Source: a virus. Taken from it: a DNA stretch of 37,190 bases. Location: the IMG/VR virus record IMGVR_UViG_3300043449_002193, positions 1 through 37,190 of that record; one strand, written 5' to 3'. The notes under the pieces are model-generated. The model had not been told where the DNA came from and made no database searches. It saw only the letters and a program-made list of their open reading frames with translations. Below, in pieces: positions 1-37,190 of this stretch (the stretch's first letter is position 1; the number at the start of each line of letters is the position of its first letter). The position numbers were made by a program, and so were the translations under genes.

Positions 1-123
1 CTCAATGATCTGCAACCATATGACGAAAATATTTTTCCATATCGCATTCACTATCAAGAATGGTTGATGCTTCCCTTGGAACAGTTGCTTGCAAAAACTG
101 AACGAAAGTTCTGGTTTTCTTGA
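1..123 (+). CDS. 3' end of an unidentified protein (partial)
   Basis: The frame is open from the window edge to a TGA at 121-123 and gives a 40-residue C-terminal fragment rich in aromatic residues, ending KFWFS. I do not recognise a family from this fragment. It is followed by a hairpin and then by the promoter of the acyl carrier protein gene, so it probably ends an upstream plus-strand unit. It could be a chance open frame, but its length, composition and clean stop before a promoter favour a real gene end. Confidence 0.55.
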   Translation, partial: LNDLQPYDENIFPYRIHYQEWLMLPLEQLLAKTERKFWFS

Positions 124-140
124 AAGGCGTATTTTTAAAA

Positions 141-164
141 ATGAGAAAATATTTGTTTTCTCAT
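141..164 (+). terminator. Weak hairpin after the partial gene
   Basis: ATGAGAAAA (141-149) pairs perfectly with TTTTCTCAT (156-164) around a 6-nt loop. The stem is AT-rich and no T-run follows, so it is at best a weak terminator. Its position between a stop codon and a promoter is suggestive. Confidence 0.25.
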
Positions 165-170
165 ATTAAA

Positions 171-198
171 TTGACTTGAGTGCTTTAGGCCCTAAAAT
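171..198 (+). promoter_or_regulatory. Sigma70-type promoter for the acyl carrier protein gene
   Basis: TTGACT (171-176) and TAAAAT (193-198) are separated by 16 nt, 40 nt before the start codon at 238. Both boxes match five of six consensus positions. Assignment is by pattern only. Confidence 0.6.
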
Positions 199-237
199 TG
201 TTAGTCTTGTCCCGTTTGTCTAACAAGGATCATTGAA

Positions 238-492
238 ATGGCGATGACGATTCCTGAACGTGTAATGATGGTGGTTGCCGAAACAGCAGGTATTGATGAA
301 GGGTCTATCAATCAGAGCACAAATTTAATTAAAGAACTTGCTCTGGATTCCTTGGATGTCTTGGATTTGACCTTCAATTTGGAGAGAGAATTCAATATCA
401 AAGATTTGTCAAATGCATTCCAAGACAAGGCCCCACAAACAGTTGAAGAGCTTGTGCGGTTGATTCAAAACGAATCTCCTGCGGATGCTTAG
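238..492 (+). CDS. Acyl carrier protein
   Basis: This 84-residue acidic protein has the normal length and layout of an acyl carrier protein. The conserved DSLD motif places the phosphopantetheine-attachment serine at residue 38, followed by the helix-II pattern (DVLDLTFNLEREF). Such proteins carry acyl chains as thioesters on the prosthetic arm, normally for fatty acid or lipid synthesis. The start at 238 has an AAGGA Shine-Dalgarno site at 225-229; a second in-frame ATG lies two codons on. The stop is TAG. No partner enzyme (holo-ACP synthase, acyltransferase, ketosynthase) is visible in the window, so it may work with host enzymes. The family call is firm; the role in a phage is unknown. 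Confidence 0.9.
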   Translation: MAMTIPERVMMVVAETAGIDEGSINQSTNLIKELALDSLDVLDLTFNLEREFNIKDLSNAFQDKAPQTVEELVRLIQNESPADA

Positions 493-522
493 GCAAAATG
501 TGTTTTTTAGTCGATAAAAAAC

Positions 523-550
523 TGGACGTGATTGATTTTTTGTGTAGAAT
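523..550 (+). promoter_or_regulatory. Possible promoter for the Cys-rich secreted protein gene
   Basis: TGGACG (523-528) and TAGAAT (545-550) are 16 nt apart. The match is moderate. A transcript starting about 7 nt later would begin with the three hairpins at 559-612. Confidence 0.3.
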
Positions 551-558
551 AAAACCAT

Positions 559-612
559 CCCAATCTTGGGCAGCGTCTATGTGACGCTCATTTCAACCGC
601 CCTTTTATGGGC
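559..612 (+). promoter_or_regulatory. Three consecutive hairpins in the 5' leader
   Basis: CCCA/TGGG (559-562 with 567-570), AGCGTC/GACGCT (572-577 with 583-588) and GCCC/GGGC (599-602 with 609-612) lie in a row. The Shine-Dalgarno AGGAGA (614-619) begins two bases after the last stem. The arrangement could protect the mRNA or control translation. No known riboswitch is recognised. Confidence 0.35.
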
Positions 613-624
613 TAGGAGAAAGTC

Positions 625-945
625 ATGTTTAAGAAGAGTTTGGTGGTGTTGGCAATCATTGCCATGTGTGCAGTCTCAACATCTGAAGCAGAGGCTGGGT
701 GGCTATTCAAGCGTCGTGCTTCGTGCGGTGGAGTGCAAAGAGTTCATCTTTTGCCAAGGGGCTGTGTTGTACGCAGTAATTCTTGCAGAGTTGTGACAGC
801 CTGTGTTCCAGCCGCAAATGCGACTCAAGTTGAACAGAGTGTGGCTCCTTCAACCCCTGTTGAAGCAGTGCCCACTCCAAAGGCTGAGGTGCAAGAAAAG
901 CCTCTCGCACCCAAGCTTCCAAGCGATGTTCCAGCCATTCGCTAA
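625..945 (+). CDS. Small secreted cysteine-rich protein
   Basis: The 106-residue product begins with a textbook Sec signal peptide: KK, then a hydrophobic core to about residue 19, with likely cleavage after AEA at residue 24. The mature part opens GWLFKRRASCGG, carries several cysteines between residues 34 and 61, and ends in a Pro/Glu/Lys-rich low-complexity tail. Short exported proteins with a Gly-Cys motif just after the signal peptide are common in Planctomycetes, so this may be a host-derived gene. The start has AGGAGA at a good distance, and a strong terminator follows. Function is unknown; an envelope or superinfection role is possible but not shown. Confidence 0.75.
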   Translation: MFKKSLVVLAIIAMCAVSTSEAEAGWLFKRRASCGGVQRVHLLPRGCVVRSNSCRVVTACVPAANATQVEQSVAPSTPVEAVPTPKAEVQEKPLAPKLPSDVPAIR

Positions 946-950
946 ATAAA

Positions 951-985
951 AGAAAAAGGCCCAGAATCACTTCTGGGCCTTTTTT
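951..985. terminator. Bidirectional rho-independent terminator
   Basis: GGCCCAGAA (958-966) pairs with TTCTGGGCC (971-979) around TCAC. It is flanked by five A's on the left and six T's on the right, so it serves the convergent genes on both sides. Confidence 0.9.
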
Positions 986-993
986 ATTGTTTG

Positions 994-1860
994 TTATTCA
1001 TTGCTTGGTTTTAAAGAGTTTTTGATATTTTTCTTTGATGACTTCTTGGTCAAAGCAGCAAGTTCTTGCTTGAGCTTTTTATTTTCAAGCTCTGCTATCT
1101 TGGCTCTTAATTGTTCATTTTCTTCTTCGATTGATGTCACATGCTTTGAGCCTGAAAGTGCTCTGTATTTGCCTTTTGGTTTTTTATCGAAGCCTTGAAG
1201 GAAGATTTTCAAGGTTGTGTATGTTTCTTCGCAATCAATGCAAGAAGTTGAAAAATATTGACCAGTCATATTCCCTTCTACTGTACAACCATCTTTCAGA
1301 GGTGAAGACTCAGAAGGGCATGAAACTTGTGGGTCAATATTTAATGCTTGATACTTGGCATTCGCCCCTGCAATACACCTAGCTACACCAAACACTGATG
1401 GTTGGTAAGCATGGGGTTGCTCATAGAGATGCTTCTTGTAGACATCATTGTTCTTAGTCCAAGTAGGATATGTGTTTCTGTAAATTGCCTGCAATGAAAC
1501 TTGTTGTTCTTTTTCAAGATAGAATTTAGCTTCAATTGTGCCTTTGATTTTTTCATGGTTTGGACCATTTTTTCCATGATCAATTGCATCAGGGGAATCT
1601 AAAGACACAAATTTAAAAGCAGCATCTTTATTTGCAGGGCGTTTGATATCAATGAAATCATTGGGCGGAACTATGAATCCATTCTCTGAGATGTTTTCGC
1701 CGTCTAATGAGATTTTAACAACCGCTCTACGGTTATTCTTATTGCGAAAGCGAAGAACGTATTCTGTGCCGAATGGCAACTTGACAACGCCATTGGCTAA
1801 TTCTTCTTGAGGTGTTCCATTAACAAGAACACACATTACAAATTTATTTGAGTACACCAT
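994..1860 (-). CDS. Unknown protein with C-terminal coiled coil, probably virion-associated
   Basis: This 288-residue protein has a beta-rich N-terminal half with a short motif (LPFGTEYVLRFRNKNNRR, about residues 28-45) suggesting an immunoglobulin-like or jelly-roll domain. A mid region follows with paired cysteines (CIDCEE). The last 50 residues are heptad-like and Lys/Glu-rich (EEENEQLRAKIAELE), predicting a coiled coil. The start has a perfect AGGAGG Shine-Dalgarno, implying strong translation. It sits next to the baseplate genes on the same strand but is separated by 125 bases. I do not recognise a named family; a structural or adhesion role is inferred from composition and location. Confidence 0.7.
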   Translation of the reverse strand: MVYSNKFVMCVLVNGTPQEELANGVVKLPFGTEYVLRFRNKNNRRAVVKISLDGENISENGFIVPPNDFIDIKRPANKDAAFKFVSLDSPDAIDHGKNGPNHEKIKGTIEAKFYLEKEQQVSLQAIYRNTYPTWTKNNDVYKKHLYEQPHAYQPSVFGVARCIAGANAKYQALNIDPQVSCPSESSPLKDGCTVEGNMTGQYFSTSCIDCEETYTTLKIFLQGFDKKPKGKYRALSGSKHVTSIEEENEQLRAKIAELENKKLKQELAALTKKSSKKNIKNSLKPSNE

Positions 1861-1985
1861 ATTTCCTCCTTATACGAGCCAACCTTCATCCTCACTCAGG
1901 CACTAGTTCAAAGGCTATGGTTAACCTCCGAGGAATTTTTGCTCGCAATATTATTATAGAACATTTTTACTTTTTCTTAATCAAA

Positions 1986-2765
1986 TTAAGACAAAGTAAT
2001 TTGGTTAAACTTACGTTTGAAAACAGGATTATTAACCCAAGAGCTTAGGTCAGTAGATTCTCCAACAAAGTCGAAGGATTTTCTGCCATTTGCTTTGGAA
2101 GCTGCGTCGTCATTAAGGGTGCTGACATGGCCTATATGCTCAGCGAGAGACGGCGTGTGATAAAACACTGGCAGATTGTTTTGGTAAGCCCAGCGGCCCA
2201 ATACGGCGTCCTTGATGGAGTTCTTAAAATCAGTGTGCGGACAACACCAGAATTCTTGCCCTTTACCGAACGTATCAAAAAATCTATGATTTTGAACTTG
2301 AGGATCAGAAAAAAAGCGTATTACGCTATCTCTATGCATTATAACGGTAACAGTAGACCACGTTTTTTCTTGGTGAATCTCGTGATGGAAGCCTTTGTAG
2401 TTGAAACGATGGTAAATACTAGGAGTGTAAAGAGATAATGATCCAAATGCTCCTAGCTTAGGAATAGCATATTCAAGGTATTTTCTGATGTTTGTTGCAA
2501 ATACAACATCGTCTTCTATCATAAAAAAATAATCACTATCCGGGTTGCTTAATAGCAGTTCGTACAGCCCTGTGGCCCAATTGGTCCAATCACCGTAGAC
2601 CTTTGGTCGATAAACTACTGTAAGGTCTGCACTAGGAATAAAAGAGCCGGGTTCAGCAAATATAGTGCATTTGCTCCACCCGGCTCTCTGTAGTGATTCA
2701 ATTGTTTGCCCTAAATATGAGGCATTTTCCCTAGGGCTGGTAGTTACTCCAACGCACCATTTCAT
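1986..2765 (-). CDS. Glycosyltransferase, GT-A fold, GT54-like
   Basis: The 259-residue protein begins with a GT-A style N-terminus (VGVTTSPR, with a TIESLQRAGW helix). It has an EDD metal-binding motif at residues 84-86 (FFMIEDDVVF) and a late motif EHIGHVSTL resembling the conserved His-Gly-Ser block of MGAT4-type N-acetylglucosaminyltransferases (GT54). It should transfer a sugar from a nucleotide-sugar donor; the acceptor is unknown. I chose the ATG at 2763-2765 because it forms an ATGA overlap with the upstream gene's stop; an ATG seven codons earlier is possible. Its place at the end of a baseplate operon suggests it modifies a virion protein or host surface sugar. Confidence 0.75.
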   Translation of the reverse strand: MKWCVGVTTSPRENASYLGQTIESLQRAGWSKCTIFAEPGSFIPSADLTVVYRPKVYGDWTNWATGLYELLLSNPDSDYFFMIEDDVVFATNIRKYLEYAIPKLGAFGSLSLYTPSIYHRFNYKGFHHEIHQEKTWSTVTVIMHRDSVIRFFSDPQVQNHRFFDTFGKGQEFWCCPHTDFKNSIKDAVLGRWAYQNNLPVFYHTPSLAEHIGHVSTLNDDAASKANGRKSFDFVGESTDLSSWVNNPVFKRKFNQITLS

Positions 2766-3298
2766 GCCAAGGAAACACTCTGCCATTCTTCATCGGAATT
2801 CTTTGGTGAGAATGAAAACTCTTGTTGTTCAGCCTCTGGCAACACGAATTCAAAATACTGATAGCTCAATGTAATAAAATGCTTAAGTATGGTGTCTTCT
2901 GTCGCAGCATAAGACAAATTGCAATTATGATCTAGAACCGTCAGGTTTCTGAAACGGACGTTTGCAATTGCATTTGAGCTTTCATCAGTAAAACTCAAAG
3001 TTACAAGATTGGAATCCAAATCTGTAAATGGACTTTTTTCAGCTTCATGAGTTTGTGATTGTAAGTATTTGATCCACTGATATGCTTCAAATCTTGGAGT
3101 TTCCGCAATAGTGAATCGAATCTTTTTTTCGACATCGTTCCAATTGAGATCCAATACTGACTCATACAATTGCGGGAACAATTTAGGCTTGAATATAAAG
3201 CGATTACAGTGAGGTCTTACTTGATGGTTTACTTTTAAAGTAGGCTCAGTAGACTTGCATTTAGGGGCACTGATGGTTACTTTCTCATGTGTATTCAT
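2762..3298 (-). CDS. Unknown tail-region protein
   Basis: This 178-residue protein has a beta-rich C-terminal half. The pattern of alternating strands (VTLSF, VRFRNLTVLDH, ITLSYQYFEF) is reminiscent of tail-tube-type beta-barrel proteins, but I cannot assign it. An AAAGGA Shine-Dalgarno precedes the ATG. It lies between a structural-type protein and the glycosyltransferase, overlapping the latter by 4 bases, so it is translated in the baseplate operon. The baseplate or tail role is inferred from neighbours. Confidence 0.65.
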   Translation of the reverse strand: MNTHEKVTISAPKCKSTEPTLKVNHQVRPHCNRFIFKPKLFPQLYESVLDLNWNDVEKKIRFTIAETPRFEAYQWIKYLQSQTHEAEKSPFTDLDSNLVTLSFTDESSNAIANVRFRNLTVLDHNCNLSYAATEDTILKHFITLSYQYFEFVLPEAEQQEFSFSPKNSDEEWQSVSLA

Positions 3299-3310
3299 AA
3301 TTATCCTTTC

Positions 3311-4054
3311 TTAATCATAGACTTGAAACTTTTGACGATCAGAGATGTAGACGTTACCTCCGAATTCTAATTTGAACCAAATGTCGTAGATGCCACATTC
3401 GAGTTCACTAGTATCGATTTTGTAATATCCGTATCGTTTTTCTCGATAGTCAACTAATTCATCTTCTACGATTGTTCTCAAATCAACCTCATCGGGGATA
3501 CAATCACCACAAGATTGTTGAATGGAGATGCGTAAATCAGATACGATTGCTAGGTTTTCATAATATTTACGAAGATCACCAGCCGTAGGCACATTAGGCA
3601 ATATCTCGATAATTAGAAACTGTTTTGATCCCTGTCTCATTTTGTTTGGTTGAAATCTGAAATCAAAATCGTATACGACTGGAATTGGTGTGCTATACCA
3701 AAGATTGGGATAAATCTCAAATCTTTGATTAATAGTATGGTAAGGTTGATCCTGATCAGCCCTTACCGTCCATTGATCATAGTAGGTTCCAATTGTGTAT
3801 TTTGCTGTTTCAGTTGGGACATTAAGCAAATAAGTTCCAACATCTTCGTGTGTCACAGAAGATCCATCAAAAGAATCAACAAGCCGTAATCCTTCGGGGT
3901 TATCAACAGATGCCAAATCTGGATCTAGAAAATAAATCTCAACCTTTTCGATATCGTAGAGATCACTCAAATTGTTGCTATTGTATGTTAATAGCCGTAA
4001 ATTGATGTCATCGCCTACTGCTGGGTTTTGGTATCTTTCTTTTGTTGCTGCCAC
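3311..4054 (-). CDS. Unknown structural-type protein of the baseplate operon
   Basis: The 247-residue acidic, aromatic-rich protein has the repeated strand patterns of phage virion proteins with immunoglobulin-like domains (for example GTYLLNVPTE, YTIGTYYDQWTV, GIYDIWFKLEFGG). A CGDC pair lies near residue 185. The start codon is GTG at 4052-4054, with GGAG about 10 nt upstream; it overlaps the preceding 52-residue ORF by 40 bases. No named family is recognised. The operon position beside a gp26-like hub protein supports a baseplate or tail role. Confidence 0.7.
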   Translation of the reverse strand: MAATKERYQNPAVGDDINLRLLTYNSNNLSDLYDIEKVEIYFLDPDLASVDNPEGLRLVDSFDGSSVTHEDVGTYLLNVPTETAKYTIGTYYDQWTVRADQDQPYHTINQRFEIYPNLWYSTPIPVVYDFDFRFQPNKMRQGSKQFLIIEILPNVPTAGDLRKYYENLAIVSDLRISIQQSCGDCIPDEVDLRTIVEDELVDYREKRYGYYKIDTSELECGIYDIWFKLEFGGNVYISDRQKFQVYD

Positions 4055-4173
4055 GGCGGTTTTACTCCATTTATTCCAATAAAGTACAATTGCTTTTTGA
4101 TTAATAAATCAATTGCTTTTGCTACTGAATCTATAGTTTTCTTACGTCTTTTCTCAAGCCAGAAGTTTTTCAT
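4015..4173 (-). CDS. Small basic protein in the baseplate operon (52 aa)
   Basis: Reading the minus strand from the ATG at 4171-4173 gives 52 residues beginning MKNFWLEKRRKK and ending in a Gln/Lys-rich tail, with a TAG stop at 4015-4017. The ATG lies 2 nt after the stop of the preceding 53-residue ORF and has an AAAAGG site upstream. Its last 40 bases overlap the next gene. The N-terminal half looks helical and positively charged. I do not recognise it. Its tight spacing in a row of same-strand genes is the main reason to believe it. Confidence 0.5.
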   Translation of the reverse strand: MKNFWLEKRRKKTIDSVAKAIDLLIKKQLYFIGINGVKPPWQQQKKDTKTQQ

Positions 4174-4175
4174 AA

Positions 4176-4337
4176 TTAAACCTTTTTACTCTTCTTGGCT
4201 CTATCTATTGCTTCATTTTCACGTTTCTTCTGTTCAATAAACCTTTGAATCAACCATTTTCTTTCATGAACCGGCAGACACATGCAGTCCTGTTTGCTCA
4301 TGTGCATATGGTACTGGAAGAAGAACAACTCCTCCAT
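4176..4337 (-). CDS. Small conserved tail-operon protein (53 aa)
   Basis: The frame from the ATG at 4335-4337 to TAA at 4176-4178 encodes 53 residues. It opens MEELFFFQYHMHMS, continues CLPVHERKWLIQRFIEQKK and ends in a Lys-rich helix. This pattern (a membrane- or groove-binding helix, then LPVxERxWLIxRFIEQK) is one I associate with short proteins next to gp26-like baseplate genes in T4-like phages. It starts 17 nt after the hub gene stop, with no clear Shine-Dalgarno, suggesting translational coupling. Function is unknown; a baseplate assembly helper is plausible. Confidence 0.65.
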   Translation of the reverse strand: MEELFFFQYHMHMSKQDCMCLPVHERKWLIQRFIEQKKRENEAIDRAKKSKKV

Positions 4338-4354
4338 GAGTGTTTGCCAAAGCT

Positions 4355-5518
4355 CTACGCTTGGGTCTCTTTTGTCTTCTTCCTTGGGAAGAAAAAACTT
4401 GTTTCAAGAGGCAAATCGATCTTGAACTCTTCAGTGCAGGAAGGACAGAGAATGGGGATTTCTGTATCCACACCAAATGGCGGCGTGTTTATTTCATTCC
4501 TCAAATGTGCCACATCTTGAATTGGTAGCTTCTTAAGCAAAAGTGCCAATTCTTTTTTTAGACTTACACCTTCGATTTCTTCCAGCAACAAAGCTGTTCT
4601 GTATAGCAAGGTATCGTCGTCACCTTGATCGCCCCATTGTTGAATTCTCTTTTCTCTGTAGTTGTTGATTTCTTGCTCATCCTGACCTGTTGCCAGACGA
4701 TAGCGGTATCTGAACTTGCTAATTGGTAGCACACCGCTCAACTTATCAGGTCCGAAATCATCTGGACAAGGATCAACATCCATATCATTAAGGTCGATGA
4801 CGTGAGCAAATTTGATTGAGCAATTTGGACATTTGATTTCAACGTCATATTCAGGAGTATAAGAAATACCTCTCAAATAGATCAAAAGATTAGTTCTGTC
4901 GGAACTAAGCAATTCTTCAGTATTGATTTGCTCTTTGATGCAACGACGGAAAATCATGTCGATTGCCTTGCCTTTTTTGACCCATCGTGGAGTGGCTAAA
5001 ATTTGCTCTTCTTCACCGGTCATGGCCCGAACATTTACAGTCGCAGGAATATTTGCATAAAACTTTCCCTTAGAAGGGAACTCAAATTCTTCCCAAGCGT
5101 GTTTTTCAGCCAGTTGTGACAGCAATCCTTCGAGGGCATCACTTCCTTGAACACGAATTTTTGCATCCGGTGTTGGTTTAGCTGATTGTTGAGGTCGCTT
5201 TCTTTCTGGAGGAGCATCAAATGATTCAAAACTTTCATCCTCATCTGAACCGGGATTACCCATAGGTCTTCTGGCAGGAGGTGGAGATTGTTGCATTTGC
5301 GGAGGCTGGCCTTGCTGTAGAGCAGCCTTGAATTCGGGTGGAATATTTCCGCTTATTTGGAAAGGGGCATCTGCAAAGCCTTTAGGGATATCCCTCCCTG
5401 TTTCTTTTGCAATTGCTTCTTGAACGGATTGTACTGATTCTAAAGGATTGTCTTGTGAGTCGCCCAACTCATCTGCGGTTACCCTTTTTCGATTTTGTCG
5501 AAAAATCTCGTCTGCCAT
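4355..5518 (-). CDS. T4 gp26-like baseplate hub protein
   Basis: This 387-residue protein has a disordered Pro/Gln-rich N-terminal third (to about residue 125). The conserved T4-type baseplate domain follows: EFPSKGKFY, VRAMTGEEEQILATPRWVKKG, LLSSDRTNLLIYLRGISYTPEYDV. Two CxxC pairs (KCPNC and LCPSC) may bind zinc. Such proteins belong to the central hub of the contractile-tail baseplate. It is longer than T4 gp26 (about 208 residues) because of the N-terminal extension. A TAGGAGA Shine-Dalgarno precedes the start. It heads a minus-strand operon continuing to 1986 and ends with TAG. The family call is good; the exact T4 homologue number is less certain. Confidence 0.8.
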   Translation of the reverse strand: MADEIFRQNRKRVTADELGDSQDNPLESVQSVQEAIAKETGRDIPKGFADAPFQISGNIPPEFKAALQQGQPPQMQQSPPPARRPMGNPGSDEDESFESFDAPPERKRPQQSAKPTPDAKIRVQGSDALEGLLSQLAEKHAWEEFEFPSKGKFYANIPATVNVRAMTGEEEQILATPRWVKKGKAIDMIFRRCIKEQINTEELLSSDRTNLLIYLRGISYTPEYDVEIKCPNCSIKFAHVIDLNDMDVDPCPDDFGPDKLSGVLPISKFRYRYRLATGQDEQEINNYREKRIQQWGDQGDDDTLLYRTALLLEEIEGVSLKKELALLLKKLPIQDVAHLRNEINTPPFGVDTEIPILCPSCTEEFKIDLPLETSFFFPRKKTKETQA

Positions 5519-5573
5519 ATTTTTCTCCTATAAACTATGATTAGCTTGTAGCTTGGTCTGGGGTTATGAGAGT

Positions 5574-5948
5574 ATGTTACAATTAAATTTTTCAAATGCC
5601 GAGGAATTGATTTTTTTTGATTCTGAAGTGCAAAACCTACTTGGAATAGAAATGTTTAGCATTTTTGAGCAATGGAGGATGGCAAAGAGGATTCCATATC
5701 TTGCTTCATTAGGCAAACAAGCCATTTTAGATTTCTTAAACACTATTACAGATGATGATTTGATGGTGTTAGAAAACTATTTTGGAGAAAAAATTGAAGT
5801 AGAAAAGCTCAATTATACTATTGTGCAGAATTTTACAATCCCACTTTCAGAGTCACAAATTTGTGAACACTTATGTGTAATGGAAGGATTGAACTACTTT
5901 TCTCTGTGGCGGGATAGAGATAATTTGCACATAACATTTTGGCGTTAA
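5574..5948 (+). CDS. Unknown small protein, first gene of a plus-strand cluster
   Basis: From the ATG at 5574 the product is 124 residues, acidic, with hydrophobic helices and no motif I recognise. A TTG at 5553 would add seven residues but has no better ribosome site. The gene is divergent from the baseplate operon across a 55-base gap that contains CTATAAACTATG (5528-5539), a possible late-type promoter. Its end lies 20 nt before the next start, so the two are probably co-transcribed. Confidence 0.65.
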   Translation: MLQLNFSNAEELIFFDSEVQNLLGIEMFSIFEQWRMAKRIPYLASLGKQAILDFLNTITDDDLMVLENYFGEKIEVEKLNYTIVQNFTIPLSESQICEHLCVMEGLNYFSLWRDRDNLHITFWR

Positions 5949-5968
5949 AGCATAAGAAAGGCATAAAG

Positions 5969-6301
5969 ATGAAGGGAATTATTACTTTTTACATAAATTA
6001 CCACCCAGATATGGGGCAGGATTTGAATCAAACCATTGAAGTTTTCAAGCAAGTCAATAAAGATCTTTTTGACTCAATTCAAAATGATAGTGATTACAAT
6101 GTAGCCATTGTTCCTACTACCAAGGAGGCTTGTCGAATTGAGAAAATTGATTTTGATAAGCCTTTCCCAAGATTTGTTTCAAGAACTCATAGTGATATCG
6201 AGCTTCTTGAAAGAAGAAGAGAAGAAAGAGCAAGAGAGCGTGAAGTGGTTTTTAGAGAGCTTATGGATCGTGATAAAAAAACTAACAAAGGTGCAGAATA
6301 A
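5969..6301 (+). CDS. Unknown charged protein
   Basis: The ATG at 5969 follows an AAAGG site with a 7-nt spacer and is preferred to a TTG at 5939. The 110-residue product has a beta/alpha N-terminal part (ITFYINYHPD, then DLNQTIEVFKQVN). Its strongly charged helical C-terminus is RRREERARERE-like, about residues 80-95. It overlaps the next gene by one base (TAATG). No family is recognised. Confidence 0.7.
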   Translation: MKGIITFYINYHPDMGQDLNQTIEVFKQVNKDLFDSIQNDSDYNVAIVPTTKEACRIEKIDFDKPFPRFVSRTHSDIELLERRREERAREREVVFRELMDRDKKTNKGAE

Positions 6302-6651
6302 TGGTTTCTTTCATTTTGTTTGCTATTGCAACCATAGGACTGACTAACATTTTGGTGCATGGAAAAATCTTAGATGAAATCAAGGTTTGTAATTGGAGCA
6401 TCAGAGAGTGGCTTCATTCTGTAGGATTTATAAGAGAACTTCTGACTTGTTATGAATGCTCAGGATGGTGGGCAGGGCTATTCTTAGGCGTCGTCACTGT
6501 ATATTGCAATCAAGAACACTGGGCGTCTCTTGTGTTGTATCCATTTGCAGGCAGCGTGCTTTCTGCTTTTTACAGTGAGGTTATCTTCATGATAAGAAGT
6601 AAAACCGACTTCGTAGTGGATGAGGAAAATGGAACAGATACTCAAGAGTAA
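6301..6651 (+). CDS. Small membrane protein, DUF1360-like
   Basis: The 116-residue protein has an N-terminal membrane segment (about residues 3-20). It carries a CYECSGWWAGLFLG motif at about residues 50-63 leading into a second segment, and a third segment near residues 78-98. The C-x-x-C-x-G-W/F-W-x-G signature before a transmembrane helix is typical of DUF1360-type phage and sporulation membrane proteins of unknown function. Its start overlaps the previous stop and its end overlaps the next gene by 32 bases. It probably sits in the host inner membrane. Confidence 0.75.
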   Translation: MVSFILFAIATIGLTNILVHGKILDEIKVCNWSIREWLHSVGFIRELLTCYECSGWWAGLFLGVVTVYCNQEHWASLVLYPFAGSVLSAFYSEVIFMIRSKTDFVVDEENGTDTQE

Positions 6652-7003
6652 AAAATATATGGTTTTTTGTGAGCCTTGCTCATATAAGGCCATTATCGAT
6701 AAAGATGAATCTGATTTAGTAGAAATTAAAACATCGCCTATACCCGGTGGCATTCCTGAATTAGATGCAAAAACAGGCAAAACTAAAAATAAGCCTCAAA
6801 AGACGCAGAGCAAAAAGTTCAAGTGTCCTAAATGTGGTAGGGGCATTGTGATTAAAGAGCTTCAAGGTGCTCATGCTAATGCAATTAAGCAAAGAGATGC
6901 CAAGATTGAAGCTCAAAAAATAGAAGATGATCGAAAGCAAAGACTTCAAGATGGCAAGCCATTCGAAAGACTTAACTCAGAGGAGTCTGAAGGGAAATTA
7001 TGA
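6620..7003 (+). CDS. Small zinc-ribbon protein
   Basis: The 127-residue product has two cysteine pairs, CEPC (near residue 17) and CPKCGRG (near residue 72), separated by a basic linker. This is the layout of a small zinc ribbon, followed by a Lys/Gln-rich helix. Such proteins often bind nucleic acid or RNA polymerase; nothing here identifies the target. ATGs at 6620 and 6629 are both possible starts. The end overlaps the following ATG by 4 bases (ATGA), so the pair is translationally coupled. Confidence 0.7.
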   Translation: MRKMEQILKSKKYMVFCEPCSYKAIIDKDESDLVEIKTSPIPGGIPELDAKTGKTKNKPQKTQSKKFKCPKCGRGIVIKELQGAHANAIKQRDAKIEAQKIEDDRKQRLQDGKPFERLNSEESEGKL

Positions 7004-7389
7004 AAAAAAAAGTTAGTGTACATGATGTAAAGCAAGCCTTACTAGATGAAAGGTTCAGAGCATCTTTGCCAGAGGATTTGCAAGATGATGTCACCAAGTT
7101 TTTGAAAAATCCGGGCTGTGCTTGCAATCATCCCATTTATATCAATGTTATGCGGAAAGCTGGCAAACAGGTTGCTGCATATTTTCCATCAAAAGAAGAA
7201 GCTACTGTTGAGGAATTTGAAAAAGATGTTGAACGATTGGCCAAAAATGAATGGCAAGTCATCAATTGTCACATTAGTGAATTGGTCAATGAATTAAGAA
7301 AACTAGGACCGGGTAGAAAACAACTCGATATAGCACGCTTTGAAGATCAGGTAACAGTTGTTATCAATCATCTTGAAGTCTTGTACTGA
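7000..7389 (+). CDS. Conserved phage protein of unknown function
   Basis: The 129-residue protein opens MKKKVSVHDVKQALLDERFR and contains a CACNHPIY motif near residues 40-47. I associate this N-terminal pattern with hypothetical proteins of large T4-like phages, but no role is known to me. It starts in an ATGA overlap with the zinc-ribbon gene and ends in a 22-base convergent overlap with the GT2 gene on the other strand. Confidence 0.7.
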   Translation: MKKKVSVHDVKQALLDERFRASLPEDLQDDVTKFLKNPGCACNHPIYINVMRKAGKQVAAYFPSKEEATVEEFEKDVERLAKNEWQVINCHISELVNELRKLGPGRKQLDIARFEDQVTVVINHLEVLY

Positions 7390-8330
7390 GTGTTTGGTAC
7401 AAAATCAGCATAATTGTTTAAAAGTTGATTGCAGCTTTCGATCATTTTATTTGGATATTTGTTGTATTTTGAAATATCCATTGGCCACCTATCAGAGGCC
7501 AACCTTTTTGATCCCAGAAAAATGGCATTCTCATAAAACTCTTTAGCCAAAGCAAAATTGTGTAACAAGTGATAGTAAACATCGCCCGTTAAACACCAAA
7601 ATTCTGCCATCAATGGCTTGGCACAAAGACACAGATTCAAATTCTGTAGGGTTGGCTTCACGGCTTTTTTGTGCATCAACTGAACCATTGCATAATAGTA
7701 CCTAGTCATAATTGCAGATGTGGTTGGCTGCTTGTCGAGGAACAAATAATGCTCTGCTGAAGCCAAAAAATCGTCGTAGCGTTTTTCGGCGAGTAATAAA
7801 CAAGCTTGATAATAATATGGTTGTTTTGAAAGCGGCTCATCAAGCTTCCACTGCTGAATGGCTTCAAAGACATCTGAATAATTATGTCCTCCTGATGATA
7901 CTAAAATCATTTTTGAACTTGATGCATTGTCAGACTTTATTCTTTCAAAGACAGGATTGATGAATTGGCAAGAATTATGCCACAACCTTATATCCCAAGT
8001 AATATTTTGGTCATGCAAAACTCTAACATAAGCAGTATTTGAACTTACAAATTCATAAGCTAATGGATTTTGTAAAATTGTTTCCCAAGGTTCTAGCCAA
8101 AGATTCCATCTATTTTTGGGGGCTTGAGCATCTAACCAAGCTCTGGCTTCATTTCTACGTTTGTTTTTGATATTGAAGACTTGAGCATTGTATTTTTTAC
8201 AAATTTCAATAGTATTATCAGTGCTCGCATAATCTCCAATAAGAATAAATGGCTGTAGGTCAACTAATGATTTCAATGTTGCTTCAATTGTTTTTTGATT
8301 GTTTTTGGTCAATATGTGTACTGTCAGCAT
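7368..8330 (-). CDS. GT2-family glycosyltransferase with C-terminal TPR-like region
   Basis: The 320-residue protein begins with a GT2 fold: LTVHILTKNN, then IGDYASTDNT in the place of the usual D-x-x-S-x-D-x-T loop, and LWLEPWE where the DxD strand would lie. The missing canonical DxD may mean altered metal binding or loss of activity. From about residue 165 it is all-helical with TPR-like repeats (AEHYLFLDKQ, AKEFYENAIFL). Such fusions act on protein or surface acceptors. Its start overlaps the end of the 62-residue TPR-like gene by 47 bases. Confidence 0.75.
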   Translation of the reverse strand: MLTVHILTKNNQKTIEATLKSLVDLQPFILIGDYASTDNTIEICKKYNAQVFNIKNKRRNEARAWLDAQAPKNRWNLWLEPWETILQNPLAYEFVSSNTAYVRVLHDQNITWDIRLWHNSCQFINPVFERIKSDNASSSKMILVSSGGHNYSDVFEAIQQWKLDEPLSKQPYYYQACLLLAEKRYDDFLASAEHYLFLDKQPTTSAIMTRYYYAMVQLMHKKAVKPTLQNLNLCLCAKPLMAEFWCLTGDVYYHLLHNFALAKEFYENAIFLGSKRLASDRWPMDISKYNKYPNKMIESCNQLLNNYADFVPNTQYKTSR

Positions 8331-8472
8331 GAAATTTTTTCTTTATAAGTTCTTCAAATGCTTTTGCTTCATTGTGCATTCCTAATTTTTCATATTCTTC
8401 AAGAAGTTTACGATACGCATCTTTAGAACGAGGGTTTAATTGGAGATCGGCATATAACTTTGCAAGAATCAT
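8284..8472 (-). CDS. Small TPR-like protein
   Basis: The 62-residue product contains one tetratricopeptide-like hairpin (LNPRSKDAYRKLLEEYEKLG then MHNEAKAFEELIKK). It begins with ATG at 8470-8472 and no obvious Shine-Dalgarno, and runs 47 bases into the glycosyltransferase gene. The matching helical repeats in the downstream protein suggest the two act together, but this is inference. Confidence 0.6.
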   Translation of the reverse strand: MILAKLYADLQLNPRSKDAYRKLLEEYEKLGMHNEAKAFEELIKKKFHADSTHIDQKQSKNN

Positions 8473-8528
8473 ACTACATTACAGAGTTAGGGAAAGGGAT
8501 TTTTCTGAACAAATCAAGCCGTGGTCAT

Positions 8529-8537
8529 TATATAGAT
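8529..8537 (+). promoter_or_regulatory. Candidate late promoter, TATATAGAT
   Basis: TATATAGAT lies about 30 nt before the sigma-factor start at 8567. The longer stretch ATTATATAGATA is identical to that before the HTH gene (19027-19038). No -35 box is apparent, as in T4 late promoters. Confidence 0.5.
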
Positions 8538-8566
8538 ACCTTTTACAGCCCCACTTATGGAGGACT

Positions 8567-9103
8567 ATGGCCAACGAGTATATCAATAACAGAACATTTG
8601 AATCTGTAATTCATGCCTTCCAATTTTTCAAAAGGCAAAAATCAAAATACGAATTGATCATAAATGATTTGAAGGAAACGAATGATCGCAGAGTCGCCAA
8701 ATATGGTGATGAAACTAAAAAACCAGCGTTATTAGAAAGCGAAAGACTGTATAGAGAGGCATGTGAAAGTCATACGGAGTTCCAAAATCAATTGGCCCAC
8801 GCATTTTACATTCTATCAGAGAATATTGCCAATTATGCTAAATTCAGTGGAATTGATATTGATGATGCGATCCAAGAAGGGGTGTTAATTTGTTTTGAAA
8901 AAATAAACAGATTTGATCCAAGAAAAGGCAAAGCTTTCAATTATATGACTACTTGTATTTTAAATCATTTTAGGCAACTTTATCGTAGTGCTCGTAACTA
9001 CAATGAGCTTAAAAAGCGATATCATAATTTTTTGTCAGATAAATTTGAAACAATTATTATTAGAAATGGCAAAGAAATGACATTTTGCGATAAAGGCTAT
9101 TGA
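8567..9103 (+). CDS. T4 gp55-like late-transcription sigma factor
   Basis: From the ATG at 8567, which follows GGAGG, the protein is 178 residues, close to T4 gp55 (185). Sigma70 region 2 is clear: DIDDAIQEGVLICFEKINRF (about 97-116) followed by FDPRKGKAFNYMTTCILNHF (about 116-135) and a basic RQLYRSARNYNELKKR helix. Region 4 is absent, as in gp55, which recognises only a -10-like late promoter. It should redirect host RNA polymerase to virion genes. The frame stays open 195 bases upstream but that part is antisense to the TPR gene and lacks a ribosome site. The TATATAGAT motif upstream suggests autoregulation. Confidence 0.85.
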   Translation: MANEYINNRTFESVIHAFQFFKRQKSKYELIINDLKETNDRRVAKYGDETKKPALLESERLYREACESHTEFQNQLAHAFYILSENIANYAKFSGIDIDDAIQEGVLICFEKINRFDPRKGKAFNYMTTCILNHFRQLYRSARNYNELKKRYHNFLSDKFETIIIRNGKEMTFCDKGY

Positions 9104-9128
9104 TTTTATTACAACCGTGTGGTATAAG
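9100..9128 (+). promoter_or_regulatory. Possible promoter overlapping the sigma gene end
   Basis: TTGATT (9100-9105) and TATAAG (9123-9128) are spaced 17 nt, with TGTGG just before the -10. A start about 7 nt downstream would fall on the start codon region of the next gene. Confidence 0.35.
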
Positions 9129-9131
9129 CAT

Positions 9132-9419
9132 ATGAGTATGACAAAACCAATTATTAATCCTGTAAATGCCATAGAGACTCAAGAGGTAATAGATAATCTA
9201 AGAGAGGCTGGATATTCCGAACTCGTGGATTGTTTACTTGACAACGAAAAAGATTGTTACACCAAAAAAGGTCGTCTTAATAAAAGCAGCACTTGCCGCA
9301 GATTAAATTGGAAGGGCAAAAAATTAGAAGATGCCCTACAAGAAATGCGTGTTTTACTAGCTTCTGAATATGATCTTGAAATTGAAGATCCTGACAATGA
9401 CGAAGAAGAACAAGACTAG
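9132..9419 (+). CDS. Small conserved phage protein of unknown function
   Basis: The product is 95 residues from ATG 9132 (93 from ATG 9138); neither ATG has a good Shine-Dalgarno. A helical domain (IETQEVIDNLREAGYSELVD) is followed by a basic patch with KKGRLNKSSTCRRL and a very acidic C-terminus (DPDNDEEEQD). The KKGRLNKS-type patch suggests nucleic-acid or protein binding; similar short proteins occur in T4-like phages without assigned function. It ends with TAG, then one codon, then TAA. Confidence 0.65.
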   Translation: MSMTKPIINPVNAIETQEVIDNLREAGYSELVDCLLDNEKDCYTKKGRLNKSSTCRRLNWKGKKLEDALQEMRVLLASEYDLEIEDPDNDEEEQD

Positions 9420-9421
9420 TG

Positions 9422-10009
9422 TTAAGCTATATTTGGGGGAACTCCGGGCGATAATGGGCCTCCGGTTGCAGGCAAAGTCTGCGTAGACGTTTTTTGGATG
9501 TATGCTCTAGCATATCTTAATGTAACTTCGCACATGACAATTCCTGTAGTTGTCATGTCGAGGGTTTGGAAATTTATTGCTTGTGGCCAAGCGTCTTCCC
9601 AAACCCATTTTTCTATTGGCGTGCCAATGCCATCATATAAAGTGAGATAGCAAGTTTTGATAAACTTACCACTTTTAGCAGTTTTCCAATCGGCATTTTC
9701 GGGGTCATACATTTCTTGAAGCCATTTGAAGATTGGGTGTTCTTTCAATTTGAGATCCCATAAAGTCAAGCTTACTGGCTTCCAACTGGGTTTGCCCGGA
9801 TAGAAGTAATCCTCTGTAAAATGCTTAACTTCAATTTCTTTGAAATCCAGACTAGGCCGAGCACTTTTTTCGGGAGGTAATGCTGGAATTCCCTTTTCTG
9901 CGGATGTTACATCGCCTACCACCTCAGGAATCTCAAACAGCCATCTAAATTGCCTCTTACAATACTTGCCATCGCCTTCAAGTCCAAATTGTAAACCCAT
10001 CTTAACCAT
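9422..10009 (-). CDS. Tail tube-like protein, paralogue 4 (most divergent)
   Basis: The 195-residue protein shares the gp19-type core of its three upstream neighbours: KRQFRWLFEIP, ARPSLDFKEIE, YPGKPSWKPVSLTL, AWPQAINFQTLD and VTLRYARAY. It lacks their Cys-rich ends and has a Pro-rich tail instead. Tube proteins form the hexameric inner channel of the contractile tail. A GAGGAG site precedes the start. A strong terminator lies between it and paralogue 3, so it should be expressed less or from readthrough. It may be a tube end or completion protein rather than the main subunit. Confidence 0.8.
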   Translation of the reverse strand: MVKMGLQFGLEGDGKYCKRQFRWLFEIPEVVGDVTSAEKGIPALPPEKSARPSLDFKEIEVKHFTEDYFYPGKPSWKPVSLTLWDLKLKEHPIFKWLQEMYDPENADWKTAKSGKFIKTCYLTLYDGIGTPIEKWVWEDAWPQAINFQTLDMTTTGIVMCEVTLRYARAYIQKTSTQTLPATGGPLSPGVPPNIA

Positions 10010-10022
10010 AAAAGCTCCTCAA

Positions 10023-10058
10023 GAAAAAAGGGGTGGCAGGAATATCCTGCCACCCCTT
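10023..10058 (-). terminator. Strong terminator after tail-tube paralogue 3
   Basis: On the minus strand a 12-bp GC-rich stem (10030-10041 with 10045-10056, loop of 3) is followed by six T's (10029-10024). It lies inside the tail operon, before the fourth tube paralogue, so it probably acts as a partial attenuator. Confidence 0.85.
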
Positions 10059-10093
10059 AATTTAGTATCGACCAAACCTAAATGCATTATTTA

Positions 10094-10687
10094 TTATACA
10101 GGTTCTGGATTGTTTTCATTAGTACCACAACCAGTACAGCACGGTGCAATAGTAAATCCGGGGCACTCATTAGTGTACTTAACATCAGAATATCTTAAGG
10201 TAAGTTCAATTGTGCATTCTTCAGAGCTTGAGTAATCGAGGTCACCAAAGTTAATGGCTGTAGGCCACACGTCTTTCATTTCCCAAGTTTCCATCAAGTT
10301 TCCGCAACCATCCCATAATTTCAAAATTGCAGTACAAGTGTAATCCGCACGTACCGCACCCATTTCTAGATTGATTGGGTCGGTAAAGTTGTAGACCGAA
10401 GCCAACCAATTGAATAAAGGTGCAACATCTGCTGTAGCTACGTCAATATATGTTACAGTGAGCGACTCCCAAGATGCTTTGCCCGGAATCCAAGTCTTAG
10501 CATTTAAGAAGTTAACTTCTGTTTCTTCGACAGAAAGGTTGGGCCTTCCCGCAGTTTTAACATAATGTTTGGGGACGGATTGAGAACCACAGATGTCAAA
10601 CAACTCCAAGGTGTAACGAAACTTTCTCTTGAAGACAAGGTTTTTAAATCCAAGTTGTCCAATCCCCATTGGGATCTTTTCAGCCAT
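10094..10687 (-). CDS. Tail tube-like protein, paralogue 3
   Basis: The 197-residue protein has the gp19-type pattern: FKRKFRYTLELF, GRPNLSVEETEVNFLNAKTW, IPGKASWESLTVTYIDVA, WPTAINFGDLDYSS and ELTLRYSDVKY. The C-terminus carries a CCTGCG cluster. It should belong to the tail tube. AGGAG precedes the ATG. It is very close to paralogue 2, implying tandem duplication, and ends with tandem TAA TAA. Confidence 0.85.
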   Translation of the reverse strand: MAEKIPMGIGQLGFKNLVFKRKFRYTLELFDICGSQSVPKHYVKTAGRPNLSVEETEVNFLNAKTWIPGKASWESLTVTYIDVATADVAPLFNWLASVYNFTDPINLEMGAVRADYTCTAILKLWDGCGNLMETWEMKDVWPTAINFGDLDYSSSEECTIELTLRYSDVKYTNECPGFTIAPCCTGCGTNENNPEPV

Positions 10688-10708
10688 TTCTAACTCCTAT
10701 CTGTCAAA

Positions 10709-11311
10709 TTAGATGTATGTCTTGTTTGCATACTTCACAGTAGTTCCACAACCACCGCAGCAAGGCTCTGGTTGGTAATCTGGGCAGTAGCTTCTGTACT
10801 TAACATCAGAATAACGAAGGGTTAGTTCGATGGTAGCAATGTCTGATGAACTGTAATCCAAATCGCCAAAGTTAATTGCGGTTGGGAATACTCTTTGAAG
10901 TTGCCACATTTCAATCAATGTGCCGCAACCATCGTACATGCTTAATAAGCCAGTTGCATCCCAGTCTCTTTTCTCGCCTTGGCGAAGATTGACTGGATCG
11001 GTGAAGTCATAAACTGTTGCAAGCCAGTTCCATAGTGAACGCATCTCGGTGTGTGCTACGTCGAGATATGTTACAGTAATTGTTTCCCAAGATGCTTTAC
11101 CCGGAATATAGGTTTTAGCATTGAGGTGATTAATTTCAGTTTCTTCGATTGAGAGGTTTGGGCGTGAAGCAACGCTAACGAAGTGCTCTGGCACTACGTT
11201 CTTTTCGTTATCACAGAAACCAAGAATTTCGAATGTCCAACGAAACTTTCGCTTGAACACCATATCTGGTTGCCCAATAACTCCAATCCCCATTGGTTTT
11301 TTGTCAGCCAT
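10709..11311 (-). CDS. Tail tube-like protein, paralogue 2
   Basis: The 200-residue protein matches paralogue 3 throughout: FKRKFRWTFEIL, SRPNLSIEETEINHLNAKTY, IPGKASWETITVTYLDVA, FPTAINFGDLDYSSSD, and a CCGGCG end. AGGAG lies before the ATG. The spacing to paralogue 3 is only 21 bases. Two nearly equal copies argue that both are used, perhaps in one mixed tube or at different tube levels. Confidence 0.85.
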   Translation of the reverse strand: MADKKPMGIGVIGQPDMVFKRKFRWTFEILGFCDNEKNVVPEHFVSVASRPNLSIEETEINHLNAKTYIPGKASWETITVTYLDVAHTEMRSLWNWLATVYDFTDPVNLRQGEKRDWDATGLLSMYDGCGTLIEMWQLQRVFPTAINFGDLDYSSSDIATIELTLRYSDVKYRSYCPDYQPEPCCGGCGTTVKYANKTYI

Positions 11312-11334
11312 TTTGTTCTCCTAAATTTGGTTTG

Positions 11335-11883
11335 TTAGCAACCTATACATACGCCTACAGCTTGTGGTCCACACCAGTTTCTATAGTTAACTTCTGAATA
11401 TCTTAATGTAACGTCGATGGTAAGCTCTGCTGAATCACTGTAATCAAGGTCGCCAAAATTTACTGATTGAGGCCAAACTGATCCAAGTAACCAACTTTCT
11501 AAAGGCTTTCCACAACCATCATAAACTTGAAGCAATGCTGTAGCATTCCAACCAATCTTTTCTGTCTGTGGTAAATCAATCAAAGGATTTTGTGTGTTGA
11601 AGTTGTATACAGAAGCAATCCAACTATACAAAGCACCTACATCCTGAGCGGCAACATCAATGTATGTAACACTTAATGGTTGCCATTTGCCTTTGCCGGG
11701 AATCCATGTCGTTGCATTCAGGAAGTTAATTTCCGATTCATCAATATCAAGCTGTGGTCTTGCGGCCACTTTTACATAAGACGCAGGAACGGGACCAACA
11801 GGGGTCTGAAGCTCCAATGTCCAGCGAAACTTTCTCTTAATAATGATGTTAGGAGCACCAAGCCTCCCAATTCCCATTGCCAT
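11335..11883 (-). CDS. Tail tube-like protein, paralogue 1
   Basis: The 182-residue protein lies directly after the sheath gene, the usual place for the main tube protein in T4-like phages. It shares IKRKFRWTLELQ, ARPQLDIDESEINFLNATTW, IPGKGKWQPLSVTYIDVA and WPQSVNFGDLDYSDS with paralogues 2 and 3, and ends CIGC. Its gene order makes it the best candidate for the main tube subunit, but expression level cannot be read from sequence. Two starts, Met1 and Met3, are possible; GAGG precedes them. Confidence 0.85.
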   Translation of the reverse strand: MAMGIGRLGAPNIIIKRKFRWTLELQTPVGPVPASYVKVAARPQLDIDESEINFLNATTWIPGKGKWQPLSVTYIDVAAQDVGALYSWIASVYNFNTQNPLIDLPQTEKIGWNATALLQVYDGCGKPLESWLLGSVWPQSVNFGDLDYSDSAELTIDVTLRYSEVNYRNWCGPQAVGVCIGC

Positions 11884-11914
11884 TTCTTACCTCTTCATTT
11901 CATAAGAACTAAGA

Positions 11915-11938
11915 GCATCCGGGGCTAACCCCGGATGC
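11915..11938. terminator. Hairpin between sheath and first tube gene
   Basis: GCATCCGGGG (11915-11924) pairs perfectly with CCCCGGATGC (11929-11938). On the minus strand no T-run follows, so it is more likely an mRNA end-protecting or processing hairpin than a full terminator. Confidence 0.6.
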
Positions 11939-11957
11939 TGTAGTCATTTTTTATTTC

Positions 11958-14312
11958 TTAGAACGTATCGGCGTTCTCACCGAAGCTTCCAGTTCTATGG
12001 ATGCTGAACTCGATAAAGATGAACTCAGCAGCACGAATTGGTTGAACACCGATTCGAGCACGCATTTCATTTCTATCAATTACGTCTGGCGTATTGAGTT
12101 CGGTATCGCACTTCACACGGAAGTCATTAACACCACGACCGACTTGAATCTCGGACAGAATTGAAGTTGCGATTCTTACAAACTTCTGTCTGAGAATGTC
12201 GTCATGAGGATCGAATAGCAACTGGCGGCTAGCCGCACGGATTCTCTTTTCGATAACGAACATCAAACGACGGACGTTAACACGATCAAGAGCGGTTGGA
12301 CGACGTTGCAGAGTCTTTTGACCCCAGATAACGAATCCATCGAAATCAACAAACTGAACGATTGGGTTGATGGCATTTCTGTAACCATACATCAAGTCAC
12401 GCTCTTCGAGCGTTGGACGACTAAACACGTCGGTGATGTTTGGTACGTTACCACGGTTAACACCAGCAGGAGCAAACCAAGGTGCTGACAATTGATCTGA
12501 ACGAGCAATCGTCGCCATGACAGAACCTGAAGGAGGAGCCCAAATATCAACTCTATTGAAGTTGTCACGAATCTTGACCCAAGGCCAGTACAGAGCACCG
12601 AAATCACTGTCAAAACGAGTGGTGTTCAGTGGGTGTGATCCATTCTGCCAGTGAACAATTTCCTTCACTGTGAGACCGAATGGTGGGTCGATGATTGCCA
12701 AGCAATCCATACGGACGTTTTGGCACAAATCCAACAGTGCGGTTACAACGGCGGTGCTGCTGTGACCCGGAACAGCGATCAAGTCAAGATCGATTTGCTC
12801 AGGCTCAGATAGAGCGTACATACCAGAGAAACCAACTCTATTTCCGATAATAAGTTCATCTTGTGTATCTGGATCTGAAGGAATACCGTCAGAACCGCCT
12901 TCAAGACGGTAAGTTCCATCAAGAGGAGGTGCAGAGTTAGCAGTATTGTCAGAAACACGAATCCAGTCTGATACGAGAGACAAGAATGTCTCAACATAAA
13001 ATCTGGAGTTTTCATCTTTGGTTAGACCGCCCCATGATTCAACTTCGACACCATTGTTGAAAACTTGTAGGATGAAGTTGCCTTCACGAATGTTATTTTC
13101 AATCACAACTTGTGTTGCATTACCATCAATACCAGCCGAATCGGCGTTGAGTGTAAAGGTAACAGCACCAGTTGAGTTTGTATCACCATTGATACGACCA
13201 TAAGTGTCTTCGGCTGGATCGCCGGAAGTACCAATTGGGCTATCGCCAAGCTTGGTCACACTTTCTAAGCCGAACAAGGCAGCGGCAGTGCTATCTGGCT
13301 TGATCAAAAGACGAGCGTCACGACCGTGGTGCAGGGTGCGGAAAGCGAGGTTATCACCATCTGCATATGCTTCCCAACCACCGGGTAGGTCGCCACCGTT
13401 TTCTACCAACTGGCTGTTAATTTCGGTAACAACTTGAGCAACGGTAGATTCAGTGCCTTCAAGATCAGCTAGATCAATTATTTGCACGACATTGTCAATA
13501 AGTACATTGTCAGTACCATCAACAACAATTTGAATATTAAGATCGCTTAAACCTGCAAAGTCATATTCGCCAGCAGATTGATAGGATGCTGGGTAACGGT
13601 CATTGCTTCCTGTAATCTCAGCTTGGGTCATGCCCGTGCCAAGGCCAGTCACGTTTCCGTCAATCACTGCACCACCGTACATTGCATCCTGAACGGAAAC
13701 GAATTCCAACTCACTATCAGGACCAAAGGCCCAAGTGGTTTGAACGCCGATATAATCATCGCCCGTATCAGTTACAAATTCGATGCCGTCGATCTGACCG
13801 TCCAATTGCAAATTGAGTTCTTCAGCAAGTTGGGCTGCGGTGTAGGTTCCAGCCAAAACAACCAAGGTTTTGGACATCAACACACCATTAAGTCTCCAAC
13901 GGAAGAACGAATCGTTTGCAAACGTATACGGCCCTTGTTCTTGCGACATCACGACGATACGACCACCAGCAGATGGAACGTCAACAGAGGCTGTCTCTGC
14001 TTTCTCGTCGCTAACATTATCTTCATCAGCAACACGAACGACATAAAGTTCGTTTGCCACTAACAGGTATTGCTCGGCAGCATAAACCAGATAAGGATCT
14101 CCGCTCTCAGGGTGCGGATACCCGAACACAGTATTCAACTGACGCTGGGTTGAAATCAAAGTTGGGACGTTAATCGGTCCCTTACTTGCGAATCCAACTA
14201 AGCCAGCACGGTGAAAGGATTGTTCGGGAGCTATGAAGCTCAAATCCTTCTCGGTGATTCTGACGCTTGGCGAAATCGTGTTAGATGGCGGAAATCCCCT
14301 TAGAATAGCCAT
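11958..14312 (-). CDS. Contractile tail sheath protein (gp18-like)
   Basis: At 784 residues this is the size of a large phage sheath protein (T4 gp18 is 659). The N-terminus has the sheath signature (SPSVRITEKDLSF, then RAGLVGFASKGPINVPTLI). The C-terminal domain carries the conserved NAINPIVQFVDFDGFVIWGQ block and ends PIRAAEFIFIEFSIHRTG, typical of sheath inter-subunit contacts. The central part (about 100-480) is a variable surface insertion. The sheath surrounds the tube and contracts on infection. GGGAG precedes the ATG. It follows the small 74-residue gene by 3 bases. Confidence 0.95.
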   Translation of the reverse strand: MAILRGFPPSNTISPSVRITEKDLSFIAPEQSFHRAGLVGFASKGPINVPTLISTQRQLNTVFGYPHPESGDPYLVYAAEQYLLVANELYVVRVADEDNVSDEKAETASVDVPSAGGRIVVMSQEQGPYTFANDSFFRWRLNGVLMSKTLVVLAGTYTAAQLAEELNLQLDGQIDGIEFVTDTGDDYIGVQTTWAFGPDSELEFVSVQDAMYGGAVIDGNVTGLGTGMTQAEITGSNDRYPASYQSAGEYDFAGLSDLNIQIVVDGTDNVLIDNVVQIIDLADLEGTESTVAQVVTEINSQLVENGGDLPGGWEAYADGDNLAFRTLHHGRDARLLIKPDSTAAALFGLESVTKLGDSPIGTSGDPAEDTYGRINGDTNSTGAVTFTLNADSAGIDGNATQVVIENNIREGNFILQVFNNGVEVESWGGLTKDENSRFYVETFLSLVSDWIRVSDNTANSAPPLDGTYRLEGGSDGIPSDPDTQDELIIGNRVGFSGMYALSEPEQIDLDLIAVPGHSSTAVVTALLDLCQNVRMDCLAIIDPPFGLTVKEIVHWQNGSHPLNTTRFDSDFGALYWPWVKIRDNFNRVDIWAPPSGSVMATIARSDQLSAPWFAPAGVNRGNVPNITDVFSRPTLEERDLMYGYRNAINPIVQFVDFDGFVIWGQKTLQRRPTALDRVNVRRLMFVIEKRIRAASRQLLFDPHDDILRQKFVRIATSILSEIQVGRGVNDFRVKCDTELNTPDVIDRNEMRARIGVQPIRAAEFIFIEFSIHRTGSFGENADTF

Positions 14313-14315
14313 GTC

Positions 14316-14540
14316 TTAATCTCCCTTACGAATTTCATTGTTTGGTACATATTTAGTCGAGATCAGGCCCATCTTCTCAACACGTTCTATGTATTCAGTT
14401 ACCAACTCATCCTCGATTAGCCTGACATTGTTTCCCTTGCCAACGCCGGGAACAATCAAGGTTGTGAAAGCACGGGGAGCCTTCCTCGATCTCACCACTA
14501 GCTGCACTGGGCTTTTTTGCTTGTTCTTAATCTCAATCAT
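14316..14540 (-). CDS. Small conserved protein preceding the sheath gene
   Basis: The 74-residue basic protein (IEIKNKQKSPVQLVVRSRK near the start; IEDELVTEYIERVEKMGLI near the end) looks like a compact beta domain plus helix. Short proteins of this kind are found just upstream of sheath genes in related large phages, with no function I know. It starts in an ATGA overlap with the gp15-like gene, with GGAAG upstream, and lies 3 bases before the sheath, so all three are coupled. Confidence 0.75.
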   Translation of the reverse strand: MIEIKNKQKSPVQLVVRSRKAPRAFTTLIVPGVGKGNNVRLIEDELVTEYIERVEKMGLISTKYVPNNEIRKGD

Positions 14541-15553
14541 TCTTCCAATTCCTTTACTGCTTGCTCTAACCGAGTCAGTACTTCGGTAATATCTTCCTCG
14601 TTAGGTGAGTCGGTGACTTCGATCCGAGTTTTAAGCACTGCTTTTCGTCTAACAATTGGCTGAGACACAAAGGACTCTGCCGTCAAACTAAATTGATACT
14701 TAAATACTCGAACAGCTTTGTCTCCGGGCTCGTAATCGACGTTATTAGCTATACTTGTTAGCTTAACTCCGATCTCCCACGAGATTCCCTTTACCCGTAT
14801 GTATGCTATCGGAGAGAATTTTGTTAGTATTTGAGTGAGAATCTGATTCATGTCCTCTTCATACATAGTCCAAGCATATAAGGTGTAGCCAATATCTACT
14901 GGAATTCCCCTAGTAACGCCAAAAACTGTGTCTCTTTCGAATCTTTCGCTTGTTGTAAATCCCGGCTTCCAATCATTCCTTGGCTCTCTTAAGTAATCAA
15001 TTGCTTTATGATAGATGTACCTATCTTGGTTAAAATTGAATTCTGAAGAGTGAATTGCCAATATTGGCAACCTTATACGATCAACAACAAGACTTTCGTC
15101 TTTTCTCATATTCTCTTGAAGTATGTATGCCACTGCTCTTTCTTGCGTTCCCCAGATAATAGGAATATTGTGTGCCTTGCCAGCCTCATCTAATACGACT
15201 ATATCCTTAAACAATTCTTTCACCGCTTCATCAGTTCCACGAATAGATTTGGCGTATCGATATACGACATTTCTATTAGGCGGAGACATCCCTTGTTCGT
15301 TGATAATGTGACCCGTTTGTTGTGGGTCGCATAATGCAGCAGCACCATTTCCGAGTTTGCTTTGCGTAGCATCCTCTAACCAAGACATGTCTTGGTTGCC
15401 AACATCATTTTGACTTTCGTAAAATGGTTTTTTGTTAATGGTGCCAGAACTCGAAATAGTTTTCCCATCCCGACAATAGTCTGGTGCTGGGTCAATATTG
15501 AGATCGTTTATAAATCCCGGTTCATTGCAAGGGTTAAGAGTTGGTTCGCTCAT
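14537..15553 (-). CDS. T4 gp15-like tail terminator / sheath-stabilising protein
   Basis: The 338-residue protein contains the pattern of T4 tail-completion proteins: VTRGIPVDIGYTLYAWTMYE, EDMNQILTQILTKFSPIAYI and YEPGDKAVRVFKYQFSLTAE (about residues 212-300). The N-terminal 110 residues are low-complexity, and the last 35 are charged and helical. gp15 caps the tube and sheath where the tail meets the neck. AGGAA precedes the start. Its place upstream of the sheath supports the call. It is longer than T4 gp15 (272). Confidence 0.8.
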   Translation of the reverse strand: MSEPTLNPCNEPGFINDLNIDPAPDYCRDGKTISSSGTINKKPFYESQNDVGNQDMSWLEDATQSKLGNGAAALCDPQQTGHIINEQGMSPPNRNVVYRYAKSIRGTDEAVKELFKDIVVLDEAGKAHNIPIIWGTQERAVAYILQENMRKDESLVVDRIRLPILAIHSSEFNFNQDRYIYHKAIDYLREPRNDWKPGFTTSERFERDTVFGVTRGIPVDIGYTLYAWTMYEEDMNQILTQILTKFSPIAYIRVKGISWEIGVKLTSIANNVDYEPGDKAVRVFKYQFSLTAESFVSQPIVRRKAVLKTRIEVTDSPNEEDITEVLTRLEQAVKELEE

Positions 15554-15760
15554 TTTTGTTCCTAATGTTTATCTATGGTTTACTTTACAAGAACATTTGA
15601 CTCTTTATTAGATTAACTTCATATCTTTTATTAGAAAATTCAAAGTTGCAGAATTTAAGCCTAATTTTTACTAATTTAAATTATGAAACCCTACAAGATA
15701 TTTCGTAATCAAAAAATTTATTTGAGAAAATCAAGAATAATTCCGCCTATAAAAAGAATT

Positions 15761-15798
15761 AAGGTGCCCCTGTATTTTTGCAAATACTTAGGCACCTT
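15761..15798 (-). terminator. Long hairpin after the gp14-like neck gene
   Basis: AAGGTGCC (15761-15768) pairs with GGCACCTT (15791-15798), and an inner stem GTATTT/AAATAC (15772-15777 with 15782-15787) extends it. On the minus strand a T-rich stretch follows. The remaining intergenic bases, 15554-15760, are very AT-rich and I see no clear promoter in them. Confidence 0.6.
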
Positions 15799-15825
15799 AC
15801 AGAAGAAAGAAATTATTCTACCAAC

Positions 15826-16419
15826 TCAAGGCGACTCTTGACCGCCAGCCCAATTAGTTTGTTTGTTTCTTAGGTCTTTTACACTATTGACTTTGAAATC
15901 AGGTTGTCGTTGAGTTACTTTGCCCTCTCCCGTAGTCAGAGATTCTTGGAATCTCATACACATAACTTGCAATCTAAGTTCTCCCCACAATTTAAAAACT
16001 TCAACATTCCTTTGAATTACCATCCAGTTTTCTCTCTTGTGGGGTGAAAAAATTCGAGAGCCAATTTTTGGAGCATGGCCCAAAGTCTTCAATACATGAC
16101 GATAATTAAACTCAAACATCATTTCGTCAGGACTATCAATGCCAAAAACACCCATCATATTTTGAGACGGAATAGGATCATAGTAGCCATAAATTTGCAC
16201 AGGAATTTGGCTGTAGATTTTATCTCTGGCCTCTACGTACAAATCATCAATATTATTGATGTTAATGAAAACATCATAATACATCAAAGGTGAGCCACCT
16301 ATTTCAATTACTTCTTGATCCCAGACATTGAATAAATCATGTTCCAAATTTTCAGGATCAAATTGTTGTAGGGAGCCGCTAGGTTTGTAAGTGCTGCCAT
16401 TTGGGTTTTTGATTGCCAT
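15826..16419 (-). CDS. T4 gp14-like neck protein
   Basis: The 197-residue protein has a run of motifs typical of T4-type neck proteins: LFNVWDQEVIEIGGSPLMYY, YSQIPVQIYGYYDPI, FGIDSPDEMMFEFNYR and IGSRIFSPHKRENWMVIQRN, then KLWGELRLQVMCMRFQES. Neck proteins join the head portal to the tail. Whether it equals gp14 or gp13 of T4 cannot be settled by eye. It begins the minus-strand tail module. TATAAAGG (minus, around 16434-16441) lies 15-20 nt upstream and might be either promoter or ribosome site. Confidence 0.75.
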   Translation of the reverse strand: MAIKNPNGSTYKPSGSLQQFDPENLEHDLFNVWDQEVIEIGGSPLMYYDVFININNIDDLYVEARDKIYSQIPVQIYGYYDPIPSQNMMGVFGIDSPDEMMFEFNYRHVLKTLGHAPKIGSRIFSPHKRENWMVIQRNVEVFKLWGELRLQVMCMRFQESLTTGEGKVTQRQPDFKVNSVKDLRNKQTNWAGGQESP

Positions 16420-16444
16420 AACAAATATATGTATCCTTTATAGC

Positions 16445-16464
16445 CTTGATTTGCAGTTATCAAG
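16445..16464. promoter_or_regulatory. Inverted repeat in a divergent intergenic region
   Basis: CTTGAT (16445-16450) and ATCAAG (16459-16464) form an inverted repeat that contains possible -35 boxes for both strands: TTGATT with GATAAG at 16469 on plus, and TTGATA with TATAAA at 16442 on minus. Both promoters are weak matches. Confidence 0.3.
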
Positions 16465-16503
16465 GGTAGATAAGATAGTGCGTGTATTTACAGGAGGTAA
16501 GAC

Positions 16504-16701
16504 ATGAAAAATCTTTTTGCACTCGGCAGGCTGTTCAAAAGCGGTCAAAATAAAGCTAACGAGCCTGAAATTTCTATTGATCAAGTAAAAATGCTTGTAG
16601 AGCAAATTAAAGAATTTAATGCTGGTGTTATTGATCATATTTTGACAAAACACTGTGATACTGTTTATGAAAAATGGCTTAAAGAAATAAAAGGAGAATA
16701 A
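16504..16701 (+). CDS. Small protein of unknown function (65 aa)
   Basis: A GGAGG site stands 8 nt before the ATG. The product is a short, mainly helical protein (ISIDQVKMLVEQIKEFNAGV) without a membrane segment or known motif. It is followed after one base by the next gene, so both form a two-gene unit. It could be a partner or chaperone of that product. I do not recognise it. Confidence 0.6.
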   Translation: MKNLFALGRLFKSGQNKANEPEISIDQVKMLVEQIKEFNAGVIDHILTKHCDTVYEKWLKEIKGE

Positions 16702-16702
16702 C

Positions 16703-17188
16703 ATGGAAGTTAAAGAAGTTCCCAATCCAGTGGGTCAAGTAATTCAAAACAATTACATTGATATGTTTGTAGATTCCATGAAAGCTGTATGGGATTCAAT
16801 GAAAACAACTGTTTCATGGTGGAAATTTTGGGCAACAAGAAGCCTAACGCCGGTAACAGATTTTCTTTTGAAGTGTCTTGATGACTTGATTGCTTATGTC
16901 GATCAAATTGAGGGTGCAAGCGGAGCCGACAAAAAAGCTACCGTTTTGGCTGCTATTGGAAAAATCTATGATTACATCATAAAAGAAGCTATGCCGATTT
17001 GGTTGAAGCCTTTTTCGGCACTTGTTCGTGATTATGTCATCAATGTTTTGATCTCTCACGCAATTGACTGGATCATTACCAAATACCGGCACGGCGACTT
17101 CAAACCCAAACCTTCAGATCAATTAGAAGCTCAATGGGTTATGTTGTATGGGCAAATGGTAGGTTTGCCGAAATTCAACAAGAAATAG
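16703..17188 (+). CDS. Unknown helical protein, possibly membrane-interacting
   Basis: The 161-residue product is predicted helical. It has a Trp-rich amphipathic stretch (about residues 30-50, TVSWWKFWATRS) and a moderately hydrophobic region (about 103-128, PIWLKPFSALVRDYVINVLI). This could associate with membranes, as some phage holin-like proteins do, but no clear transmembrane helix is visible. GGAG lies before the start. A TAG stop is followed by ten codons before TGA. The function is not assigned. Confidence 0.6.
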   Translation: MEVKEVPNPVGQVIQNNYIDMFVDSMKAVWDSMKTTVSWWKFWATRSLTPVTDFLLKCLDDLIAYVDQIEGASGADKKATVLAAIGKIYDYIIKEAMPIWLKPFSALVRDYVINVLISHAIDWIITKYRHGDFKPKPSDQLEAQWVMLYGQMVGLPKFNKK

Positions 17189-17217
17189 TCGTTTTTTGAT
17201 TTGAAAAAGATTGAGCA

Positions 17218-17246
17218 TTGAAAATTCAAAAAAGATTTGCTAAAAT
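17218..17246 (+). promoter_or_regulatory. Sigma70-type promoter for the M16 peptidase gene
   Basis: TTGAAA (17218-17223) and TAAAAT (17241-17246) have an optimal 17-nt spacer and stand 60 nt before the start codon. A 20-bp palindrome lies just downstream. Confidence 0.6.
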
Positions 17247-17257
17247 GGTCGAGCTAA

Positions 17258-17277
17258 TTGCAACTTTAAAGTTGCAA
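17258..17277. promoter_or_regulatory. Perfect 20-bp palindrome, candidate operator
   Basis: TTGCAACTTTAAAGTTGCAA is its own reverse complement. It begins 11 nt after the -10 box, where a bound repressor would block transcription. No T-run follows, so it is unlikely to be a terminator. Confidence 0.5.
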
Positions 17278-17305
17278 AATTAAGTCTCAACCAGAAAGAA
17301 AATCA

Positions 17306-18547
17306 ATGCTCAACCATTCAGTTTCCGAATCAGGGCTTCCTGTTTTCCATATTCAAATGCCTGATGCAGCGATCTGCAAAGTTATGATCGTTGCAAACTG
17401 CGGTTCTTCTCAAGAAGAAAATGATTCTTGGGGCGTGGCCCACTTTCTTGAGCATTTGTGCTTCCAAGGCACTCCGACCAAAAACAAACATCAAGTGTCT
17501 CGGGAGCAAGCTTTAGTTGGCTCTTATAATGCCTACACCAACTATTTCAATACTGCTTACCACTTCGATTCACTCAATGAAGATTTCGAGCGGGGATTGA
17601 CGCTTCTTAAGGAGGCAGTATTTGACTCAAATTTCCCAGAACAAGAATTTGAAAAGGAAAAGAATGTCATTGTTGAAGAGTGGAGAATGTATGATAACTA
17701 CCCCACAGAACATTTTTGGGATTTCATTGCAGAGAAATGTTTCGGAGACACAGAAGGACATCCTATTATTGGAACGGAAGAATCTATCCGAAGCATGAAC
17801 CCTGAAAAGCTTCATCGCTTTAGAAACAAATGGTATGGACGACAAAACATGTTTGTTGTAGTGGTTGGCAACCTTGATTTTGAAAGAGTCATGAAGGCGG
17901 TCAACGAAATTCTTCCAGCAGCCCAATCCGTTGAGAAAGTTTCCCTGTGTCTCAATGACTTATTGACAAGTAGTGACAGGCACTCATTAGAAACTGACCG
18001 ATTTGAACAAGCTGCATTCGGATTGGTGCAAAAATGGGTATCTGCACAACAAAACATGGAGAGAAATTATATTCCCAGCTTTTTCGTCTATGCCCTAAAC
18101 AAGTACATGTATGAATATATTCGTGATGACCTTGGTTTGTGCTATGGAGTCTCTGTAAGTGGGTTTGGCCATTACGAAAACAATTATTCAGTCATTTCTA
18201 TGTTGACCAATAATGGTTATCTTGAAAAAGCTGAAACGGAATTGATTAATTTATTCAATCGGATCAAGTCAGAAGGATTTCCACTTGAGCTTTTTGAAAT
18301 TTGTAAGAAGCAATATCTTTACAATAAGATAAAGGGGCTACAAAGTGTTGGCGGAGTAGCAAGCACCATAGTCAGCGGTGTCTCGGCTTCAAGCGATCCA
18401 AATTGGTTTGTCAACGAAGGGCACAAGGCTATGGATATTGATGCCATCAAGAAGTGTGCAGCAAGTCTCAAGCCAAGTAATTTACAAGATTTTGCTCAAA
18501 GTCATCTTAGTGATGGGCTCAAATTCACAATGGTATCTACAAAGTAG
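17306..18547 (+). CDS. M16-family zinc metallopeptidase (insulinase/processing-peptidase type)
   Basis: The 413-residue protein has the inverted zinc motif HxxEH at residues 46-50 (VAHFLEHLCFQGT) and the distal glutamate region at about 121-126 (VIVEEW), spaced as in M16 peptidases. A second-half M16 C-domain is present, with a YIRDDLGLCYGVSVSG-like block near residues 272-287. Its length fits the single-chain M16B class. These enzymes cut peptides enclosed in a chamber. It has its own promoter, a palindrome and a strong terminator, so it is an independent unit. All catalytic residues are present, so activity is likely; the substrate is unknown. It is unusual in a phage. Confidence 0.9.
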   Translation: MLNHSVSESGLPVFHIQMPDAAICKVMIVANCGSSQEENDSWGVAHFLEHLCFQGTPTKNKHQVSREQALVGSYNAYTNYFNTAYHFDSLNEDFERGLTLLKEAVFDSNFPEQEFEKEKNVIVEEWRMYDNYPTEHFWDFIAEKCFGDTEGHPIIGTEESIRSMNPEKLHRFRNKWYGRQNMFVVVVGNLDFERVMKAVNEILPAAQSVEKVSLCLNDLLTSSDRHSLETDRFEQAAFGLVQKWVSAQQNMERNYIPSFFVYALNKYMYEYIRDDLGLCYGVSVSGFGHYENNYSVISMLTNNGYLEKAETELINLFNRIKSEGFPLELFEICKKQYLYNKIKGLQSVGGVASTIVSGVSASSDPNWFVNEGHKAMDIDAIKKCAASLKPSNLQDFAQSHLSDGLKFTMVSTK

Positions 18548-18563
18548 ATTTACTCTTCGAATA

Positions 18564-18594
18564 AAAAGGGCCGTGTTCTTTACACGGCCCTTTT
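18564..18594. terminator. Bidirectional terminator
   Basis: GGGCCGTGT (18568-18576) pairs with ACACGGCCC (18582-18590), flanked by A's on the left and TTTT on the right. It serves the M16 gene and the convergent gene at 18598-18999. Confidence 0.9.
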
Positions 18595-18597
18595 GTT

Positions 18598-18999
18598 TTA
18601 ACTTAGGGTAAGCTTTGCTGTTACACTGATGGTTCCACCACCATCTGGAATTTCAAAAGGGGCACCTGTAAATCTTTCAAGCCATAAAAGTTCATTTGAC
18701 TGGTTTGTTACATAATAGCCGTATGCTGTTGTGTCGGTTGTGAATGTAAATGTTTGCTCTGAATAAACTGCCGAAGTTACGCCGCTAGATTGAACTGTTG
18801 TCCAATTCGATGAAAGCAAAGTAATTGGTGTATAACCTGTAAGAGTTCCAATCTCTGTTAGGTCCGCCTTAACTGTTGTATCTGAAGGGACAATGTCATT
18901 TGCATATAAATGCAAGACAGGATTGTCGGCATTGACCATGCCTACAATGTATTGCAATAATAAAATTTCTCCGTGAACGTCTGGACATACAAGTGCCAT
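18598..18999 (-). CDS. Probable virion decoration or minor structural protein
   Basis: The 133-residue beta-rich, Thr-rich protein has the layout VLHLYANDIVPSDTTVKADLTE, then GYTPITLLSSNW and YGYYVTNQSNELLWLERF. This is a pattern I know from small phage head or virion-surface proteins. AAAGGA precedes the ATG. The minus-strand TATATAATAG at about 19025 may be its promoter, overlapping the late-type motif for the divergent HTH gene. The structural role is inferred from pattern; no enzyme motif is present. Confidence 0.65.
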   Translation of the reverse strand: MALVCPDVHGEILLLQYIVGMVNADNPVLHLYANDIVPSDTTVKADLTEIGTLTGYTPITLLSSNWTTVQSSGVTSAVYSEQTFTFTTDTTAYGYYVTNQSNELLWLERFTGAPFEIPDGGGTISVTAKLTLS

Positions 19000-19028
19000 A
19001 ATAATTCCTTTCTTTCTAGATTTGCTAT

Positions 19029-19037
19029 TATATAGAT
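19029..19037 (+). promoter_or_regulatory. Candidate late promoter, TATATAGAT
   Basis: TATATAGAT stands 32 nt before the ATG at 19070, within ATTATATAGATA, the same 12 bases found before the sigma gene. Confidence 0.5.
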
Positions 19038-19069
19038 ATTGGCGAAGTAATAATTTAAGGGAAATTCAT

Positions 19070-19441
19070 ATGCCAAAACCTTCAAAAATTAAAGTCTTGG
19101 GAATCAGCAAAGACCAATTAATTGAAATACTCAAGAATTGCACACGCAAGGATATTTGTGAGCATTTCAAAATTTCTGAGCGTACTTTAGATCGAATAAT
19201 TAAAGACAATCATTTGACCAAACTTAACTATGGTCCTAAAAATTTAAGTATGCAAACAATTTCAGACATACGCAATTTACATCAGACTGGCAAATACAAA
19301 CAAAAGGATATTGCAAGCAAATTTAATATCAGTCAATCATTAGTTTCTAAAATTGTAAATAATCAGGTACACAAAGGACCAAAATGTTTGAAGGTTAGTG
19401 GACAGGCGTCTGTTAAAGTGGGATATAAATATGGCAATTAA
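19070..19441 (+). CDS. Helix-turn-helix DNA-binding protein
   Basis: From the ATG at 19070 (AAGGGA upstream) the product is 123 residues and basic. It contains two helix-turn-helix-like segments: TRKDICEHFKISERTLDRII (about residues 26-45) and QKDIASKFNISQSLVSKIVN (about 83-102), as in transposase/resolvase-type tandem HTH modules. No catalytic domain follows. It could be a transcription regulator or a small packaging-type DNA-binding protein. It overlaps the next gene by 11 bases. An earlier in-frame start would add 16 residues across the promoter motif and is unlikely. Confidence 0.7.
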   Translation: MPKPSKIKVLGISKDQLIEILKNCTRKDICEHFKISERTLDRIIKDNHLTKLNYGPKNLSMQTISDIRNLHQTGKYKQKDIASKFNISQSLVSKIVNNQVHKGPKCLKVSGQASVKVGYKYGN

Positions 19442-20114
19442 AGACAGAGATGGTAATGTTTACAAGTTGCGTGGTCCCAATCCACTTGTTAAAGACATGT
19501 CTGATTGGAACAAAGATGCTGTAAAACTTATAAACCATTTTGGATCAAAAGAAGAAGTTGTTGTTGATGCTACAAGTTCTGAAGCGATTGCAAGAGACAA
19601 CACTGTTAACATTTCAGATGAGTTGAATCTTTATGAGGGCACTGAACGTAGCAAAGTGATTCCCCCACGAGACTTCATAGAGGAAGCTGCAAAACCAATT
19701 GAACAAGCTGTGGTCAATGAACCTGAGCTTGTGGCTGTGCCTGTGCAAGAAGCAAAACAAGAAAGTATAACAATACATGTTGATGAAAAAATTGGAAAAA
19801 TTTTGAAAGAAAGAGGCACTGAGTTTTATTGTGCTCCAGTCATTGGGCAAAAACTTTGGAAAGATGAGCTTTATGGTACGAGCTATACTACCAACAAATA
19901 TGGAACTAAATTTATTTTTGATGCAGTCATCATAGGCCAGTCAGATCTTGAGATTCAATTTTGGTGCATACGAGAATTTGCCAAGGATTCAATTATACTA
20001 CGCAAAGACCAACAAGGTGGTGAGCGATGGTGGCGAGTATCAGACATTGAAGGCAAAAGTGGAGGATATTTATGCAAAGCAATCATATCCGATCTGAATC
20101 CAGATTTCAGCTAG
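19431..20114 (+). CDS. Unknown conserved protein
   Basis: The 227-residue product begins MAIKDRDGNVYKLRGPNPL, a start I associate with proteins of large phages that have no assigned role. Residues 50-115 are low-complexity and acidic. The C-terminal 100 residues form a mixed alpha/beta domain with FYCAPVIGQKLWKDELYG and GERWWRVSDIEG. The ATG at 19431 is preferred over GTG 19398. The gene ends in TAG TGA, a tandem stop, and overlaps the convergent gene by 8 bases. Confidence 0.65.
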   Translation: MAIKDRDGNVYKLRGPNPLVKDMSDWNKDAVKLINHFGSKEEVVVDATSSEAIARDNTVNISDELNLYEGTERSKVIPPRDFIEEAAKPIEQAVVNEPELVAVPVQEAKQESITIHVDEKIGKILKERGTEFYCAPVIGQKLWKDELYGTSYTTNKYGTKFIFDAVIIGQSDLEIQFWCIREFAKDSIILRKDQQGGERWWRVSDIEGKSGGYLCKAIISDLNPDFS

Positions 20115-20403
20115 TGATTACTTCTGGTGCCACTATTTGAACCTTAAGACCCATGTCCTCAAACTGTTTTCTATAGTCATCTACTGCTTTGCGATAACCG
20201 GCTTCATAGATTTGTCCAACCAATTTGCTGAAGTCTTCAAGATCTTTTTCAGTAACCAAAGTAGACGAAACTCTTTCTATGATTTGGTCATGCGAGGCGT
20301 AATTTAATTTCAGTAGTTCATAAAACCATTTTTTGATGGTAAAAGCCTTTGGATTGGCCATATACCTCATGAAATTATTTTGATTGTTTTCCTTTTCTGA
20401 CAT
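20107..20403 (-). CDS. Small helical protein of unknown function
   Basis: The ATG at 20401-20403 has AAAGGA nearby and gives 98 residues. The conserved-looking block is MANPKAFTIKKWFYELLKL, followed by VTEKDLEDFSKLVGQIYEAG and YRKAVDDYRKQ. It begins inside the end of the 1124-residue gene (29-base overlap), so the two should be made together. It might be a partner or chaperone of that large protein. No family is known to me. Confidence 0.7.
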   Translation of the reverse strand: MSEKENNQNNFMRYMANPKAFTIKKWFYELLKLNYASHDQIIERVSSTLVTEKDLEDFSKLVGQIYEAGYRKAVDDYRKQFEDMGLKVQIVAPEVITS

Positions 20404-23400
20404 TTTTAATTCCTTTCGTGCCATCAGGATCAGAGTTTGCTGTTTCGACTTCTCCTGCGATTGATGTTCCGCCTAAATTGCCCGGCTCACCCCACCAGTT
20501 AAAGCCGCTTCCATCTGCTGGTTTTCTTTTCTTTTTATCATATACTACTGATGTTCCTACAGACTCTTTAATTTCTTTAATTTCTTTATTTTTTCGCCAT
20601 GAATTAAAAGATGTAAGTCCCTCTTGCATTTTTTTAAAACCTGTAAATTTTGGTGCGAGAGGATTTAAAGCAGGGTCACTCTTAGCAATGCCAAAATTGC
20701 CATTAGGCAATTTGATTGTTGGCTGTTTAGTGATTGTAGAAGAAAAACCAGCAATTTTTTCTTCTGGGGAGATGCGTGCTGAATATTGTGGAGGCAAGAT
20801 TGGAACTCTCTGTTTGCCACCTCGTACTCCTAAAGACTTGCCTACTGTCATAAATGGGTTTTTAATAGCGGTCGGGTCTTTTATCCCCATCATTGCATAA
20901 AGGCTTTCTATGTCTTTAACGGGCTCGCCTTCTGTTCTTCCTCTATCTCTTTTTTGTGCATCATCCGCATAGTCAACAGTTGATGTCGATCCATCTTTGT
21001 TTTTAATCTCAGCAGCAGATTTTTCTTTTTGCTTTTGCTTCTTTTCTTTATCTAGTTGTCTCAAAACAGCCTGTGCAACTATTCGCTTTCTATATTCAAA
21101 TCCATTTTTAGCAAACGCTTCAATAAAGCTACTTCTGAAAAAATTGGTTTTATCAAATTCATCATTCCCATTAAAAATATCTTCAAAATTTTCTTGAGAG
21201 ATGATTTGATTGATTTTAGGCAATAAAAAATAGTCATCAATATTTTGCACGTTGCCTTGTTGTGTTTGTGCTGCTGTAGTGAATTTATCAATGCGACCAA
21301 TTATCTTGTTTAGTTCACTTTGTTTTGTATCTATATCAATGACGCCCTTATCAGCAAGAATTGCATAAATGCCTATAGAGCGACTTTTTTGATCCATAGC
21401 TTGAGCACTGAATTTCTTTTCAAGACCTTTTTCCAAACCTTTATTTTTCTTCCTACTAGCTTCTTGCCATTCAGTTGGATTTGTAAATCCAATTTGAAAC
21501 GTAGGACTATTTGCTTTTGCTCTTAGACTGTCATACGCAAGTTGATAAAAATATGCATCTTCCCACTCGTCACTAGGCATTGTTTGGGTCGTAGCATTTC
21601 TGCCGCCATTTTTGCTATCAAACCATGCCTTTCCTTGTTTTATACCTTCAACAACACTAGGCAAGGTGATTTCTGCTGCTGAGACATCATAAGGTCCACC
21701 ATAATTCCCTTTAGAAAATTCAGGTAAACGGGATTCTTGAGTTGGTTTTCTTAACTCTTGTAGAATATAAGACCATGTTTGTTTTCCTACCGCATTAGTA
21801 GAAAGGTGTCCAGCTTTTACACTTCTAAATGCAAGTGTAGGACCGGGCATCAACGGCATACTGCGTACATCTCCATACCGCTTGTCCGCTTCTTTTTCTT
21901 CCTTGCTGCGATTTTGCTTTTTGAGATTATCCTGAGCAGGCAAGTTGACTAAGTCATCAAACGAAACATTTGATGGAGCATAAATGTACCATTTTCCATC
22001 TTTTTCTTGTGCAACAGTAAGCTGTAGATTGAATCTATTTCTTAAATTGGCTTTTGTTTTACCATCTAGAAAAGGAATTTCATCTGTCCAAGAGAAACCT
22101 CTATACAGCAAATCCCCTATCATATAATGGGTACTTGCTTTTCTTGGATTGAAATCTTCAAGCTCTTTTTTAACAAAACCTAATTGTTTGATAAAGCCTT
22201 CATCTTGCCATGATCTTGGACTTTTGAAAATAGTTTTTGTCAACGTAGCTTGAATGTCTTGATTGCTCGTTAAAGCATTGTTCAAGATTGTAGATAGATT
22301 GAATCTCCAAGAAGCATTTAGTCTAGCAAGAGGAGTGTTCTCTACGAGCCCTGAGTTTAAATTGAATCGACCTCTAAATTTACCTTTGTTTATATTTGCA
22401 AATATTATATTGAAGAGAGCATCTCGTTGCTCCTTATTGAATTTAATCTGAACTTTATCGGGCTCACCCCTTACAGGCATCCACCACCCTTCATCTGGCG
22501 ATTTTTTGTATTTTTCTTCATTTCTTGAAAGTTTTTCTCCAATTGCATCAATACCATTTGGTTTTGGTAAGTTTTCATCTTCTTTTCCAAACTTTTTAAT
22601 ACCGACTATCAGTGGCAAATTCAATCCTTGTTGAACAATTTCTTTGAACTTGTTGACATCTAAATTGGGCGGCAGATCGTATATGCTTTCACGCTCTTCT
22701 GTGCCAGATCCAAATTGCGGGAACCCAAGTTTTTGAGCAGGTTTTTCGCTCCCCCCTAAGTCTGAGAGACTTATATCTTCTCTCTTCATTTTATCTTTTA
22801 TAGCAAGTACTTTTTCGATATAGTCCTTATCATCTTGAGGGACGGCGGAGTCTTGTAAAGCAGCTTTTATGAAATAAATACGCATATCTCTAATGCGTTC
22901 TTTTGCCGCTTTTTCGCTTGGAACAAAAGCTCCTCCAACAAAATTAACTTGCAAACCTTTTTTCCCGTATTCTTGAATAAACGATGCATCATCAGTTTCA
23001 ATTTGTTTTGTTTTTGGATTAAATCGTTTAATTGGTTGCAAACTTGGACCATGTTGCTGATTTTTGTTGATAACAGATCTTTTTTTGTTTTTTGAAAGAT
23101 AATCTCCTTTTTCAACAAATTGGATATAACCATTAAGTCCACCGAAATAAAACGGCAACAACCCTTCTCGTTCGGCTTTGTTTCTAATTGCTTCTAAATC
23201 AAATTCATAACTTTGATTTCTTTCATCAAATTGATTGATTACCATCGTTTTAGGTTCAAAATTTTCCCGGTAATAAGTAAGCAAATCTTTGCCATACTTA
23301 GCTTTGAATTTTTCTTCAGCATCTTGAAAATATTTAAACTTTCTTGCTTCAGGAGAAAAGATATCAAGAGATGAAAGCTTACTGCCAGTTTCATAAGCTT

Positions 23401-23749
23401 CTGCTTCAGGCCCTTCAATGTCTTCATAAGAGAAAGCCATTTCTGCTACTTTGTAAGTTGCATTTTGCGGTTGAGAAGCATTTGGTGTTAATTGAATGTC
23501 ACTTGCATTTAAGAGCATGTTGAACAAATCTTCACGAGCTTTTGTTGCGTTTATTAAGCCTGTAGAAAGAACCCAATTCAAAGCTCTAGCCTTTACCGCT
23601 TCTGATCCTCTAATCAAAGTCAGAAAATGACCAAGCGGACGATAGCTGAGAGGTAGCTTCAATTCAGCTTGTGAAATACCAGATGCTGCACTTTCATATA
23701 GTTTATGACTATTTTTTTGTTTCATAAAGGTTAGGAAACTCTTATTCAC
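20375..23749 (-). CDS. Giant 1124-residue protein of unknown family
   Basis: The start is GTG at 23747-23749, supported by GAGG at a 6-nt spacing. The protein is soluble, Lys- and Asn-rich, without signal peptide or membrane segment. I find no polymerase, nuclease, protease, ATPase or lysozyme motif. Two low-complexity basic stretches occur (KEKKQKQKEKSAAE near residue 890; KKKRKPADGSG near 1080). The C-terminal 150 residues look disordered. Size and location among neck and structural genes suggest a virion protein, perhaps internal and ejected with the DNA. A TATATAGAC late-type motif lies upstream. Confidence 0.75.
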   Translation of the reverse strand: MNKSFLTFMKQKNSHKLYESAASGISQAELKLPLSYRPLGHFLTLIRGSEAVKARALNWVLSTGLINATKAREDLFNMLLNASDIQLTPNASQPQNATYKVAEMAFSYEDIEGPEAEAYETGSKLSSLDIFSPEARKFKYFQDAEEKFKAKYGKDLLTYYRENFEPKTMVINQFDERNQSYEFDLEAIRNKAEREGLLPFYFGGLNGYIQFVEKGDYLSKNKKRSVINKNQQHGPSLQPIKRFNPKTKQIETDDASFIQEYGKKGLQVNFVGGAFVPSEKAAKERIRDMRIYFIKAALQDSAVPQDDKDYIEKVLAIKDKMKREDISLSDLGGSEKPAQKLGFPQFGSGTEERESIYDLPPNLDVNKFKEIVQQGLNLPLIVGIKKFGKEDENLPKPNGIDAIGEKLSRNEEKYKKSPDEGWWMPVRGEPDKVQIKFNKEQRDALFNIIFANINKGKFRGRFNLNSGLVENTPLARLNASWRFNLSTILNNALTSNQDIQATLTKTIFKSPRSWQDEGFIKQLGFVKKELEDFNPRKASTHYMIGDLLYRGFSWTDEIPFLDGKTKANLRNRFNLQLTVAQEKDGKWYIYAPSNVSFDDLVNLPAQDNLKKQNRSKEEKEADKRYGDVRSMPLMPGPTLAFRSVKAGHLSTNAVGKQTWSYILQELRKPTQESRLPEFSKGNYGGPYDVSAAEITLPSVVEGIKQGKAWFDSKNGGRNATTQTMPSDEWEDAYFYQLAYDSLRAKANSPTFQIGFTNPTEWQEASRKKNKGLEKGLEKKFSAQAMDQKSRSIGIYAILADKGVIDIDTKQSELNKIIGRIDKFTTAAQTQQGNVQNIDDYFLLPKINQIISQENFEDIFNGNDEFDKTNFFRSSFIEAFAKNGFEYRKRIVAQAVLRQLDKEKKQKQKEKSAAEIKNKDGSTSTVDYADDAQKRDRGRTEGEPVKDIESLYAMMGIKDPTAIKNPFMTVGKSLGVRGGKQRVPILPPQYSARISPEEKIAGFSSTITKQPTIKLPNGNFGIAKSDPALNPLAPKFTGFKKMQEGLTSFNSWRKNKEIKEIKESVGTSVVYDKKKRKPADGSGFNWWGEPGNLGGTSIAGEVETANSDPDGTKGIKNVRKGKQSK

Positions 23750-23777
23750 ATTTACCTCGAACTATTATTCTTACTAC

Positions 23778-23786
23778 GTCTATATA
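23778..23786 (-). promoter_or_regulatory. Candidate late promoter, TATATAGAC
   Basis: Read on the minus strand, TATATAGAC lies 28 nt before the GTG start of the 1124-residue protein. The same bases on plus (TCTATATATCATACT) abut the divergent neck gene and may serve it too. Confidence 0.45.
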
Positions 23787-23793
23787 TCATACT

Positions 23794-24711
23794 ATGACAT
23801 GTTCTGGATCTAATACTTTGGTAATTGGTCGGCCATCCAAACAACAATACGACCAACTTTGCGGTTCTGGTGGTGCCAAAACTTCTACAGGAGGTTGTGG
23901 TACTCCAGCTTGTAATTCACCTGTAGGGCCTCACGATAGAAAACTTTCACCTCGTAAGACTCGTGAAAAAGTACGTGAAGACCTGAAGGACTATGTACTT
24001 TTAATGCTGGGTGCCCCAGTTGTTAAAGTAGAGTTAGATCAACAACAATTAGATTTAGCTGTTGATCAGGCCATGAAAGTTTTTGAGGAATATGCCGGTC
24101 GAGAATTTTTCGACTACCATACATTTTTTACCAGCCCCGGCAAAAGTGTCTACAAAATGCCAGATGATATAGGCGTTATTAGGAATGTATTTTACAAAGA
24201 AACTGGTCAAATGGGATTTCAAGCATCTGATTTAGGTGGTGCTATTCCTTTAGAATATTTTTATCCCGGTGGTGGCGAAGGAGCAATGGGCGGTATGCTC
24301 AACCCTATTCAGCCTATCTGGGGTCGTGCTGGCGAGTGGGTTTTATACAAACAATATGAGCAAATGTTCAGCAGAGTTTCAAGCAATATTGGTGGCTGGG
24401 AGTGGGTTTCTGATCCGGGTTATGTGAAGTTATATCCAGTGCCTTGTCGAGCACAAAAAGTCATTGTGCATTATTTACAAAAATGCAAGGACTGGAAGGA
24501 AGTTAATCAGGCTATGCAAGAAGGTGCTTTAGCACACGCTATGATCATGCTTGGACATATTCGTGGTAAATACCAACAACCACCGGGACCGGGTGGTGGT
24601 ATGGCTCTTGATGGAGAATATATGAAGAGCAAAGGCTGGGAATTAAAAGAAAAATGGCAAGAAGAACTTATAACTAAGTTCGGAGACATTCTTCCCATCA
24701 CTCTGGATTAG
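23794..24711 (+). CDS. Neck / head-completion protein (T4 gp13-like)
   Basis: The 305-residue protein has a Gly/Cys-rich N-terminus (to about residue 45). The neck-type pattern follows: KVREDLKDYVLLMLGAPVVK, VELDQQQLDLAVDQAMKVFE and VYKMPDDIGVIRNVFY, then a C-terminal domain with YVKLYPVPCRAQKVIVHYLQ. This matches proteins that sit between portal and tail in T4-like phages. No Shine-Dalgarno is visible before the ATG at 23794, which lies a few bases from the AT-rich divergent promoter, so a leaderless message is possible. It ends with TAG, with a second in-frame TAG two codons later. Confidence 0.7.
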   Translation: MTCSGSNTLVIGRPSKQQYDQLCGSGGAKTSTGGCGTPACNSPVGPHDRKLSPRKTREKVREDLKDYVLLMLGAPVVKVELDQQQLDLAVDQAMKVFEEYAGREFFDYHTFFTSPGKSVYKMPDDIGVIRNVFYKETGQMGFQASDLGGAIPLEYFYPGGGEGAMGGMLNPIQPIWGRAGEWVLYKQYEQMFSRVSSNIGGWEWVSDPGYVKLYPVPCRAQKVIVHYLQKCKDWKEVNQAMQEGALAHAMIMLGHIRGKYQQPPGPGGGMALDGEYMKSKGWELKEKWQEELITKFGDILPITLD

Positions 24712-24721
24712 GATAATTAGC

Positions 24722-25186
24722 ATGGAAACATTTATTGGTTGGATGAAAAATCAATCTTTAACAGAATCCGAAACTCGCTACAGCGTGGAAGTAAATTTTC
24801 GCACACGCACCGACGAGGTTTTAACCCATGCTGCCAAAATTACTTTAGGTTATGCTTCTGCCGCCCTTAAAAAACATGATTTCCATGTAAAGCAAGTTTT
24901 TGAAGAAGATCCATTAAGAATTCTTGTCTCATCACGAAATTGGGATGATGGCGAATGGGTGTGTGTAGTGTCTTGGAATCCAAAGCACAAATGCTATGTG
25001 GTTTCTAAAGGCTTCTATAATAAAGATCGCAAAACAGTCTCAGTACAAGACAGCAAACATTGCGATGCTGAAAACGCTTCAGAAATTGTTGCACAAGTTC
25101 GTAATATTATGCATAATCTCAAAGATAAACCTGATCGTCACGTCGAGAAACTAAAGAAAGTGCCGATGAAAAGAGGCCCGAAGTAA
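24722..25186 (+). CDS. Conserved phage protein of unknown function
   Basis: The 154-residue protein contains YSVEVNFRTRTDEVLTHAAK, ALKKHDFHVKQVFEEDPLRI and LVSSRNWDDGEWVCVVSW: a compact alpha/beta domain that I associate with hypothetical proteins of large phages. The tail is basic. It starts 10 bases after the neck gene stop, with AGGA upstream, and ends in a one-base overlap with the Nudix gene, so three genes form one unit. Function is unknown. Confidence 0.7.
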   Translation: METFIGWMKNQSLTESETRYSVEVNFRTRTDEVLTHAAKITLGYASAALKKHDFHVKQVFEEDPLRILVSSRNWDDGEWVCVVSWNPKHKCYVVSKGFYNKDRKTVSVQDSKHCDAENASEIVAQVRNIMHNLKDKPDRHVEKLKKVPMKRGPK

Positions 25187-25644
25187 TGGGGAAGACTTGT
25201 CTTAAAAAATCTGCCGGAATAGTCTTTACTGATGGAAAGTCTATTCTTCTTTTATTGCGGGCAGAGGGGAAAAATGCTGATAGCTGGGGTTTACCCGGTG
25301 GTAAATGTGAAGAAGGCGAAACCGAGATTGAGAACGCCACAAGAGAAACAAGGGAAGAAACTGGGCTTCAAGATATTCCGGGCCAACAATTTGATTCTAT
25401 TTCTCACAGTGAAGGCAATAAAGCCTACACTGCTTTCTTTTATCAAGTAGAAAAGCCTTTTGAAGTAAAGTTGAATCACGAACACAAAGATTCAGCTTGG
25501 GTAAAGTTTGAGAACCTGAAGTCGCTTAAACTTCACCCAAAACTTAAAGCGAACATCTCTGACTATCTAAGAAAAATTCGTAAGAAGATGGCACACTTTT
25601 CAGAATGGTCGGTGCTTAAAGATCTTGAGGCTTATTTTGATTAA
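25186..25644 (+). CDS. Nudix hydrolase
   Basis: The 152-residue protein carries a complete Nudix box, G39-x5-E45-x7-R53-E54-x-x-E57-E58-x-G60-L61, in the usual place after LPGG. Nudix enzymes split nucleoside diphosphates linked to another group. Possible substrates are oxidised dNTPs, ADP-ribose, NADH or capped RNA; sequence alone does not decide. It converges on the NAD-salvage operon, with a 29-base tail overlap, so a link to NAD or ADP-ribose metabolism is tempting but unproven. Its start overlaps the preceding stop by one base. Confidence 0.9.
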   Translation: MGKTCLKKSAGIVFTDGKSILLLLRAEGKNADSWGLPGGKCEEGETEIENATRETREETGLQDIPGQQFDSISHSEGNKAYTAFFYQVEKPFEVKLNHEHKDSAWVKFENLKSLKLHPKLKANISDYLRKIRKKMAHFSEWSVLKDLEAYFD

Positions 25645-25900
25645 TGAGATCATCAACACTTTCTGCTTCTTCGATCCAATTATCTAAGGATTCACTTAAA
25701 AGCTTTGCTGCTTCTAAATTCATCGTAAACCGCAGAGTGTTTATTCTTTCGACCGGCACAATAGTTTGGTCTTTAGGCTCATGACAAATTTCTGAAAGAG
25801 TCAAAACTGCTTCTATTTCAGGAACCAATACTGTGCCTCCATCGGTTTTTCTACCCAAGAAAAGTCTAATGTTTCTGGCTGTTCCAATTAAAGATTGCAT
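25616..25900 (-). CDS. Small protein at the end of the NAD-salvage operon
   Basis: The ATG at 25898-25900 follows GGGAG by 6 nt and gives 94 residues; an earlier frame start lacks a ribosome site. The protein is acidic, with a strand-rich first half (NIRLFLGRKTDGGTVLVPEI) and a helical end (EAAKLLSESLDNWIEEAE). No family is recognised. It begins 13 bases inside the end of the NadD-like gene, so it is co-translated with it. Confidence 0.6.
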   Translation of the reverse strand: MQSLIGTARNIRLFLGRKTDGGTVLVPEIEAVLTLSEICHEPKDQTIVPVERINTLRFTMNLEAAKLLSESLDNWIEEAESVDDLINQNKPQDL

Positions 25901-26484
25901 GATTTGCTCCCATATAAACAGTTTTGATTGATATAAGTCCAAACATTTGGACTTACCATGTTGCAAGCTTCTTCATTTGCTTCTGTGATTGCAGTTCTGA
26001 CTTTAGTTGAACTTAGATTGTAGTCAACTTTTATCAATTTGTGTGGATCTACATTGTACCAAGTTGCAGTTGACTCTTCTCCTGTTCGTGTAATGACAAT
26101 AAAGGGATTGTATAACACAATCCATTGCCCACGATCCCATGATTCGAGAATGACATTTGCATTATCCATGCCAATCACAATGTGAAAATCAATGTCTTGA
26201 AACGAGGCTTTAAGACCCAACATAGTTTCATACATCGACCCCGAATGTTGTTTGTCAATTTCCCACGAACAAAGCTTTACAAAAGGCATTTTTTGGCAAG
26301 CCAATGCAAGCATGGCCCATCTATGATAAATGGGAGTGGGGTCTTTTCCAAATTTATGATTCCAACACGGCATGAGCCAAATATCAAATCCTGTTTCATC
26401 ATGAATCTTTTGACAGATGAATTCATGAGCCAAGGTTACAGGATCGAATGCTCCGCCGAACAAAGCCACTTGTTTTTTGTTCAT
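25888..26484 (-). CDS. nadD: NadD-like nicotinate-nucleotide adenylyltransferase
   Basis: The 198-residue protein has the nucleotidylyltransferase N-terminal motif GGAFDP (residues 10-15) followed by TLAH (17-20), and the C-terminal SSTKVR motif (158-163) that binds ATP phosphates. It should convert nicotinate mononucleotide plus ATP to deamido-NAD; specificity for the nicotinate over the nicotinamide form is inferred from its neighbours. The first His of HxGH is Thr, as in the wider T/HxGH superfamily, and the Gly is Ala, a point to test. It overlaps the NAD synthetase stop (ATGA), which fixes the start at 26484. Confidence 0.85.
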   Translation of the reverse strand: MNKKQVALFGGAFDPVTLAHEFICQKIHDETGFDIWLMPCWNHKFGKDPTPIYHRWAMLALACQKMPFVKLCSWEIDKQHSGSMYETMLGLKASFQDIDFHIVIGMDNANVILESWDRGQWIVLYNPFIVITRTGEESTATWYNVDPHKLIKVDYNLSSTKVRTAITEANEEACNMVSPNVWTYINQNCLYGSKSCNL

Positions 26485-28481
26485 TTTGGCAACCACACAC
26501 TAGGATCAGCATCAGATGGCATTCGCCAGTCTCCACGAGGCGACAGGCTTACAGAGCCAACTTTTGGTCCATCGGGCACACAATTTCGTTTGAATTGCTG
26601 GCTGAAAAATCTGCGTAAAAAAGTGTTCAAGGTAGTTTCAATTACGTATTTTGAATACCCTTTTGAAAACTGTGCATGTTCCGCAAGATAAAAAAGCTTT
26701 TCAGGAGAAAAACCAAACTTGATAAAGTTTGCCAAGAAGAAATCGTGCAGTTCATAAGGTCCAATGCTGTCTTCTGTTGATTGTTCAATTTCGCCTGATT
26801 TACTTGGTGGCAAAAGCTCAGGAGAGATTGTGGTTTCAAGAATACTGATGAGTGCTTTTTGAAGATTGGAATCAGCAATTGTTTCTGTATCGGTTGCAAA
26901 TTGCACAACTGAACGAACCAAGGTTTTCGGCACTGAACAATTGACATTGTACATGCTCATGTGGTCGCCATTGTAAGTACACCAACCAAGAGCAAGTTCA
27001 GAGAGATCGCCTGTTCCTAAAACAAATCCACGACTCATGAGAATTTTTGTTCGCTCTCTGGCCTGAACATTTTCAAAGACCAAATCTTGTCTTTGCGATA
27101 TCGGAACCGACTGCAAAGCTTTTTCGAATTCATCAAGAGGCAAATTGAAATCGACGATTCCAAAAGGTTTGTGATTTAACGCCTTGAACGTAGCGAGACA
27201 AATAGGTCGAATGTCAATGGTTTCTTGTGAAATGCCAAGCTCTGTCATTAGCGAAAGAGCATTATTTTTGGTTTTGGAAGTGGTTCCAAAACCGGGCAGG
27301 GTGATGCCGTGAATTTTCTTTATATCAACCCCAGCAGATTTGAAAGCCTTTACTGCCACCAACAAAGCTAGCGTAGAATCTAATCCACCGGAAACACCAA
27401 TATAGATGTCGCCGAAACTTGTGGCTTCCAGTCTTTTTAGAAGGCCAGCACATTGAATTCCAAAAACTTCTGCACAACGCCTTTTCCTCAAGGCTTGATC
27501 CTTTGGAACAAACGGTGAACTATCAATTTCTCGTTTAAGGTTTAGAGTGATATTTTGTGAAGAAGTGGTTACAAGATCGATAAAACGGAATTGTCGTTCA
27601 ATCAATCTATTTGAATCTCCAAAACTGGTAATTTTAAGACGTTCATTTTGAAGCCTTTCTACATCGATATCGACGCTTGTATGCCAGCCAGAATCGCAAA
27701 CAAAGCCGTTGTTTCCTACACGATCTGTTTCGGCAAGCACTTGACCATTTTCAGCAATCAAACAATGTCCTCCAAATACAAGATCGCTCGTAGACTCGGA
27801 TGGCCCGGCAGAGGCGTAAGCATACGCAGAAATACACCTAGCAGATTGATTTTTCACCAAATCCACTCGATATTCATTTTTGCCTACTGTTTCATTGGAT
27901 GCCGATAAATTGACAATCAGATTGGCCCCTCTGATTGAGGCGAAACTACTTGGAGGAATCGGCATCCATAAATCCTCACAGATTTCCGCAAAAACGGACA
28001 AGGGGCCAAAATTGAAAATTAAATCAATACCAAAAGGCACCATGTCGTCTTGAGCAAACAAAACTTCTTTTGGTTCATCTCCATTAGCTGCCCGAAACCA
28101 TCTGCTTTCGTAGAATTCCGAATAGTTTGGAATATTTGTCTTGGGGACAATCCCCTGAACCTTGCCGTTTTGAATTGCAAACGCACAATTGAAGAGTTCG
28201 TTCCCAACCACAAATGGAGCACCTACAAATACCAATTGGTCATTGCGTTTGGTGTGCTCGGCAATTTCCAAAATTGCATTTGTGGTGTGTTTATGCAGTA
28301 TTGATTGTCGAAATAGATCCCCGCAAGTGTAACCAGTAACACACAATTCTGGAAATACCACCACATCTGCATCTTTGTTTTGAGCAAGATGCAAAATGAT
28401 TTGTGAAGCATTATTTGCTGGATTTCCAACAAATACCTTGGGGGAGCAAACAGCTACTCGTGCAAATCCAAACAGGTTCAT
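26481..28481 (-). CDS. nadE: Glutamine-dependent NAD+ synthetase
   Basis: The 666-residue protein has the two-domain layout and length of bacterial glutamine-dependent NadE. The nitrilase-type glutaminase domain shows the full triad: Glu45 (FPELCVTGY), Lys114 (GIVPKTNIPNY) and Cys168 (AEICEDLW). The synthetase domain has the PP-loop SGGLDS at 364-369 and LGTGDLSELALGWCTYNGDH further on. It turns deamido-NAD into NAD+ using glutamine and ATP. The ATG at 28481 lies 7 nt after the upstream stop; an in-frame TTG six codons earlier is less likely. All catalytic residues are present, so it should be active. Confidence 0.95.
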   Translation of the reverse strand: MNLFGFARVAVCSPKVFVGNPANNASQIILHLAQNKDADVVVFPELCVTGYTCGDLFRQSILHKHTTNAILEIAEHTKRNDQLVFVGAPFVVGNELFNCAFAIQNGKVQGIVPKTNIPNYSEFYESRWFRAANGDEPKEVLFAQDDMVPFGIDLIFNFGPLSVFAEICEDLWMPIPPSSFASIRGANLIVNLSASNETVGKNEYRVDLVKNQSARCISAYAYASAGPSESTSDLVFGGHCLIAENGQVLAETDRVGNNGFVCDSGWHTSVDIDVERLQNERLKITSFGDSNRLIERQFRFIDLVTTSSQNITLNLKREIDSSPFVPKDQALRKRRCAEVFGIQCAGLLKRLEATSFGDIYIGVSGGLDSTLALLVAVKAFKSAGVDIKKIHGITLPGFGTTSKTKNNALSLMTELGISQETIDIRPICLATFKALNHKPFGIVDFNLPLDEFEKALQSVPISQRQDLVFENVQARERTKILMSRGFVLGTGDLSELALGWCTYNGDHMSMYNVNCSVPKTLVRSVVQFATDTETIADSNLQKALISILETTISPELLPPSKSGEIEQSTEDSIGPYELHDFFLANFIKFGFSPEKLFYLAEHAQFSKGYSKYVIETTLNTFLRRFFSQQFKRNCVPDGPKVGSVSLSPRGDWRMPSDADPSVWLPK

Positions 28482-28488
28482 GGTATTT

Positions 28489-29652
28489 TTAGGAATCAAG
28501 AGGAGTTTTGAAGAAAGTCCAACGAGCTACACGCAGAGCATCTTTATCACCAATTGCCTTGGTGGGAGAATCACTTATTTTGACAACGGGAACATTATTA
28601 CACTCAGCCAATTTAATGACCATATTAAGTGCAGGAGAGTTCTCGAAGTCGTTAGTGAAGTTTGTACCAATTCCGAAAGCTGTATTAATTTTGCCTGCAC
28701 AACATTTGGCAATCTCCACAGCCTTCTCTGGATTGAGCCCATCGCTGAAGACGATTGTTTTCGTGATAGGTGCAATATTCAATTTTTGGTAGGCGGCTAT
28801 GGTTTTTGCTGCAAATTCAAGAGGATTACCTGAATCATGCCTCACGCCGTCAAACAATCGTGCCAGTACGTCGTCGAAATCTTCAAAAAAGATATCAGAC
28901 TGAAAAGTGTCTGTGAGAGCAGTTCCCAATCGACCCTTGTAAACCCTTTGCCATATTTTCAAAGCTTCCCGATTGGCATGTCTCAAACTTTCCAAAGCTG
29001 ATATTCCCATGATCCATTCATGTGCCATTGTTCCCAATGGACGTATATTGTGCTTATGAGCCAAGTGAACATTGCTCGTGCCTTGAAAAGTTGAAAACGC
29101 TTTCAGGACTTCAACAGCTAAATCTTGAACGGCAAAGCTGCGACGACGACGAGTGCCGAAATCTGTGAAACTGAACCCATCAAGTGTTTTGCCTTTTTTA
29201 TGCAATTTTTGAGCTTGTGTGCCTAAATCAGTGTCCCAATTAGTATCACAATGCAGAAAAAACAATTCAGAAATCAAGGCCATCAAAGGAACCTCCCAAA
29301 GGATGGTGCGTTCCCATGTTCCTGCGATTTCAAGTTTAAGTTCACCTCTATGAACTTCCCATTGTACTTCATTGGGATCGAAACGATAATTTTTCAAGTA
29401 TTGAATGTAATCTTCTCCAAGCCACGGCAAGGTCTCCCGTAGCCAAGAACATTGATCTTCGGTCATGATAAGATATTGCATCTCATCAAGTTGTGTGGCA
29501 AATGCTTGTGCAAAATTGGAATTAAACTTCCCTTCTGGACGACGATTATTGAAGATATATCGCACAGGAACATTCTGTCGATAATTCAAGACCGCCTTTT
29601 GCATGGTGAGCTTGTAAAGATCGGTATCAAGAATGGATCGAATAATTGTCAT
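28489..29652 (-). CDS. pncB: Nicotinate phosphoribosyltransferase
   Basis: From the ATG at 29650-29652 the protein is 387 residues, similar to E. coli PncB. It carries its signature blocks: FGTRRRR (165-171), QGTSNVHLAHKH (190-201), LGTMAHEWIMG (206-216), DGVRHDSGNP (268-277) and FSDGLNPEKA, FGIGTNFTND further on. It joins nicotinate and phosphoribosyl pyrophosphate to give nicotinate mononucleotide, the first step of the Preiss-Handler route. The frame extends upstream into the tRNA but that part is not coding. It lies 36 nt beyond the tRNA in the same operon. Confidence 0.95.
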   Translation of the reverse strand: MTIIRSILDTDLYKLTMQKAVLNYRQNVPVRYIFNNRRPEGKFNSNFAQAFATQLDEMQYLIMTEDQCSWLRETLPWLGEDYIQYLKNYRFDPNEVQWEVHRGELKLEIAGTWERTILWEVPLMALISELFFLHCDTNWDTDLGTQAQKLHKKGKTLDGFSFTDFGTRRRRSFAVQDLAVEVLKAFSTFQGTSNVHLAHKHNIRPLGTMAHEWIMGISALESLRHANREALKIWQRVYKGRLGTALTDTFQSDIFFEDFDDVLARLFDGVRHDSGNPLEFAAKTIAAYQKLNIAPITKTIVFSDGLNPEKAVEIAKCCAGKINTAFGIGTNFTNDFENSPALNMVIKLAECNNVPVVKISDSPTKAIGDKDALRVARWTFFKTPLDS

Positions 29653-29688
29653 GTTGAAGTCTTTCAACTGTGAACGGAAGAGTGGAAA

Positions 29689-29761
29689 TGCATCCTGTGG
29701 GACTCGAACCCACAACTGGCAAATTTAGAGTTTGCCGCTCTACCAATTGAGCTAAGGATGC
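29689..29761 (-). tRNA. Amber-suppressor-type tRNA, anticodon CUA
   Basis: The minus strand folds as a full cloverleaf: acceptor GCATCCT/AGGATGC, D stem GCTC/GAGC with AATTGGTA loop, anticodon stem GCAAA/TTTGC, T stem GTGGG/CCCAC with TTCGAGT loop. The anticodon loop is CTCTAAA, so U33 is present and the anticodon is CUA, reading UAG. The variable loop is short (5 nt), which excludes Leu, Ser and bacterial Tyr types. The discriminator is A and no CCA is encoded. The loop differs from the usual tRNA-Trp loop CTCCAAA by one base, as in the known E. coli Su7 suppressor. It lies 5 nt after the VWA-like gene stop and is probably cut from the operon transcript. Confidence 0.9.
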
Positions 29762-29766
29762 AAAGG

Positions 29767-30423
29767 TTAGTTTTGTGAAGCTTGATCGTATTTTCTTTGC
29801 AAAGGAGTCAAATCTTCAGATGGTCCTCCAGAACCCAAAGCTTTGTTTTGAGCCCTGATCACATCAGCTATGAATTCAGGAATATTTGTTATCACACCCT
29901 TTTCTGATTCGTCAATAATCTCACAGAGCGAGAAACTGTTTGAAGCAAACCGTGAGAAGAACTGTTGGTCAGATGTGTCGCCAACGCCAATGAACAAAGA
30001 AACAAATGACTCCAATGCTTCTGAAGAAATTGCCCTAGCTATGGCTCTTTTCACATCATTGATTGAGCCTTCGCTGTAGGCGTCCTTAGAATCAGCAACG
30101 ACATAAAACATGGCATTGCAGTTGTAGCCGTCAGCATTCAGTAATTCTGCACACTCAATTAGTTGATAAATTGCCTCAGCACAACTGTCCTTAAGCAAAC
30201 CTTCAGATGTAATTTTCGACTTGAATTTTTGATTCAAAATGTGTGCAGGAACGAACTGATGATGCAGAGATCGAAAAGGTGTGGCCATGTAATTGTGATT
30301 GCAAACAACTGACTCTGATGCCAGACCTTCGATTGTTTGATACAAAGCCTCCAAGTCCACGTAAATCTTGCCACCTTCACTAGTTAATCCCGATACAAGC
30401 GTGAGTTCTTTCGAAGTAACCAT
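29767..30423 (-). CDS. VWA-like domain protein
   Basis: The 218-residue protein has alternating strands and helices consistent with a von Willebrand A-like fold: GKIYVDLEALYQTI, then NAMFYVVADSKDAYSEGS, VKRAIARAIS and FVSLFIGVGD, with helical C-terminus. The metal-site DxSxS motif is not evident at the first strand, though DSKDAYS is loosely similar. AAGGGG precedes the ATG. VWA-like proteins usually serve as assembly or partner-binding modules. Its place between the Thg1/membrane-protein genes and the tRNA suggests a role in the same system. The fold call is moderate. Confidence 0.6.
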   Translation of the reverse strand: MVTSKELTLVSGLTSEGGKIYVDLEALYQTIEGLASESVVCNHNYMATPFRSLHHQFVPAHILNQKFKSKITSEGLLKDSCAEAIYQLIECAELLNADGYNCNAMFYVVADSKDAYSEGSINDVKRAIARAISSEALESFVSLFIGVGDTSDQQFFSRFASNSFSLCEIIDESEKGVITNIPEFIADVIRAQNKALGSGGPSEDLTPLQRKYDQASQN

Positions 30424-30520
30424 CTTTTGCCCCTTTGTTGTTAATCAACTCAGGCTATTCTACGGTTGCTTCGGGGTGTGATAAACCAAAAGTGAACAAA
30501 ATTTTTAGCCATTTTGGCCT

Positions 30521-30742
30521 TTAATCATCTTCGCTGTCATAATCATCGTCATCGCCGTAATTGAATGGATCACCACCGTACTTCCACCAATTGGCCGGAT
30601 CTCTCAAGTCTTTCTCTCTTTCTGCTTGGCCAGTTTTTTTAGCAAGAGATCCAAGCATTAAAGTGTTAAAGATAAACGTGAGAATGCTTCCGGCTATTAT
30701 TCCTAGCAAGAAAACAAGCAAATCATTGTTCTGACTTTCCAT
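30521..30742 (-). CDS. Small single-pass membrane protein
   Basis: The 73-residue product has one transmembrane helix (about residues 8-30, LLVFLLGIIAGSILTFIF) and a soluble tail. The tail turns from basic (KKTGQAEREKD) to very acidic at the end (GDDDDYDSEDD). It overlaps the end of the Thg1-like gene by 20 bases and has no strong ribosome site of its own, so it depends on translation of that gene. Function is unknown. The 97 bases after it towards the VWA gene's upstream side (30424-30520) show only a weak GCCA/TGGC hairpin. Confidence 0.65.
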   Translation of the reverse strand: MESQNNDLLVFLLGIIAGSILTFIFNTLMLGSLAKKTGQAEREKDLRDPANWWKYGGDPFNYGDDDDYDSEDD

Positions 30743-31562
30743 TTGTAATTGAATCCTTCAATTCTGGCACCGCTCCATGTAGTAAAACTTCCGTCTTATT
30801 AGCAATTTTTGTAAAGACAGGAAGAGCCTCTGCTCGGACAATCGTCCTACGAATGTCCAAATCTGGCTTTTGTCGTGCGTGGTGTTTTTCAGGAAGAGAT
30901 GCAAGTTCTTCCACCGTGTAGGCACGATATAATTGATGCCTTCTTACATAAGTACCACGCTTGAAAAATTCAGGATAATTATTCCAATTGATTCCTTTAG
31001 CAAAAAGCATTTCTTGAAGATGCGATACATTCTTTTTAAAACACTCCTTGTCACTGTAGACAGATCTTGCAGCCATTTGAACAGAGTTGCGAGTTGCATC
31101 TTGTTCTCGCCAAATAAAACAATTAACAGCTTCGATTTCGTTAGGGACTTGAAAGACTCGACAATCAAAGACTGGCAATTTGTCTGCTTTCTCAGGCAGA
31201 AAATCTGGAAGTCTTTTGTTGAAAAAAGCCGTGCCAGTTGCAGCTAAGACAGATGCCATCTTTTGGAGTTTTCCACCAAAGAAAATCTTGGTGTCCCATT
31301 CCTGTGCAAGCCACACCAGACTTATCTCATCTGACTGAGTATAGCCGCAACGAGCATCAGTTTCTTGAACTAAGAACTTGGTTGTTTCAACCATAAGTTC
31401 AGAAAGTCTGTCATCGTATGGTCTTTTCAATCCTCTAGTAAAGCTGTGAAAAGCTCTACCATCAAGACGAGCAATTACTGGTGCCATAGGCATGAAAGTT
31501 TGATCAGTGAAACGGCCTTCATACCATTTCATTCTGTCGCCAAGTTTAGTTTTGTCGCTCAT
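30723..31562 (-). CDS. thg1: Thg1-like 3'-5' RNA polymerase (tRNAHis guanylyltransferase family)
   Basis: The 279-residue protein shows the family's catalytic blocks: ARLDGRAFHSFTRGL with Asp34, and GYTQSDEISLVW with Asp78-Glu79. These are the carboxylates that hold the two metals of the reversed-polymerase active site. The size matches eukaryotic Thg1. Bacterial and phage Thg1-like proteins add nucleotides to the 5' end of truncated tRNAs using a template, so tRNA 5'-end repair is the likely role. The RNA ligase gene ends 1 base upstream, strongly suggesting joint action. All key residues are present. Confidence 0.9.
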   Translation of the reverse strand: MSDKTKLGDRMKWYEGRFTDQTFMPMAPVIARLDGRAFHSFTRGLKRPYDDRLSELMVETTKFLVQETDARCGYTQSDEISLVWLAQEWDTKIFFGGKLQKMASVLAATGTAFFNKRLPDFLPEKADKLPVFDCRVFQVPNEIEAVNCFIWREQDATRNSVQMAARSVYSDKECFKKNVSHLQEMLFAKGINWNNYPEFFKRGTYVRRHQLYRAYTVEELASLPEKHHARQKPDLDIRRTIVRAEALPVFTKIANKTEVLLHGAVPELKDSITNGKSEQ

Positions 31563-31563
31563 A

Positions 31564-32682
31564 TTAGTGATCCTCAGTTGGGTTGGGATTTCTTCGGTCG
31601 TGATAATCGGCGGAGATGTACTTTAAGACAACTCGTCCGCCAAGTAAGTTATCGTACCGCTCAGTTACTGGCTTAATTACAATGCCTTCCCGTCCCTTGA
31701 ATGGAGTGCGAATATTTTTCGCTTCACAAACTGTTGTGGGACCATCAACGAATTGATCAATGGTTTCCAATGAAAATGGACCACGGAAAAGAATCGGAAC
31801 CATAGGAATATCGAATCTTTCGAGATGTTCTTTCATCTCGTCATAATTCAAATATTGCCCATCAACAGAAATGTCGAACGCTCTGAAAGAAGCAGTTTTT
31901 TGTCCATAGTCCATATCTTGGACGCCTTGACCGAAGATTTCCCCGTACAAGATGACAGACTGCTTTGCTTTCTTTTTCATCCACAAATCGACCAACAGGT
32001 TGTTGATTGCACACTCATCGCCTTGTTTGAAAGGCAACCAGTATTTGCTGCGATTCCCTTTCGCATCAAATTCTTTTCGGCGTACTGAATGTGACCCGGC
32101 AACTTTTTCCCAATAATCATCACCAAATTCATTTTTGCCATTGAGAACAAATCCCAAACGACTGTTGGTTCCGTGGATTTTTTCGGTAATAACCACTTCT
32201 TCCCCGACTGAAAATACATTCGGGAAATTGCCAAAATTTTCAATGCTTGAATAAGCATAGAAAGTAGGAATTTCATGAGCCGCATCACCGTCAAGAGATT
32301 TAACGGGCGGTTCGTATTTGGTAATTTTGTAATGCTCTTTCACATCATGACCAACAGGCCATGAGGGATCATCCAAGTTTTGGATAGTTCCAAAAGATGG
32401 CGTTCCTCGGAAGCGAGCAGCTTTAATTCTGTAAAGAACCTCGCCAGCATCACACATGGATTGCGGCAGTTGAGGACAATACTTGGCAATTCCCCAACGG
32501 TTAGCCAAATCCTCGGTGATGACAGCATTGGGCGGAACGAAAACGACTTTGTCGCCCGGTTTGTAAGTGCCTTTGCCAGACACGCACCACCAATTTTTGA
32601 CACGAACTCGTTCGATGCGATCAGCACCTTCAATAGGAGCGGTTTCTTCCACCACACAAACTTCAACGATCAAGCTGGACAT
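31564..32682 (-). CDS. ATP-dependent RNA ligase, Rnl5-type
   Basis: The 372-residue protein has an N-terminal OB-fold module (about 1-120, with VRVKNWWCVSGKGTYKPGDK) and a nucleotidyltransferase domain. Motif I is K168-I-H-G-T-N, motif III ILYGEIFG (244-251), motif IV EGIVIKP (332-338) and motif V VVLKYIS (351-357). N-terminal OB plus C-terminal transferase is the arrangement of the Deinococcus Rnl5 ligase, which seals 3'-OH/5'-phosphate nicks in RNA. GGAGA precedes the ATG, which overlaps the upstream gene by 13 bases. With the Thg1-like gene next door, RNA or tRNA repair is the natural reading. Confidence 0.9.
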   Translation of the reverse strand: MSSLIVEVCVVEETAPIEGADRIERVRVKNWWCVSGKGTYKPGDKVVFVPPNAVITEDLANRWGIAKYCPQLPQSMCDAGEVLYRIKAARFRGTPSFGTIQNLDDPSWPVGHDVKEHYKITKYEPPVKSLDGDAAHEIPTFYAYSSIENFGNFPNVFSVGEEVVITEKIHGTNSRLGFVLNGKNEFGDDYWEKVAGSHSVRRKEFDAKGNRSKYWLPFKQGDECAINNLLVDLWMKKKAKQSVILYGEIFGQGVQDMDYGQKTASFRAFDISVDGQYLNYDEMKEHLERFDIPMVPILFRGPFSLETIDQFVDGPTTVCEAKNIRTPFKGREGIVIKPVTERYDNLLGGRVVLKYISADYHDRRNPNPTEDH

Positions 32683-33074
32683 TCAGTTTCTCCAAGAGAT
32701 TCTTCGCCATCGTCAGCCAAGTTCTTCATCAGATCGCCAAGGGCTACGAATCCCTCGCCAACTGCTTTCATTCCACGACTTCCAAGAAATTTGGCTTCGA
32801 CTTGAACTTTCTTGGACTCTTCGTCAAATTCTACGGCAATAGTTTCTGAGATTCCAAGATTTTCTAGTTTTTTCACTAAATCTTGTGCGGCTACGGAAAG
32901 AAGTTCTTCTGAGGGAGAATTTTTCGGTTCGGAAAATCCCAGCAGTTCAGATAACTTTTCGAGATTTATTTGTGATACAAGAACAGAGCCTTGATTCTTT
33001 TCGGCAATGTCAAATGCTCGCTTTGGGTTATTGCCCAAATATAAAAGACCCCCATCTAATATCACAGCCTTCAT
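32670..33074 (-). CDS. Unknown protein, first gene of the repair/NAD operon
   Basis: The 134-residue protein starts MKAVILDGGLLYLGNN, with GAGGT before the ATG. It contains helical segments (ELLSVAAQDLVKKLENLG) and a strand pair (TIAVEFDEESKKVQVEAKFL). It is acidic. No family is recognised. Its end overlaps the ligase start by 13 bases, so it is produced with it. Being first after the promoter it may be regulatory or early-acting. Confidence 0.65.
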   Translation of the reverse strand: MKAVILDGGLLYLGNNPKRAFDIAEKNQGSVLVSQINLEKLSELLGFSEPKNSPSEELLSVAAQDLVKKLENLGISETIAVEFDEESKKVQVEAKFLGSRGMKAVGEGFVALGDLMKNLADDGEESLGETECPA

Positions 33075-33115
33075 TTCGACCTCTTATGATTTTCAAGTCA
33101 CAATTTATAGTCGAA

Positions 33116-33144
33116 ATTTTACTGCAATATTAGATGAGGGTCAA
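33116..33144 (-). promoter_or_regulatory. Sigma70-type promoter of the repair/NAD operon
   Basis: On the minus strand TTGACC (33144-33139) and TAAAAT (33121-33116) have a 17-nt spacer, 41 nt before the ATG at 33074. A second element, TATAAATT, lies closer at about 33100-33109 (minus) and could be a late-type promoter. Confidence 0.65.
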
Positions 33145-33163
33145 GTGAATTATTGTTTATCGC

Positions 33164-33616
33164 TTATTGACCGACGATGACAAAACCGCCTTCTACTGGC
33201 CCTTCATTAAGAAGAACTTCTGGCTCCTTATCTTTGTCTGCCTTTTGTTCGTTGAGTTTTTTTTGAGGAGTTGAAACAACATGTTCAACTTTACCTTGCT
33301 CAGTGATTGTGTCTGGTTGATCGAGAATTAGTTTTTCTTCCATTTTTACCTCTTCAGCACGTTGTTGTTCTGGTGATTGAAGTTCCTTTACAAGACGCAA
33401 CATTCCTTGTTTAACAAGTTGCATGTAATAATTGTCGCCTTGAAATTCTTTTCCTGCGGCTACTACTCTTGTTCCACTTTTGGTTGGTCGTGGAAGAGTA
33501 AGATCGGCCTTTGTGTTGTTTCGATAAAGGTATAAGCCCTCACCGTGAAGTGCGTTCTGAAGCATTTGAGCCCGAACTTCCTTCTTTTCAAACTTATTGA
33601 ATTTTCTGTATTTCAT
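33164..33616 (-). CDS. Unknown protein with small N-terminal beta domain
   Basis: The ATG at 33614-33616 follows GGAG and gives 150 residues; a GTG eleven codons earlier overlaps the divergent promoter. Residues 20-70 (GEGLYLYRNNTKADLTLPRP, then FQGDNYYMQLVKQG) look like the small domain seen in short phage proteins of unknown role. The rest is Lys/Glu/Gln-rich and probably disordered. It is divergent from the gene at 33693 and ends before the operon promoter. Confidence 0.65.
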   Translation of the reverse strand: MKYRKFNKFEKKEVRAQMLQNALHGEGLYLYRNNTKADLTLPRPTKSGTRVVAAGKEFQGDNYYMQLVKQGMLRLVKELQSPEQQRAEEVKMEEKLILDQPDTITEQGKVEHVVSTPQKKLNEQKADKDKEPEVLLNEGPVEGGFVIVGQ

Positions 33617-33629
33617 TGAATAACTCCGT

Positions 33630-33658
33630 TTGACTTGTTTTGTTACCAACAGTATAAT
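33630..33658 (+). promoter_or_regulatory. Near-consensus sigma70 promoter
   Basis: TTGACT (33630-33635) and a perfect TATAAT (33653-33658) are separated by 17 nt. It is the best promoter match in the window and drives the gene at 33693, implying early high expression. Confidence 0.8.
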
Positions 33659-33692
33659 AGTCCCCTACTAATAATTTTTTCGGAGGAAAACA

Positions 33693-34082
33693 ATGGATCA
33701 GCCAAAGAAATGGACCGAGGTTTATCCTTACGGCACCAAGGAAGGTGACGAGGAAGCTAAGGTTTTTCGTGCTCTAGCACGTAATGCAAAGTACGATTAC
33801 AGAAGTATTTCGGCCATCATTAAGACTACGGGTTTGAGTCGAGAAAGAGTCGAAGAAATTATCGACAAGTATGTAAACAAAATCAAACCACCATTGATTT
33901 ATCCTCATCCCAGTAATGAAGAGCATTGGGGTTATTGGGAACGCTGCCCAGAGGCTTTACAAAAAGATGGACGTGGCATCTCTCAAAAAGATAAAGATAA
34001 TAGAATTGATAAACATATGACTGGTGCGTCTAAGTTTGTCCCAGTGAATGATCCACCTGTGACGAATGATGACGCAAACTAA
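33693..34082 (+). CDS. Small HTH-like protein under a strong promoter
   Basis: The 129-residue product has a winged-helix-like segment (RSISAIIKTTGLSRERVEEIIDKYVNK, about residues 37-63) where SISAIIKTTGLSRERVEEII fits a helix-turn-helix. A His/Trp-rich part and a polar tail follow. It may bind DNA or RNA polymerase as an early regulator; this is inference from fold pattern and promoter. CGGAGG precedes the ATG and a terminator follows, so it is monocistronic. Confidence 0.7.
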   Translation: MDQPKKWTEVYPYGTKEGDEEAKVFRALARNAKYDYRSISAIIKTTGLSRERVEEIIDKYVNKIKPPLIYPHPSNEEHWGYWERCPEALQKDGRGISQKDKDNRIDKHMTGASKFVPVNDPPVTNDDAN

Positions 34083-34092
34083 ATCAATACAA

Positions 34093-34123
34093 AAAACTCC
34101 CCGCTAATAAAACGGGGAGTTTT
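34093..34123. terminator. Bidirectional terminator
   Basis: ACTCCCCG (34096-34103) pairs with CGGGGAGT (34113-34120). The left flank is A-rich (a T-run for the minus strand) and TTT follows on the right. It serves both convergent genes. Confidence 0.85.
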
Positions 34124-34151
34124 CATGTAGTGCTTTTGTATGCGGTAATGT

Positions 34152-34379
34152 TTATTCAGCAGCTTGGCCAGAACCCTTAACACTGCGAACTCCCTTGGAG
34201 TTCTTCAGGTCAAGATAGGCAGTAGCTGAAGTTGGTGCGAAGTAAGCATCTGGATACTGTGAACGAAGGTAGCCATCTGGATACTGTGCTTTGACGCCTG
34301 TACGAGTTGCGTTTTCCATAGTAGTTGGCTCAGGAAGTGGCAGGCCCTTGTCTGAGCACCATTTTGTGAAATCAAGCAT
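34152..34379 (-). CDS. Small protein with a Tyr-Pro-Asp repeat
   Basis: The 75-residue product has a short internal duplication, AQYPDGYLR then SQYPDAYFA (about residues 31-48), and a Lys/Ser/Gly-rich end. GAGGA precedes the ATG and a TATATAGAT late-type motif stands 34 nt upstream, so it may be a late, virion-related product. No family is recognised. Confidence 0.6.
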   Translation of the reverse strand: MLDFTKWCSDKGLPLPEPTTMENATRTGVKAQYPDGYLRSQYPDAYFAPTSATAYLDLKNSKGVRSVKGSGQAAE

Positions 34380-34413
34380 GGTTTTCCTCTTAAATAGTCT
34401 AATCTTAACTTAC

Positions 34414-34422
34414 ATCTATATA
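34414..34422 (-). promoter_or_regulatory. Candidate late promoter, TATATAGAT
   Basis: Read on the minus strand, TATATAGAT stands 34 nt before the ATG at 34379. It is the fourth copy of the motif at nearly the same distance and in the same orientation. Confidence 0.5.
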
Positions 34423-34483
34423 GGCAGGACAATTACGTTTTTGAATGCCTATTATAGTGAGGCTGAATTCAGGTGGCTGATTC

Positions 34484-35158
34484 ATGAACTTAAAAGAAGT
34501 CAATGTGACCACAATTGAAACCGAGACTGGGCAGGAAATTTCCGATAATTTCTACCGAGTCTGTGCCTTCTGTGATAAAATAGTTAGGGTTCAAGCACAT
34601 AATTTTAAATCTTGTGAAAACCTTGGTGGAAATAAATTTTATTGCCCTTTTTGTCTGAGAAATGGTCATAACTTCAGATCTAATAGGCAAATCTTGGGAT
34701 TGTCCTTTCGAGGAATCTTCGGCTTCTATTATTATCGTCTTTATGATGCATCTCCAAAAAAGATGTATTTTTGTCAATTAGAATCAATTATTGATAAGCA
34801 CAGAAATATTGGCTTACAAAATCCCGCATTGAATTATGACCCTTCAATTTTTATGTGGTATGCAGATTTCAACAAAATAGGCAATCATGCTCGAAAGGCA
34901 CCTTACTCAGAAGTTAAACAATCTATCAAACTTATGATTGAATCTTTCAATCTTAATTTAAACACGGGTGTTAAGATTGAAGACAACATGCTTAGTAGAT
35001 TCACTAAGGCTATGGATTTGTTTTACGAGAAAAGACAACGACCAAATGGTCGTCGCATGTTGATTCCAACTCTCAATGGTTTTGTTCATTCAAAAAACAA
35101 TGAAGAATTTTTTGAATCAACAAGAAATTTTGTAAAAAGTTCAATGATACTCTTATAA
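34484..35158 (+). CDS. Zinc-finger-containing protein of unknown function
   Basis: The 224-residue protein has two cysteine pairs, CAFC (near residue 27) and CPFC (near 54), that could form one zinc site. An aromatic region (FRGIFGFYYYRLY) follows, then LQNPALNYDPSIFMWYADFN and a helical C-terminus. Similar proteins occur in phages without an assigned role as far as I know. It starts 10 nt after a weak AGGTGG. Nucleic-acid binding is possible but only suggested by the zinc site and basic charge. Confidence 0.65.
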   Translation: MNLKEVNVTTIETETGQEISDNFYRVCAFCDKIVRVQAHNFKSCENLGGNKFYCPFCLRNGHNFRSNRQILGLSFRGIFGFYYYRLYDASPKKMYFCQLESIIDKHRNIGLQNPALNYDPSIFMWYADFNKIGNHARKAPYSEVKQSIKLMIESFNLNLNTGVKIEDNMLSRFTKAMDLFYEKRQRPNGRRMLIPTLNGFVHSKNNEEFFESTRNFVKSSMILL

Positions 35159-35160
35159 AC

Positions 35161-35189
35161 TTGACTTAATCAAACTCAATTGATACAAG
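35161..35189 (+). promoter_or_regulatory. Possible promoter for the histone-tail-like gene
   Basis: TTGACT (35161-35166) and TACAAG (35184-35189) are 17 nt apart. The -10 match is only moderate. Confidence 0.35.
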
Positions 35190-35199
35190 TACATTTAGT

Positions 35200-35220
35200 G
35201 ATGATTCAAGTCGAATCATC
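35200..35220. promoter_or_regulatory. Inverted repeat, candidate operator
   Basis: GATGATTC (35200-35207) and GAATCATC (35213-35220) form a perfect 8-bp inverted repeat around AAGTC. It lies between a possible promoter and the Shine-Dalgarno of the next gene, with no T-run after it. Confidence 0.4.
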
Positions 35221-35243
35221 GAGTCTTAAGAAAGGATTTCAGA

Positions 35244-35591
35244 ATGTCCAAGTTTACTGTTACCGTTAAGAATCGCCCAACTGGCGTTGAAGGCGTTTAC
35301 CAATTGCCAAACTCCACTCCGAGCAAGCTGGCTCGCAAGGATGGATCGACAGTGTTCCCAAATCGTGGATCGTTAACTCAGGCTGCTCAGCGTCTTGCCA
35401 CCACTATTGGATGGCAATACGAACTCGCTGAAGTTCAGAAGAAGGCTGCTAAGAAGAGTGTCAAGACTTCTGCGACCAAGGCTAAGACCACGGCTAAGAA
35501 GGCTCCTACCAAGAAGACATCCTCTAAGGCAACCGCTTCTAGCAAGAACACCACTTGCAGCAACACAAGCTCGTGCGAAAAGAACTCCTAA
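35244..35591 (+). CDS. Basic protein with histone H1-like Lys/Ala tail
   Basis: The 115-residue protein has a small N-terminal domain (about 1-65, FTVTVKNRPTGVEGVYQLPN, then SLTQAAQRLATTIGWQYEL). Its tail is rich in Lys, Ala, Thr and Ser with repeated AKK/TKK steps, like the C-terminus of histone H1 and bacterial H1-like proteins. It should bind DNA without sequence preference; compaction of phage or host DNA is inferred. GC and codon use look higher than in its neighbours. AAAGGA precedes the ATG and a strong terminator follows. Confidence 0.75.
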   Translation: MSKFTVTVKNRPTGVEGVYQLPNSTPSKLARKDGSTVFPNRGSLTQAAQRLATTIGWQYELAEVQKKAAKKSVKTSATKAKTTAKKAPTKKTSSKATASSKNTTCSNTSSCEKNS

Positions 35592-35618
35592 GTTCTACTC
35601 TGAGTCCGATGCAAAGAG

Positions 35619-35647
35619 AAAAGGCGTCCTTACGGACGCCTTTTTTT
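35619..35647. terminator. Bidirectional terminator
   Basis: GGCGTCC (35623-35629) pairs with GGACGCC (35634-35640) around TTAC, with AAAA before and seven T's after. It serves the histone-tail gene and the convergent glycosyltransferase gene. Confidence 0.9.
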
Positions 35648-36479
35648 ATCTACCTCTCATGGCATCAAGTATCATAAGTTTTTCAAGACCCTTTTTAGAT
35701 TTAAGATATGTAAGAGTTACTTGATTGTCTGGTGGTCTCTGCGACATTAATTCTTGGCACATCAAATCAATCGCCCAAGGTTCTATAAGATTGCGTTTTA
35801 CACGAGTTGAATACTCTAAATCACAATGACAAGCAACTCCGGGGATACACACAGCCAAACGACGACGCTTATCCTTATTGAGATCTGTGAAAATATGGTG
35901 ATCATGAGGGTGAACACCATCTGTGTGTTTTTTCCATGTTTCAAGATCTTCCTTCAAAGTTTTTACCTTCGCAGCAAAAGTCATGCAAGTGCTTATCGTA
36001 TATCTCCAATGGCTGGAAGCAGTTTTGATTACTTTTGAAAATTCTCCTCCATTGTATTGCGATGTATACTTATCAGGATGATCATATAATGTGACGTAAT
36101 CTGCCCTTTTGATGCCCTCTTCAAGCAGAATTGGAGCACTTCCCAAGTGTAGATAGTCATCTTCTACAAAGTAAACAAGTTCGTCATCTTGACACTCATT
36201 AATCGCTAGGTCAATTGCGTGTTGCAAAGAACCGGCATTACCATAGTCAGTGGTTACTGTGGGAATGCCGGTTTCCATCAACATGGCTACCGTTTGTGGT
36301 TCACACTTATCAGCAATGATTTTCATGGGGGAAATGAAATCTTGCGGTGGAGGTGTAATTGAGCCGAAAATGACTTCGTGGAATGCTTTCACGAAGTTCA
36401 TTAAACAAACTTCTTTTGTAGCACCGATAAGTTTTTGCTTTTTGTAACTATTATCGCTGATTCTGTAGTACAACTTCAT
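35646..36479 (-). CDS. Glycosyltransferase, GT-A type
   Basis: From the ATG at 36477-36479 the protein is 277 residues. It has the GT-A order: a helix with LMNFVKAFHE, TDYGNAGSLQHAIDLAIN (about 78-95) and the metal motif VYFVEDDYLH with EDD at 106-108. HPHDHHIF and GVACHCDLEY follow further on. It transfers a sugar to an unknown acceptor. It begins 29 bases inside the end of the GT9-like gene, so the two are coupled and may build one glycan. A frame start 14 codons earlier has no ribosome site. Confidence 0.8.
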   Translation of the reverse strand: MKLYYRISDNSYKKQKLIGATKEVCLMNFVKAFHEVIFGSITPPPQDFISPMKIIADKCEPQTVAMLMETGIPTVTTDYGNAGSLQHAIDLAINECQDDELVYFVEDDYLHLGSAPILLEEGIKRADYVTLYDHPDKYTSQYNGGEFSKVIKTASSHWRYTISTCMTFAAKVKTLKEDLETWKKHTDGVHPHDHHIFTDLNKDKRRRLAVCIPGVACHCDLEYSTRVKRNLIEPWAIDLMCQELMSQRPPDNQVTLTYLKSKKGLEKLMILDAMRGR

Positions 36480-37190
36480 TGAGGTCTTTTTGCATCCTTT
36501 CAAATACCGAAGCCCAATCACCCTTTGAAGGTTGGCGATACAATTTCATACTGTCGTACCAATCCGTAGTTTCTCCGTTAAGCAACCAACGCCAATCAGG
36601 ATTGTAGGGAATTGCAACCCATACTGGGACGCCCATAGCTCCTGCAAGGTGGGCAACTGCTGTGTCACAACAGATCACTAAATCAAGCCCAGCCAAGATG
36701 GTTGCTGTATCGTCAAATGATTGTACCATTGTTGTTAGATCAACAATTTTCATGTCGTCACACTCTTCACTATAATCAACTAAACCATGTTGAGGAATAA
36801 ATTTACTTGTGGAAGCACTTTTATCCTTTGTAACATCCTCAACTTCTCGATAAGTAACTCCGTACTGTCTCTTAGAACTTGCCATTTGTAAGCTGAAAAG
36901 TTTTACACCCGGAGTATCATGTAAAGAGCGGAAATACTTTAAAGGAATTGATCTTGTTTTGTCGTGAGGATGGGAAGCACTTCCAGCCCAAACAATGCCT
37001 ACGTTCAAAGTATTGCCATATTCAGTTTTCATATAATCTTTGAAACCTGTCGTAGCTGGTTTGATGTATGGCTCACTAGTGATCTTATCTACATCAAGTA
37101 GGTAAGGGAAGCTCATAATCGCAAATTGACAATCGTATGAAGGAAACTTTTCTTCTGTAGGATTGTAAATGTCCCTATTAGTGGTTTCAT
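36451..37190 (-). CDS. GT9/heptosyltransferase-like glycosyltransferase C-terminal part (5' truncated)
   Basis: The frame is open to the window edge, so the N-terminus is missing; at least 246 residues are present. The visible part is the GT-B half found in TPR-linked transferases: QFAIMSFPYLL, VGIVWAGSASHPHDKTRSIP, LVICCDTAVAHLAGAMGVPV and YRQPSKGDWASVFERMQKDL. This resembles ADP-heptose:LPS heptosyltransferase and O-GlcNAc-transferase-like proteins. Upstream TPR repeats are expected outside the window. With the next gene it probably modifies a virion protein or surface glycan. Confidence 0.8.
   Translation of the reverse strand, partial: ETTNRDIYNPTEEKFPSYDCQFAIMSFPYLLDVDKITSEPYIKPATTGFKDYMKTEYGNTLNVGIVWAGSASHPHDKTRSIPLKYFRSLHDTPGVKLFSLQMASSKRQYGVTYREVEDVTKDKSASTSKFIPQHGLVDYSEECDDMKIVDLTTMVQSFDDTATILAGLDLVICCDTAVAHLAGAMGVPVWVAIPYNPDWRWLLNGETTDWYDSMKLYRQPSKGDWASVFERMQKDLNEVVLQNQR

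Follow-up and report, generated by a model that had tools for sequence, protein, structure and literature searches.

Four tandem tail tube genes behind a single sheath gene in a lineage of giant phages

Introduction

In most descriptions, a tail tube consists of hundreds of copies of a single protein. Bacteriophage T4 has, as the original prediction stated, one main tube gene (gp19, PF06841) located right after the sheath gene, with the refinement that gp3 shares the PHROG of gp19 and that gp54 is annotated as 'tail tube'; minor tube-fold paralogues, placed in T4 at the tube ends, are therefore normal in myophages.

Several giant phages carry more than one tube homologue. Three tandem 'tail tube' proteins are recorded behind the sheath in RaK2 and GAP32, two in Atu_ph07, and three 'structural proteins' behind the sheath in 121Q. 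The virion proteome of phAPEC6, which forms one species with 121Q, contains the adjacent proteins gp275c (25.07 kDa), gp274c (28.76 kDa) and gp273c (40.42 kDa), encoded near the sheath gp277c (PMC7247149). The masses computed for the three tandem tube homologues of 121Q (552-554) equal these values and, the two phages being one species, all three RaK2-type tube homologues were therefore detected in phAPEC6 virions, with 2, 3 and 7 unique peptides (PMC7247149). Virion proteomics of CBB found CBB_205 and CBB_207 but not CBB_206 (PMC5259590). Two tube homologues (gp179/gp180) also follow the sheath in phage G, whose authors left open whether both form the tube (PMC8570332). Among other tubes, that of SPP1 contains two forms of its protein in a ratio of 3:1 (PMC8718954), the eCIS (Alg1/Alg5, Afp1/Afp5, Pvc1/Pvc5) combine one major tube gene with a tube-fold initiator, identified as Alg5 in AlgoCIS (PMC8894135), and the Hcp2-Hcp3 heterohexamer of the Bacteroides T6SS mixes tube-fold paralogues in one ring, although in a secretion system.

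Open-access full-text literature on tandem, second or multiple tube proteins yielded nothing on the lineage described below; multi-tube loci are already known from phage G and RaK2, and it is the four-gene set and its expression layout that look unreported. A giant-phage lineage that keeps three diverged major-type tube genes and a fourth would break the picture of the one-protein tube, would pose the problem of matching a single sheath to several kinds of tube subunit, and bears on phage G and the RaK2-type phages with their two or three tube homologues.

The tube gene cluster

The window, that is, the whole stretch of DNA that was analysed, is a virus record of 37,190 bases. Its tail module is transcribed from the minus strand in the order sheath, A, B, C, D, with the four tube genes spanning positions 9422-11883:

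14537..15553, minus strand: gp15-like tail sheath stabiliser, 338 aa (PF16724, 4.3e-17), upstream in the same module
11958..14312, minus strand: tail sheath, 784 aa (PF04984, 1.5e-15), directly upstream of A
11335..11883, minus strand: tube paralogue A, 182 aa, the copy next to the sheath gene; Cys 124, 171, 179 and 182; PHROG 4542, 6.5e-20
10709..11311, minus strand: tube paralogue B, 200 aa, with the strongest conservation among the four; Cys 33, 129, 176, 184, 185 and 188; PF06841 above the cut-off
10094..10687, minus strand: tube paralogue C, 197 aa, the copy nearest to T4 gp19 and to X, the single main tube gene of two-copy phages; PHROG 4542, 4.9e-29
9422..10009, minus strand: tube paralogue D, 195 aa, divergent and without a Cys tail; PHROG 4542, 9.5e-20; putative low-copy end ring

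All four open reading frames are intact and each is preceded by a Shine-Dalgarno-like sequence. The common run of motifs predicted for four adjacent genes was confirmed with small variants ([IFC]KR[KQ]FR[WY], RPxLxxxExE, PGKxxW and [IV]NFxxLD), and 40 alignment columns are identical across the four proteins. Identity to A is 51% for B, 55% for C and 30% for D, and A, B and C share 51-60% in pairwise comparison. The similarity of A, B, C and D is far beyond chance because all four match PHROG 4542 ('tail tube protein') with E values of 1e-19 to 5e-29; PF06841, the family of T4 gp19, was matched above the cut-off by B and weakly by A, C and D. Against close relatives, dN/dS of all four genes was well below 1 wherever synonymous sites were unsaturated, and A-D are therefore maintained genes. 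Decay of spare tube copies was ruled out by the open reading frames, the ribosome-binding sites and the low dN/dS where measurable, and a recent duplication or an assembly artefact by the 51-60% identity of A, B and C, each of which is monophyletic in many contigs. As a genomic feature the four-gene set is well supported, and it is moderately surprising. No cellular homologues of the tube genes were found in genome_contigs, and no Rfam match was found at positions 9000-12500.

The locus resembles T4 in the tube fold, in the tube gene right after the sheath and, if D is an end ring, in having minor tube-fold proteins at the tube ends, and differs from it in having three major-type genes and D in tandem, with Cys tails, in place of one major tube gene. 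The sheath-then-tube order is also found in relatives. PF04984 matched once per genome in seven of the nine records searched and not at all in the other two; with at most one match per record, extra sheath genes corresponding to the extra tube genes were ruled out.

Distribution and descent

The viral-contig scan gave 507 relatives, on contigs of up to 459 kb and on LR756511 (595 kb), and 80 loci were kept. Among contigs in which the cluster is flanked on each side by 800 bases or more, some of them near-duplicates, four tube copies were found in 30, three in 3 and two in 21. In the tree, A, B and C form three separate clades in fixed gene order, the same order being kept in every complete four-copy contig, while the D clade, separate and older, includes the last gene of the two- and three-copy contigs (support 100), which makes a two-gene state of X and D the simplest ancestor. 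Such a pair resembles the major tube and initiator of the eCIS, which differ from the present locus in having only one major tube gene.

RaK2, 121Q, phAPEC6, GAP32 and CBB (PHROG 4542/13438) are likewise giant phages with a sheath followed by three tandem tube homologues, the last one divergent as D is here, yet by the tree their duplication was independent, their genes are three and not four, the third encodes 364 aa, and each protein has only 2-3 Cys. One-to-one orthology of A-D with the RaK2-type paralogues was rejected, as the tree sets them apart, with a support for the split of only 37. Phage G, likened here by the position of its tube genes behind the sheath, has two genes.

Rates of divergence differ strongly among the copies. 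Over 26 four-copy gene sets, mean pairwise identity was 79% for B, 70% for C, 61% for A and 56% for D, against 82% for the sheath where available. Identity was higher for B than for A in 321 of 325 pairs and higher than for D in all 325, and B and C surpassed A and D in conservation in no fewer than 95% of genome pairs. Such differences between A, B and C speak against a simple tube to which each would contribute an equal share.

Predicted fold

AlphaFold (AF2) models were obtained for B (pLDDT 81.7, 62 sequences) and D (pLDDT 70.1, 31 sequences), and the order of structural elements is the same in both. The B model matched T4 gp19 (Foldseek 6.5e-9) and the tube chains of PVC (best VIA Z 14.6), and the D model matched PVC, AFP and Hcp tubes (best Foldseek 6.2e-8, best VIA Z 10.5). 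The predicted structures thus support a gp19/Pvc1/Hcp tube fold for B and D, and homology supports the same fold for A and C. Profile alignment to T4 gp19 (hhalign) gave 2.3e-6 for C, 8e-5 for X, 1.5e-4 for B, 0.007 for D and 0.02 for A, and the profile of the single-copy tube X scored C highest among A, B and C. Fixed differences among A, B and C concentrate in loops and in the long beta-hairpin. No significant match was obtained between D and the single T4 sequences gp3, gp48 and gp54 (hhalign), a weak test as such proteins diverge fast, and PHROG 230, the gp48 family, was matched nowhere, controls included, which is thus no evidence of its absence.

Hairpins and expression layout

Two hairpins were located in the gaps of the cluster:

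10028..10058, minus strand: intrinsic-terminator-like hairpin in the C/D gap, a 14-bp stem followed by a T-run (z -4.6)
11914..11939, minus strand: GC-rich hairpin without a clear T-run in the sheath/A gap (z -6.1)

Of 54 distinct contigs, 43 carry a terminator-like hairpin, defined as a consensus match, in the gap that precedes D (shuffled mean 0.2), and the remaining 11 have none by the criteria used. The 67 gaps that separate main-tube genes from one another, which are short (median 23 bases versus 81 before D), contain no such hairpin. The stem sequences of the hairpins before D are unrelated between contigs. A likeness is seen in the record of phage SP-15, where a terminator is annotated right after the single tube gene. 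From this layout, A, B and C would lie in one expression block and D would be expressed at a reduced level, which predicts abundant A-C and scarce D.

The sheath/A hairpin, mostly without a T-run, was present in 30 of the 32 contigs counted as four-copy, seven of which are truncated or without D, versus 3 of 23 two-copy contigs. It is frequent where three or four copies are present and rare where there are two, and its sequence differs each time; because four-copy contigs share ancestry, the pattern may be one evolutionary event. It may act in processing, stability or partial termination.

Arrangement of the tube

The four genes would encode the inner tube of one contractile tail, and this tube is probably built of more than one repeated protein. 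On balance, we consider it somewhat probable that the tube is a composite, in which the products of a duplicated X (A, B and C) make up the major tube and a scarce D an end ring; the presence of all four proteins in the virion, their copy ratios and positions and the role of their cysteines are inferred, the system being known here from its genes. It would have arisen from an older two-gene system of a major subunit (X) and a divergent minor subunit (D), in which X was duplicated and the resulting A, B and C took on specialised roles. These three would be translated from a shared transcript block and polymerise together, forming the greater part of the tube inside a sheath of one type; the main share probably comes from B and C, which are the best conserved and the most similar to gp19, and A may take a more specialised place. 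D, behind its terminator-like hairpin, would be made in smaller amounts and supply a single end ring or a few of them, in the manner of AlgoCIS Alg5 (baseplate end) or T4 gp3 (head end).

The heteropolymeric tube of the original prediction is accordingly retained as plausible for A, B and C in view of their age, their separate conservation and their place in one putative block, and of the detection of all three RaK2-type paralogues in phAPEC6 virions. The special end ring that it also proposed fits D, which belongs to a separate old clade, lies behind a terminator-like hairpin and is without the Cys tail. Points against the composite tube are that CBB proteomics found two of three RaK2-type paralogues, that the RaK2-type copies arose independently by the tree, and that D has no sequence match to T4 gp3, gp48 or gp54.

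Alternatively, A, B and C might each form their own homohexameric rings at different levels of the tail, for example A at one end and B and C in the shaft. The fast divergence of A and D compared with the slow divergence of B and C, and the gp19 similarity, highest in C and B, are consistent with such a segmented tube, as are the fibre rings found at three levels along the sheath of phAPEC6 (PMC7247149), which show that tails need not be uniform. A level-specific positioning signal was not found in the sequence, however, and the product of a single sheath gene would have to fit all ring types. This arrangement appears rather unlikely, and nothing that was tested supports the use at different tail levels, as originally suggested, over mixed rings.

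Mixed rings, in which each hexamer would combine A, B and C (e.g. two of each) to give an obligate heteromeric tube with D as end ring, are suggested by the number of main paralogues, three for a six-fold ring, by their common putative expression block and by the copy number, which is mostly two or four and rarely three in contigs with flanks. Moreover, the loops and long beta-hairpin in which A, B and C differ are elements of the type through which neighbours touch in the Milano tube (PMC10811340), and a tube-fold heterohexamer has been solved (B. fragilis Hcp2-Hcp3, 9vne). Strongly different rates (B, C and A in descending order of identity) are nevertheless unexpected for equivalent neighbours, and we regard mixed rings as unlikely. 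A more specific version, which we regard as quite unlikely, is an obligate three-component tube with A, B and C at a fixed ratio in mixed hexamers and D as a separate end ring, in which the total of A, B and C would be balanced against the one sheath protein by the hairpin that the four-copy lineage gained between sheath and A.

That one paralogue makes the tube and the other main copies are alternatives for other conditions or have non-tube roles is improbable. In its favour, CBB proteomics missed one of three RaK2-type paralogues, and T4 gp3 is a case of a tube paralogue acting as terminator. Against it, A, B and C are under purifying selection, have ribosome-binding sites, share one putative block and keep a constant order in complete four-copy contigs, and phAPEC6 virions yielded all three RaK2-type paralogues.

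Conserved cysteines

The Cys-rich C-terminal ends noticed on three copies (A, CIGC; B, CCGGCG; C, CCTGCG), with the fourth different, proved to be conserved in relatives and absent from D. At least three tail Cys were found in 19/19 sequences of X, 20/21 of A, 19/21 of B, 20/21 of C and 0/31 of D; X, A, B and C have in common a DGC motif and about three tail Cys. The DGC motif is frequent in D as well (25/31) and is present in short tube-like paralogues whose tails are not similar, and need therefore not pair with the tail.

The cross-links proposed for these ends would be inter-ring or inter-subunit disulfides locking the tube, on the model of phage Milano with its disulfide cross-links in sheath and tube alike (PMC10811340). 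The DGC and tail Cys common to A, B, C and X, and the fully disulfide-linked Milano tube, speak for this role; the occurrence of DGC in D and the short paralogues speaks against it, as do the CxxC spacing, which fits a metal site equally well, and the sheath, which contains 3 Cys in 784 aa, whereas Milano has a Cys network in both sheath and tube. Disulfides are a possible but somewhat doubtful explanation, and a Cys4 metal site formed by DGC and three tail Cys, with CxxC, is equally possible; of the original proposal, the conserved tail Cys hold and the cross-linking is one of two options.

Neighbouring genes

A further candidate tube-like protein lies in the baseplate region:

2762..3298, minus strand: protein E, 178 aa, with a faint, degenerate tube-like domain, downstream of the baseplate hub gene

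The family profile of E matched the short tube paralogues of relatives (hhalign 94.8%, 5.6e-8) and gave no clear match to the A-D profiles (hhalign); judged by these alignments, E may be a further baseplate part with the tube fold. In the relatives, extra short tube-like domains lie about 8 kb downstream (L086, 15002-15886; L087, 12912-13562; L089, 12315-13064; L090, 10328-11559), two of them fused within one open reading frame in L086, and the motif DGCG is kept in all short tube-like domains of these four.

On the opposite strand, a sigma-factor-like gene (8372-9103, plus strand) adjoins D, and an open reading frame of similar size is found at the same place in relatives. An M16 (insulinase-family) peptidase gene lies near the tail module (17306-18547, plus strand). 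Adjacent NAD synthetase-like and nicotinamide phosphoribosyltransferase-like genes (26481-29715, minus strand) suggest NAD salvage, and a tRNA-His guanylyltransferase-like gene adjoins an RNA ligase gene (30723-32682, minus strand).

What the first reader, a model, noticed from the sequence alone, without database searches (positions are those of the whole stretch)
25888..29652. Complete phage Preiss-Handler NAD+ pathway: PncB, NadE, NadD in one operon
Seen: three adjacent genes with intact motifs for all steps from nicotinate to NAD+. Known: phages rebuild NAD+ to overcome NAD-depleting defences (NARP1 and NARP2), and KVP40-like phages carry NadV/NadR, but those routes use ADP-ribose or nicotinamide. 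Inference: a nicotinate-based NAD+ reconstitution route, useful after a host nicotinamidase or with free nicotinate, and possibly against defences that leave nicotinamide.
Basis: partly seen in the sequence, partly recalled or inferred. Interest (0 to 1): 0.8.

Follow-up and report, generated by a model that had tools for sequence, protein, structure and literature searches.

The report
Phage operon making NAD+ from nicotinate
A tailed phage carries, side by side, the three enzymes that build the vital cofactor NAD+ from vitamin B3 (nicotinate), and many other large phages carry the same set plus a nicotinamidase, so this looks like a third and so far untested way for phages to keep NAD+ up in an infected cell.

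Summary
On the minus strand, pncB (28489-29652), a glutamine-dependent nadE (26481-28481) and nadD (25888-26484) form one tight operon with intact active-site motifs. PncB and NadE pass strict family cut-offs. NadD is a clear homologue that scores slightly under its cut-off. The flanks are myovirus genes, and a separate contig (L002) keeps the same order, so this is phage DNA.

Relatives put the module in context. PncB, NadE and NadD recur in dozens of large phage contigs. In 24 of 35 records (some near-copies) a nicotinamidase (PncA) lies beside them, completing nicotinamide to NAD+. Seven contigs of the window's own group interleave the genes with a vWA-PP2C-kinase triad (TerY-P-like). The window keeps only a vWA gene with a damaged metal site and shows no PncA. 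No record held a second NadV-type gene, and a 459-kb relative with an 89% identical sheath lacks PncB and NadE.

It is not the first: Bacillus phage G has all four genes annotated, and a 2026 paper lists pncB, nadD and nadE in a Xanthomonas phage. The route differs from NARP1 and NARP2. I found no experimental work on it. NAD+ synthesis is well supported; the counter-defence role is inference.

The parts
28489..29652 (-). pncB, nicotinate phosphoribosyltransferase (nicotinate + PRPP to NaMN)
   Evidence: TIGR01514 and NF003704 over cut-off; solved NAPRTs E=5e-87; GTMAHEW and FGTRRR motifs kept in alignment A4
26481..28481 (-). nadE, glutamine-dependent NAD+ synthetase (NaAD to NAD+)
   Evidence: NF002730 816 bits, cut-off 473; full-length to 3dla
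25888..26484 (-). nadD, nicotinate mononucleotide adenylyltransferase (NaMN to NaAD); overlaps nadE by 4 bases
   Evidence: TIGR00482 97 bits, just under cut-off; solved NadDs E=5e-16; motifs in A5
25616..25899 (-). small ORF overlapping the end of nadD, unknown function, probably last gene of the transcription unit
   Evidence: no family match; 43% identical homologue in the same place in L002
29688..29762 (-). tRNA gene with CUA (amber) anticodon directly upstream of pncB
   Evidence: ARAGORN, Rfam tRNA 72 bits; same place in L002
29767..30423 (-). vWA-domain protein with degenerate metal site; relic of a vWA-PP2C-kinase triad that flanks the NAD genes in relatives
   Evidence: profile match 8e-72; alignment A3; model matches vWA/I-domains, E=2e-5
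30723..31562 (-). Thg1-like tRNA-His guanylyltransferase, neighbour (RNA repair context)
   Evidence: Pfam Thg1 3.7e-30, phrog_4717 1.9e-83
31564..32682 (-). RNA ligase, neighbour (RNA repair context)
   Evidence: Pfam RNA_ligase 1.2e-23, phrog_968 5.5e-40
25186..25644 (+). MutT-like Nudix hydrolase, convergent with the operon; kept near it in L002, L003 and L006
   Evidence: Pfam NUDIX 4.4e-17; synteny

Best explanation
The three genes encode the deamidated (Preiss-Handler) route: PncB turns nicotinate and PRPP into nicotinate mononucleotide, NadD adenylates it to nicotinate adenine dinucleotide, and NadE amidates that with glutamine to NAD+. During infection they would keep or restore the NAD+ pool while the host's own metabolism is taken over. 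The main selective reason is probably NAD+-depleting defences: TIR and SIR2 NADases release nicotinamide, which a nicotinamidase (host PncA, or the phage PncA that most relatives carry) converts into the nicotinate used here. Shown by sequence: the enzyme set, its integrity, its operon layout, its phage context and its recurrence. Inferred: catalysis, timing and the counter-defence role. I put about 0.9 on the enzyme set making NAD+ from nicotinate and 0.55-0.6 on counter-defence as the main reason; the figure below is for the whole statement.
For: PncB and NadE pass equivalog cut-offs and NadD matches solved enzymes. Tight operon with 4-base overlap and 7-base gap. Low dN (0.19-0.29) against a dS of 1-2.3 where it could be computed, versus L002 at 63-74% amino-acid identity: purifying selection. 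The set travels as a set: 35 of 38 PncB-bearing records have an NAD synthase gene and 30 of 38 an adenylyltransferase-family gene; 24 of 35 have PncA, NadD and NadE within 10 kb of PncB on one strand. PncA-family genes pass the Pfam cut-off in 22 of 34 records, and the window's own group has a divergent form whose model best matches solved nicotinamidases, E=3e-13. One NAPRTase-family gene per record in 29 of 29, so no separate NadV route alongside, like the either/or choice described for bacteria (PMC9316036). Patchy among close kin: a 459-kb relative with 89% identical sheath has neither PncB nor NadE, as expected of an accessory, conflict-type module.
Against: No activity data. No nicotinamidase in the 37-kb window or in the 94-kb L002 record, so supply of nicotinate rests on the host or on the unseen rest of the genome. 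NadD scores under its equivalog cut-off. Patchy occurrence fits a metabolic auxiliary role as well as counter-defence. No known anti-defence gene was identified beside the operon (only PncB and the vWA protein of the window were scanned against PADLOC). Host unknown.
Confidence: 0.6

Rival explanations
1. General metabolic support: the phage boosts or replaces host NAD+ synthesis to meet the demand of a large genome and a long infection, or because the host is limited in NAD+ synthesis, with no special link to defence.
For: Occurs mostly in large contigs; uses ordinary housekeeping enzymes; published authors offered a metabolic reading for the Rheinheimera phage pncB (PMC6715854).
Against: Patchy even between close relatives; inclusion of PncA and, in seven contigs, of a TerY-P-like triad of a kind tied to conflict systems.
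Confidence: 0.3
2. NAD+ is made to feed the phage's own NAD+-using enzymes, such as NAD+-dependent DNA ligase or RNA 2'-phosphotransferase (KptA) in RNA repair.
For: KptA lies inside the NAD cluster of Bacillus phage G and about 1.5 kb upstream of PncB in G012; RNA ligase and Thg1 neighbour the operon here.
Against: NAD+-dependent ligase in only 12 of 29 records and in none of G001, G002, G004, G005, G009, G038, G043 or G057 of the window's wider group; KptA in only 5 of 29. Many of these records are fragments.
Confidence: 0.08
3. The segment is host DNA or an assembly chimera.
For: PncB, NadE and NadD are bacterial housekeeping families.
Against: Same order with phage genes on both sides in an independent contig; best bacterial PncB only 47% identical versus 74% for the phage relative, and it groups with phage sequences in the tree, support 93, not starred.
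Confidence: 0.01

Closest known systems
Bacterial Preiss-Handler / deamidating nicotinamide salvage (PncA-PncB-NadD-NadE)
   Same: Same enzyme families and order of reactions; NadE is of the glutamine-dependent type
   Different: Carried by a phage as one operon; PncA missing from the part of this genome that is held
Bacillus phage G gp275, gp277, gp281, gp283
   Same: Nicotinamidase-like, PncB, NadD and NadE genes within 6 kb, annotated in the public record
   Different: Different subfamilies: the long TIGR01513-type PncB and ammonia-type NadE; KptA within the cluster
Sinorhizobium phage Phosso and Agrobacterium phage Atu_ph07
   Same: PncB, NadE and, in Phosso, an adenylyltransferase and an isochorismatase-family hydrolase nearby
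   Different: PncB only 30-34% identical; in Atu_ph07 NadE lies about 89 kb away
NARP2 / KVP40-type NadV with NadM or NadR
   Same: Phage-encoded NAD+ synthesis from a pyridine base and PRPP; surveyed in PMC9503650 and PMC7824862
   Different: NadV uses nicotinamide and makes NMN, two steps to NAD+; here nicotinate, deamidated intermediates and an amidation step. The surveys name only NadV, NadM and NadR
NARP1 (Adps and Namat)
   Same: Phage NAD+ restoration
   Different: NARP1 rebuilds NAD+ from ADP-ribose and nicotinamide; the enzymes here start from nicotinate and PRPP
TerY-P triad (vWA, PP2C, Ser/Thr kinase)
   Same: Seven relatives interleave such a triad with the NAD genes
   Different: In the window only a vWA gene with a damaged metal site remains

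Membership tests
Preiss-Handler NAD+ pathway | Nicotinate (not nicotinamide) phosphoribosyltransferase | tested here: met
   TIGR01514 equivalog over cut-off
Preiss-Handler NAD+ pathway | NaMN adenylyltransferase NadD | tested here: inconclusive
   All strong matches are NadD models, TIGR00482 97 bits against cut-off 112; motifs kept; NaMN versus NMN preference not measurable here
Preiss-Handler NAD+ pathway | NAD+ synthetase amidating NaAD | tested here: met
   NF002730 816 bits, cut-off 473; catalytic motifs aligned
Preiss-Handler NAD+ pathway | Catalytic activity of the three proteins together | not testable with these tools
   Needs biochemistry
Deamidating nicotinamide salvage (with PncA) | Nicotinamidase | tested here: not met
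   None in the window or in the 94-kb G001 record; present in most relatives; the rest of the genome is not held
NARP2 | NadV nicotinamide phosphoribosyltransferase plus NadM/NadR | tested here: not met
   PncB is the nicotinate type; only one NAPRTase-family gene per record in 29 of 29 relatives with a match; NadD is not fused to Nudix or kinase
NARP1 | Adps and Namat genes | not tested
   No dedicated models searched; family scans of the operon and its neighbours named other enzymes
TerY-P triad | vWA with metal site, PP2C phosphatase and kinase together | tested here: not met
   Window: vWA with degenerate site, no PP2C or kinase. Seven relatives have all three
Counter-defence system | Restores phage growth against an NADase defence | not testable with these tools
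   Needs plaque assays

The most novel reading that the evidence does not exclude
Large phages carry a third NAD+ reconstitution pathway, the four-enzyme deamidating route PncA-PncB-NadD-NadE. It turns the nicotinamide left by NADase defences back into NAD+ through deamidated intermediates. In one lineage it is wired to a vWA-PP2C-kinase switch that would tune it during infection; the window's phage has shed that switch and the nicotinamidase.
Probability: 0.4. Interest if true: 0.78.

Novelty: new variant of a known kind. Interest (0 to 1): 0.56.

Why it matters
The known phage answers to NAD+ depletion, NARP1 and NARP2, reuse nicotinamide directly. A widespread route through nicotinate would mean that phages use both halves of bacterial NAD+ salvage, and that screens looking only for Adps/Namat or NadV miss it. 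It costs more ATP, so its persistence calls for a reason. One candidate is that deamidated intermediates are chemically more stable (PMC9316036); whether defence NADases spare them was not examined. The triad association, if functional, would be a regulated NAD+ module in viruses.

Tried and rejected
Host DNA or chimera: rejected by synteny with phage genes in L002 and by the tree. Recoded stop codon because of the CUA tRNA: six window genes end in TAG, but where it could be compared relatives stop at or near the same place (in one case with TAA), so TAG appears to work as a stop here. Acinetobacter phage MD-2021a as supporting phage: rejected, its contig is bacterial chromosome (serB, dtd, psd). 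Checking the Xanthomonas phage X1 claim through its relative BUDD: record not held; none of the PncB searches listed a Xanthomonas phage, so its 'pncB' may be a NadV read by an automatic annotator. My first NadD profile picked up NadE because of NadD-NadE fusions, so Pfam coordinates were used instead. PADLOC gave no match for window PncB or for the vWA and PP2C proteins; kinase matches were weak and generic. Promoter matches were modestly above and terminator matches not above the shuffled mean, so neither was used.

Full report
OBSERVATION. The window is an IMG/VR virus record of 37,190 bases with no end repeats, likely a fragment. On the minus strand three genes follow each other: pncB 28489-29652, nadE 26481-28481, nadD 25888-26484. 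The pncB-nadE gap is 7 bases, and the nadE stop and nadD start share ATGA. A further small ORF (start 25899) overlaps the end of nadD. Pfam names all three enzymes. NCBIfam puts PncB (422 bits, cut-off 270) and NadE (816, cut-off 473) well over their equivalog cut-offs; NadD reaches 97 bits against 112. Alignments to solved structures keep the main motifs: the FGTRRR and GTMAHEW blocks in PncB; the Glu, Lys and Cys motifs of the glutaminase and the SGGLDST loop in NadE; the GGxFDPxTxxH, SSTxxR and Trp positions in NadD. The Thr in place of the first His of the NadD motif is also found in phage G and other phage NadDs. Assignment of catalytic roles to these residues is from general knowledge of the families.

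PHAGE ORIGIN. The contig also encodes tail sheath, sheath stabiliser, four tail-tube paralogues, baseplate hub, head-tail adaptor and a sigma factor. A second contig, L002 (94 kb, sheath 97% identical, PncB 74%), has the same order RNA ligase, Thg1, CUA tRNA, PncB, NadE, NadD, small ORF, Nudix, adaptor. Against L002, dN is 0.19-0.29; dS is 2.3 for PncB and 1.0 for NadD and could not be computed for NadE. This indicates purifying selection, with dS near saturation. The best bacterial PncB is 47% identical. In a quick tree the window groups with phage sequences and one Melainabacteria contig (support 93, not starred); the second phage group is separate. PncB therefore probably entered large phages more than once.

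RECURRENCE. One scan of IMG/VR with window PncB gave 38 loci on contigs of 4 to 548 kb, most over 40 kb. 35 of these records have an NAD synthase gene and 30 an adenylyltransferase-family gene. Searching for isochorismatase-family hydrolases found 22 of 34 over cut-off. In the second phage group PncA, PncB, NadD and NadE often sit within 3-4 kb on one strand, for example L037 8922-12573, with NadE over its domain cut-off and PncB over its equivalog cut-off; NadD and NadE are fused in L013 and L016. Counting records, 24 of 35 have PncA, NadD and NadE within 10 kb of PncB on its strand; several records are near-copies, so independent cases are fewer.

THE WINDOW'S OWN GROUP. Relatives L003, L004, L006, L010, L039, L090 and L097 have a 266-333 aa protein upstream that Pfam recognises weakly or not at all. 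It keeps Asp, Lys and Cys positions of nicotinamidases. Its model (pLDDT 86) matches Acinetobacter nicotinamidase (E=3e-13) and yeast Pnc1 best. A profile of it finds 14 of 30 records, but not the window or L002's record. The next gene in these relatives is a vWA protein with a DxSGS site, and PP2C and kinase genes are interleaved: PncA, vWA, PncB, NadE, PP2C, NadD, kinase in L004, L006 and L090; seven contigs have vWA, PP2C and kinase. This composition matches the TerY-P triad as described in PMC11090510. The window's 218-aa protein at 29767-30423 is the vWA (profile E=8e-72; fold match to vWA/I-domains at E=2e-5 from a model of moderate confidence), but the DxSGS site is lost. So the window appears to be a reduced version of a larger module; reduction rather than an older state is inference.

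HOW IT WORKS. Nicotinate + PRPP to NaMN (PncB), NaMN + ATP to NaAD (NadD), NaAD + ATP + glutamine to NAD+ (NadE). NADases free nicotinamide; PncA of host or phage would supply nicotinate. I give about 0.9 to the enzyme set making NAD+ from nicotinate and about 0.55-0.6 to counter-defence as the main reason. For: the PncA link, patchy presence (a 459-kb relative with 89% identical sheath lacks PncB and NadE; another, G046, has PncB but no NadE), and the triad. Against: no assay, unknown host, and a metabolic role explains much of the same data. Feeding phage NAD+ users is weak: NAD+-dependent ligase in 12 of 29 and KptA in 5 of 29 records.

WHAT IS KNOWN. Two surveys of phage NAD+ systems name only NadV, NadM and NadR (PMC7824862, PMC9503650). 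NARP1 and NARP2 are described as replenishing NAD+ (PMC11984713); the primary 2024 Nature paper was not found in the library. pncB alone was noted in a Rheinheimera phage (PMC6715854) and in Atu_ph07 (PMC6102473). Bacillus phage G annotates a nicotinamidase-family gene, PncB, NadD and NadE within 6 kb. Xanthomonas phage X1 is reported with pncB, nadM, nadD, nadE and NAMPT by automatic annotation, with a sentence on NAD+ depletion (PMC13384950). I found no paper that describes the deamidated route in phages as a system or tests it; subscription papers and preprints were mostly not searchable.

VERDICT. Observation confirmed; enzyme interpretation right; defence role plausible and unproven; a new variant of phage NAD+ reconstitution rather than a new kind. 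The most interesting lead is outside the given coordinates: the recurrent PncA and the vWA-PP2C-kinase triad in relatives.

Noticed in passing
29688-29762 (-); L002 9893-9967: A tRNA with CUA (amber) anticodon sits just upstream of pncB in both contigs, yet TAG still appears to serve as a stop in six window genes. Its use is unexplained.
   Followed up: partly
L004/L005, nadD region 14053-14646: The NadD homologue of these relatives reads through two in-frame TAG codons, which suggests TAG recoding in that phage.
   Followed up: no
9422-11883: Four tandem tail-tube paralogues next to a 784-aa sheath, unusual in number.
   Followed up: no
17306-18547: M16 (insulinase-type) metallopeptidase gene among structural genes; 68% identical in L101.
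   Followed up: no
30723-32682: Thg1-like guanylyltransferase and RNA ligase adjacent, a possible tRNA repair pair.
   Followed up: no
L004, L006, L010, L039, L090, L094, L097: vWA, PP2C and kinase genes (TerY-P-like) interleaved with NAD genes in phages.
   Followed up: partly
L013 15661-16902, L016 1859-3235: NadD-NadE fusion proteins in phages.
   Followed up: no
CAKLQH020000008 (L040): Public 'Acinetobacter phage MD-2021a' contig carries serB, dtd, psd and phoR and looks like bacterial chromosome.
   Followed up: partly
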